Of a stretch of DNA of 52,281 bases, positions 1 through 52,281 are shown piece after piece. This DNA is from Pyrinomonadaceae bacterium. Its GTDB lineage: Bacteria > Acidobacteriota > Blastocatellia > Pyrinomonadales > Pyrinomonadaceae. The stretch covers positions 1 to 52,281 of the forward strand of contig JAMQPI010000510.1 in the NCBI GenBank assembly GCA_023717565.1, in the 5' to 3' direction. The position numbers were made by a program, and so were the translations under genes. Numbering within the stretch: the first letter of the stretch is position 1; each line of letters opens with the position of its first letter. The notes under the pieces were generated by a model. The model did not search any database, was not told the DNA's origin, and saw nothing but the letters and a program-made list of their open reading frames with translations.

Positions 1-305
1 GGTGTCTTGTAGCCGAATACGGAAATTGTTCCCACCGGCGTCAATATTAATTGCGAGAGGGTGCTGCTTGGAGTTGGTGTCACGTTTGCAACAACCTGTT
101 TGCTTGTGGTACCGCCAAAGGTTGCCAAGAAGCTTGCAACGAAGCGGTCGAAGTCGTCCGGTGTGACGTAAACGTGTGTTGAGTCGTATTGCGGTCCAAC
201 AGCTATGTTGGGCGTCTCTTTCTTCTGACCAACGTCGACGCGAACAGTTCCAACGATCAAAAGAATCGTAAAAGCAGTCACCGATAATGCTCGTGTTAAT
301 CTCAT
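1..305 (-). CDS. Secreted protein, partial (runs off left edge); possibly glyoxalase/VOC-like
   Basis: Manual reverse-strand translation MRLTRALSVTAFTILLIVGTVRVDVGQKKETPNIAVGPQYDSTHVYVTPDDFDRFVASFLATFGG...LILTPVGTISVFGYKT; signal-peptide-like N-terminus; open to window edge. Family guess is weak. Confidence 0.55.
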   Translation of the reverse strand, partial: MRLTRALSVTAFTILLIVGTVRVDVGQKKETPNIAVGPQYDSTHVYVTPDDFDRFVASFLATFGGTTSKQVVANVTPTPSSTLSQLILTPVGTISVFGYKT

Positions 306-372
306 CGCAATCTCCTTGCTCAACCAGGCCAAAATTCAGATCGTTTCTCACTCACAGACCAGGCCGAGGCCT

Positions 373-1179
373 TCACCACAAGGCACCATCAACGAAGCGC
401 TCGTCCAGTCGGGCTCCGTCATGGTCAGTCCCACACAGTCGGTGCGTGAGCACTTGTCGTCGTTTTCGAAAAGCGCGGAGCAGCTGTGCTCCGAGTTCGG
501 CGCCTACCATCGGAGCGATCAGAAACACCCATAGTTTGCCTGTATGTGCTGAAACCACTGCGGGCCCAAATTGGCGCGCAGGATTCAAGCTGCCGCCGCT
601 TTGGGTGCCCAACAGTGCAATCCCGAGTCCGATCAGAATCCCAACCAACCATGGAACCTTTGGGGCGAGCCGCGGATTGGAAAGAAAGTAACCAACCAGG
701 AAAACAATCAGCCCCATACCGATGACTTCCGCTGCAAACAGCGGCGCGGACGACCAGACGGGCGCTGGCTGAATGACGGCAAACAGCACCGGCGGCCGAG
801 CGACGATTGGACCCCAGACTACCCGGGCCGCAAGCACGCCGAGGATCGACCCGATCAACTGCGCGGCGATGTAAGGCGCTATTCCAACTGCGGGAAACAC
901 GCCGAGGCGCCACATAGCAAGCGAGATGGCGGGATTCATGTGTCCGCCGCTGATTTTGCCGGGCCGGCTAACAATCAGCGCGGAAAGCAGCACCGCAACC
1001 AACGCACCAACTAGAAATAATTGGACATGGATCTGCGGAAACCCGCGAGAAATCGGCGAGTCGCCCACCACAAGTCTAACGATGGTCGTGACTCCGAAAA
1101 GCAAGACGCACGTAAGAATCAGCTCAAACATGCTGTTGCGAATCAGAGCGCTTAACTGCAGTTGCGATTTCATACTCAT
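373..1179 (-). CDS. MIP/aquaporin family channel
   Basis: Two NPA-type motifs (GGHMNPAIS, GGSLNPARQFGPAVVS), multiple TM segments. Confidence 0.9.
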   Translation of the reverse strand: MSMKSQLQLSALIRNSMFELILTCVLLFGVTTIVRLVVGDSPISRGFPQIHVQLFLVGALVAVLLSALIVSRPGKISGGHMNPAISLAMWRLGVFPAVGIAPYIAAQLIGSILGVLAARVVWGPIVARPPVLFAVIQPAPVWSSAPLFAAEVIGMGLIVFLVGYFLSNPRLAPKVPWLVGILIGLGIALLGTQSGGSLNPARQFGPAVVSAHTGKLWVFLIAPMVGAELGAQLLRAFRKRRQVLTHRLCGTDHDGARLDERFVDGALW

Positions 1180-1188
1180 AAGTCGATA

Positions 1189-3012
1189 TCAGAATGCGAA
1201 ACAATCGCACCCAAGGCTCCACATGCCCGCTTCACCAAAGACCCAGCGATGCTTATGGTCAGCTTCGGGCTCGATCATCGACCGGGCGGCGCGGTCCGCT
1301 GTGCTGACGCTCGAGTCCTGCCGTTCCTGATAGCCGCCGTAATGCTTTATCGGCGACCAGTCTGGACTTACCGGAAGCGGCGGCGGCGCGTGCTTCGAGA
1401 ATGCTCCCGACGCATAAACAACTTTGCCGCCGACCATGGTCAAAACCGATTCGAGTCCTTTGATCTCCTCATCAGGAATGGAAAAGTAGTCGGCCGAGAG
1501 TACGGCGAGGTCGGCTAGTTGACCCGGAGCAATCGCGCCCTTTTTGCCTTCCTCGCTAGAGAACCAGGAACTTCCGACCGTGTAGAGCCGGAGCGCTTCC
1601 ATGCGATCGAGGCGATTGTTTTCGGGGTAAAGGTTCAGACCTCCAACGGTGTTACCCGTGACAAGCCAGTAAAGGGAGACGAATGGGTTATAACTCGACA
1701 CGCGCGTGGCGTCCGTGCCGGCGCCAACGGGAACGCCTAGTTCAAGCATTCGCCTGATCGGCGGGGTTCGTTCTGCCTGCCGACGGCCGTAGCGATCTAC
1801 AAAGTACTCACCCTGAAATGCCATCCTGTCTTGAACCGCAATGCCGCCGCCGAGCGCTCTTACACGCTCGATGTTCCGGTCGGAGATCGTTTCGCAATGA
1901 TCAAAGAACCAGTGCAGACCATCAAAAGGAATCTCGCGATTGACTTCTTCGTAAACATTCAAGACCCGCGTGATTGTCTCGTCGTAAGTCGCGTGCAGAC
2001 GGAAAGGCCAGCGGTTCGCCGCAAGTTGCCGGATTACCGCTTTAAGCTCAGCTTCCATCACGGGCGCTACGTCAGGACGCACTTGAAGAAAGTCCTCGAA
2101 ATCAGCTGCCGAAAAGACAAGCATTTCGCCCGCGCCGTTCACCCGGTAGAAGTCATCCCCTGCGCCGGGCTTCGTCATCTTTGTCCAGTTTTGAAAATCG
2201 GCGAGCTCTCCTCTGGGGTGCTGGGTAAATAGGTTGGCTGCAAATCGGAGAGTAAGTTCGCCGCTGCGATGGAGCTCCTCGATTACCGCGTAGTCGTCGG
2301 GATAATTTTGAAAGCCGCCGCCTGCGTCAATGACACTCGTTAGACCAAAGCGATTTAGCTCACGCATGAAGAGGCGCGTTGAATTTGCCTGATCTGAAGG
2401 TGGCAGCTTTGGACCCTTTGCCAGAGTGGAGTAAAGAATATTCGCGTTTGGCTTGGCGATCAGCAGTCCCGTTGGGTTTCCGTTTTTATCGTGCTGGATT
2501 TCTCCCCCAGGCGGGTTAGGAGTGTTCTTTGTATATCCGACGGCGCGAAGCGCTGCCGCGTTTAGCAGAGCACTGTCATACAAGTGAAGCACAAAGACAG
2601 GCGTGTTGGGCGCGGCGGCATTGATTTCATCCAATGTTGGCAGCCGCCGCTCTGCAAACTGGAATTCTGTCCACCCACCGATCACCCGCACCCACTGTGG
2701 CGCCGGAGTCCGCGCGGCCTGCTCCTTGAGCGTGCGTAGCGCGTCGGCGAGCGAAGGTACTCCGTCCCATCGCAGTTCCATGTTGTAGCTGAGGCCGGCC
2801 CGAATCGGATGCATGTGTGAATCGTTAAGGCCCGGAATCACTGTGCGTCCATTCGCATTGAAGAGGCCGGTAAGGGGACCACGCAGCCTGAAGATCTCGC
2901 GGTCACTCCCGATCGCAGTGATCTTTCCGTCGGTAATAGCAACAGCCTCGACGAAAGACGGGACTCCGTTCGTGGCAATCCTGGCGTTGTACAATATCGT
3001 GTCAGCCGGCAT
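1189..3012 (-). CDS. Amidohydrolase family protein (amidohydrolase_3 / YtcJ-like)
   Basis: VIPGLNDSHMHP metal-binding motif, C-terminal GAIAPGQLADLAVLSADYF typical of the family. Confidence 0.88.
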   Translation of the reverse strand: MPADTILYNARIATNGVPSFVEAVAITDGKITAIGSDREIFRLRGPLTGLFNANGRTVIPGLNDSHMHPIRAGLSYNMELRWDGVPSLADALRTLKEQAARTPAPQWVRVIGGWTEFQFAERRLPTLDEINAAAPNTPVFVLHLYDSALLNAAALRAVGYTKNTPNPPGGEIQHDKNGNPTGLLIAKPNANILYSTLAKGPKLPPSDQANSTRLFMRELNRFGLTSVIDAGGGFQNYPDDYAVIEELHRSGELTLRFAANLFTQHPRGELADFQNWTKMTKPGAGDDFYRVNGAGEMLVFSAADFEDFLQVRPDVAPVMEAELKAVIRQLAANRWPFRLHATYDETITRVLNVYEEVNREIPFDGLHWFFDHCETISDRNIERVRALGGGIAVQDRMAFQGEYFVDRYGRRQAERTPPIRRMLELGVPVGAGTDATRVSSYNPFVSLYWLVTGNTVGGLNLYPENNRLDRMEALRLYTVGSSWFSSEEGKKGAIAPGQLADLAVLSADYFSIPDEEIKGLESVLTMVGGKVVYASGAFSKHAPPPLPVSPDWSPIKHYGGYQERQDSSVSTADRAARSMIEPEADHKHRWVFGEAGMWSLGCDCFAF

Positions 3013-3097
3013 AAGAATCTCCCTGATCCAACTGCTCTTGTTCGAGCTCTTTGCGACCGGAGGGCTGGCAATTCCAGCCCTCGGGCCTCCTTATTTC

Positions 3098-3802
3098 TTA
3101 GTGAGCCCCAACAAGCGACGGGATCTCGTATTCAGGAAATTTCGAAGCCGGTGCGCCATGAACCATGGTGTACGCGTATTCCACACCGATGCCATATGCT
3201 CCCATGTGCGTTTTCACGATATCCATAACGGCGTCATAGGTGTCGCGGTGAGCCCAATCACGCTGCCACTCCAGCAGAGTCGAGAGTGCCGTTACCGGTT
3301 TTGCTCCGGCCTGAATCACTCTCTTCATCGCGTTGTCGTGATTGAGTTGGCTAACGTCTCCGCAGCAATCTTCAACGACAAAGATTTCGTAGCCGTCTTG
3401 TAGCGCTTGGACGGAGGGCAGGGCGACGCAGGTCTCGGTCCAGAGACCAGCCAATACGATCTTCTTGCGCCCGGTTCGTTCGATCGCTGCGACGAAGTTT
3501 TTGTCGTCCCAGGAATTCATCGATGACCGTTCAATCGGCTCCTGGTTCGGAAACACGGCTTTGATTTGGGGCCAGATGTTCCCACTGAAGCTCTTCGTCT
3601 CCACCGTCGTGAGTACGACCGGGACGTCGAATACCTGGGTGGCCTTTGCGAGCGCCACGGTGTTATTAATGATCGTTTGCCGATCGAAGTTGCTGACTCC
3701 GAAGAGCATTTGCGGCTGATGGTCAATCAGGGCGACCACGCAGTTGTCAGGGGTGAGCAAGCCTTTCTCACTGAGTTTTACCTTGCCGTTACTTGAACTC
3801 AT
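3098..3802 (-). CDS. Isochorismatase family cysteine hydrolase (YcaC-like)
   Basis: VVALIDHQPQMLFG and LAGLWTETCVALPSVQALQDGYEIFVVEDCCGD motifs; internal start MSSSNGK preceded by AAAGGAG preferred over the longer ORF start. Confidence 0.88.
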   Translation of the reverse strand: MSSSNGKVKLSEKGLLTPDNCVVALIDHQPQMLFGVSNFDRQTIINNTVALAKATQVFDVPVVLTTVETKSFSGNIWPQIKAVFPNQEPIERSSMNSWDDKNFVAAIERTGRKKIVLAGLWTETCVALPSVQALQDGYEIFVVEDCCGDVSQLNHDNAMKRVIQAGAKPVTALSTLLEWQRDWAHRDTYDAVMDIVKTHMGAYGIGVEYAYTMVHGAPASKFPEYEIPSLVGAH

Positions 3803-4226
3803 ATCCACTCCTTTTCCAAATCTGTTTCGTTCGTTAACTCTGATTTCGATCACATGGTCCACTGATGTGCCCTTGACCGTTTCCTCATCGTTGTACCGAC
3901 GCGTTGCATCTTAGAGATCTGCAACAAAGGGCTCTTTCGAAAATTTGCTTTCGGCAATTGATTTTTGGCGTCGCAGGGGGGAACGCAGCGTTCGCTGAAG
4001 CTCTGCTGGTCGGTGGTGATAAGTGATCGCGACAAAAAGTTGGGCTGTGGTCATTTGTCACCCGGTCGAAACTCCTGGGGCGACGACTTATCGCTGCAGG
4101 CACGAGCGCACTCAACTACCGCAACACACAGAACTTCCCCGCAACAATCGAAAATACTTCGAGCAGTACGCCTATTACTCTCGGTCGGTCTAACTGCTAT
4201 GAGATACAACGGCTAAGGGAGGAAAT

Positions 4227-4361
4227 ATGGATCAGATTCTGTTTGTTGCTGTGCTGCTGCTCGCATATTTTGCAGCACACTTATTCATCAGGTGGGACAA
4301 CAAGAGAATCGAAGCTGAATGCAAGTTCATGAAACGATCTGACCATACTGATAAGGCTTAA
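4227..4361 (+). CDS. Small single-pass membrane protein (44 aa)
   Basis: ATG preceded by GGGAGGAAAT; MDQILFVAVLLLAYFAAHLFIRWDNKRIEAECKFMKRSDHTDKA*, one hydrophobic helix with a charged tail. Below the length cutoff of the ORF track. Confidence 0.5.
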   Translation: MDQILFVAVLLLAYFAAHLFIRWDNKRIEAECKFMKRSDHTDKA

Positions 4362-4480
4362 GGTTGTGGCAACTATCTATTTGGAGATTGGAGATCAAGC
4401 GACTATCAAGAACCGCGTAAGCAACGAGGATAAGAAACCGGTTAAGACCTTCATCAAACCCAACCGTGGAAAGTATTCCC

Positions 4481-5476
4481 CTACAGCTTATTTCTAAAAC
4501 CTTTCGGTGTTGTCCAGACAAGCTTGCGGAAAGTGGTCGTAAAATGACTTTGGCTCGCGAAGCCAGCCCGCAATGCGATGTCAGCGATCGGCAGGTCTGT
4601 ATCTGACAACAACTTCTTGGCCCGCCCAATTCGCTGCTCTGTCATATATGCGTTCGGACTGATTCCCATCGATTGTTTGAACGCGCGCGAGAAGTGAAAG
4701 TAGCTCATTTGGACTGCTTCAGCGACCGTGCTCAATGAGACCGTCTCCTCCTGATCGAGATTGTCGTTGATGAATTCGATCGCTTTGCGCAGTTTTCGCG
4801 GCGCCATTCCGCCACGACTTGTTTGCAAATCGTTCAAATAGCTGTATCTCCTGACAAGCTGCATCGCAAGCACCTTAGCCAGGGAATCAGCATACAGTCG
4901 TCCGATTACGTTCGAGTCTTTGAGTTCGTGGTGCAAAGACATGCCGATGTGATGTATATGCTCGTCTCCGATGCCAAACTGAGGCGCGATCGAAACCTGA
5001 CTGTAATCAACATCTATCGACTCGGCCGTCGTCCGCAGAAATTGTGGATCGAGATACAGATGCAGAGTGTGGCTTACGATATCTTCCTGCCGCCAAGCAA
5101 CAGACAAGCCGGCCGGGACAATTGTGATCGCTCCCGGTTCCAAACTCTGCTCAAAGTTCTCGTCACCGATCCGCGCCGTTACCTCGACCGAAGGTCCTAA
5201 TTGAACTACGATGCAGTGATTCTCAAGCGGAGGCATGGTCCATTCCGAGATCGTCTGTCGCATCTCAAGTGCGCGCAGATTTTGCCATCCAAGGGGTTGG
5301 CTTGAGGCCACCACAGCCTCGGGATAGATCAACGACAGATCGCTCACCACTGTGGGTGTGTTAGCCAATCTCTGCCGCCCGCCAAATTTGGCGGTCCGCT
5401 CTGTCACTGGATGCATCGCCGCCGATTGCTGGAAGTACCCGGATGGTTCTGACCGAACTGTTGCTGCGCTACTCAT
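4481..5476 (-). CDS. AraC family transcriptional regulator
   Basis: C-terminal double HTH: SLSTVAEAVQMSYFHFSRAFKQSMGISPNAYMTEQRIGRAKKLLSDTDLPIADIALRAGFASQSHFTTTFRKLVWTTPKGFR. Confidence 0.93.
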   Translation of the reverse strand: MSSAATVRSEPSGYFQQSAAMHPVTERTAKFGGRQRLANTPTVVSDLSLIYPEAVVASSQPLGWQNLRALEMRQTISEWTMPPLENHCIVVQLGPSVEVTARIGDENFEQSLEPGAITIVPAGLSVAWRQEDIVSHTLHLYLDPQFLRTTAESIDVDYSQVSIAPQFGIGDEHIHHIGMSLHHELKDSNVIGRLYADSLAKVLAMQLVRRYSYLNDLQTSRGGMAPRKLRKAIEFINDNLDQEETVSLSTVAEAVQMSYFHFSRAFKQSMGISPNAYMTEQRIGRAKKLLSDTDLPIADIALRAGFASQSHFTTTFRKLVWTTPKGFRNKL

Positions 5477-5518
5477 CTCAATCTTCCCTTCTCTCATGCT
5501 TATTTACCAACAGATGCT

Positions 5519-6694
5519 TCAGACCGTCGCCCCAACTACTTGACTTGTTGCCGAATCACCAACGAAGCCGGTATATTTCGCCGCCAATGCAGCGAGAGCG
5601 GAGTCGCTCATCGGTCCGTCATCGTAACGTTTCGAGAACTCAACTTCCCTTCCACTATCGTTCAAATCTACATAGACGGCATCGCCAGACGTCACCTGCC
5701 CAGTAGCAACGAGGTTTGATAAAGGCAGCAACAGAAGCCGATCGATCGAACGCTTCAAATGCCGCGCGCCGTATTTGTAGTCGATGCCTTCACGTAACAA
5801 CATCTCTTTCACCGCATCTGAGCACTGAAAGACAAACTTTGAATTAGCCGAGCTCAGGATTCGATCTTGTAACGCCCGCAGCTCCAACTCGAGGATCTGG
5901 CGCAGGTGTTGTTCATTAAGGGAGTGAAAGACCACCACCTTGTCGATTCTGTTCATGAACTCAGGAGAAAAGTTACGGCTGGCCGCTTGAACGGCTGTGC
6001 GTCGGATCTTCTCGTCGATGTAGTTAGCGTCTTCAGGCAAGGCATTCGGTTTTTTCCCCGCAGCGAAGCCGATGTTCCCCCTCACCAGGTCCGATATCTC
6101 ACGCGCACCCAGATTGGAGGTCATTACGATCACTGTCCGCGAAAAATCAACGCGGCGGTTATCGCCTAACGTCAACGTCGCTTTATCCAGTACGCCAAGC
6201 AAGAGCTGCCACAATGCGTCCGAGGCCTTCTCGACCTCGTCAAAGAGAATTAACGAAAGCGGAACCTCGTCCGTGTGAAACCGATTCAGGTTCTCTTGAG
6301 TAAACAATGGCAAGGTCTCGCGGTGGCCCAGGTATCCCGGCGGTGAGCCTATTAACTTGGCGATCTCGTGCGAGTGCTGAAACTCCGCGCAATCCACCTT
6401 GACAATCGATTTGGGATCGCCGAAGAGAACTTCAGCCGCAGCCTCGACTACGCGCGTTTTGCCGGATCCAGTAGGACCAAGAAACAACAACGTGCCGAGC
6501 GGACGGTTCGGTTGATTGAGCCCGGCCAGGAAAAGCTGGTAGAGACTGCTCATATCGTGGATCGCGTTTTCCTGGCCAACTATGCGGGCCGAAAGCTTCT
6601 CATCAAACTCCTGGGCCCGTGAAGATTTGAGCTGGGGATCTAAAAAGAAGGGGGTTTTCAACAAGCCTTGCTCTCTACTCATTTCCGCAAGCAT
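5519..6694 (-). CDS. Stand-alone ClpB-D2/ClpX-like AAA+ ATPase
   Basis: Walker A GPTGSGKT, pore loop GSPPGYLG, Walker B LILFDEVEKA, arginine-finger region and ClpB-type C-terminal small domain (YGARHLKRSIDRLLLLPLSNLV); start MLAEMSREQG behind AAAAGGAGAGACGTC. Confidence 0.88.
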   Translation of the reverse strand: MLAEMSREQGLLKTPFFLDPQLKSSRAQEFDEKLSARIVGQENAIHDMSSLYQLFLAGLNQPNRPLGTLLFLGPTGSGKTRVVEAAAEVLFGDPKSIVKVDCAEFQHSHEIAKLIGSPPGYLGHRETLPLFTQENLNRFHTDEVPLSLILFDEVEKASDALWQLLLGVLDKATLTLGDNRRVDFSRTVIVMTSNLGAREISDLVRGNIGFAAGKKPNALPEDANYIDEKIRRTAVQAASRNFSPEFMNRIDKVVVFHSLNEQHLRQILELELRALQDRILSSANSKFVFQCSDAVKEMLLREGIDYKYGARHLKRSIDRLLLLPLSNLVATGQVTSGDAVYVDLNDSGREVEFSKRYDDGPMSDSALAALAAKYTGFVGDSATSQVVGATV

Positions 6695-6714
6695 GACGTC
6701 TCTCCTTTTGTTAA

Positions 6715-6978
6715 TTACTTTCCGTCCCTTTGTCGTTCCATCCACTCACAAATGTACGGCGCGCAATTTTGAAGCTCGATGCCGTTGGAGACGCATTGCT
6801 CCAAAAATCTGACCGTCTCTTGATCCACTAGCGTTAGATCTCGCAAATTCAAAATGATCCGCCGACTCCCACCTTCTGAGTCGATTAGCTTTTTCAATTC
6901 GGGTAAGTTCTCTCGATCCAATCGACCGCTAATCTTGAGAACAACTTCTCCGTTCGCTTCCCTCTGGATTCTTAACAT
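6715..6978 (-). CDS. STAS-like / anti-anti-sigma-like small protein
   Basis: MLRIQREANGEVVLKISGRLDRENLPELKKLIDSEGGSRRIILNLRDLTLVDQETVRFLEQC: STAS-like pattern; AAAGGAGACCCG RBS. Confidence 0.65.
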   Translation of the reverse strand: MLRIQREANGEVVLKISGRLDRENLPELKKLIDSEGGSRRIILNLRDLTLVDQETVRFLEQCVSNGIELQNCAPYICEWMERQRDGK

Positions 6979-7294
6979 CGGGTCTCCTTTGAAGCTTCGC
7001 ACAGGAGACAGTGCAATTACTTTGCCGTTTGTAAGTCATTGCGAATCAAGCAACGCATAGTTAAAGCATTGGCGAAGTGTCGGACAATTGGCGAAACTCC
7101 GGTCAATCGCAACTGCCGCTGCCGTTTCAACCACGCGAGTTTTCCTTGCTCTACTTTCTTACCGAGAGCCATCGAGCAACTGTAAGCCGTTCGAAGCATC
7201 ACTCCCCTGTTTCATTTCCTGATTTACGGCCACGAAATCTTCCGCGCCTTTCAATCTGTGATGTGAGTTTGCTCTTATGTCACTTAGTGCGAAA

Positions 7295-7352
7295 CCCTAT
7301 ATGGGGCGACGCGCGAGGCCCTATATGCGGGGGGCGAAAAATCCCTAAATGG
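7295..7352. repeat. Three imperfect direct repeats of CCCTATATGG with exact 24-bp spacing
   Basis: CCCTATATGGGGCG at 7295, CCCTATATGCGGGG at 7319, CCCTAAATGGTG at 7343, in the intergenic region upstream of the STAS-AAA+ genes. Confidence 0.75.
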
Positions 7353-7521
7353 TGTTAGGGACTTCTAACCTCCCCTTGTGTTGGTCCCTCAGAACGAACT
7401 TCAGCTGGGTAGTCGTTATGCCCTGTCGCGGCAAAAATCTTGTTCACGCGTGATTGAGCCGTGGAGAGTTTTCGACTCGCGAGGCTCCGTTTGGGTATGA
7501 TCTGTCGCGCCGCTTAGCGAG

Positions 7522-7905
7522 TTAGAGAAAGGGGCTGCTGTTGCGAGAACGGATAGTAGTGACACGGCGGCCGAAAAGTTTGGAGTCGATCGAGTACGCT
7601 CCGGGTCCGAGAAGGCCGAGCGCGATGGCATTGGTTGTAGCGATCACCCATACCACGATGCTGGCGCAGGGGTTGATGATGATATTGCCAATGGAGAACG
7701 CGGCGGCGATCACACAGAGGAGCGGTGTTAGAAGCCCCAGGAGCAGCGACGTCGAAATCAGCAAGATGACGACTAAGATTAGCCGGTGAAAAGGGCCGTC
7801 ATAGTTCACGGCAATGATGATGAGAAAGGCAACGACGGATGTTCGCAGTAACAACAACGCCACGCCGGGCCCCCCTTGAGGAAACATGGAGAACAATCGT
7901 TGCAT
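7522..7905 (-). CDS. Small integral membrane protein (DoxX-like)
   Basis: 127 aa with about four hydrophobic segments, MQRLFSMFPQGGPGVALLLLRTSVVAFLIIIAV... Confidence 0.6.
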   Translation of the reverse strand: MQRLFSMFPQGGPGVALLLLRTSVVAFLIIIAVNYDGPFHRLILVVILLISTSLLLGLLTPLLCVIAAAFSIGNIIINPCASIVVWVIATTNAIALGLLGPGAYSIDSKLFGRRVTTIRSRNSSPFL

Positions 7906-8096
7906 AGAGTGAGTGTGGTGAGGGTTGCCGGAAAGCGGTACTCCATTTTGGGTAGTGCTTCGATCACTCTTTTGAGTGAGTTAGAGTTTCAAGCGGGCTG
8001 ATAAAATGGCCGATCGAGTGGTCGAAAGAATACGATATGGAGTTTGCAGACGTCATAGATTTGTTTTATCGTCTCAGGCTGAAACCGGGAGTTAAT

Positions 8097-9227
8097 ATGC
8101 TTGCAAAAAGGTACCCTCAAGGAAGATCGGCGGGGGTAGGACGCATGGGGCCGAAAAGGCTCGGACTGGCGCTCATCCTTATTATTTTAGGACTAGGTTT
8201 TGCAGGTCAGGCGTGCCGTTCCCAGAAAAACAGCGCGAGCCCCTCGATCGAGTTCACCCATATTCCGCCGGCGGCGCAAGGTGGAAAAGAAAGACTCGAC
8301 ACGATCTCGGGACGGGTAATGAACGCTCGTCCAAAACAGCAGATTGTTATTTATGCACACAGCGGGCAATGGTGGGTGCAGCCCGATCCGCCTGAGACTC
8401 CCTTCGTTGCCATCAAAGAGGACTCGACGTGGAGCACACAGACTCATCTTGGATTTGAGTATGCGGCGCTGTTGGTGGACCCGGACTATCATCCGCCTCC
8501 CACGATGGATGTGGCACCGACCCAGGGCGGTTCCATTGCACTCGTAACAATCGTGAAAGGAGAAGGAACGCCACAATTAGCACCAACCGGCTCGCTTAAA
8601 TTCAGTGGCTATGATTGGAGTGTTCGCATGATTGAGAGTGACAAAGGAGGCATGAACAACCTCTACGACGCTGAAAATGCATGGACCGATGCGAGCGGGG
8701 CACTCCACATGCAGATCAAGAAGAAATCGGACAAATGGTCTTGTGCAGAAATATTCTTAAATCGCAGTCTCGGATACGGCACATACTCGGTAACTGTGCG
8801 TGATACTTCGCACTTAGAACCCGCCGCGAATTTCAGCATGTTTACCTTCGATGATTCGGCTAGTGAAGAGCACTTTCGTGAGCTGGATGTAGAGGTCAGT
8901 GGTCCAAGTGACGCTGCGAATAGGAACAGTGCGCGATATGTGAAGCAACCGTTATATATGGCGGGTAACCTGTTTGCTTTTGCGGCGTTCTCAGGGACCT
9001 TGACGTATGTCATGCGCTGGGAACCTGGACGTGCAAGCTTCAAGACCTTTCGCGGAAGATCTGCGGGTGGCGGAGCGCAACTGGTTTCTGAACATGAGTT
9101 CACGTCTGCCATACCGGCTCCGGGTAAGGCAGTAATCCGACTGATCTTTTACGCCGTTGCGAGCGAAAAAAATCCTCTGCAGAAGCCAAGCGAGGTTGTG
9201 GTTGAGAAGTTTGAATACCTGCCATGA
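8097..9227 (+). CDS. Secreted GH16/concanavalin-like fold glycan-binding or hydrolase protein
   Basis: N-terminal hydrophobic signal; FSGYDWSVR...GMNNLYDAENAWTDASGALHMQIKKKSDKWSCAEIFLNRSLGYGTYSVTVRD...ANFSMFTFDDSASEEHFRELDVEVSG resembles the GH16 fold. Start at 8097 chosen over 8037 because GGGAG precedes it. Confidence 0.65.
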   Translation: MLAKRYPQGRSAGVGRMGPKRLGLALILIILGLGFAGQACRSQKNSASPSIEFTHIPPAAQGGKERLDTISGRVMNARPKQQIVIYAHSGQWWVQPDPPETPFVAIKEDSTWSTQTHLGFEYAALLVDPDYHPPPTMDVAPTQGGSIALVTIVKGEGTPQLAPTGSLKFSGYDWSVRMIESDKGGMNNLYDAENAWTDASGALHMQIKKKSDKWSCAEIFLNRSLGYGTYSVTVRDTSHLEPAANFSMFTFDDSASEEHFRELDVEVSGPSDAANRNSARYVKQPLYMAGNLFAFAAFSGTLTYVMRWEPGRASFKTFRGRSAGGGAQLVSEHEFTSAIPAPGKAVIRLIFYAVASEKNPLQKPSEVVVEKFEYLP

Positions 9228-12200
9228 CGATGGTTTTGGAAGGCGCCGGTTACTCAGGTGGGCCATTGCCGGACTCGTGGGTGTCTGCTTCGGTGTTTCA
9301 GCGTCTGCGCTCGATCCGACCCGGAGCGTGTCCCAATATCTCCACGATTCGTGGGGAACTGAGAGAGGTCTGCCGGGCGAATCTATAACGGCTATCGCAC
9401 AGACTTCCGATGGCTATCTCTGGATTGGGACAGATAAAGGCCTTCTTCGTTTCGACGGCTTCAATTTTCACCAGTTCAAGCGGGCGCGGGATGACGCCTT
9501 CCAGGTTGGTCCTGTGCGAAAACTCCTGGTTGATGGAAATGATAGCCTCTGGATCTTGCTGCAAGACACCCAAGTCTTTCGTTACCACAATGGAAACTTG
9601 GAGCTTATCCTCGGCTGGAGTGAGCACGGCACAACCGCAATGGCACGGGGTACGTCGGGTGCGGTTTTGTTCTCATCATTAGCTGTGGGAACTACCAGCT
9701 ACAGTGACAGTCGCTTTCAAACCCTGTCGTCCGCAGCTCTTCTCGCCGACGCTGCAAGAGTCGCGAACAGCGAAGCTCCCGAGCAGCGAGCAACTCCTTT
9801 CAGTTGGTTCGATCGTCTGGAGGCACTCACCTCGGTGGTGATCTCGATGGCCCAGACTGACGACGGAAAGATTTGGCTTGGCACGGAGCGTCGAGGGCTC
9901 TTCTATCTGCAGGAAGGCCGCGTTTGGAGGGCATCGAATGGAGGGGTTGACACAAAGATTAACTGCCTTCTTCCTCTTCTAAACTCAGAATTATGGGTCG
10001 GAACGGCGAAGGGTGTGCTGAGCTGGAATGGAACAAAACTTACGGTGGCAGGTGTACCATCAGCTCTTCTCAATCTCGATGTACTTTCCATTCTTCGCGA
10101 CCGCGACTCAAACATTTGGGTTGGCACGAGTCGCGGTCTGTTTCGGTACAACGCGCGTGGGGTTTCCTTACTGAGTTTTCAAGAAACCACTGAACCGGTG
10201 ACTGCGCTGTTCGAAGATCGCGAGGGAAACATTTGGATCGGTAGCGCGCGTGGCCTCGAGCGACTGCGAGACAGCGCCTTCGCAACCTACTCGCTCCCTA
10301 ATTTGAAATCGCAGAGTATGGGACCAGTGTACGTTGACTCCAGCGACCGCACTTGGATTGCGCCGGTTGAGGGTGGACTGCGTTGGCTGAAGGAAGACAA
10401 AAGTGAGGTTGTCACTGCCGATGGCATCGCCAACGATGTCGTCTACTCCATCACGGGCACTGACAAGGATGATGTCTGGGTGGGACGGCAACAGGGTGGT
10501 CTCACCCATTTGCAGTACTCCGGCAATTCGTTTACAGCCAAGACCTACACGCAGGCAGACGGACTCGCACAAAACAGCGTGTACGCGCTCTATCGGAGTC
10601 GTGATGGTACCGTCTGGTCCGGGACCCTCAGTCGTGGTGTGAGCCAGCTAAAGAACGGTCGTTTCACGAATTACACCACCGCTGACGGGTTAGCGGCGAA
10701 CACAATATCGTCGATTGCCGAGGGCGCTGACGGCACGATGTGGTTTGGAACTCCGAGCGGCCTTAGCGCACTGACGAAAGACGGCTGGCGAACCTATACG
10801 GTCAGCGAAGGATTGGCGTCTCAGGATGTGAACTGTTTGCTGCAAGACTCAAACGGCGTGCTGTGGATCGGAACCGCCGAAGGCTTGGCCTTCTTCACTG
10901 CCGGGCATCTGAAGGTGCCGCAAGTAGCTCCCGACTTGCTGCACGAACCCATATTTGGACTGGCGGAAGACCAAAATGGGGGACTCTGGGTCGCAACTGC
11001 GGGGCACGTGCTACAGGTGAAATGGGCAAACTTGCTGCGCGGCGCTTTGAGCAAGACAGACATTCGAGAGTATGGAGTTTCGGATGGTTTGTTGAGTACG
11101 GAGGGCGTGAAGCGCTCTCAGTCGGTGGTTGTCGATTCACTGGGGCGAGTTTGGTTTTCGACAAACCGAGGCCTTTCTGTCGTGAATGCTTCGCGTGGAA
11201 CCGACAACTCCGTTCCCGCTCTTGTGCATATCGAAGCTGTCTCGGTAGATGGCAATCCGGTCGATCCACGTGGACCGATCCGGCTTCCCGCGGGCGACCA
11301 CCGAATGACGTTTGGCTACGTGGGGTTGAGCCTTGGCAATTCTGACAGGGTGCGCTACCGCTACATGCTGGAAAACTTTGATCGCGGGTGGAGTCAACCC
11401 GTGACGAATCGGGAAGCCACCTACGGCAGTCTCGGCCCAGGTACCTACCGCTTCCGCGTAATGGCCAGTAACAACAGTGGCGTCTGGAACGAGACTGGCA
11501 CGTACTTCGATTTTGCCATCGCGCCGGCTTATTACCAGACCACCTGGTTCCGAGTGTCGGTCGCAGTCGCGTTTTTGATTCTCGTTGGCGCCGCTTATCA
11601 ACTCAGGCTGCGGCGAGTCGCGGCTATATATAAAGGACGCATGGAAGAGCGCATTCGGGAGAGAGAGCGGATCGCCCGCGACTTACACGACACGCTCTTG
11701 CAAAGTGTTCAGGGCTTAATCCTCAAGTTCGACGCAGCCGCCAAACAAATTCCCGCCGAGGAGCCCGCTCGGCAAGCCATGGAGAACGCACTCGATCGCG
11801 CGGATGAAGTCATGGCCGAAGGCAGGGACCGAGTTAGAAATTTGCGAGATACAGCGGTATCACTCAGCGACTTGCCGACGGCTTTTTCACGTGTCGCGGA
11901 AGAAAGCTCAAAGGATCGCAAGGCGACCTTCAAGACTCTTGTCGAAGGCCGTTCGCGGGATCTAAATCCCATCGTACTGGAAGAATCGTACGCCGTTGGT
12001 CGTGAGGCACTCACTAACGCACTTACCCATTCTGAAGGCCGTAACGTGGAGGCAGAGATCAGGTACGATCGCCAGCAGTTTCGTTTGCGAATTCGCGATG
12101 ACGGGCGAGGAATTGATCCCAAGATCCTCAAAGATGGTGGGCGGCCTGGGCACTTCGGCTTGCAGGGGATGCGAGAACGCGCAACTCGGATCGATGCCCA

Positions 12201-12333
12201 ATTGAATTTGTGGAGCGGCATTGGTACGGGAACCGAAGTGGAACTCGTGGTGCCGGCAAAAACGGCGTATCAGACAACCGACACGAAACCAAAGCGATCA
12301 TGGTTTCGTCGACTAGCCAACACCGATCACTGA
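9157..12333 (+). CDS. Two-component sensor histidine kinase with Reg_prop propeller, Y_Y_Y and HisKA_3/HATPase domains
   Basis: Repeated WIGT..GL.R motifs, Y_Y_Y region (HRMTFGYVGLSLGNSDRVRYRYMLENFDRGW), RIARDLHDTLLQSVQG H-box, GLQGMRERA ATPase region. Start uncertain (TTG 9211 possible). Confidence 0.92.
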   Translation: MRAKKILCRSQARLWLRSLNTCHDDGFGRRRLLRWAIAGLVGVCFGVSASALDPTRSVSQYLHDSWGTERGLPGESITAIAQTSDGYLWIGTDKGLLRFDGFNFHQFKRARDDAFQVGPVRKLLVDGNDSLWILLQDTQVFRYHNGNLELILGWSEHGTTAMARGTSGAVLFSSLAVGTTSYSDSRFQTLSSAALLADAARVANSEAPEQRATPFSWFDRLEALTSVVISMAQTDDGKIWLGTERRGLFYLQEGRVWRASNGGVDTKINCLLPLLNSELWVGTAKGVLSWNGTKLTVAGVPSALLNLDVLSILRDRDSNIWVGTSRGLFRYNARGVSLLSFQETTEPVTALFEDREGNIWIGSARGLERLRDSAFATYSLPNLKSQSMGPVYVDSSDRTWIAPVEGGLRWLKEDKSEVVTADGIANDVVYSITGTDKDDVWVGRQQGGLTHLQYSGNSFTAKTYTQADGLAQNSVYALYRSRDGTVWSGTLSRGVSQLKNGRFTNYTTADGLAANTISSIAEGADGTMWFGTPSGLSALTKDGWRTYTVSEGLASQDVNCLLQDSNGVLWIGTAEGLAFFTAGHLKVPQVAPDLLHEPIFGLAEDQNGGLWVATAGHVLQVKWANLLRGALSKTDIREYGVSDGLLSTEGVKRSQSVVVDSLGRVWFSTNRGLSVVNASRGTDNSVPALVHIEAVSVDGNPVDPRGPIRLPAGDHRMTFGYVGLSLGNSDRVRYRYMLENFDRGWSQPVTNREATYGSLGPGTYRFRVMASNNSGVWNETGTYFDFAIAPAYYQTTWFRVSVAVAFLILVGAAYQLRLRRVAAIYKGRMEERIRERERIARDLHDTLLQSVQGLILKFDAAAKQIPAEEPARQAMENALDRADEVMAEGRDRVRNLRDTAVSLSDLPTAFSRVAEESSKDRKATFKTLVEGRSRDLNPIVLEESYAVGREALTNALTHSEGRNVEAEIRYDRQQFRLRIRDDGRGIDPKILKDGGRPGHFGLQGMRERATRIDAQLNLWSGIGTGTEVELVVPAKTAYQTTDTKPKRSWFRRLANTDH

Positions 12334-12340
12334 ACGTCGA

Positions 12341-12970
12341 TCAGATTTCAATTATGCCGCGTTTCAAAGCAATAGTTACTGCGTGAGTGCGATCGTTTGC
12401 ATTGAGCTTTGAAAGGATGTTCTTCATGTGGGCCTTGACCGTTTCCTCGGATATCTCGAGGCGCACGGCAATTAGCTTGTTGGCATTGCCTTCGGCCACT
12501 TGCTTCAAAACTTCGATTTCGCGGTTCGTTAAAACGTCATCCATGTGGTGCTCGGCCATTTCAACCGCGATTTCGGGAGGAATTCTTTTCCTGCCTCCGT
12601 GGACGCTGCGAATGGTTTCCACCAATTCCTTCCGCAGCATATTCTTAAGTAAGTATCCGAATGCTCCGGCTTCGAATGCGCGTGTCGCCTGGGTGTCACC
12701 ACTATAGGTCGTTAGAACAATTATTCGCGCATCAGGAAAATCTTTGCGTATGGTTTGTATGGCTTCGATGCCATTCATCTGCGGCATCTGTATATCCATC
12801 AGGGTTACATCTGGACGGTGCAGGCGAAACTTCTCGATCGCTTCGCGGCCGTTACTGGCTTCAGCAACTAGAACTAAGTCCTTTTCGGCTCCTAGTACGG
12901 CAGCAATTCCTTCACGCAGAATCGGATGATCATCGACTGTCAAGATTCGAATTGGACTGTTGCCGTTCAT
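12341..12970 (-). CDS. NarL/FixJ (LuxR-type) response regulator
   Basis: Receiver DDHPILREG...DVTLMDIQMP and C-terminal LTNREIEVLKQVAEGNANKLIAVRLEISEETVKAHMKNILSKL. Confidence 0.95.
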   Translation of the reverse strand: MNGNSPIRILTVDDHPILREGIAAVLGAEKDLVLVAEASNGREAIEKFRLHRPDVTLMDIQMPQMNGIEAIQTIRKDFPDARIIVLTTYSGDTQATRAFEAGAFGYLLKNMLRKELVETIRSVHGGRKRIPPEIAVEMAEHHMDDVLTNREIEVLKQVAEGNANKLIAVRLEISEETVKAHMKNILSKLNANDRTHAVTIALKRGIIEI

Positions 12971-13224
12971 TCAGGAGCAAATTATATGCTTGTTTTACTG
13001 CGAACTAAAGACTTCGTTGTTGAATCAACCACTTCGCACGATAGGAAACAAGACCACCTCCCAAACGAGTTGTTGACTAGATAGTTGAGGTATCCGAATT
13101 CAGCAAAACGGCAGTGTCGGAGTTTCTAATTCAGTTCGTGTGCGCCTGCAACCTGGCGACACTTTGGGAGGAAGTCGCGATCTACACTCGGTCAACCCAC
13201 AACCGTCACACTTGATGCGTTGTG

Positions 13225-13416
13225 AAGGAGGATTTGAGATCTTGAACCGGTTCCAAGCTTGGCAGCTGCGCCTGAAGGACCAAAGACTGGTCCGCGCGAC
13301 TCCGTGTGAGTCGATTCAATCGCTTGTTTTTCCTCAGCCGCAACCCGTTGCCGTCGACCGCGAAACGTTCGCTTTCGGAAACGATAAGCGAGGCTTTCCG
13401 TCAGTCGCTGTATCAT
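13225..13416 (-). pseudogene. Decayed fragment of the 3' end of the sigma-54 regulator gene
   Basis: [33 protein letters not shown] matches [33 protein letters not shown] of 14574..15875; nucleotide similarity continues into GTCGACCGCGAAACGTTCGCTTTCGGAAACGAT after an internal gap of about 55 nt. Confidence 0.8.
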
Positions 13417-13439
13417 TTCTCAGTAGAGATTGTTGTCCT

Positions 13440-14522
13440 TCAGCCCCGCTTAATAATGAAGACTGTTTTGTCGTCAATGTGGTCCTCTTCTCCAATCTGC
13501 CGCAAATGCTCGTCGTCTTTGGTGGCGTGTTCCATCAACGCATTGCAGATGTCTTTTGCTGACTTCGAATAGTTCTCCCGCATCACAGTTTCGAGGTGTT
13601 GGCGTTCTTCATCATCGCTGCCATCATAGACGCCGTCGGTATAGAGGAAAAGAATGTCGCCTGGGCTCATCAGCGTAATTTCGGCAACGTCGGACGAGTT
13701 AGCCGGCCTGGCCCGAAATTGCATTGAGAAATAACGCTTACGGTCCGGATGATCAGCAGGGATCTGTAGGCCCAACGGCAGGAATTGCACCATTCTATCT
13801 TTGTCCAACTCGACGAACTTACGATATTCAGCAGAGAATACCAGCGGCGGCGGGTGTCCAAAATTTACAAATCGGAAATAGCCGTAGGGATGGACTTCGC
13901 CATAAAGCATAATCGCAATCTCGCGCGCATTTTCTCTCTGACTTATCCCCAGTGCGTTACGAGCCGTGACCGAATGCGCTAAACGCAGGTTGAGGTTTTC
14001 AAACAACTCCGGCGTAGTCCTTCCGTGCTGGTCAAGCTCGGAGAGCATCAAAGCATGAAATGTATCGTGTACAGTCGAGGCAATTTTCGCTGCAATAATT
14101 CCGTGTCCCTGGGCGTCCACCAGGAGAACTCCTGCCGTACTAAAGAGCTCGTGGAGGGCTTCGGCTACCCTGACTTGTTCCGAGCTTCGTGCATCTCTGT
14201 ATTCGGCTTCCATTTCGGACTTATGATCCGGCCTGGACCTTAACCATTCCACATGATCGTCTACTGAATTACGCGGCGGTGCGCCTGGCGGGAGCGGATT
14301 AAGAAATTCCTTCGATGACTTTAACGCCTGCCGAATGCGTGCCTCGACGTCATAACGCTGCTGGAAGTTTATGTATTCAAATAGGTCCCCGCCGACCCTT
14401 CCGGCAGGAACAGCCTTCCCGTACATTTCGATGCCGGAGAGATGTGGAATCGCCCCTTCCACCGGCATGAGACGTTCACTCAAGTATTCATCGATACTCA
14501 GATCCGTTTGCCCTGTGGTCAT
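13440..14522 (-). CDS. PP2C-type SpoIIE-like serine phosphatase
   Basis: GRVGGDLFEYI, VLLVDAQGHGIIAAKIAS, VNFGHPPPLVFS, SPGDILFLYTDGVYD, DDKTVFIIKR motifs. Confidence 0.92.
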   Translation of the reverse strand: MTTGQTDLSIDEYLSERLMPVEGAIPHLSGIEMYGKAVPAGRVGGDLFEYINFQQRYDVEARIRQALKSSKEFLNPLPPGAPPRNSVDDHVEWLRSRPDHKSEMEAEYRDARSSEQVRVAEALHELFSTAGVLLVDAQGHGIIAAKIASTVHDTFHALMLSELDQHGRTTPELFENLNLRLAHSVTARNALGISQRENAREIAIMLYGEVHPYGYFRFVNFGHPPPLVFSAEYRKFVELDKDRMVQFLPLGLQIPADHPDRKRYFSMQFRARPANSSDVAEITLMSPGDILFLYTDGVYDGSDDEERQHLETVMRENYSKSAKDICNALMEHATKDDEHLRQIGEEDHIDDKTVFIIKRG

Positions 14523-14573
14523 TTTCAGGATTTTGTACTCCGTTCAATCACAGCGGTCAGACTTAATTTCTTG

Positions 14574-15866
14574 TTAGGACGGATTGGAGAGTTTGAAACG
14601 ATTCTTGTTGATCTTGAGAGTTTTGATTTTCGACTCCAAGGTAGATCGTGCGATACCAAGCTTTGCAGCTGCGCCCGAAGGACCGAAAACTCGTCCGTGG
14701 GACTCCGTGAGAGCCGTCTCAATTGCTTGTTTCTCTTCAGCGGCAACCCGTTGCCGAAGCTCACGCTCGCTCGTTGGCGATGTGCGCAACGGTTGCCGCG
14801 AAAGCCAACTCTCATCGACCGAGAAACTTTCGCCTTCGGAAACGATGACAGAACGCTCAACAACGTTCTGCAGTTCGCGAATGTTACCGGGCCAGGCGTA
14901 TTGCTCAAACAAAGTGCGGGTTTCTTTGTTTATCTTCCTGATATTCTTTCCTTCTTTTCGGGCGTAGCGATCGATGAAGTATTGCACCAGCATCGGAACG
15001 TCTTCTCGACGCTCTCGCAACGGAGGCATCTCAATGGGAAACACATTCAGGCGGTAGAAAAGATCCTCCCGAAATGCGCCGGCAGCTATTGTCTCTGGCA
15101 AGTTACGGTTCGTCGCGCCTATCACTCTCACGTTTGCCTTGATCGACCTGTTCCCGCCGACACGCTCAAATTCGTGTTCCTGAAGCACACGTAGGAGGGC
15201 GACCTGAGTCTCTGGTGGAAGTTCGCCAACTTCATCAAGGAATATTGTGCCTCCTTCAGCCAATTCGAAACGGCCGAGCCGGCGTTGAGTCGCCCCGGTG
15301 AATGCACCCTTCTCGTGACCGAATAACTCCGACGGAATCAATGAGGGCGGAATGGCCGCACAATTCACGCTCACGAACGCGCGTTCGGAGCGCTTTGATG
15401 CCTTGTGAATGGCGCGCGCAATCAGCTCTTTGCCTGTGCCCGTCTCTCCGGTGATTAGTACGGTTGAGTCTGTCGGGGCCACTTTTGCCACTCGAACGAG
15501 GACCTGTTGCAAAGCAGGCGAGTTGCCGACGATCTCTTCAAACATCGAGGTCTTGATTATCTCTTCACGCAGCGCAATGTTCTCTTTTTGTAGTTCTTCT
15601 TCGGCACGTTTCCGATCCTCGATATCAGTCCCGGTGCCAATCCATCGTGTTATGTCTCCCCGTTCATCTCTGAGCGGAGCGAAGCGGACAAGAAAACAGC
15701 GAAACTGCCCGTCATGTCTCAGCAACCGAGCCCCGTGCTCAAACGGCTGACCCTCGAGAAATCCCTTCTTCCTTTCACTAACAAAATGTTCACGATCCTC
15801 CGGATGAACCAGATCAAGTCGAGACCCAGGCCATGAATGGGTGGCTTCGGGCTGACCCGCATCGGC
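14574..15866 (-). CDS. Sigma-54-dependent transcriptional regulator (partial PAS + AAA+ + Fis HTH)
   Basis: [43 protein letters not shown]-terminal [28 protein letters not shown]-type start lies a few codons after an in-frame TAA; PAS N-terminal half missing. Exact start is uncertain (ORF track gives 15875). Confidence 0.9.
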
Positions 15867-15924
15867 TCGCCACACGGCGTTGCCGAAATTTTACTTCTTC
15901 GTGGATGTGATGCCCATTCCGTCC

Positions 15925-18462
15925 CTACTTCTTCACAAACGTGATCCTCGTGCCGAACTGCCGGCCCACGCCATTGTAAAAGCCCCCGAAGTTATCACTG
16001 GCCAAGTTGTTCTGAAAATCGCGCGGATTGAAATGATTCGTGAGATTGAAGATCTTAAGACCGAGTTCCACTCGATACTTATTGAATCTGCCCGGCAGAC
16101 TAACAGTCCTCAGAATTTGCAAATCGAGCGAGGCGAAGTTTGGAAACCGGCCGGCGCGGTTTCGGGGTCCCACAAAATTGCGGTTCTCATCGATGATCGA
16201 ATAAGGAAAGCCGGTGCGGATATCCAGCACTGGAATGAGCGTGATTCGATATGGGACGTGTACTTCACCATGAAAGAGAAAACGATTCGGCACGTCCCAG
16301 GGTAAGCGCGAGCGCTCATTTGCCTGGATGATTGGGTTCTGAAAATTACTGAAATAAGAATTGAAGTCGTTCAATTCTCCTTGCGATGAAGAACGCACAT
16401 AGGAAGCCGCAAACTCATCGTTCTCACGGAACTTGTAGCGTGCGGTAATCTCCAACTCCCGGTAACGAGAGCTGCCAGAATTGTCCAAACCAATAATGAT
16501 TCCCCTGGCTGCGGACTCGATTGGGTTCAGGATAAATTCACGCCGGGCCTGCCGCTGCTGGTAACCGACCCTAACGAACAGGTTCTTTAGCCACTCGCGA
16601 TCGAACTCGATGTTCCAGTTTACGCTGCGTGGCGTGCGGAGCTTCGCGCCGGTAAACTCAAAACGCTGCAGATCAGGCAAACCAATCGGGTGCAAGCCAT
16701 CCGCTCCAAAATGAGTAAGAGTGCGATCTTGCAATTGATCAAAAGTTGCCACATTCAGGTTGATATCGTCATAAAAGATGCCGATGCCCCCGCGGATAAT
16801 GGTGCGTCCGTCGACTACCGGTAGAAATGCAAACCCGACGCGCGGAGAGATATCGTTTTCGCGCAGGATGTTGTCGCGGTCATAGCGAACGCCATAATCG
16901 ATCGTCAGGCGCCGGTTCACCGTCCACTTGTCCTGAAAGTAAGCGAGAACTTGCGTCTTGTTACGGCTGAGCACGCCGTTGCCTTCATAATCGAACTGTT
17001 GGCTCCGAGTGCCGTCAGCCCTCAGAATCCGCACTGTACTGCTAGTATTGCGACCACTGAAAGTAACGTAACTGACTCCACCGCCCACCTTAATGAAATG
17101 CGAGCCCGCGAAATTCGGCCCGTTAAAACTGTAGGTTTCCAGCGCTTGGTATCGCTTAGTGCGCCGTGCCTGCCGGTTGAAGAAGCTCCCTGAATTCTGG
17201 TCCGGCGCAAAATTCATCGGCGCTATGCCTGAGTTGGGAAAGACATCAGCATCGAACTGCTTAATGCTGAAGGAAGACTCCAGCACTGATTTGTTGTTTA
17301 TTATCCTCCGCTCGTTGATTGCGACCAGGAAGCCGCGCTGCTTGAAATTCGGCGTCACTTCCTGATGGTTGAAGGTATTCAGCCCGACGTGCCGCAGCTT
17401 TTCCGGAAATAAGGAGACTGTCGCCGTCAAATGATCCTTGCCGCCGATTTCCCAATCGAGTTGGGTCAGAGAGTCGAAGCTTTCGAGATCTGTATCGCGG
17501 CTCAACGGTGGCAGATTCTCTACGGGTGTGCGAATAAAGCGATATTCGAATGACTGGAAAAACTTCAACTTGTCCTTAATGATGGGACCGCTAAACGTTA
17601 CCCGCGGCGTGAAAGCTCCGATACCGACAAATGAATCACCGCGACGTCGCAACCTTGGGAAAAAACTGGTTGCATTGGCGCGGAACTTGTCTGATCCCGA
17701 TCTTGTTTGCACCGAAGTGACTCCGCTGGTGAATTCCCCGTACTCAGCCGCGTAGGGATTGGTCAAAACCTCAACGGATTGGACTGCTTCGATCGGCAGG
17801 TTAATCGCCGACTCGCCGGTCACCGGATCATTTACATTCGCGCTGTCAACGATCATCCCGCTCTGGCTGGAACGGGCCCCTTTCAGGTTAATCAAACCAT
17901 CGGGTCCCCTTACGACTCCGGGAACCAGCGGAATAGCATCCTGAAATCGCTCGTTCACCAGCGGCAAAGTCTCGAGCTTGTTCTGATTGAATGAAACGGG
18001 CGGAGCAGTGTCGTTAGTGTTCAAACCATCACCGTCCTCCACAACCGTAACCGTGGCCGCAACGTCTGCGACCTCAAGGGCAATATCCTTCGTCGTTGCG
18101 GCCGCGCCATCTATCCTGACCGTTTCGGTATGCTCCTTGAAACCGTTAAGAGTCACGTTCAGCGTGTAGACTCCCGGGGCGAGATCGGTAAACTTGTACT
18201 CGCCTTGATCGTTTGTGACCGTCGAGCGCGCAGTCTGCGCTCTGAAGGTTGATGTCAGGTTCAAGCTCGCACCGGGCAATCTCTCGCCTGAGCCAGTGCC
18301 GGAACTGACACTTAGTGATCCTTGCAGAACGCTCGTCTGAGCCAAAGCAACTTGCATGGACGCCGACAATAGCCCAACCAACAGAATGAAACTGAACATC
18401 CAGCGCCGGCCGGTGCCGGGATGGAGCCTCGAGGCTAGTTGTAACTGTTTCTGATATGACAC
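15925..18462 (-). CDS. TonB-dependent receptor-like outer membrane protein with N-terminal carboxypeptidase-regulatory-like domain
   Basis: DQGEYKFTDLAPGVYTLNVTLNGFKEHTETV domain, plug region (LPLVNERFQDAIPLVPGV...GARSSQSGMIVDSANVNDPVTG), beta-barrel ending in RITFVKK. Confidence 0.9.
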   Translation of the reverse strand: MSYQKQLQLASRLHPGTGRRWMFSFILLVGLLSASMQVALAQTSVLQGSLSVSSGTGSGERLPGASLNLTSTFRAQTARSTVTNDQGEYKFTDLAPGVYTLNVTLNGFKEHTETVRIDGAAATTKDIALEVADVAATVTVVEDGDGLNTNDTAPPVSFNQNKLETLPLVNERFQDAIPLVPGVVRGPDGLINLKGARSSQSGMIVDSANVNDPVTGESAINLPIEAVQSVEVLTNPYAAEYGEFTSGVTSVQTRSGSDKFRANATSFFPRLRRRGDSFVGIGAFTPRVTFSGPIIKDKLKFFQSFEYRFIRTPVENLPPLSRDTDLESFDSLTQLDWEIGGKDHLTATVSLFPEKLRHVGLNTFNHQEVTPNFKQRGFLVAINERRIINNKSVLESSFSIKQFDADVFPNSGIAPMNFAPDQNSGSFFNRQARRTKRYQALETYSFNGPNFAGSHFIKVGGGVSYVTFSGRNTSSTVRILRADGTRSQQFDYEGNGVLSRNKTQVLAYFQDKWTVNRRLTIDYGVRYDRDNILRENDISPRVGFAFLPVVDGRTIIRGGIGIFYDDINLNVATFDQLQDRTLTHFGADGLHPIGLPDLQRFEFTGAKLRTPRSVNWNIEFDREWLKNLFVRVGYQQRQARREFILNPIESAARGIIIGLDNSGSSRYRELEITARYKFRENDEFAASYVRSSSQGELNDFNSYFSNFQNPIIQANERSRLPWDVPNRFLFHGEVHVPYRITLIPVLDIRTGFPYSIIDENRNFVGPRNRAGRFPNFASLDLQILRTVSLPGRFNKYRVELGLKIFNLTNHFNPRDFQNNLASDNFGGFYNGVGRQFGTRITFVKK

Positions 18463-18512
18463 TTTTTGTTTGCTCCTAAATCTCCGTCTTCTCAGTTGCG
18501 TATCGACAGTTG

Positions 18513-19580
18513 TTAGGGCTGCCGAGACACTTGCGTCTGTTGTCCGCCTGCCTGCGGAGCGATTCCTTTATTGACCAGGACCCTAATCTCGGCGCGACGA
18601 TTCAGAGACCGACCCAGTCTGGTGTTGTTCGCCGCGACCGGATTTGATGAACCGTAACCAAAAGGTTGGACCACTCGGTAAGGTGGTACACCGTGTTTGG
18701 TCACAAGGTAGTCAATAACAGCTTTGGCTCTACGTTCACTGAGCGAGGCGTTTCTTGCCGTTCGGCCGGTTGAATCGGCATAACCCTCAACTGCGACTAG
18801 CCAGCCATTCAGGTTCTCACTCACAACGTCTGCCACCGCATCGATCTCTGCCTTAGCTGCTGGAGAAAGACGAGCGCTTCCGTTCTTAAAGTGCACCGCA
18901 ATTGTTGCTAAGACCTCGTAATCATCGAGCACGTTGATCCGTGTATTCGCTGTGGTTGCGTCCGCCTCGGCCTGGTCAGCCGTTGACTGCGCATTTGCTG
19001 CAGCGGCTGTAGCCGCATTTGCGACGCCACTTACCTCGTCAACTTGCCCTGAGAGTCTTTGCCCATTTTGCTCAGCCTCACCAATGCGTTGTTGATTGTT
19101 TTCGGCCAGCGCCTGCGTTGAATTGGCCAAGCTCTCGACTGGGTCCACGCGCGACTCGAGTGCCTGAGCTGTTCTCAGATCCTCTTCGTCGAAGCGAATG
19201 TTCGTCGCTACAAGTTGGCCATCACCGTTCCCTCGTCCCTCTGCTTCCAGCCTCAGACCGCGCACGATTTCAGTTGCATTGGAAGATCGGTCAGCCCGAA
19301 AGAAGCCTTTGCGCACTAACCTGATTTTTGTTTTTTCCGTTGTGACGACGGTCGTTTCCGAGCCGCTTGAATCACGAATGGTGATTTTGTCGCCATTGCG
19401 ATTGATGACGATGCCGGTGGCCTTCGCCTTGTTTCCATCAGCAATCGCGGTAGTATCCGGCGCCTTTGATACACTGGGCTCCGCAGTCAATGCGGCGCTG
19501 TCCTGGCCTAGCACAAGGCCGGAACAGGCGAGTGTGATCGCCAATGCGACCAACAGAATTTGTGTGTTCTTACTTTTCAT
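18513..19580 (-). CDS. OmpA family protein with N-terminal DUF5666-like beta domain and coiled-coil linker
   Basis: C-terminal OmpA motif VAVEGYADSTGRTARNASLSERRAKAVIDYLVTKHGVPPYRVVQPFGYGSSNPVAANNTRLGRSLNRRAEIRV; signal peptide. Confidence 0.9.
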   Translation of the reverse strand: MKSKNTQILLVALAITLACSGLVLGQDSAALTAEPSVSKAPDTTAIADGNKAKATGIVINRNGDKITIRDSSGSETTVVTTEKTKIRLVRKGFFRADRSSNATEIVRGLRLEAEGRGNGDGQLVATNIRFDEEDLRTAQALESRVDPVESLANSTQALAENNQQRIGEAEQNGQRLSGQVDEVSGVANAATAAAANAQSTADQAEADATTANTRINVLDDYEVLATIAVHFKNGSARLSPAAKAEIDAVADVVSENLNGWLVAVEGYADSTGRTARNASLSERRAKAVIDYLVTKHGVPPYRVVQPFGYGSSNPVAANNTRLGRSLNRRAEIRVLVNKGIAPQAGGQQTQVSRQP

Positions 19581-19748
19581 CTAACTAGCACTCCTCTTGC
19601 TATCTTTCTTCACTCGCGCTTCATCTGTTCTCACCGCGTGTGAAACAAGAGTCGCGCTTCTTAGTTAGTGGATTTTACGTGGAAAGGTGAGAGCTGTTTT
19701 CCGGATTCCTGCTGGAATGTTCTTACTTTTGTGCTTATGCGTGGACTA

Positions 19749-20714
19749 TCACTTGATTTCATATCTTCCGCGATAAGCGTCGGGGGTTAGGCCTGTGCGC
19801 CGTCGGAAGTTGATACGGAAACGCTCTTCACTATCAAGCCCTACGCGGCGTGCAACTTCAGCGATTGAAACCTCGCTCTTCGTCAGGAGAATCTTGGCTT
19901 CCTCAACTCTGCGTTCATTGAGGTAACGATGAATGCTCTTGCCGGTAGATGCCCTGAATGCTCGCGCAAGTCTCACAGGCTCGATGCCAACAGCACGGGC
20001 GATCTCTTGTGTCGAGAGATTCCGATCAAGGCTCTGGTTGATGTAGTCAAGCGTTGTCTCCAGGAGATATTTAGGAAATCCTCCAGCCTCTTTGGTTGCG
20101 CATGTTTCTTCCGCGTAGTACTTGACGAGGTGTGTCGCCAGAGTTTCGATTAGTAAGTTCACGTATTCCCGAGCGCCACGACGGCTCGTCAGCTCTTCCT
20201 CCAACTGATAAATGGTTTGCTCGGCTAGCGAATCAACCGCGCCTAATACCGGGACTATCGCCGTCGGTCTCCCGACTGCACTAGCGGCGCGGTCAATCAC
20301 TGAAGGGCTGAGATGCAGTTGTAGGAATTCGCAGGGCTCGACGTATGCTCCGCCGATTGAAAAGCGGTACGGCGCTATGGTCATGTCGCCGCGACGCAAC
20401 GTTAATCGAGTACGCTTTTCGCCGCACCAGACTTCAACCTTTGACGGGCCGTCAAGCTGAATCGAAATGGAATGCATAAGGAAACTTTGGGGCAAAACAG
20501 CAATGCCGGATTGTCGATGGTGCTCAAATATGAAGTCGAGATGTTGAAGCACTCTGTTCCCTATCATTCGAGGCGTCATTGATCCCATTGAATTCGACAC
20601 CGTCCCGCTCGTCTTAACTATGGTTCGATGCCGACGATTTACATCCAGTTCGATTCGTCGAACGCATCGACCCCTATGATCCCACTCTGAGTAGCAGCAC
20701 TCAACGCTGATCAC
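19749..20714 (-). CDS. AraC family transcriptional regulator
   Basis: NLSTQEIARAVGIEPVRLARAFRASTGKSIHRYLNERRVEEAKILLTKSEVSIAEVARRVGLDSEERFRINFRRRTGLTPDAYR. Confidence 0.92.
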   Translation of the reverse strand: MISVECCYSEWDHRGRCVRRIELDVNRRHRTIVKTSGTVSNSMGSMTPRMIGNRVLQHLDFIFEHHRQSGIAVLPQSFLMHSISIQLDGPSKVEVWCGEKRTRLTLRRGDMTIAPYRFSIGGAYVEPCEFLQLHLSPSVIDRAASAVGRPTAIVPVLGAVDSLAEQTIYQLEEELTSRRGAREYVNLLIETLATHLVKYYAEETCATKEAGGFPKYLLETTLDYINQSLDRNLSTQEIARAVGIEPVRLARAFRASTGKSIHRYLNERRVEEAKILLTKSEVSIAEVARRVGLDSEERFRINFRRRTGLTPDAYRGRYEIK

Positions 20715-20828
20715 TCTTCATAAAAGCAAAAGCTGGTGATCTTGAGCAACTGCAAGCAAGACGAGGAGACGTAACTTTGTTTATGGTCGCATTTCCATTG
20801 AGGAAACCATTAGAAAAGAGGCAAGCAG

Positions 20829-21035
20829 TTGAAGTCACAGATCAAGGTAATAAAGCGGAACCGGGAGATCATTCCCACTGACGGCCCGGCGCCGGGCGAA
20901 TCAAAGTCGGTTGAACAGAGCGCGCGCGAAATCACAATCGTTATTAAGAACTGGATTGCCGAGTCCAGACAAAGTAAGCGTGACCAGAAACAGTTCTCTT
21001 CACTTTTCCTTTCTCAGATGAAGGTTACCAATTAA
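20829..21035 (+). CDS. Small hypothetical protein (68 aa, TTG start)
   Basis: KVIKRNREIIPTDGPAPGESKSVEQSAREITIVIKNWIAESRQSKRDQKQF; AAAAGAGG upstream. Coding-like composition. Confidence 0.5.
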   Translation: MKSQIKVIKRNREIIPTDGPAPGESKSVEQSAREITIVIKNWIAESRQSKRDQKQFSSLFLSQMKVTN

Positions 21036-21133
21036 GAGTCAAAAGTTGACTAAGTTGTCAGACAACCCGAGCTCTACCCTTTGTCAAGATATTCGTCTTA
21101 AGGCTCTAATTTGAACCTCAAGTCGAATCGAGC

Positions 21134-21322
21134 TTAAGGACAGCTTAGTCGAGAGTTGGCTTGAAGGTCTTTCGGCTCGTTGTCGGGTATCTTTGTTTTT
21201 TGCGTTTCGTCCTCGGACTGATCCACGTGCGTGGCTTGTTCAATGCCAAGTGTCCAGGATGGCGGGTCGCTCGCTGGAAAAGTATCACTCAGGGTCTTAT
21301 CAATATCCTCTTCACTAATCAT
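21134..21322 (-). CDS. Small acidic protein with DTFPASDPPSWT motif
   Basis: MISEEDIDKTLSDTFPASDPPSWTLGIEQ...: recognisable small-protein motif of unknown function; just downstream of panB. Confidence 0.6.
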   Translation of the reverse strand: MISEEDIDKTLSDTFPASDPPSWTLGIEQATHVDQSEDETQKTKIPDNEPKDLQANSRLSCP

Positions 21323-21360
21323 TCTTGATCCGCCCAATCTCTTCGTCGCCCCGCCGCCTG

Positions 21361-22179
21361 TTATGCCACTTCGCGGTTGACCTGGTGAATCTGAGAATAG
21401 CTCTCGATGTCGTTGGGGAAATTCCCGCTCTTTACATCCTGGTCGTAGGCATTAAGCGCAGTCTGAATAGTATCGAACACTTTCGCGTAGGTCCTCAGAA
21501 ACTTTGGCTTAAATCCTGGATTCATGCCGATCATATCCTGATACACAAGGACCTGCCCGCTCACACCCGGACCGGCGCCGATGCCGATGGTTGGAATCTT
21601 TAGCAGGTTCGTCACTTGTCGGGCAGCCTCGGTGGGTACGCATTCGAGCACCAGCGCGAAACAACCAGCCTGCTCAAGTTCACGCGCCTCTGAAGCAAGA
21701 ATTTTGACCGCAGCGTTGGTGCGCGCTTGCACCTTCATGCCGCCGAGTGCGTGGACTGATTGGGGCGTGAGACCGAGATGGCCCATCACCGGCACTCCGG
21801 AGTCAACGATGTGTCGAACAATGTTAGCATGGCCATGGACGCCCTCAAGCTTGACCGCATGAGCACCTGCGCTCATCAATTCATGCACCGAATGCATGGC
21901 ATCCTTCAATCCTTTGCGATAAGAGAGAAACGGCAAGTCGGCGACAATGAACTTGGACGAAGCACCTCGGGCCACGGCGGCGGTATGCAATGTCATCATT
22001 GATGTAGTGGCCGAGAGAGTATTGGGAAACCCGTGCATCGTCATAGCCAGGCTGTCGCCGACCAGAATGCAATCAATACTCGACTCTGCCACCGCGCGCG
22101 CGCTGGAGTAGTCATAGCAGGTGACCATGGAGATCTTGCGTCCTTCATCCTTCATCTTTTGAAAATCGAGCACGTTCAT
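21361..22179 (-). CDS. panB: 3-methyl-2-oxobutanoate hydroxymethyltransferase
   Basis: MVTCYDYSSARAVAESSIDCILVGDSLAMTMHGFPNTLSAT, VMGHLGLTPQSVHALGG, LVLECVPTEAARQVT, GIGAGPGVSGQVLVYQDMIGM. Confidence 0.96.
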   Translation of the reverse strand: MNVLDFQKMKDEGRKISMVTCYDYSSARAVAESSIDCILVGDSLAMTMHGFPNTLSATTSMMTLHTAAVARGASSKFIVADLPFLSYRKGLKDAMHSVHELMSAGAHAVKLEGVHGHANIVRHIVDSGVPVMGHLGLTPQSVHALGGMKVQARTNAAVKILASEARELEQAGCFALVLECVPTEAARQVTNLLKIPTIGIGAGPGVSGQVLVYQDMIGMNPGFKPKFLRTYAKVFDTIQTALNAYDQDVKSGNFPNDIESYSQIHQVNREVA

Positions 22180-22203
22180 AGCGGCACCAATCCTTTTCGG
22201 TTG

Positions 22204-23877
22204 TTAACTCACATCAAAATAAATCTTCATTGGTTTCATGCACGCGATCAGAACAATAGCGAACATTGCAACGCAGGCGATCGCCAGATAACCATCGGCA
22301 TACGCCATTGTGTAGGCTTGTAACTTAACCTGGCCTCCCAATAATAAAGCCGCCCGAGCTTGCGCCTCCTCAGCTCCGACCGAACCAGGAAACAACCCCT
22401 GCGTAAGGAGGTGCACTCGTTCGCCTGTTAACCAGTTTCCGGCTTCGACATGCAGACCAATCATGTTGGAATGGAATTGCTCGCGAACTGTGATCAGCCT
22501 TTGCATTATCGCCGTGCCGGCTTCTCCGCCGAACAAACGAATGCAATGAATGAACGAAGCATAAGTAAGCACCTTGATCGGGTTAGAGAGTGCGCTGGTA
22601 TCGAACGCATTCTGCACGAAGGATCCAACCAGTGCAGTGAAGCTCACAGCGAGCCCCAATCCGATGACGATCTGCGAAACTAGGAAGTTGTTACCTGACC
22701 ACGCGCTGGTTAGTTGAGCATTGATCAGGCATGCGATGGCCACGACTGTGAAGCCCGAGGCAAACACTAGTCTGTTATCGAACCGCCTCATCAAGCGCGC
22801 CGCCGTAACTCCGCCGAGCACAAGAGGCAAGATCAACCATAGCAACACGTACCCGGTTTGCAGAGGTCGATAGTTTTGTGTTAGCGCCAGAATCGCAGGC
22901 AGTAGTAAAGCGATTGCCAGCATCACGAAGCGAAAGCAGAACAAAGCGGCACACAAAATGGCGGTGTTCCGGTTAACCAGGAAGATTGGATTCACCATCG
23001 GATTCGGCGAAAGCCATCGCCGAATCACAGTCGCTATTATCAAAAAAGCTGCCGTAGCGACCAACCCAACAATCACGCCGGAGTTCAGCCAATCCAATCG
23101 TTCACCTTGATCGAGGGCGCCGTAGATAAGACTCAAGGCCAGACTGCCATAGAGAAAACCTCTCCAGCTCAAGATGGGCTTAGGTCCCGAACGCGGTGGC
23201 GGATTTGGGATGGCCAGGTAAATGCAAAGCATCATCAACGGAGTTAAGAATGCGCTTTGCCAGAAGATCCAGTGCCACGATAAGTGCTCGACATACCAAG
23301 CTTCGAGTGCTGTTCCTATGCTGGTTGCACCAACTATGTCCATCGAATAGATACCAATGGCAAATACGACGTAGCGCAGCGGTAGCGCTCGGAGGGCGTA
23401 GCTTAGCGTCAATGGATAGAACGTGCCTGACGCCAGCCCGCTGATCACCTGTAAGCAAAGCATCGTCTGCAAGTTTGGCGACAATGGCAGGAGCATCGAA
23501 CAGAGAATAAAAACTGTCGCCGAAGACAACAGCACCCGTCGCGGACCCAGTAAACCGCCGAGGTACACAGAGAACGGCCCCATAAACATCAAGGCCATGT
23601 TGTAAGCGGTGGGGATCCAACTCGCTTCATCGATTCCCAGGCTCAGCGCGCCACGAAGATCCGGCAGACCAACACTGATCAGACGGCCGTTCAAAGTAAC
23701 GATACCGGCACCGAGGAATACTCCAAGAGTTCCAACATAGGGATTTTGACTTAGCGAGCCGACTACACGTACGAGACCCAATCGCCAATCAGCCAGCGTT
23801 GAGTGGAGATTTGAAGTTTGACCCAGTGCTACGCTCATGCTCGAGATCTCAAGGAACCGCTCCCTGTGGGACGTCAC
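22204..23877 (-). CDS. MFS transporter, DHA2 (EmrB-like) family
   Basis: About 14 TM segments; DEASWIPTAYNMALMFMGPFSVYLGGLLGPRRVLL; GTGA overlap with upstream HlyD gene. Confidence 0.88.
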   Translation of the reverse strand: MTSHRERFLEISSMSVALGQTSNLHSTLADWRLGLVRVVGSLSQNPYVGTLGVFLGAGIVTLNGRLISVGLPDLRGALSLGIDEASWIPTAYNMALMFMGPFSVYLGGLLGPRRVLLSSATVFILCSMLLPLSPNLQTMLCLQVISGLASGTFYPLTLSYALRALPLRYVVFAIGIYSMDIVGATSIGTALEAWYVEHLSWHWIFWQSAFLTPLMMLCIYLAIPNPPPRSGPKPILSWRGFLYGSLALSLIYGALDQGERLDWLNSGVIVGLVATAAFLIIATVIRRWLSPNPMVNPIFLVNRNTAILCAALFCFRFVMLAIALLLPAILALTQNYRPLQTGYVLLWLILPLVLGGVTAARLMRRFDNRLVFASGFTVVAIACLINAQLTSAWSGNNFLVSQIVIGLGLAVSFTALVGSFVQNAFDTSALSNPIKVLTYASFIHCIRLFGGEAGTAIMQRLITVREQFHSNMIGLHVEAGNWLTGERVHLLTQGLFPGSVGAEEAQARAALLLGGQVKLQAYTMAYADGYLAIACVAMFAIVLIACMKPMKIYFDVS

Positions 23878-25361
23878 ACTTTTCCTTTAGACGTAGTTTT
23901 GATCTTCGCAATTACTGACATGCCCGGACGAAGTCGCTCGGCTAGGCCGGGACTAGGATCGAGCACTATCTTTACCGGAATTCGCTGAACAACCTTTGTG
24001 TAGTTCCCTGTGGCATTGTCCGGCGGTAGCAGGGCGAATTGTGAACCGCTGGCTGGAGCTATCTCCTCAACGTGGCCTCGCAGAGTAACGCCCGGGAAGG
24101 TGTCTACAGTTATTTCTGCTCCGTCACCTTTTGCGACATTTGTAAGTTGCGTCTCTTCATAATTTGCCTGCACCCAGATGGTATTATCGACAAGCGAAAT
24201 CACTTGCGTACCCGGTGAGACCAATTGTCCAATTCTCACTTTTCGCTCGCCTACTATTCCATCGGTTGGTGCGAGAATTCGTGTGTAGTCAAGATTCGTC
24301 TGCGCGACTTTGAGCGCTTCTTGTTTGGCGTTGAGGTCAGCTTGGAGTTGCTGTTCCTGAGCATCCAAAACCGCACGCTGTTTGATCTGCGCTTCAACTT
24401 CCGCGGTCTTGCCCGATGATTGTGCTAGAGCACGAAGTCGTTCTGCTTGGCGCGATGCTACCCCGGCGTGGGTTTTTGAAACATCTGCTCGCCTGCTTTC
24501 GAGATAAGCTCGCGCCTGCGCTAATTCTGCTTTCCGGCTATCGAGGATGGCTGCAAAGCGTTCCTCATCCGCGACCACCTGCTCCAGTTTCTGTTTGGTG
24601 GCTGAGCCCATCTCAACCAGCGCCTCCTGGCGCTGTCTCTCCAGCCGAGTTCTTTCAGCGTCGGCTTGCGCGGCTGCGACGGCTGCTTCGGCATCAGGAA
24701 TCTTTGCTTGAGCGGCTGCCAATGCGGCTTGGGCATTGTCTACGTCAGCCTCTGCGCCATTGATCGCTGCTCCGCTTTGGAGGATGTCAGCGCTGGCCGC
24801 CTGGATCCCGGTTTGTGCCTGCAAAATTCTCGTGTTCTGCAATTCTTTCTGTTTCGAATTGTTCACCAGAGCCGCCTGTGCCGCTTCCACGCCGGCTTGG
24901 GCCTGCGCAACCTGAGCCTTGAAGTCGTCGTCTTTCAGTTGCACTAGCAGATCGCCGGCCTTCACTCTCTGATAATCGGCGACTGCAACTTGTGCGACCG
25001 TGCCAGAAACCCGAGTACTTAACGGAGTAATATCCGCGCGCAAAAAAGCATCGTCCGTTCTTTGTGTGCTGCCGCCTCCCACGAAGCGATTCCAACCACC
25101 GGTAATCCCAAAAAGAATGCCGGCTGCCAACAAGAGGACCACGAGAGGGACTGACTTTTTGAGGCTAATTCGACGGTTCACGCTCGGATTATCTGCAGTG
25201 ACGTTCGCAGGGCTCTTTTCGGCCGCCCCGGGTTCGCGAGTTGTAACGTCAACTCGATCGCCATTCGGTGAGAGAGGTTTCTTTGCCTCGGTTTGTTCTT
25301 CGACTACGCTCGTCTTCTTAATAGTGGCCGGTTCCGACATGCGTTTGTTCTCGTCAGCCAT
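23874..25361 (-). CDS. HlyD/EmrA family efflux adaptor
   Basis: N-terminal TM, coiled-coil hairpin, TNLDYTRILAPTDGIVGERKVRIGQLVSPGTQVISLV lipoyl half motif. Confidence 0.92.
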   Translation of the reverse strand: MADENKRMSEPATIKKTSVVEEQTEAKKPLSPNGDRVDVTTREPGAAEKSPANVTADNPSVNRRISLKKSVPLVVLLLAAGILFGITGGWNRFVGGGSTQRTDDAFLRADITPLSTRVSGTVAQVAVADYQRVKAGDLLVQLKDDDFKAQVAQAQAGVEAAQAALVNNSKQKELQNTRILQAQTGIQAASADILQSGAAINGAEADVDNAQAALAAAQAKIPDAEAAVAAAQADAERTRLERQRQEALVEMGSATKQKLEQVVADEERFAAILDSRKAELAQARAYLESRRADVSKTHAGVASRQAERLRALAQSSGKTAEVEAQIKQRAVLDAQEQQLQADLNAKQEALKVAQTNLDYTRILAPTDGIVGERKVRIGQLVSPGTQVISLVDNTIWVQANYEETQLTNVAKGDGAEITVDTFPGVTLRGHVEEIAPASGSQFALLPPDNATGNYTKVVQRIPVKIVLDPSPGLAERLRPGMSVIAKIKTTSKGKV

Positions 25362-25362
25362 G

Positions 25363-26715
25363 CTATTTGTCCTCTCCGATTGCTTTCTCAAACTCAGTTT
25401 TGGCCGTCCAAAAAGCCAGTAAGGCGCTTTGATATCCGTGAGACGCTTCGGCCAGAGATGCTTGCGACTGGAGTACGTCCGACAACATCACTGCTTGATA
25501 TTTGTAACGACCCGTTGTCACTCGCAAATTTTCTCTCGCTGAACTTTCCGCAACTCTGGCTACCCGAAGTCCTTGACCACTCTGCTGGAGCTTTCTCAAC
25601 TTATCGCCAACATCGATCAGAACCTGATCTTCGGTCTCATTTAGTTCGTTCTTCGCCTGCTCGACCACTTTGTCTTTTTCGGCCAGTTGATGCTTCTTTC
25701 GACCCCAGTCGAAAAACTCCCAGCTCACCACGACGCCGACATTGGCGAAGTTTTTCGGAATCACCGGAGCGTAGTTCCGCGGAGTCAGGTAAACGAACCC
25801 AACACTTACATCGGGTATGTACTCGGATTTCTTAATGCGTCGGTCCAGTGTCGTCTGTTCTATAGCTAGTCTCGCCTGTTGCAGTTCAGGACGGCGCTCA
25901 ACAGCGAGTCTTCTCGCGGCAACCAGGTCGGTTTCAAACGGTGTAAACTCTGGGACACCCGCCACTTCGAATGAAGTGTCTACAGCTCTCCCAAGCAGAG
26001 AGTTCAGTCGTTCTTTTTGCGTCGCCAACTGATTACTCAACTCAAGCTGTTCATACTCGACTTTAGCGAGTCGGGTTTGGACGACGAGTAGGTCCGCTTT
26101 AAGCGACACCTGCTGAATTACGTAATCGCCTGTTACCTTGTCCAACTCACGATATGACTTCAGGGCTTCTTCCACGCTGCTTAAGGCGCTGCTCGTTTGC
26201 AGAATGGAGTAGTACGTCTTCTTCACCTGATCAATCGTATCGTGCTGCTGCTGCCGCAGCTTCGCCTGGGCCAACTCGCGCGAGACTCTCTGTAATTTGA
26301 TGTTAAGTCCGATTCGATATTGCTGCGTCAGCGGTTCAATAACTGAGGTGGCAAAGATTGCAGTAGGTTTACGGCGATCATTCAGTGTGAAGAAAGGTCC
26401 GAGACCGGGAAACACGTTGTTAGCGGGATTCGGGACCCGTAATTCGTTGTTCGCCAGATTGCCTGAAACGCTGGTGTACATATGCAACAACGGAAGGCGG
26501 TAGGTCTTGGCGGCCGAGATATTCTCATCAGTCCTCTCGACCTCTAGCTTTGCGATCTTCATTGCATGATTGTCGCTTAGAGCCAGGTTGATCGCTTGGT
26601 CAAGAAGAAGCGACTCGCCAGAGGCAGGCTCCGCTTGTTGAGCATGAACTACTCCCTGCGCCAAGAATACTAAGAGCAGACCGACAGCCGGGAGGTTCAC
26701 TAGTCTCACAGGCAT
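25363..26715 (-). CDS. TolC family outer membrane efflux protein
   Basis: Signal peptide; repeated outer-membrane-efflux heptad helices; VSWEFFDWGRKKHQL; tight linkage to HlyD and MFS genes. Confidence 0.9.
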   Translation of the reverse strand: MPVRLVNLPAVGLLLVFLAQGVVHAQQAEPASGESLLLDQAINLALSDNHAMKIAKLEVERTDENISAAKTYRLPLLHMYTSVSGNLANNELRVPNPANNVFPGLGPFFTLNDRRKPTAIFATSVIEPLTQQYRIGLNIKLQRVSRELAQAKLRQQQHDTIDQVKKTYYSILQTSSALSSVEEALKSYRELDKVTGDYVIQQVSLKADLLVVQTRLAKVEYEQLELSNQLATQKERLNSLLGRAVDTSFEVAGVPEFTPFETDLVAARRLAVERRPELQQARLAIEQTTLDRRIKKSEYIPDVSVGFVYLTPRNYAPVIPKNFANVGVVVSWEFFDWGRKKHQLAEKDKVVEQAKNELNETEDQVLIDVGDKLRKLQQSGQGLRVARVAESSARENLRVTTGRYKYQAVMLSDVLQSQASLAEASHGYQSALLAFWTAKTEFEKAIGEDK

Positions 26716-27154
26716 AAATTCCTCAATCTCCCATAGCCGCTCACCCAGAAACTCGGAGTTGGCCGTTTAGCATTCCTATCCGATTCATCATTAATGTGCT
26801 CACCTCACCTGACCTGAGGATTGTAGTAATCGGTGTAGTTGGCTTCTTTCCAAATTTCGCCAGAACCTGCTTGATTTTGCTTCACTTGCCTCTTCCGTTT
26901 TTTCTTTAGCCGTGAGGATGCTCTTAGGTGTTGCGCGCAGCACGCAGCCTTCGCAGTGTCCGGAAACTTGCGTTTGCCGCAACGCGATCTCAGGCGCGGA
27001 GGAACGCACAGAGCAAAATCAAGTAGGTCTGAGCAGTATTCGGGAAGAACCGCTGAGGCATGTAGGAACAATATTCCTGCTCTGATACATCCGCTCCACA
27101 GCGACCTGGAGAAAAGCACGCGTCGAGCGGGAAAGATTGAGACGAGGACGACGT

Positions 27155-28438
27155 ATGAAGAGTGAAACGAAAAGACTAAAGGTTGTAATTATCGGCGGTG
27201 GCTTTGGCGGTTTGTCCGCCGCCAAGAAACTTTCGGGCAGTCCGGTTGATGTCACGCTTATCGATCGCAAAAATCACCATACGTTCCAGCCGCTCCTTTA
27301 TCAGGTGGCTACTTCCGTCCTGTCAGCGGGTGAGATTGCGTCGCCACTGCGCCATATTCTGCGCCGCGCGCCGAACGTCGAAGTGATCTTAGGCGAGGTC
27401 GCGGACTTCGACGCCGATGCGCGGCGTGTCCTTTTAAAAGATGGATCGGAACTTAGCTACGACTATCTGATCGTGGCTGCCGGTGCACGCCACTCTTATT
27501 TCGGCCACGACGAATGGGAGCACGACGCGCCAGGCCTGAAGACCATTGAGGACGCGCTGGAGATCCGCCGCCGCGTGCTGCTCGCGTTCGAGCGCGCCGA
27601 GCGGGAGGCGTATCTGACCGGTCAACACGGGCCACTCAACTTCGCGATCATCGGCGGCGGGCCCACTGGCATTGAGCTGTCGGGAGCGATCGCCGAGATT
27701 GCACGCCAAGTTCTCGCCAGTGATTTCAAGGCGATAGACGCAACCAAGGCGCGCGTCATGCTCTTCGAAGGCTTGCCCCGTGTGCTGAGCGTCTACCCCG
27801 AGGATATATCCCGAAAAGCGGAAGAGCAGTTGAAAGAGTTGGGCGTCGAGGTGCGCACTAACAGCATGGTCACAGCAGTCGAGTCGAATCGGATCAAGGT
27901 CGGCGATGAATGGATTCGTACGAGCGTGACCTTGTGGGCTACGGGCGTTGCTGCCTCGCCGCTCGGCAAAAAACTCGCCGCGCAGGCTCAAGATGTGCAA
28001 GTCGACAGGGCTGGCCGCGTGCCCATCGCTCCGGACCTAAGCCTCTCCGGGCGTCGCGAGATTTTTGTCATCGGAGACTTAGCTTCGCTCAAGGATGCAA
28101 ACGGAAAACCCGTTCCCGGACTTGGGGCGGCCGCGCTGCAAGAGGGCAGAACGGCAGCGTCCAATATTCTGCGTGACTTGCATGGCGAACCGCGCCTGCC
28201 GTTTAGGTATTTCGACAAAGGAAGCATGGCCACCATAGGGCGCAAACGCGCGGTGGCCCAGATCGGACGCTTGCACGTATCGGGTTATCTCGCATGGCTG
28301 ATGTGGTTGTTTGTTCACCTCATCCTGCTTGTCGGCTTCCGCAACCGGTTAATGGTGATGCGCGAGTGGGTGTGGGCCTTCTTTACGCGCGAGCGCAGCG
28401 CGCGACTCATCACGGGCGAGACGGACACGCCGACCTGA
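27155..28438 (+). CDS. Type II NADH dehydrogenase-like FAD oxidoreductase
   Basis: VVIIGGGFGGLSAAKKL, AIIGGGPTGIELSGAIAEIA, VIGDLASLKDANGKPVPGLGAAALQEGR; C-terminal membrane-associating segment. Confidence 0.92.
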   Translation: MKSETKRLKVVIIGGGFGGLSAAKKLSGSPVDVTLIDRKNHHTFQPLLYQVATSVLSAGEIASPLRHILRRAPNVEVILGEVADFDADARRVLLKDGSELSYDYLIVAAGARHSYFGHDEWEHDAPGLKTIEDALEIRRRVLLAFERAEREAYLTGQHGPLNFAIIGGGPTGIELSGAIAEIARQVLASDFKAIDATKARVMLFEGLPRVLSVYPEDISRKAEEQLKELGVEVRTNSMVTAVESNRIKVGDEWIRTSVTLWATGVAASPLGKKLAAQAQDVQVDRAGRVPIAPDLSLSGRREIFVIGDLASLKDANGKPVPGLGAAALQEGRTAASNILRDLHGEPRLPFRYFDKGSMATIGRKRAVAQIGRLHVSGYLAWLMWLFVHLILLVGFRNRLMVMREWVWAFFTRERSARLITGETDTPT

Positions 28439-28566
28439 AACGCACGTCGAATTGAAGCCCCCGACGCGATACGCGGAGATTTGCCAGTATGATGCCCGAT
28501 GCGGTTGAGCTGACTGTGAAGATTTCGAAAATCCAAAAGAAATTTGACTGATTGAGAGGGCTGTCA

Positions 28567-29934
28567 ATGGACTCAAATCTCTACGACCCTGCATTTTGGA
28601 GCCGGCTTCAGTTTGCCTTCACAATCATCTATCACTATCTGTTCCCGCAGCTCACCATGGGCCTGGCGGGCTTCCTCGTGTATTGGAAATGGCGCGCGCT
28701 GCGAACGGGTGATGAAAAATACAATCGGGCCGTCAGGTTCTGGGCGAAAATCTTCGGATTGAATTTCGCCGTTGGTGTGGTGACCGGCATTCCCATGGAG
28801 TTTCAGTTCGGAACTAACTGGTCTGAGTTTTCCAAGTATGCAGGTGGTGTAATCGGCCAGACGCTGGCAATGGAAGGTATGTTCGCGTTCTTCCTTGAAA
28901 GTGCGTTCATCGGCGCACTCATCTGGGGCGAGAAGCGGCTCGGTCCGCGTTATCACCTCCTCGCAGCGATCGGTGTTGCCCTGGGCAGTTGGCTGTCCGC
29001 TTTCCTCATATTAGTGACGAACGGTTTCATGCAGCATCCGGTGGGCTATCAGATCGAAGCCAACGGCACGCTCGGCATCGCAAGTCTAAGCGCCTACCTG
29101 TTAAATCCCTGGGCCTTGATACAGTTCGCGCACAATCAGATGGCCGCGCTCGTTACCGGAGCGTTCGTGGTTACCGCGGTGGGCGCCTTTTATGCGCTAC
29201 GCGGAATCCATTCGACCCAGGCTGGCCTTTATCTGCGCACGGGAACCTTCGTGGGCTTAGTCGCCTCTTTACTCGTAGCGTTTCCCACAGGAGATCAGCA
29301 GGCAAAGATGGTAGGCCGCCATCAGCCGGTAACGCTGGCGGCGATGGAGGGCAAGTTCACTGGTGGACCGATGGCCGGTGTTGCCGTAATCGGTCAACCG
29401 AATATCGGGGCACGTCGCTTGGAAAATCCGATTGAGGTTCCTGGCGCACTCAGTTTTCTTGCCTACGGCACTTTTCAAAGTTACGTGCGCGGGCTGGATG
29501 AATTTCCCGAGGACCAGTGGCCGGACAATATTGAACTTTTGTATTACTCGTTTCACTTGATGATCACTCTGGGCACGTTGTTCATCATGCTAATGATGGT
29601 CGCGAATTTTCAGCGGTGGCGCGGACGATTGCAATCCAGTACCTGGCTACTTTGGGTTTTGATGCTGGCATTTCCTTTTCCCTATATAGCCAACACGTTG
29701 GGTTGGATGACTGCGGAGCTTGGCCGGCAACCGTGGTTAATCTACGGCCTCTTTCACACGCGTGACGGCTTTAGCAAGGTCGTAAGTAATGGCGACACGA
29801 TTTTTACCTTGATTGGCTTCACCGGTCTGTATTTCGTGCTCGGCTTGCTGTTTCTATATTTGACTGGTCGAGAAATTGCGCATGGCCCCGATGGAGAAGT
29901 TGTTCCCGGTGCCGGCGAGGAGGTGATCGCATGA
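28567..29934 (+). CDS. cydA: Cytochrome bd-type ubiquinol oxidase subunit I
   Basis: SRLQFAFTIIYHYLFPQLTMGLA, GWMTAELGRQPW (GRQPW) motif, multi-TM. Confidence 0.94.
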   Translation: MDSNLYDPAFWSRLQFAFTIIYHYLFPQLTMGLAGFLVYWKWRALRTGDEKYNRAVRFWAKIFGLNFAVGVVTGIPMEFQFGTNWSEFSKYAGGVIGQTLAMEGMFAFFLESAFIGALIWGEKRLGPRYHLLAAIGVALGSWLSAFLILVTNGFMQHPVGYQIEANGTLGIASLSAYLLNPWALIQFAHNQMAALVTGAFVVTAVGAFYALRGIHSTQAGLYLRTGTFVGLVASLLVAFPTGDQQAKMVGRHQPVTLAAMEGKFTGGPMAGVAVIGQPNIGARRLENPIEVPGALSFLAYGTFQSYVRGLDEFPEDQWPDNIELLYYSFHLMITLGTLFIMLMMVANFQRWRGRLQSSTWLLWVLMLAFPFPYIANTLGWMTAELGRQPWLIYGLFHTRDGFSKVVSNGDTIFTLIGFTGLYFVLGLLFLYLTGREIAHGPDGEVVPGAGEEVIA

Positions 29935-30983
29935 TGATCGCGACGTGGTACGCCATTGTCAGCTTCATGCTGATCACTTATATCGCACTCGACGGCCGCA
30001 ATTTCGGCGCGGGAATGCTCCATTGGTTTGTGGCCAAAACCCCGGAGGAACGACGACAAGTCATAGCGGCGATTGGACCGCTCTGGTCATGGCATGAAGT
30101 TTGGCTTGTTGCTTTTGGCGGCACTCTGCTCGCGATATTCCCAAGGCTCCTCGCTTCGGCCTTTGCCGGCTATTACCTCGCACTCTTTCTGATCTTATGG
30201 TGTTTCATCCTGCGCGGTATTTCGATCGAGGTGGGAGGCCACATCAACGATCGACTATGGCAAGGCTTCTGGGATTTCGTTTTCGTCGTCTCGAATTTCT
30301 TGTTGGCGATTCTGTTTGGGGCCGCAGCAGGCAACGTGGCGCGCGGCGTTCCGCTCGACGCTCAGGGCAATTTCTCGATGGCCTTTTTCACTGACTTTAA
30401 AACGTGCGGCTATGTGGGGTTGCTGGACTGGTACACAGTGTCGATTGCGATTTTCGCGATGGTCATTCTCGCCGCTCATGGGGCCACGTATCTCACTCTA
30501 AAAACGGACGGCGCGGTGAATTATCGGAGTTCGAGGCTCGCAAAGTATCTTTGGATGGCTGTAGTGCCGCTCTTCCTTTTGATCTCGATTGAGACTTTTG
30601 TGGTTCGCCCTGATCTGCCCGGGCACGCGGTCTACAACCCCTTTTGGTATCTAGGACTACTCTTAGTTGCTGCCTCGATAGTCACGCTAATATCCGGACT
30701 CTCAACTGGGCGGGAAAGGCGGGCCTTCGTCGGGTCGAAGCTCATGCTCGTAGGTTTATTGGTAACTGGGGCCGCAGCTATTTTCCCGGTGATGCTTTAT
30801 TCCACCCTGGCTCCCGAAAATTCACTGACCGCTTACAACGTTGCAGCCGGCGTGAACTCTTTTCTGTTCGCGTGCATTTGGTGGCCACTCGGCTTCGCTT
30901 TGACAACCCTCTATTTTGTATTCATTTCGCGGCGCTATGCGGGAAAGGTGAGCGTAAGTCGCGATAGTCAGGGCACCTATTAA
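29931..30983 (+). CDS. cydB: Cytochrome bd-type ubiquinol oxidase subunit II
   Basis: LDGRNFGAGMLH, WSWHEVWLVAFGGTLLAIFP; ATGA overlap with cydA. Confidence 0.93.
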   Translation: MMIATWYAIVSFMLITYIALDGRNFGAGMLHWFVAKTPEERRQVIAAIGPLWSWHEVWLVAFGGTLLAIFPRLLASAFAGYYLALFLILWCFILRGISIEVGGHINDRLWQGFWDFVFVVSNFLLAILFGAAAGNVARGVPLDAQGNFSMAFFTDFKTCGYVGLLDWYTVSIAIFAMVILAAHGATYLTLKTDGAVNYRSSRLAKYLWMAVVPLFLLISIETFVVRPDLPGHAVYNPFWYLGLLLVAASIVTLISGLSTGRERRAFVGSKLMLVGLLVTGAAAIFPVMLYSTLAPENSLTAYNVAAGVNSFLFACIWWPLGFALTTLYFVFISRRYAGKVSVSRDSQGTY

Positions 30984-31114
30984 TCTCGATGTGCTTGTTC
31001 AAATGCAGAGATGTCCCTCAAGCTCCAGCTGGCAAAACAAAAGATTCGAATGGCACTTCGAAATGCAAATGTCCCATGACTGAATACGTTTATGGGTATT
31101 GAAGGAATTTTAGG

Positions 31115-31558
31115 ATGGACTCTGGATACATAACCGCCCTTGCCGCCCTCGGTGGCGCAGCACTAGGCGGTCTTACGTCGTTCGCGACCTCTTGGACCAC
31201 CCTGCGCGTTCAAATGAAGGCGCAGCAAAGTGACAGCAGTAAGTCCAAACGACAAAGACTCTATAAAGCGTTCATAGATGACGCTGCCAAGACTTACGGT
31301 GATGCGTTGCTTCATGACAAGCTCGAAACAACTGGTTTGATTGACCTGCATGCGCTCGTCAGCCAAATGCGGATCGTGTCATCTCGGTCGGTTATTGAAA
31401 GCGCAGTCAAAGTCGTCAAGCTCATCACGGAGACTTACAGCCAGCCCAACAAGAGTCCCGACGAGATAGAGTCAATGATCAGCAACGGCAGCGTCGACAT
31501 ACTGCAGAGTTTCAGCGAAGTGTGCCGCGACGAATTTGAGCAGAGTCTTCAAATTTAA
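31115..31558 (+). CDS. Hypothetical membrane-anchored protein
   Basis: N-terminal hydrophobic ALAALGGAALGGLTSFATSW followed by a charged helical domain. Confidence 0.6.
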   Translation: MDSGYITALAALGGAALGGLTSFATSWTTLRVQMKAQQSDSSKSKRQRLYKAFIDDAAKTYGDALLHDKLETTGLIDLHALVSQMRIVSSRSVIESAVKVVKLITETYSQPNKSPDEIESMISNGSVDILQSFSEVCRDEFEQSLQI

Positions 31559-31635
31559 TAGCGTCGGGTAGCGCGAAGTGTGTTCATTAGCGGCACTTCT
31601 GTTCAACGCGTGCAGGCTTGAAGATGGTGGCGTGA

Positions 31636-31758
31636 CGGGGGAAAGACCAGCTACGCTATGTCGCGGGTGAAGATGCGAAAGCAACCTATGCATTGAGCAT
31701 CCAGATTGGAGACGAAGCATCCCGCAAGGCCATGAACCAACAATTCTTTGGGAATTAG
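31636..31758 (+). pseudogene. C-terminal gene remnant, possibly SDR-type oxidoreductase
   Basis: Stop-to-stop reading frame RGKDQLRYVAGEDAKATYALSIQIGDEASRKAMNQQFFGN* without a start; family guess weak. Confidence 0.3.
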
Positions 31759-31806
31759 TACGCTGATTGTTGGATTGTAGAAGAAATCTGAGCTAAGGAG
31801 TTGATA

Positions 31807-32427
31807 ATGAGTACTTCAGAGATTGTGCGACTCAAGAATGCAGTTACGGAAGCGGACCACGCCGCCGGACCCGGGAGCGCGCCAGTGACATTGGTGGAAT
31901 ACGGCAACTTCGAATGCATTCATTGCGGAACCGCCTATCCAGTGATAAAGGAAGTGCACAGACTCCTGGGCGACAATATGCGTTTTGTCTTTCGCCACTT
32001 TCCAACGGTTGGGAATCATCCGCATTCAATGCGCGCCGCCGAGGCGGCAGAAGCGGCCGGAGCGCAAAGCAGGTTCTGGGAAATGCATGATGAGTTGTTT
32101 GCCCATCAACAGGCTCTGGACGATCACGATCTCTTGCGATACGGCAAGCACATCGGCCTTAATGTTGAAAGATTCGGTCGCGACATGGCTGAGAATACAT
32201 TTCTCAAAATTGTCGAAGCCGATTATAACCAAAGTCTTTTTGACGAGCATGTGACCGGTACTCCGACCTTCTACATTAATGAAGTGCGCTACACGGGCGC
32301 GACTGATGTCGAGAGTCTGTTAAGTGCAATCAAGCAAGCCGACTGGGAAGATCGCATCCAGTTGCCGAACAGGGCTAGGGGAATGCGAGGCGCGCTTCAA
32401 CGGCTGCTACGCGGCGCAGTTAGCTGA
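31807..32427 (+). CDS. DsbA-family / thioredoxin-fold protein (cytoplasmic)
   Basis: VTLVEYGNFECIHCGTAYPVIKEVH (CIHC), FVFRHFPTVGNHPHSMRAAEAAEAAGAQSRFWEMHDELF, HVTGTPTFYINEVRYTG; no signal peptide; AAGGAG RBS. Confidence 0.9.
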   Translation: MSTSEIVRLKNAVTEADHAAGPGSAPVTLVEYGNFECIHCGTAYPVIKEVHRLLGDNMRFVFRHFPTVGNHPHSMRAAEAAEAAGAQSRFWEMHDELFAHQQALDDHDLLRYGKHIGLNVERFGRDMAENTFLKIVEADYNQSLFDEHVTGTPTFYINEVRYTGATDVESLLSAIKQADWEDRIQLPNRARGMRGALQRLLRGAVS

Positions 32428-33560
32428 CTCAACGTGCCTGTTTTTCCAATCTGGCATCTAAAACAGTCTTACCTTGAGTCAATTCCCAAGTGGCCAACAC
32501 GTGGACAAGAATAACTGCACGCGACGGGTACTTGATGGTAAAGGAATGGGAAAGAACCCGAAAACCCTCAAAATTTCTTGGTGGCTGCAACTTTAGAAAA
32601 GGCAATTACTTACGTTTTTGCCGGTAGTTCGATTCGCAATGCGTAGACCAGCGCATCCTCTGCTTCTCTGATAGCACTATTGCTGGCGCAAGCAGGCAGG
32701 GATCGTATTAGGTATTGGTTAACTAGAGGTGGTGCAAGACATGTCAAATGTGAAACATCCGTCGGTGATTAGAGTGGGCTTTTCTTGGGCTGTTCTAATT
32801 AATGACAAGCCTGTTTTGGGAGCGGCGAAGAGGCATAGGCCGTATTACGTAGACCCACCTTTGACGAACCATCACATTCATTTAAAAGGACTTCGCCAAG
32901 TGGTGGCGCCAGCCGGCGGAATCGTTTAAGATGCCGAGACTTACGAGTAGATTGGTGAGCTGCGTGGCTCGCGCGAACTCGTAACTCGTTGATAAGAAAG
33001 GGCTTATGTGACGCCCGCTTGGCTCAGCAATTGAGCAATCACTCGCAAGTGAAGCCTTTACAACTAGTTACAGACAGCCCGGAAAATTAGGTTGTGCTCT
33101 TTTTGGGCTGAAATAAATCAGCGCAGCAGGATTTGAAAACGCCGATACTGTCTTGCCCACGGCAGAAGTGGGCAGGGTCTTCCAAATCTTTGCGGGCGCA
33201 GTAGTTGACATACAAGGCACGACCGCTTCAAAAGAATCCTGAAGCAGCCCACAATGGACACTCTTCGCGACTTGTTTTTTAGCCCACGCAGAAATGCTCC
33301 GTTTCTTTCAACCGCTCCAGGCGCTTATAGGTTATCGCGGTTCCTTTTCCTCTTTTGTTGACCGGTTTTCGTTTTTATGAAGGCGGAAGGATGAAGGCCG
33401 TTGAAAACGACTGGACCCGACCTGGACCTCGGCGTTAACTCTCCGATTTCAGCCCTGAGTAGTACGCTAGCCGGCTTCTTGTGAGCGATGATTCACGCAT
33501 GATCCTGAATTGGCACAAGCCTAAGGACAGGCAGAAAGCGGCTATTGATGCCGCACGTTC

Positions 33561-35186
33561 CTAAAGAGCGATCAAAAGAAAGACGAAGAACCCTAACATC
33601 CAGCCACCGGTTAGAAGTAACACCAGGATGACTTTCCAAAGGGGTTGGGTGTCCCCGCCAAAGGCAATGTGTTGCCGTATCTCGCGCCCACTTAACCGTC
33701 GCCAGAGCCAGTAGGTCGTGATGGGAGAGCCGAAGACAACCAAAGTCATAAAAGCCGTGCCCTGCAGCACAAAACCCAGGTCAACAAAGATCGCCATCAA
33801 TACATATCCCACGAAATAACTCACGACGATGACAATGGGTGGCGCGAGCAAGGCAATGGGTGCTACCCACCTGCGACGCATGGATCCACAAGTTTCTCAA
33901 CATCATTACTCCAGCCGGAAGCCCCCAATCAAATAAAATAAACGCAGACGCGCCGATTGCGCGGTCTCCGTATAACTTTCTTTCTGAGTTCACCAGATTC
34001 CGGCGTTCAAGAAAGTCCGTAGCGCCCGAGCGAACGCCCGGCTCCTCCGGGCCGCTTCCAGTCTGTGGCCCAGCAGCGGCATGAGTTTCCCCAACGAGAA
34101 TTTTGACATGTTCAACGATCTGCAAAGAAAAGATTGCCAGTCATCATCGAAGGCAAGAAAGCGACTCGAATCTATCGAGGGAGGCAATACGCTTGAAAAG
34201 ACATCCCGAGTTTGGTTGACGAATTTCTGATACACCTCGTTCAGCTTTGTCGCCTCTATATTCTGGGAAAAATACACCAGCACCTGGTTGGGCCTGAGGG
34301 TCTGGATGGTCTTCCTCATCTGCGAGAGGAAGCCCGCTGTTAGCCGATTATCGATTTGCAGGATCACGAGTGCCGATCGCCGCATGAGTTCGGTTGTTTC
34401 CGCCTGTAAGTCGTTGGTGATTGCGCGGCGGCGTCGAGAGATCCTGATTGCGATGGTTCCTCGCTGTATCCGAAGCTGGCAAACGGTCCCAGCACTTCAA
34501 AAATGGGGCTGAGGAGTTGCTCGTCATGCTGGCCTCAGAAAACATCTTATCCACGAGGCCCACGTCTCTTCTCGATTTTGCTTTTCGGTTTCGAACGATC
34601 GAAGATGAAGCACCGGCGCCCGATTGGGCTGAAGTGCGAGCGATTCTTCAGCCGTCAGTGAGCATTTCCTCTTTCCCGGAAGAATGAGGCCAATTCCCGC
34701 AAGGGCCAAGACCCAGCGACGTTGAATTAGCAGCAAGCCCGGCCCCCAATCCTCCGTCGAATAGAAAAGGAAAAAAAGTCCTACCAGCGCATAAAGACCG
34801 CCAACCTGTAACAGCGTGCCCTGCGCTATTTTGAAACGGGACGCCCAGGATCCCTTCAGAATCCCGTCAGTTGGCACCAGCAGGATCAGAATCAGGCCAA
34901 TTGGCACCCCATGTCGCAGCACCGACGCTGGGGCGCGAACAAAACTAAACAATCCAAAACCAAACAAGACCAATCCGGCAAGAAGTAAGCTGACGGAAAC
35001 GACGAACTTTGATCGCGGCGACTGAAATCGATGCTGAAATCTGTGAACATGAACCCGGAATCTGCGCCAACGAATCCACGAAGGACTTGCTGCTAACCCC
35101 GACTCCCCAGCGCCTCCGACAGCGCCAAACGCAAACGTGAGATAGATGCCTCCAACGGCGAATAGAAGGCCAAGGTATAAAAACAA
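33561..35186 (-). pseudogene. Multiply frameshifted gene for a TM protein with central LRSF-type cytoplasmic domain
   Basis: Consecutive pieces in changing frames: 35186..~34560 (TM segments + APVLHLRSFETE), DEQLLSPIFEVLGPFASFGYSEEP, RAITNDLQAETTELMRRSALVILQIDNRLT...FLAFDDDWQSF, FLERRNLVNSERKLYGDRAIGASAFILFDWG, and MRRRWVAPIALLAPP...FFVFLLIAL*. Confidence 0.75.
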
Positions 35187-35245
35187 ATGCAGGAGAAGAC
35201 GAAATGTTGCATCGATAAAGAACTTACAAAACGGCCTCTCCTCAG

Positions 35246-35266
35246 TTGCGGACTTATTGCGGACTT
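35246..35266. repeat. 10-bp direct repeat TTGCGGACTT x2, 1-nt spacer
   Basis: TTGCGGACTT-A-TTGCGGACTT directly upstream of the tRNA-3'-like fragment. Confidence 0.7.
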
Positions 35267-35273
35267 TTCCTAG

Positions 35274-35304
35274 GGAGGGGGTTCGAATCCCCGCTGCTCC
35301 ACCA
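35274..35304 (+). other. Isolated 3' end of a tRNA/tmRNA (T-arm, acceptor strand and CCA), candidate att site
   Basis: GGAGGGGGTTCGAATCCCCGCTGCTCCACCA: T-stem-loop plus acceptor 3' strand plus CCA; no matching 5' half (GGAGCAG...) or anticodon arm seen upstream. Confidence 0.65.
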
Positions 35305-35615
35305 ATAACACTCTACGGTTCAATAACTTACAGGCGCAACTCCTCAAGACCCAGTTCTCTCAAGTGGCCAATACCTGGCCAAAAAAAACAGCAACAGATG
35401 GTAGAAAACGGTAGAGAATGGGAACTCGTAGGAAAACTCTTAGATACTCGGCGACTCCAACTTACAGAAAACAAAGTTCTTAAGTTGTTATGGTGTAATG
35501 CGGAGGGCAGGCGTCCTTTACGCTTACCATCAAACATCTGAACTAGATTCACGATTTGCTCCGCTTGCACACGGATGTGTTGTGAACCCGTTCGCTGAAG
35601 ACGCACTCTGGATTT

Positions 35616-35644
35616 GTTTGAGATGCCAATTCGGCATCTCAAAC
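35616..35644. repeat. Perfect 12-bp inverted repeat, 5-nt loop
   Basis: GTTTGAGATGCC-AATTC-GGCATCTCAAAC. Confidence 0.9.
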
Positions 35645-36099
35645 CGAAGATTGATAACGTGAGTTAAGTGTGCCAACTGCCAACCGTTAGTCTTGGCCCA
35701 TGTGGCTTCAGCACTCGAACATTCGGTGGTCGCACGGTCCAGCTCACTAGATCAACGTTCGGAGTTTCAGCTTGAGGTGTAAGTCTTTGGGCCTCGGCGG
35801 ATTGTCAGGTTGTAACCTCTGACATTCTGGTAAATGGCCGGGGTTCCCGGCCGAGTTACACATTTGCTCCAGCGGTGGCAATGGCTTCGGCATCAGGAAA
35901 GGGTCGCATCCGATCGCGGAATAGCCGACGAGTCTGCAAGAGTGGTTGGCCGATCTTCAGTTCCTTCCGAAAACCGTGCTAGAAAACCAGCAAAGCAAGC
36001 GCAATGATATGACAATCGCATAATTCGACAATTCGATTCACGGGTACAATCGGGCTTCGTTCCTTTCACCTGTCTGTAACAATCGAGGCTTGAACATCG

Positions 36100-38613
36100 A
36101 TGCGGAGTCAGAACATGGCGCGGCTGCTAGTTGGCACACTACTGCTCCATTGTGTGGCGCTTAGCCAAACCCCGCGACCCGCGTCAGGTCAGCCAGCCGC
36201 GACATCAACGTTCACGCATTCTTTCGATAGTACCGTTCTGCCGTTCGTAACTAAGAACTGCTACGAATGTCACAACGCTACGCGGAAGGCCGGCGGCATG
36301 GATTTGAGGTTGCTTGGCACGGCGGATTCGATCGCGCCCCACCGCGCGACATGGGAGAACGTCGTGCGCAAGGTGAGCAACGGAGAGATGCCGCCGGAAT
36401 CGAGACCAGTGCCGAACGAAGGTGAATTGCAGGCAGCGATGGGCTGGCTCAAGAATGAGTTCGAGCGACTTAATAAGTTGGTGGTTCCCGCTGCGGGACG
36501 GGTCACGGCCAGGCGTTTGAACCGGGCTGAATACAACAACACGGTGCGCGACCTCTTGGGGGTTGATAGCAATCCGGCTGACGCCTTTCCGCAAGATGAC
36601 TCAGGGTATGGCTTCGACAATATCGGCGATGTGTTGTCGTTGTCGCCGGTGCTGCTGGAGAAGTATCTGAGTGCCGGTGAGAAGGTGGCCCGCGCTGCGA
36701 TATTCGGTCCCGAGAATCTGAAGCCGACCCTGGTTCGCTACCAACCTCCCTATCGCAAGAAATCAGATGGCGACGTCATTCGCTTTGATGGGCCGCAGAA
36801 TTACACGCTGTCGAATTATGACGTCACCGGGTTAGCGACGCCGATGTCGATTCACTTGACGCATCGCTTTCCCGTCGATGGCGAGTACCTTTTCAGAGTG
36901 ACGCCGGAAGGACGCCGCCCCGGCGGATCGGATCCAGTGAAGGTAGCTTTGTGGATCGACGGCAGAGTCGCGAAGGTCACCGAAATAGACGCGACAGATC
37001 TGGAAGGACAGACACGGGAGTTCCGTCTGAAAATGGCGGCCGGAGAGCGCTGGCTGGCCGTCTCCTTTCTCCGTCAGTTTGAAGGATTGCCGGCGAAGTA
37101 TGTCGCGTTGAATCCTTCAACGCGACCAATCCCGCCGCCTGAGCCACCGCCAAAGCCGCCCGCGAACGCAACTCCTCAGGAGAGAGAGGCGTTTCAAAAG
37201 AGAATAGAAGCGCGTAAGGGCCGGATCGAGCCGGCAGATGGTTTTCGTATTAACTTCCTGGAGATCGGCGGGCCATATGACTATGCCAAGGGTCCCGCAA
37301 ACGAGAGCTTGAAGAAGGTCTATTCGTGCGGGCACCTGGATGGCCAACACAAACCTGGATGCGCCCGAATGATTGTCGTCGATCTGGCCCGACGTGCTTA
37401 CCGGCGTCCAGTGACCCCGAGTGAAGTTTCCCAGCTCGTCAGGTTGATCACGCTGGCGCGGCAGCAAGGCGATTCCTTTGAAGAGGGGCTCAGCCTGGCG
37501 GTGCAGGCCATGCTGATCTCGCCGCACTTTCTCTTTCGTGTCGAAAGAGATCGCCCCTCGGTTCAAGCTGCGCACACCGCTGCCGCATATCCGATCAGCC
37601 AACATGAACTGGCTTCAAGGCTCTCTTATTTCTTGTGGTCGAGCATGCCTGATGAGCAATTGTTCCATTGCGCCGACCAGCAACTTTTGCGCAGACCAGC
37701 GGTGCTTGCCGGGCAAGTGCGGCGCATGTTGCAAGACCCGAAGTCGCGCGCCCTGGTCGAGAACTTCGGTGGACAATGGCTGGAATTGCGCCGGCTCGAA
37801 TCGGTTAGTCCTGATCGTGATCGCTTTCCCGACTTTGAGGATTATTTACGGCAGTCAATGCGGCATGAGACGGAGATGTTTTTCGCGAGCATTGTGCGGG
37901 AGGACCGCAGCATCATGGATTTTCTTGACGGGAATTATACGTACGTCAACGAAAGAATAGCGCAGCTCTATCATCTGCCTGGAGTGGTCGGGCCAGAGTT
38001 CCGGCGAGTTGATCTGACTGGCAACAAACAGCGAGGGGGAGTTCTAACGCATGCGAGTGTTCTGACTGTGTCGTCCTATGCGACGCGAACGTCGCCCGTC
38101 TTGCGTGGGCAATGGATACTGGAGAACTTTCTCAACGCGGCTTCACCACCACCGCCACCGAATGTCCCGAACCTTAATGAAGCGGCCATTGGCACGGCTG
38201 CATCTCTCCGGAAGCAGATGGAGCAACATCGTCAAAATGCGACTTGCGCTTCCTGCCATGCTCGCATGGACCCGCTCGGGTTCGGGCTGGAGAACTACGA
38301 TGCGATTGGGGCCTGGCGGACCGAGGACGGAAAATTTCCGATCGATCCTTCCGGAGTGCTCCCCGACGGTAGAACCTTCAAAGCACCGCACGAACTGAAA
38401 GCAATTCTGAGATATGATCGCAATGCTTTCGCTCAAGGCCTGACCGAGAAGTTACTCACCTACGCGCTCGGACGCGGCCTCGAAACATATGATAAGCCGG
38501 CGGTGACAAAGATTGCCGGCAGCCTGGCCCATGATGATTATCGCTTCTCCAGTCTGGTGATGAATGTTGTCAGTAGCGTGCCCTTTCAAATGCGTGGAGC
38601 AAAAGGTAAATGA
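36100..38613 (+). CDS. DUF1592 domain-containing protein (DUF1587/1592/1595/1588/1585, cytochrome c-like)
   Basis: Signal peptide; CYECHNATRKAGGMDLR, ARRLNRAEYNNTVRDLLGVDSNPADAFPQDDSGYGFDNIGD, RLSYFLWSSMPDEQLF, CASCHARMDPLGFGLENYDAIGAWR. Confidence 0.93.
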   Translation: MRSQNMARLLVGTLLLHCVALSQTPRPASGQPAATSTFTHSFDSTVLPFVTKNCYECHNATRKAGGMDLRLLGTADSIAPHRATWENVVRKVSNGEMPPESRPVPNEGELQAAMGWLKNEFERLNKLVVPAAGRVTARRLNRAEYNNTVRDLLGVDSNPADAFPQDDSGYGFDNIGDVLSLSPVLLEKYLSAGEKVARAAIFGPENLKPTLVRYQPPYRKKSDGDVIRFDGPQNYTLSNYDVTGLATPMSIHLTHRFPVDGEYLFRVTPEGRRPGGSDPVKVALWIDGRVAKVTEIDATDLEGQTREFRLKMAAGERWLAVSFLRQFEGLPAKYVALNPSTRPIPPPEPPPKPPANATPQEREAFQKRIEARKGRIEPADGFRINFLEIGGPYDYAKGPANESLKKVYSCGHLDGQHKPGCARMIVVDLARRAYRRPVTPSEVSQLVRLITLARQQGDSFEEGLSLAVQAMLISPHFLFRVERDRPSVQAAHTAAAYPISQHELASRLSYFLWSSMPDEQLFHCADQQLLRRPAVLAGQVRRMLQDPKSRALVENFGGQWLELRRLESVSPDRDRFPDFEDYLRQSMRHETEMFFASIVREDRSIMDFLDGNYTYVNERIAQLYHLPGVVGPEFRRVDLTGNKQRGGVLTHASVLTVSSYATRTSPVLRGQWILENFLNAASPPPPPNVPNLNEAAIGTAASLRKQMEQHRQNATCASCHARMDPLGFGLENYDAIGAWRTEDGKFPIDPSGVLPDGRTFKAPHELKAILRYDRNAFAQGLTEKLLTYALGRGLETYDKPAVTKIAGSLAHDDYRFSSLVMNVVSSVPFQMRGAKGK

Positions 38614-39971
38614 AACGACTCCCAAGACGGACATTTCTTGGAGGGATAGGAACTCTCATTGCATTGCCAGTTCTGGACGCGATGCTGCCGGCGTTTGCGT
38701 CGGCGAAAGAAACCGCAGCTCTAGCAAAAGCGCCGACGCGAATTTCCTTCAACTACATTCCGAACGGCGCGATCATGGAGCATTGGACTCCCAAAGGTGT
38801 GGGACAGAATTTCGAGTTCACCCGCATCCTCAAGCCGTTGGAAAACTTTCGTGAAGACCTGCTGGTGCTCTCGAAGCTGGCCCACCATCAAGCCAACGAG
38901 TTGGGCGATGGCGGTGGTGATCACGCTCGCGCGGGCGCATGTTTCTTGACCGGCATTCATCCGCGCAAGACGGCTGGTGCTGACATCTCCGCTGGCATTT
39001 CCGCAGATCAAATCGCAGCGCAACAGCTGGCCGCCAACTCGCTGACTCAGACCAGGCTGCCGTCGCTCGAGTTGGGCTGCGAAGATTCCCGCACCGTCGG
39101 CAATTGTGATTCAGGCTACAGCTGCTCCTACACGAACAGCATTTCATGGCGCGGGCCCGCCACGCCCATGCCGCCTGAGACGAATCCGCGCGGCGTCTTC
39201 GAGCGACTGTTTGGCAGCGGCGATGTCAGTCTGGATTCAGCCACGCGCGCGCGTCGCACTCTCTATCGCAAGAGCATTCTCGACCTGGTGCGTGGTGACA
39301 CCCAGCAACTCGTCAAGACTCTTGGCCCCAATGATCGCCGCAAGATTGATGAGTACCTCTCAGCGGTCCGTGAGATTGAGCAGCGAATCGACAGTGCGGA
39401 AAACAGCAACCACGAGTTACAGCCAACGATGGAGAAGCCCGACGGTATTCCGATCGCTTTCTCGGAATACCTGAAGCTCATGTACGACCTGCAGGTCATG
39501 GCCTTTCGATCTGATCTGACGCGTGTGACAACGTTGATGGTCGGTCGCGAAGGCAGTGTTCGGGTCTATCCTGAAATCGGCATTGCCGATCCGCACCATC
39601 CGCTAACGCATCATCGTAACAACCCCGCGATGATTGAAAAGATTGCGCAGATCAACTGCTTTCATGCGCAGCTCTTTGCATATTTTCTAGATCAGCTTAA
39701 GTCCATTCCGGATGGCGACGGGTCCCTGCTCGATCACTCGATGATTGTCTATGCGAGTGCGATCAGCGATGGCAATCAACACCTTCATGAAAACCTGCCG
39801 GTGTTGCTGGCCGGTCGCGCGAACGGTGAGCTAAAACCCGGTCGGCACATCGTCTATCCGGACAAGACACCGATGGCCAACCTGTACCTGTCGTTGTTGG
39901 ATCGGCTCGGTGTGCACACCACGGCCATCGGCGACAGCACCGGCCGACTTGAGCACCTCAACGAGGCATAG
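38610..39971 (+). CDS. DUF1552 domain-containing protein
   Basis: Tat-like N-terminus PRRTFLGGIGTLIALPVLDAMLPAFA; SLELGCEDSRTVGNCDSGYSCSYTNSISWRGPATPMPPETNPRGVFERLFG; ATGA overlap with DUF1592 gene. Confidence 0.93.
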   Translation: MKRLPRRTFLGGIGTLIALPVLDAMLPAFASAKETAALAKAPTRISFNYIPNGAIMEHWTPKGVGQNFEFTRILKPLENFREDLLVLSKLAHHQANELGDGGGDHARAGACFLTGIHPRKTAGADISAGISADQIAAQQLAANSLTQTRLPSLELGCEDSRTVGNCDSGYSCSYTNSISWRGPATPMPPETNPRGVFERLFGSGDVSLDSATRARRTLYRKSILDLVRGDTQQLVKTLGPNDRRKIDEYLSAVREIEQRIDSAENSNHELQPTMEKPDGIPIAFSEYLKLMYDLQVMAFRSDLTRVTTLMVGREGSVRVYPEIGIADPHHPLTHHRNNPAMIEKIAQINCFHAQLFAYFLDQLKSIPDGDGSLLDHSMIVYASAISDGNQHLHENLPVLLAGRANGELKPGRHIVYPDKTPMANLYLSLLDRLGVHTTAIGDSTGRLEHLNEA

Positions 39972-39974
39972 AGA

Positions 39975-41669
39975 ATGACTGCTCCAAAACGGCTCGTGTT
40001 CTTCGTCATCGCTCTTTGTCTGTTGGCTGGCTCCCTAGTTGTTTCGCGGGTCGGAGCTGAGGGTCAAAAAAAAAGAGCAGTAACGGCAAAGCGTAGGGTT
40101 CTCGAATACGACGTGCGTGAGTTCGGGGCTAAGGGCGATGGCCAGACGCTCGACACCGACGCCATCAACAAGACTATTGAAGCTGCCGCAAGCGCGGGCG
40201 GGGGCACGGTGCGCTTTCCCGCCGGCGCCTATCTGAGTTTTTCCATCCACCTGAAAAGCAACCTCACGCTGTATCTCGATCAAGGGGCTACCATCGTCGC
40301 CGCCGATCCGCAGGAGGCCAAAGGGAACTACGACATGTACGAGCCGAATGAATGGGACCAGTACCAGGACTTTGGCCATAGCCATTGGCAGAACAGTTTG
40401 ATTTGGGGAATCGGACTGGAGAACGTTGCCATCCTCGGACCGGGCCTGGTTAACGGCAAGGGTTTGACGCGCGGCGGTCCCAGACTGCGTCGGCCGGTTC
40501 AGCCTGGAGACCGGCCCGCCAGTTTGGGCGATCGCCCAGCCAGCACTTCGGCGCCGTCTCCCTCCCCGCCGCCGGGAAGCACTCAGGCAGCGCCGGATAG
40601 TTTCGGCAACAAGACGATCTCGCTCAAACTCTGCCACAACGTGCTGCTGCGCGACTTCTCGATCTTGAATGCCGGGCACTTTGGTCTACTGGCTACGGGG
40701 GTGGACAATCTCACGATTGACAACGTCAAGGTCGACACTAATCGAGATGGCTTTGACATCGATTCTTGTCGCAACGTGCGTATCTCGAATTGCAGTGTTA
40801 ACTCGCCCAATGACGATGCGATTGTGCTCAAGAGTTCCTACGCCCTCGGTTACGCCCGCGCAACTGAGAACGTGACCATTACCAATTGCCTCGTCAGTGG
40901 CTACGATATCGGCTCGTTGTTGGATGGTACGTTCAAGCGCAACGTGAAGCAGGCGCCGGACCGCGATGGACCAACCGGGCGCGTCAAGTTCGGCACCGAA
41001 TCAAATGGCGGCTTTAAGAACATCACCATCTCAAACATTGTTTTTGATCACTGTCGCGGGCTGGCGCTGGAGACGGTTGACGGCGGGCTGCTCGAAGATA
41101 TAAGCATCAGCAACATCACCATGCGCGACATTGTAAACTCCCCGATCTTTCTGCGTTTGGGAAGCCGCATGCGAGCGCCCGCGGGCACGGCGATCGGCCA
41201 ACTGCGGCGCGTCCAGATTAGCAACGTGGTGGTCTATAACGCCGACCCTCGCTATGCTTCAATCATCAGCGGCATCCCGGGCCACGACATCGAAGACGTG
41301 AAGCTCAGCAACATCCGCATCTTCTATCAAGGCGGCGGCACGCTGGCACAGGCGGCGCTGTCTCCGGCCGAGAAGGAAGCGGGCTATCCTGAACCTTCAA
41401 TGTTCGGCGACACTCCCGCGTACGGCTTTTTCATACGTCACGTAAAGGGCATCGAGTTAGACAATGTCGAGGTCAGCTACGCGCAGGAAGATCTGCGCCC
41501 TGCCTTCGTCCTCAACGACGTAAACGGTGCGGACTTTTTTCACGTTAAAGCCCAGCTGGCGAAAGATACGCACGCCTTCGTGTTGCAGAATGTTTCTGAT
41601 TTCAGCACTTACCAATGCAAAGGCGTGCCGGACATGCGGCTTGAGCGCGTGGAACAGAAGAAGTTTTAG
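39975..41669 (+). CDS. Glycoside hydrolase family 28 (polygalacturonase-like)
   Basis: YDVREFGAKGDGQTLDTDAINKTIEAA, NRDGFDIDSCRNVRISNCSVNSPNDDAIVLKSS, ENVTITNCLVSG; parallel beta-helix repeats. Confidence 0.92.
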   Translation: MTAPKRLVFFVIALCLLAGSLVVSRVGAEGQKKRAVTAKRRVLEYDVREFGAKGDGQTLDTDAINKTIEAAASAGGGTVRFPAGAYLSFSIHLKSNLTLYLDQGATIVAADPQEAKGNYDMYEPNEWDQYQDFGHSHWQNSLIWGIGLENVAILGPGLVNGKGLTRGGPRLRRPVQPGDRPASLGDRPASTSAPSPSPPPGSTQAAPDSFGNKTISLKLCHNVLLRDFSILNAGHFGLLATGVDNLTIDNVKVDTNRDGFDIDSCRNVRISNCSVNSPNDDAIVLKSSYALGYARATENVTITNCLVSGYDIGSLLDGTFKRNVKQAPDRDGPTGRVKFGTESNGGFKNITISNIVFDHCRGLALETVDGGLLEDISISNITMRDIVNSPIFLRLGSRMRAPAGTAIGQLRRVQISNVVVYNADPRYASIISGIPGHDIEDVKLSNIRIFYQGGGTLAQAALSPAEKEAGYPEPSMFGDTPAYGFFIRHVKGIELDNVEVSYAQEDLRPAFVLNDVNGADFFHVKAQLAKDTHAFVLQNVSDFSTYQCKGVPDMRLERVEQKKF

Positions 41670-41701
41670 CAAGTTGCCGAAAAACCAATTCGGAGACCAA
41701 T

Positions 41702-44686
41702 ATGAATTCAGTGCTGCGATTGCTCGTCCGCTTGATTGTCGCGCTGGCATTTTCGACTCTGGCCGTGTCGTATAGTCCACCAAAGAGTGCGCGGGCAAAG
41801 TACAACTTCAATTCCGGCTGGAAGGTGCTGGTCGGCGACCCGACAGCCGCGCAAGCAGTGGACTTCGACGACGCCGGCTGGAAGGATGTGACTACGCCCT
41901 ACGCCTGGAACGAAGACGACGCGTTCAAAAAGAGCATCCACGACTTGCCTACTGGCATCGCCTGGTATCGCAAGCACTTCAAACTCCCGCCTCAAAGCAA
42001 CGGCCAGAAGATCTTCCTGGAGTTTGAAGGCATCCGGCATGGTGGCGAGTTCTACCTCAACGGCAAGTTCGTCGGGCGGCATGAGAACGGGGTGATGGCG
42101 TTTGGTTTTGACATCAGCGACCAGGTGAAACCCGCGCGCGAGGAGAACGTCCTCGCCGTGCGCATTGATAACGCATGGGATTACCGCGAGAAGGCTACCA
42201 ATTCGACCTACCAGTGGAGCGACAGAAATTTCTACACCAACTACGGCGGCATCAACAAGAACGTCTACCTTCACGTTACTGATAAGCTCCATCAGACGCT
42301 GCCCCTCTACTTGAACCTCGGCACGACGGGCGTTTACGTTTATGCGCAGGACTTTGATATCAAGGGCAAGAGCGCGAAGCTCACCGCCGAGTCCCAGGTA
42401 AAGAATGAATCCGGCGCGGCTCGCACCTTCAGTTACGAAGTCGGCATTGAAGACCCGAACGGCAAGATCGTGAAGACGATTAGCGGCGGGCGATACACGC
42501 TGGCTCCGGGTGAAACCAAGACAGTCAGCGCCAGCGCTCGCGTCACCGGTCTGAATTTCTGGAGTTGGGGTTACGGCTACCTCTACAACGTCTATACCTC
42601 GCTGATGGTTGGTGACCTATCGGTCGACACCGTCAGAACGCGCACCGGTTTTCGCAAGACTGAGTTCGGCCAGGGACTGGTAAAGCTGAATGACCAGGTT
42701 ATTCAACTCAAGGGCTACGGCCAGCGGACCACCAACGAATGGCCTGCGGTGGGGCTGTCAGTGCCGGCGTGGCTGAGCGATTTTAGTAATCGTCTGATGG
42801 TTGAGAGCAATGCCAATCTCGTTCGCTGGATGCATGTGACGCCCTGGAAACAAGACGTCGAGTCGTGCGATCGGGTGGGCTTGATTCAGGCAATGCCCGC
42901 CGGTGATTCGGAAAGAGACGCAACCGGCAGGCAGTGGGAGCAGCGAGTCGAAGTGATGCGCGATGCGATCATCTACAATCGCAACAACCCGAGCATTCTC
43001 TTTTACGAATCCGGCAATAAGGGTGTGAGCGAAGATCACATGCGCCAAATGAAGGCCGTGCGCGACCAGTACGATCCGTTTGGCGGACGTGCCGCCGGCG
43101 CGCGCGAGATGCTCAATAGCAAGGTCGCCGAGTACGGCGGCGAGATGCTCTACGTCAACAAGAGCGCCACCACACCGTTCTGGGCGATGGAGTATTCCCG
43201 CGACGAGGGCTTGCGTAAGTATTGGGATGAGTACTCGCCCCCCTTTCACAAGGATGGTGATGGCCCGCTTTACCGAAATCAGGATGCCCGTGTCTACAAT
43301 CGCAACCAGGATTCCCACGCCATCGAGAACGTGGCCCGCTGGTATGACTACTGGCGGGAGCGGCCGGGCACAGGCGCGCGAGTCAGTTCGGGTGGCGTGA
43401 ACATAATTTTCTCGGACACGAACACCCACTTCCGCGGTGCGGAGAACTATCGTCGCAGCGGTGAGGTCGATGCGGTCCGCATCCCCAAGGACGGATTCTT
43501 CGCCCATCAAGTGATGTGGGACGGCTGGGTGGATGTCGAACATCAGCGCATGCACATCATTGGCCATTGGAATTACCAGCCAGGAACCAGGAAGAACATC
43601 TACGTCGTGTCGAGCGCCGAGAAGGTTGAGTTGTTCGTCAATGGCGTGTCGAAGGGGTTTGGCGAACCGAGCAATCGGTTTCTTTTCACCTTTAAGGACA
43701 TCAAGTGGCAGGCCGGTACAATCCGCGCGGTGGGTTACGACGCGAGGGATCGGAAGGTCAATGAAGCCGTCAAGAAGACTGCCGGAAAGCCGTTCGGCAT
43801 TCGCCTAACGACCCATGTCAGCCCCAAAGGCTTGCGCTCTGATGGCGCTGATTTGGCCTTAGTCGATGTCGAAGTAATTGACGCTGAGGGAAACCGCTGC
43901 CCGACGGCTTTGAACCTAATCAAATTCAGCCTTTCCGGTCCATCTGAGTGGCGAGGTGGCATCGCCCAGGGGCCGGACAATTACATCCTTTCCAAAGAAC
44001 TGCCGGTCGAAGGCGGTGTGAATCGGGTCATTGTTCGCTCTGCGCGGCAGGCCGGCAAGATCATCCTCAACGCGGCCGCGGAAGGCCTCAAGCCGGCGAC
44101 CGCTAAGATCGTCTCTCAGCCCGTAGTTGCGGCTGACGGCTTGTCGCTTGAGATGCCCGATGCCGGGCTTTCGTCCAACCTGGGCCGGGGGCCGACGCCT
44201 CCAGCGGCGCCTCTCGTTTTGACACGCAGGCCGGTGGCTATCGTGCGCGCCGCAGCCGGATCCAATGCGGATCAGGTGACGAAGACCCTCGACGATGATG
44301 AGACCACCGACTGGTCCAGCGACGGTATGCTCCAGACGGCGTGGATCAAGTACGAATTCGAGCGGGCAGTTGACATCGATGAGGTGGTCATCAAGTTCGT
44401 CTCGTGGAGAACGAAGGCATACCCCATCCGTATCACGGTGGATGACCAGGTGGTCTTCGCTGGTCCAACATCGCCGAGCCTCGGCTATGACACGATCAAA
44501 TTCCATTCGGTGAGCGGTAAGAGTTTGAAGATAGAACTCACCGGCTACGTCCGCAACAGAGATGCTTTCGGGAATATTGTGGAGCTGGCCGCGACGCCAA
44601 ACCCACAGTCCATTGCGAGCGCCAAAACCGGACAAGCGACACTAGGAATTGTGGAAGTGGAGATCTATCAGCCACCCATCAGATGA
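41702..44686 (+). CDS. Glycoside hydrolase family 2 with C-terminal discoidin-like domain
   Basis: [75 protein letters not shown]-terminal [12 protein letters not shown]...[19 protein letters not shown]. Confidence 0.92.
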
Positions 44687-44757
44687 CCTTTAGGAAAAGA
44701 CAACCCGCTCGTCGGCAAGCAGATTTGACACCGGAATCCGATTCTTCAAAGGAAAGC

Positions 44758-47556
44758 ATGAGAACCGTTTTTGGAAAGCGATTCACAGTCTGTGCGTTCG
44801 TGCTTGTTTTTGTTCTAAGCGGCTTCTGCTCTTCAGGGACCGCGCAGACAAGAACCATCAATGAGCTTCAACGTTCGTTTGAGCATCCACCCGATGACGC
44901 CCGGATCATGGTGCGTTGGTGGTGGTTTGGTCCGGCAGTGACCAAGCCGCAGCTCGAACGTGAGATGCGTTTGATGAAGGAAGGCGGCATCGGCGGCTTT
45001 GAGGTACAGCCTGTTTATCCGGTCGTTCTTGATGACGTGAACGCGGGCGTCAAGACCTTGCCATTTCTCTCCGATGAGTTTATCGACGCGCTACGCTTCA
45101 CATCTGAGAAGGCGCGCGAGTTAGGTTTGCGCTTCGACCTCACGCTTGGCAGCGGCTGGCCTTTCGGTGGTCCATCGGTTCCGCTCAGCGAGGCTGCCGG
45201 TCGTTTGCGTTACGAGCATGTGAAGGTCAGCGCCGGTTCGACTCGGGTCAAAGTTCCGGACATCGGCGTGGCAGAAAAGCTACTGGCGGTCTATCTCGCA
45301 GAAACGAAAGGCGAGGCCATCGCGCCCGAGAGCCTGCGCGAGATCACCGACATCAAGGACGGCGCGGTATGGCTTCCCGCCGGATTGGCAAGCGCGCATG
45401 AATTGCTATTCTTTATTTCCGGCCGCACCGGAATGCAAGTTAAGCGTCCGGCAGTCGGCGCCGAAGGGTTCGTGCTTGATCATCTTGACCGCAAAGCCAC
45501 CGAGAATTATTTGAAGAATGTCGGCGACCGTCTAATGCAAGCGTTTGCGGCCAAAGGGGCAAACCGTCCGTACTCGATCTTCTGCGACAGCCTCGAAGTC
45601 TATGGCCAGGATTGGACGGCTGACCTGCTTGATGAGTTTCAAAAACGTCGTGGCTATGATCTCAAGCCCCATCTACCGGCGCTGGTGATGGACGTCGGCT
45701 CTGACACTTTGAATATCCGGCACGACTGGGGATTGACGCTGACTGAGTTGCTGAACGAACGATTCCTGACGCCGATACACGACTGGTCGAAGAAGAATCA
45801 AACGCTGTTTCGCATGCAGAATTACGGCGTTCCCGCGGCGACTATTTCTAGCAACGCCTACGACGATCTGAGTGAAGGCGAAGGCTCGCAGTGGAAAGTT
45901 TTGCGCGCCGCGCGTTGGGCTTCTTCCGCGAACCATTTGTACGGGCGGCCAGTGACATCTTCCGAGACGTGGACGTGGCTTCACTCTCCTGCATTCAGGG
46001 CGACGCCGTTAGATATGAAAGCAGAAGCGGACCGGCACTTCCTCCAGGGGATCAACCAATTCATCGCGCACGGTTGGCCGTACACTGCGCCAGGCGTTGA
46101 ATATCCGGGTTGGCGTTTCTATGCCTCGGCAGTCTTTAACGAGAAGAATCCATGGTGGCCGGTCATGCCGGATGTGACTTCGTACCTGCAACGGCTCAGT
46201 TACTTATTACGGCAGGGACAACCGGCCAACGATGTGGCGTTGTATCTCCCGAACGATGATGGCTGGGCGCATTTCACCAGTGGGAACACCCAGATGATCG
46301 AACTGCTGCGCGAGCGGGTCGGACCGAATGTGATACCGAAAATTCTTGAGTCGGGATACAACCTCGACTTCTTTGACGACGGTTCGCTCAAGCAAGTCGG
46401 TCGCGTCGACAAAGGTTCGCTGGTCATGGGTGGAAACAAATACAAGATCGTGATTCTTCCCGGGGTCGAGCGCATCCCGGTTGTAACGTATCGCAAGCTT
46501 GAAGAGTTCGTGCGCGGCGGCGGCATTCTGATCGCTACGCGCCGCATCCCGGAACTTCCACCGGGCCTGAAGGCGACGGACGCCGAAACCGCGGAAGTGC
46601 TCGGAATCTCGCGCCGACTTTTTAGTGAATCGACTTCGCCTGCGTACTTAGTGACGGATGAAGCAGCTCAACTCGCTGGCAAGCTAAACAGCATATTGGT
46701 TCCGGATGTCGCGCTCTCGCCAGCGGTAGCTGACATTGGCTTTGTTCATCGCAGTACGGTGGATGCGGAGATCTACTTTTTGGCTAACACTTCTAACGCG
46801 CGCCAGAATGTGAAAGGTACATTTCGCCAACAAGGGCTGAAGCCTGAATGGTGGGACCCTTTCTCCGGCAGCGTCACACTCGCGAGTGTTGTCGCGACAG
46901 TTGCGGCAGGGACGACAAAAGTCTCGATTGATTTTGAGCCGTACGGATCGCGCGTGCTGATCTTCACGAAACGCACGGTGTCGAGCACCCCAATGAATAA
47001 CCCCGCCGCAGCGCAGGAGCCAATTGATTTGAGCACTGGCTGGCGTGTGTCTTTCGGCGCGAATGGGCCTGTGGTGCAAATGGATAAGCTTCGCTCGTGG
47101 ACTGATGACGCACAGACGCGCTACTTCTCAGGCGTTGCTACTTACGAAAGGCAAGTCATAGTTCCTGACAACCTGTTGCAAAACGGTTTGCGTGTTGCGT
47201 TGGATTTCGGCGAGGGTCGAGCTGATGAATCTCGACCCAGCCGCTCCGGGATGCAGGCGATGTTTGAAGGGCCGATCCGCGAAGCAGCACTGATCTATGT
47301 CAACGACCAACGCGCGGGCTCGGTTTGGTGTCCGCCGTATGCGCTGGACATCACTCGGTTGCTGCGACGCGGCGTGAACAAGATTCGCGTCGAGGTCAGC
47401 AACACGGCGATCAATTACATGGCCGGGCATAGCCTGCCGGATTATCGCTTGCTGAATTTACGTTACGGCGAGCGGTTCCAAGCGCAGGAGATGGAAAAGG
47501 TGCAACCCGTCGCTTCGGGCCTGTTCGGGCCGATCCGCCTGGTCTCAACTCGGTAG
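44758..47556 (+). CDS. Glycosyl hydrolase, GH106 alpha-L-rhamnosidase-like
   Basis: [92 protein letters not shown]-terminal carbohydrate-binding beta-sandwich. Start chosen at MRTVFGKRF. Confidence 0.9.
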
Positions 47557-47557
47557 C

Positions 47558-49020
47558 TTACTGCTTCGCAACTGAGGGTGTGTCGACGTTCGTGTTGTTT
47601 GAGGTTCGAACCGCCAGCCCGTCGCGGGTTTGCAGTTTGACGTTGGTCATACTCCAGTCTGGGGCGAATTCGATCACGCCGGCCGCCTCTCCCTGCGCGT
47701 TCACGTTGATCCATTTCACATTTCTGATCACCTTGTCCGGCAGGCCGGTGGCGGAGAATATCTGCCGCGCGCCAGTGACCTCGACATCTTCGATTGTGAT
47801 ATTGCGAAACTCGCAAAGTCCTCGCTCCGGAGGCAACACCGGCGTCGCCAACACCACCCAGTGCCTGGGAATGTTTTGGATGCCAGGGGGAATCGTCGCG
47901 TAGCTGAAGCTCGGGTTCCAATCCAGGGTGAACGTGAACGGCAGTCGCACCTTGTCCAGCTTCAGACCGCGAATCAGCACGTCGGACACAAAGCCGCCGC
48001 GCGTCTTGGCAGACTTGAAACGGATCCCTTCGTTAGTGCCAATCCCGCGGTTGTCGTAGGCAACCACCATCCGGATGCCTCCGGAAGTTTCGCTCCCGAA
48101 TGAGAGCACGCCACCGCCTGACCTGATGGTGTTTTGTCGAATCACGATGTATTCCGTTGGACGATTCACGCGGAGCCCGTCGGAATCGCGTCCGGCTTTG
48201 AGGCAAATATCATCGTCGTTGTTGTCGATGTCGCAGTTCTGCACCAACACGTGATCGGAAGAGTCGATATCAACTCCGTCGGTGCTCGGGCCTTTGTTGT
48301 CGCTGATCTGGCGGCGTCCACGGTCACATGATCAGAATAGACAACCTGCACGGTCCAGAAGCCGGACCGCTTCAGACTCAGGTTTTCCACGGTGACATCG
48401 GCAGCTTTCCAAATGACCATCAGGCGTACGCGCTCAGCGTCATAGTCCGAGGCCCACCGCAACCCGCGTGGTTCGTAGTCCTCGCGCCGCAGTTTCCAAT
48501 ATTTCGCCCACCACTTCTCCCCATGGCCGTCGATGGTCCCGCCGCCGGAAATTTTGACGTTCCTTTGCCCGTTCACATTGATCAGCGCGGCGGGCCAGTT
48601 CATCTCGATGCCTGAAATTCTGGTCGCGATGGAAGGGTAGTCGGAATCTTCCTGACTACCGAGGAGCGTGACGCCCTGATCGATGCGCAGGTGAACGTTG
48701 CTCTTTAGAAAAATGGCCCCCGTGAGATAGGTTCCGGGTTTGAAGCTAATGAGACCGCCGCCCGCTTTCGCACAGGCGTCAATCGCTTTCTGGATCGGCT
48801 GAGTGGAGTTCGTGACGCCGTCCGGCACAGCTCCATATGCATTCGCGGGAAACGTCCTGCGCCCGCCGGGTGAACGCCGCGCACCCACCTGGTCCACCCA
48901 GGCGGGCAGCGCATCCGAACGCAAAGGAAATGTTGCCTGACCAAGTGCTGGTCCAACGAAATAACAACTTGCCAGGAATAAGAAACAAGGTAACTTCCAT
49001 CTGCGGGCTGCCGTTCCCAT
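47558..49020 (-). pseudogene. Second GH28 polygalacturonase-like gene, split by a single frameshift
   Basis: N-part 49020..48166 (NAYGAVPDGVTNSTQPIQKAIDACAKAGGGLISFKPGTYLTGAIFLKSNVHLRIDQGVTL) continues in another frame (ISDNKGPSTDGVDIDSSDHVLVQNCDIDNNDDDICLKAGRDSDG) to 47558; break near 48308-48318. Confidence 0.85.
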
Positions 49021-49077
49021 TTTCCCCTCCGTCGCAACCTGCCTTACCGTACTGACGTTCCTATCCCTCTATTTTTT

Positions 49078-50160
49078 TCATGGTCTGGGTGGCGCCGTCG
49101 AGCCCCGCTTGACTAGATAGGTCGGAATGCGAACTTCCTTGCCCTGTGCGCCTGGCTGCGCAATATTCTTCATCAATGCTTCTACGGTTCTGCGGCCGAG
49201 CTCAGCACGCGACAGGCAGACAGTAGTCAGCGCTGGCTCGCTCAATTCAGCGAATGCTGTGTCGTCGAAGCCGATGAGTGAAATATCGCGCGGAATTGAC
49301 AGACCGGCCTTGCGCATTTCTTTCATCAGCCCGAACGCCATCATGTCATTGGCTGCCAGGACGGCCGTTGGCAACTCTGCAGCTGCCAGGATTTCGATGG
49401 CCGCCCGCTGGCCACTTTCAAATCTGAAGTCGCCTTCGTAGACGGCCGTCCTGGCGTTCGGCACGTGCCGGGCGACCGATTCGAGAAAAGCATCACGCCG
49501 CACATTGGTCCCATCGGGCTTGTCAGAAGCGGCGACGTGAACAATATGTCGATGGCCAAGCGAGGCCAGATGCGCCACAGCTTCATCGACTCCAACGGCG
49601 TAGTCGATGACAACGTTACTCATGTGCTCGCTCACCTTGTCCAGGTTTTGACTGACCACAGAGATGTTTCTTCCAATCAGTTCGTGAATCAGACCCGGAT
49701 CGAGTTTAGCGGTCATCAGGGCCACGCCCGCTACCTTCAGCCCGATCAGACGCCGCACGTGATCGGCGGCCCGATGAGGGTCATAGTTTGTGTTGAGCAA
49801 GACGGTATTATAGCCGCGCTCAAACGCGTTCATTTCAAAGCTCTTGACGAGCTCGGGAAAGAGCGGGCTAGCAAAGTCCGAGGACAAAAGGCCGATGATC
49901 CTGGTGCGTCCTGATGCTAATGAGCGAGCCTGAGCATTCGGGTAATAGTTGCAGCGCTCGATTGCGTCCAAGACGCTCGCACGTGTTGTTGCGGCCACTC
50001 TCTTCGTTTCATTGATGACATTCGAGACTGTGGCAGTCGATACGCCTGCCGCGCGCGCCACGTCATCGATTCGCGTCGCTTTAGCCCTGTCGGTTTTCTC
50101 GCGCGTCACTGCCACTAGGTCACCGCCGCGCGGTGCTTCTTCAAGGTCGATACTAATCAT
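49078..50160 (-). CDS. LacI family transcriptional regulator
   Basis: TRIDDVARAAGVSTATVSNVINETKRVAATTRASVLDAIERCNYYPNAQARSLASGRTRIIGLLSSD; periplasmic-binding-like sensor domain. Confidence 0.95.
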   Translation of the reverse strand: MISIDLEEAPRGGDLVAVTREKTDRAKATRIDDVARAAGVSTATVSNVINETKRVAATTRASVLDAIERCNYYPNAQARSLASGRTRIIGLLSSDFASPLFPELVKSFEMNAFERGYNTVLLNTNYDPHRAADHVRRLIGLKVAGVALMTAKLDPGLIHELIGRNISVVSQNLDKVSEHMSNVVIDYAVGVDEAVAHLASLGHRHIVHVAASDKPDGTNVRRDAFLESVARHVPNARTAVYEGDFRFESGQRAAIEILAAAELPTAVLAANDMMAFGLMKEMRKAGLSIPRDISLIGFDDTAFAELSEPALTTVCLSRAELGRRTVEALMKNIAQPGAQGKEVRIPTYLVKRGSTAPPRP

Positions 50161-50253
50161 GATGGTCGCAAAAAAGCAGGACGCTCATCGAGCCGAGCGG
50201 GAACTTTCCCTAGCAAACGCTTAACTAATTACGCCCAAGCTGAATGCGGCTGA

Positions 50254-50266
50254 TCGTAATTTACGA
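50254..50266. promoter_or_regulatory. Perfect palindrome TCGTAA-T-TTACGA, candidate LacI-family operator
   Basis: 13-nt palindrome about 94 bp upstream of the lacI-type gene start. Confidence 0.4.
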
Positions 50267-50363
50267 ACGGACCTTTGTCATTGGACGGCTGTCATTGCGG
50301 ACCCTATGCACACCGCAAAGCGCTATGCGAAGGGCATATGAAGTGGCAACTTTATCGGCATGA

Positions 50364-50895
50364 CTAGAGTGGGCTGACCAGATGTTGCGGAAGCGAACCG
50401 GGTTGTTGTGATCCTGTAAAACCAGCGGCACCAGCCGGATTTTTGTCGACTCCCAACAAATCGCGCACGGTGTTGTTGTACTCGGTCCGATTCAAGCGCC
50501 TGGCCGTGACCCGTCCCTCAGCAGAAACAACCAGGCCATTAAGGCGCGCAAACTCGCCTTTGAGCCAGCCAATCGCTGCCTGCAATTCGGCTTCGTCGAG
50601 CTGCGGCGCTGATTCCGGCGGCATCTCGCCGCAGCTCACTTTCCGCACCACGTTCTCCCTGGTCGCCCGGTTTTGCATAACCGAAACCGGCGTGTTGAGC
50701 AACATGAGATCCATGCCTCCGGCCTTTCGGGTCGCGTTATGACATTGGTGGCAGCTCTTGGTTACAAAGCGCAAAACTGGATTGTTGAAGGAGGGTGTTG
50801 CTGTTTGCATGCGAAGCGGAGTCCTGGCTAACAGCCACACAATGAAGCACCAGAGTAACGATCAGCACGCGTCCTATGATCTCAAATCGCATCAT
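50364..50895 (-). pseudogene. Frameshifted and truncated paralogue of the DUF1592 gene (N-terminal part only)
   Basis: MRFEIIGRVLIVTLVLHCVAVSQ in one frame, then RFVTKSCHQCHNATRKAGGMDLMLL...VTARRLNRTEYNNTVRDLLGVDKNPAGA in another; homology to 36100..38613 stops and a stop codon follows about 18 codons later. Confidence 0.88.
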
Positions 50896-50993
50896 TATTA
50901 AAGTCGCACTTCCACTCACGGGGCGGGGCGGAGAGATTGTGCTCGCGAATTGATTTTCCGATTTAGACGATTTCAATAGTGTTCAGTGTGCGA

Positions 50994-51872
50994 TCATCGT
51001 TTACGCAAGAACTGCAGGTCGGCCAACCACTCTTGCAGCCTTGAGGGCCACTCAGCAATCGGGTGTGGTCCCTTTCTGATGCCAAAGCCATGCCCACCGT
51101 TAGAGTAGATATGCAGCTCGGCGGGAACACCGGCCTTTTTCAAGGCGATGAATAACGTGGCCAAGTGTTCCGACATCGTGGGCCGGTCATCATAAGCACA
51201 GACAAGAAAGGTGGGTGGCGTGTCCTTCGCTACGTTTATGCCTTTCCCTTCTCCCGGATAGATCAAGATCTGAAAATCGGGACGCGACTTCTGGCGCTCA
51301 ACCGGGTCAGCGGCAGTTTCGTTTCCGGCATCGTAGTTGGTCGAGGCCAATGAAGCTACTTCACCGCCCGCTGAGAATCCCATGATGCCGACCCGCGCGG
51401 GATCAATACCCCATTCCGGCGCGCGGCAGCGCACCAGCCGGAGCGCGCGCTGCGCATCTTGCAGAGCGTGTACCTCGACTTTGTAGGTCGAGCCTTCGGA
51501 TCGGGCCAGCCGATACTTGAGCACAAAGCTCGCCACTCCGCGATCGCTGAACCACTTGGCGACGTCGTAGCCTTCGTGATCAATCGAGAGGAAGCGATGC
51601 GCCCCACCGGGCAAAATGATTACGGCGGCGCCGGTGGCTTTTTTCTTCTCAGGGAGATAAACAGTGATGCTCGGGTTATGAATGTTTGAGACCACCGGGA
51701 ACGAGAGACCTGGCTCGGTCCTTACCGTGATTACCTCTTTCGAGGTCTGGCCCTCGGAACCGGGCGCGCCGTTGGGCCACAGCGGAACCACCAGAGGTTG
51801 ATCCGCGGCCGCCACGATAGTGATTGACATCACGCATAGGAGGAGAAACGTTTTCCAAAGCATAAGTGACAT
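50994..51872 (-). CDS. Alpha/beta hydrolase (secreted esterase, BD-FAE/xylan esterase-like)
   Basis: AVIILPGGAHRFLSIDHEGYDVAKWFSDRGVASFVLKYRLA, VGIMGFSAGGEVASLAS (GFSAGG), PTFLVCAYDDRP, HIYSNGGHGFG. Confidence 0.92.
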   Translation of the reverse strand: MSLMLWKTFLLLCVMSITIVAAADQPLVVPLWPNGAPGSEGQTSKEVITVRTEPGLSFPVVSNIHNPSITVYLPEKKKATGAAVIILPGGAHRFLSIDHEGYDVAKWFSDRGVASFVLKYRLARSEGSTYKVEVHALQDAQRALRLVRCRAPEWGIDPARVGIMGFSAGGEVASLASTNYDAGNETAADPVERQKSRPDFQILIYPGEGKGINVAKDTPPTFLVCAYDDRPTMSEHLATLFIALKKAGVPAELHIYSNGGHGFGIRKGPHPIAEWPSRLQEWLADLQFLRKR

Positions 51873-51988
51873 CCTTTTTTGAACGGATAAAACCTTAACT
51901 AACCGAAGCCGAGAGACCTCTCGACGAATAACTCTGACTCAGTCAGTGCCGGCAAGCCATGGCCGCTACTGTTCTCGCGCAAGAGAAC

Positions 51989-52281
51989 CTAGTCCCGCAC
52001 CAGCGTTACGCCCATCAGACCGATAACGACTTCATTGGCCAGAGTGCGCACGGTCAGTGACTTCAATTCCCTGCGCCGGTCCAGCGGTAGGTCGAGGACC
52101 GTCGCCGCACCACCCGGCACCTTGCCGCCCTTACCTTTGAACTCCGTTGGATCAAGCACGCGCACCGCGCCGGTCTTCAAGTCCACCCGGGGTGGAATCT
52201 GCTCTGGGCGCCGGAAGGCAAAGTCGTCAATGAAGTAGTCCTGATCGATCGGCCACCAGTTCGTGGGATTAACGAGCGCCA
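51989..52281 (-). CDS. C-terminal part of a protein extending beyond the right edge
   Basis: Reverse frame open from the window end: ALVNPTNWWPIDQDYFIDDFAFRRPEQIPPRVDLKTGAVRVLDPTEFKGKGGKVPGGAATVLDLPLDRRRELKSLTVRTLANEVVIGLMGVTLVRD*. Confidence 0.7.
   Translation of the reverse strand, partial: ALVNPTNWWPIDQDYFIDDFAFRRPEQIPPRVDLKTGAVRVLDPTEFKGKGGKVPGGAATVLDLPLDRRRELKSLTVRTLANEVVIGLMGVTLVRD

Follow-up and report, generated by a model that had tools for sequence, protein, structure and literature searches.

We analysed a stretch of 52,281 nucleotides (the window) from an uncultured soil bacterium of the Pyrinomonadaceae, Acidobacteriota (contig JAMQPI010000510.1 of assembly GCA_023717565.1). Positions 36100-47556 of the window carry five same-strand open reading frames, each of which was found exactly where an earlier note, made from the letters of this DNA alone, had placed it. 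Pfam agreed with the families that the note had named:

36100-38613, plus strand: DUF1587-DUF1595-DUF1592-DUF1588-DUF1585 protein of 837 residues (Pfam), with a Sec-type signal and an AlphaFold model
38610-39971, plus strand: DUF1552 (HXXSHH) protein of 453 residues (Pfam, 346 bits), with a twin-arginine signal, RRTFL
39975-41669, plus strand: GH28 rhamnogalacturonidase of the BT4146 type, 564 residues (Pfam, NCBIfam)
41702-44686, plus strand: beta-galactosidase-like GH2 protein of 994 residues, with DUF4982 and a C-terminal F5/8-type domain (Pfam, NCBIfam)
44683-47556, plus strand, alternative start at 44758: GH106 alpha-L-rhamnosidase, BT4145-like (Pfam, NCBIfam)

The tight junctions that the note described are present in the DNA. 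The first two genes overlap by 4 nt (ATGA at 38610-38613), only 3 nt separate the DUF1552 stop codon from the GH28 ATG, with a GAGG within the last DUF1552 codons, and GH28 and GH2 lie 32 nt apart. The longest GH106 frame overlaps GH2 by 4 nt; starting instead at the internal ATG at 44758, which precedes a better signal peptide, it leaves a gap of 71 nt. By ordinary criteria the five genes form an operon, and their arrangement makes it probable that the pair and the hydrolases are co-transcribed. The note had called the pair "fused" into the operon, which is right for the adjacency of the genes and wrong for the proteins, as none are fused.

Scanning for sigma-70 promoters and terminators gave results no better than the shuffled expectation, and a palindrome and shared-word scan for a LacI operator common to the stretches that precede the operon and lacI (see below) returned nothing convincing. 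As the note had observed, no SusC/SusD or transporter gene lies next to the cluster in the window; the nearest TonB-plug/outer-membrane-barrel protein is encoded at 15925-18462. The roughly 3.7 kb (32430-36090) that separate the operon from a DsbA-like thioredoxin gene hold no recognisable gene. Elsewhere in the window, a direct repeat of 101 bp (85% identity; 13253-13353 and 14656-14756) is placed around a SpoIIE-type phosphatase gene.

The glycoside hydrolases

Against NF049898, the NCBIfam profile for the BT4146 rhamnogalacturonidase, the GH28 protein scored 759.1 bits over profile positions 1-445 of 445, and the curated cut-off, like that for BT4145 a whole-protein score, is 500 bits. The GH106 protein belongs to its family by PF17132 (259.6 bits, cut-off 29) and aligned end to end with NF049897 (BT4145), scoring 450.1 bits against an equivalog cut-off of 1300. 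Because it falls below that cut-off, we call it a GH106 whose specificity is not certainly that of BT4145. The GH2 protein has the GH2 domains, scored 286.5 bits against NF041462 (beta-galactosidase GalA, cut-off 900) and has 6hpd as its nearest solved structure. The HMM searches that the note had proposed as a check recovered all of the families with Pfam and the GH28 equivalog with NCBIfam, but left GH106 and GH2 below their equivalog cut-offs. An odd-looking acid/base region in GH2 (YESGNK) was dropped as a lead, since 6hpd is similar there (WEGGNW).

The last steps of RG-I degradation in Bacteroides thetaiotaomicron fall to BT4145 and to GH28 enzymes, BT4146 among them, which act by turns (PMC8002723). 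Judged by their sequences, the operon's three hydrolases are most plausibly an exo-acting set for RG-I: the exported GH28 would take off galacturonic acid and GH106 rhamnose, alternately, at the ends of RG-I oligosaccharides, and GH2 would take off galactosyl side units. The GH28 score and the closeness of GH106 to BT4145 uphold the note's description of a pectin/rhamnogalacturonan locus. What lies here is a real operon that joins an ordinary RG-I enzyme set to an uncharacterised but known pair.

The DUF1592/DUF1552 pair

Proteins with DUF1592 and DUF1552 are common in Planctomycetota, Verrucomicrobiota and Acidobacteriota. We know of no function for them, and a literature search of limited reach found no tested function for either family. 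The 837-residue protein begins with a cytochrome c domain, followed by DUF1587, DUF1595, DUF1592, DUF1588 and DUF1585 (Pfam). The note had pointed to two CxxCH motifs in a secreted protein, and they are there: CYECH at residue 54, in the N-terminal part, and CASCH at residue 716, in DUF1588. Both motifs, together with Met97 and His710, are invariant in an alignment of 55 sequences, and by analogy with class I cytochromes c, Met97 is a likely axial ligand of the first haem.

AlphaFold models of the DUF1592-type and DUF1552 proteins each have a mean pLDDT of 84. In the former, residues 205-395 or so, between DUF1587 and DUF1595, form a jelly roll without annotation, which occurs throughout the aligned family and, with the linker after it, is the family's most variable part. 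A fold search returned CBM6/35/36-like matches with a probability of about 1 and target TM of 0.42-0.53, none of them at E<=0.001, and the model suggests that the domain is CBM-like. Searches of the PDB for sequence relatives of DUF1592 and DUF1552 found none but weak cytochrome c matches to the haem domain.

The DUF1552 protein does have the Tat-like signal that the note had reported. Its model finds its best fold matches in the alkaline phosphatase/sulfatase superfamily (2w8s, 3lxq and 4miv; E 4e-4 to 1e-3), but with TM of only 0.35-0.40, where a global fold match would call for more than 0.5, with 10-12% sequence identity and with no nucleophile identified. The model thus hints weakly at an alkaline-phosphatase-superfamily-like fold. 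Given this sulfatase-like match, it is worth recording that an FGE-sulfatase (formylglycine-enzyme-like) gene lies just upstream of a DUF1592-DUF1552 pair in another genome (L095 4302-5246, G022:C122).

The arrangement that defines the pair, a DUF1587/1595/1592/1588/1585 protein followed by an HXXSHH protein, is found in the window and is conserved, frequently with a 4-nt overlap; a DUF1592 partner adjoins 75 of 80 named DUF1552 loci. The gene 3' of DUF1552 varies. Nucleoside-hydrolase-like proteins (near 24 loci; 15/65 downstream genes match PF01156) and ankyrin proteins (near 22 loci; 14/65 downstream genes) are commonest, many of them starting within about 25 nt, and the other families are mostly single cases. 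In many Bryobacterales (L019, L021, L022, L033, L058, L062 and others) a nucleoside-hydrolase-like gene follows DUF1552 after a few nucleotides, and ankyrin-repeat proteins occupy this slot in other lineages. A second pair in the genome studied here (L003 7314-15625, G000:C174) lies 0.6 kb upstream of genes for a Rieske protein, cytochrome b and cytochrome c. GH30 and a putative esterase stand beside the pair of G088 (L094 6014-8701), from the same genus as the window's genome, and an esterase-gluconolactonase beside that of G127. The predicted haem sites, the jelly roll, the variable third gene and the respiratory neighbours fit a periplasmic electron-transfer module.

Linkage to pectin hydrolases in other genomes

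Is the pair a regular companion of pectin hydrolases? The earlier note had proposed that it takes part in oxidative or surface attack on pectin-derived glycans and had made enrichment of the pair beside pectin hydrolases its own test. No homologue of GH28, GH2 or GH106 was present within 10 kb on either side at any of the 80 named DUF1552 loci. Among 55 other DUF1552-bearing Acidobacteriota genomes, any GH28 occurred in 8 and any GH106 in 9; coordinates compared by eye placed none of these genes <100 kb from a listed DUF1552 gene, the nearest being about 105 kb away (G382). Twelve genomes drawn from other loci, most of them in Planctomycetota or Verrucomicrobiota, gave about 70 DUF1552 matches; three had GH28, in no case on a DUF1552 contig. 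Of 119 genomes from the order, 24 carry a strong GH28 orthologue, 5 carry DUF1552 and 2 carry both (Fisher p=0.26), and 22 of the 24 RG-positive relatives were without DUF1552. These four sets partly overlap, and the relatives' assemblies are fragmented enough for linkage to be missed. Since the 55 genomes hold few GH28 genes and, by our estimate, only about 0.3 chance linkages would be expected there, a modest enrichment stays compatible with the counts; a general partnership is ruled out. Enrichment of the pair beside pectin hydrolases was rejected, the outcome that the note had named as refuting its hypothesis.

The neighbourhoods of the hydrolases agree. In relatives L139, L140, L141, L147 and L149 the GH28 gene adjoins a second GH28 gene, and in relative L146 GH106 adjoins GH2; none of these stretches has a DUF1592 or DUF1552 match. 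The window's own genome holds another BT4146-type GH28 gene (C231; 81% identical), which is preceded by noncoding DNA of its own; its contig is short and carries no pair. We conclude that the link between the pair and pectin is not general. The proposed attack on pectin glycans thus found no support, and a role in this one strain is still compatible with the data. The locus ties DUF1592/DUF1552 to a defined substrate in one strain only, and the survey speaks against labelling them pectin oxidases on the basis of their neighbouring genes. The two predicted haem sites, the CBM-like jelly roll, the variable third gene and the respiratory-chain neighbours of the second copy are better starting points.

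Origin of the juxtaposition and comparison with known systems

Downstream of the operon, on the opposite strand, lies a convergent block that is absent from the earlier note. Parts of it recur in front of the operon and at its start:

47558-49020, minus strand: second GH28, spread over two frames that overlap, 48166-49020 and 47558-48250
49078-50160, minus strand: LacI-family regulator, upstream of the second GH28
50364-50840, minus strand: truncated DUF1592-type gene, with the cytochrome domain and the start of DUF1587 only
50994-51872, minus strand: BD-FAE-type esterase, intact
35832-35972, plus strand: 3'-terminal esterase remnant, ahead of the intact DUF1592 gene
35832-36585 (left arm) and 50427-51140 (right arm): inverted duplication, 70% nucleotide identity over 753 bp

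The second GH28 is split by one frameshift near 48310, and its counterpart in relative L139 is a single 486-aa frame; either decay or an assembly error would account for the split. The truncated DUF1592-type gene has 72% amino acid identity to residues 32-162 of the intact protein. The esterase remnant, interrupted by an in-frame stop, matches residues 245-291 of the intact esterase at 77% amino acid identity. In the left arm, the last esterase codons and a stop precede the intact DUF1592 gene; in the right arm, the esterase gene is intact and the DUF1592 gene after it breaks off at residue 162. Because the arms are broken on different sides, the RG genes lie between two halves of an esterase-DUF1592 cassette. 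The simplest reading is that a local rearrangement placed the pair upstream of the RG genes, its order and timing being inferred. G022, too, has an esterase fragment upstream of a pair, but there other genes stand between them. Recent horizontal import of the whole operon is not favoured, as the closest relatives that we found of both the pair and the hydrolases are in the same family or class.

On this account, the pair is generic and translationally coupled, a putative two-haem c-type cytochrome of the periplasm with a sugar-binding-type jelly roll plus a Tat-exported DUF1552 protein, and local rearrangement would have set it immediately in front of RG-I exo-glycosidase genes native to the family. 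It would serve as a redox module in the periplasm with a substrate of its own, not necessarily pectin, and may now be transcribed with the RG genes. The gene order, the spacing, the families, the inverted duplication around the RG genes and the lack of such linkage elsewhere are observed. The operon itself is real and lineage-specific, and we think it probable that this account is right as a whole. Two observations count against it: the 3-nt gap together with the fact that the intact pair survived when its duplicate decayed, and the fact that the pairs of near relatives (G088, G127) also adjoin sugar-related genes. The placement and the survival could reflect selection for co-expression.

Perhaps the pair acts directly in RG-I use in this strain, its jelly roll binding pectic oligosaccharides while the pair oxidises released sugars or oligosaccharide ends? 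The operon structure would suit such a role, as would the CBM6/35/36-like jelly roll (for all that its matches miss E<=0.001) and the carbohydrate role suggested earlier for PSCyt proteins (PMC5615132). However, jelly rolls are a common fold, the pair has no GH28/GH106 association elsewhere and nearly all RG-positive relatives do without DUF1552, as counted above, and we regard a direct role as unlikely.

The closely spaced nucleoside-hydrolase-like and ankyrin genes would instead argue for a generic redox module with a variable downstream slot, filled by one of these, by an esterase/lactonase or, here, by GH28. Yet shared ancestry within lineages may account for the two large classes, no chemistry unites the third-gene families and some of the tallied downstream frames are doubtful, which leaves this explanation quite unlikely. 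We give little credence to a broader version, in which the pair would be a general periplasmic oxidation module that oxidises the products released by hydrolases in a translationally coupled downstream slot, the RG-I enzymes being one cargo. An assembly artefact at the DUF1552-GH28 junction would be in keeping with a metagenome-assembled genome of 735 contigs (89% complete, 3.3% contamination) and with a junction seen in no second genome. The join, however, sits exactly at the boundary: DUF1552 runs complete to its stop, the GH28 signal peptide is complete, and the two are 3 nt apart with a ribosome-binding site; G+C is even across it, and the closest relatives of both sides come from the same family. 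An artefact is thus highly improbable, and a rearranged generic pair in front of native RG-I genes is the reading that we retain.

The locus can be compared with the RGI-PUL BT4145-BT4183 of Bacteroides thetaiotaomicron, with which it shares a GH28 that is a BT4146 equivalog and a GH106 that aligns with BT4145. In contrast to that system, the acidobacterial locus is without adjacent SusC/D or lyases, its GH106 reaches only 450 bits where the cut-off is 1300, and its first genes are an uncharacterised cytochrome pair. Where an adjacent SusC/SusD defines a Bacteroidetes-type polysaccharide utilisation locus, the cluster does not qualify as one. The pair itself resembles the planctomycete-type PSCyt/PSD cytochromes that He et al. 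(2017; PMC5615132) described with conserved neighbour genes in freshwater Verrucomicrobia, and for which they proposed a carbohydrate role from CBM domains and gene neighbourhoods, without tests. The domain families are the same, as is the two-gene arrangement with an uncharacterised partner. There, however, sulfatases and glycoside hydrolases lie nearby in freshwater Verrucomicrobia, whereas here the acidobacterial copy heads an RG-I set.
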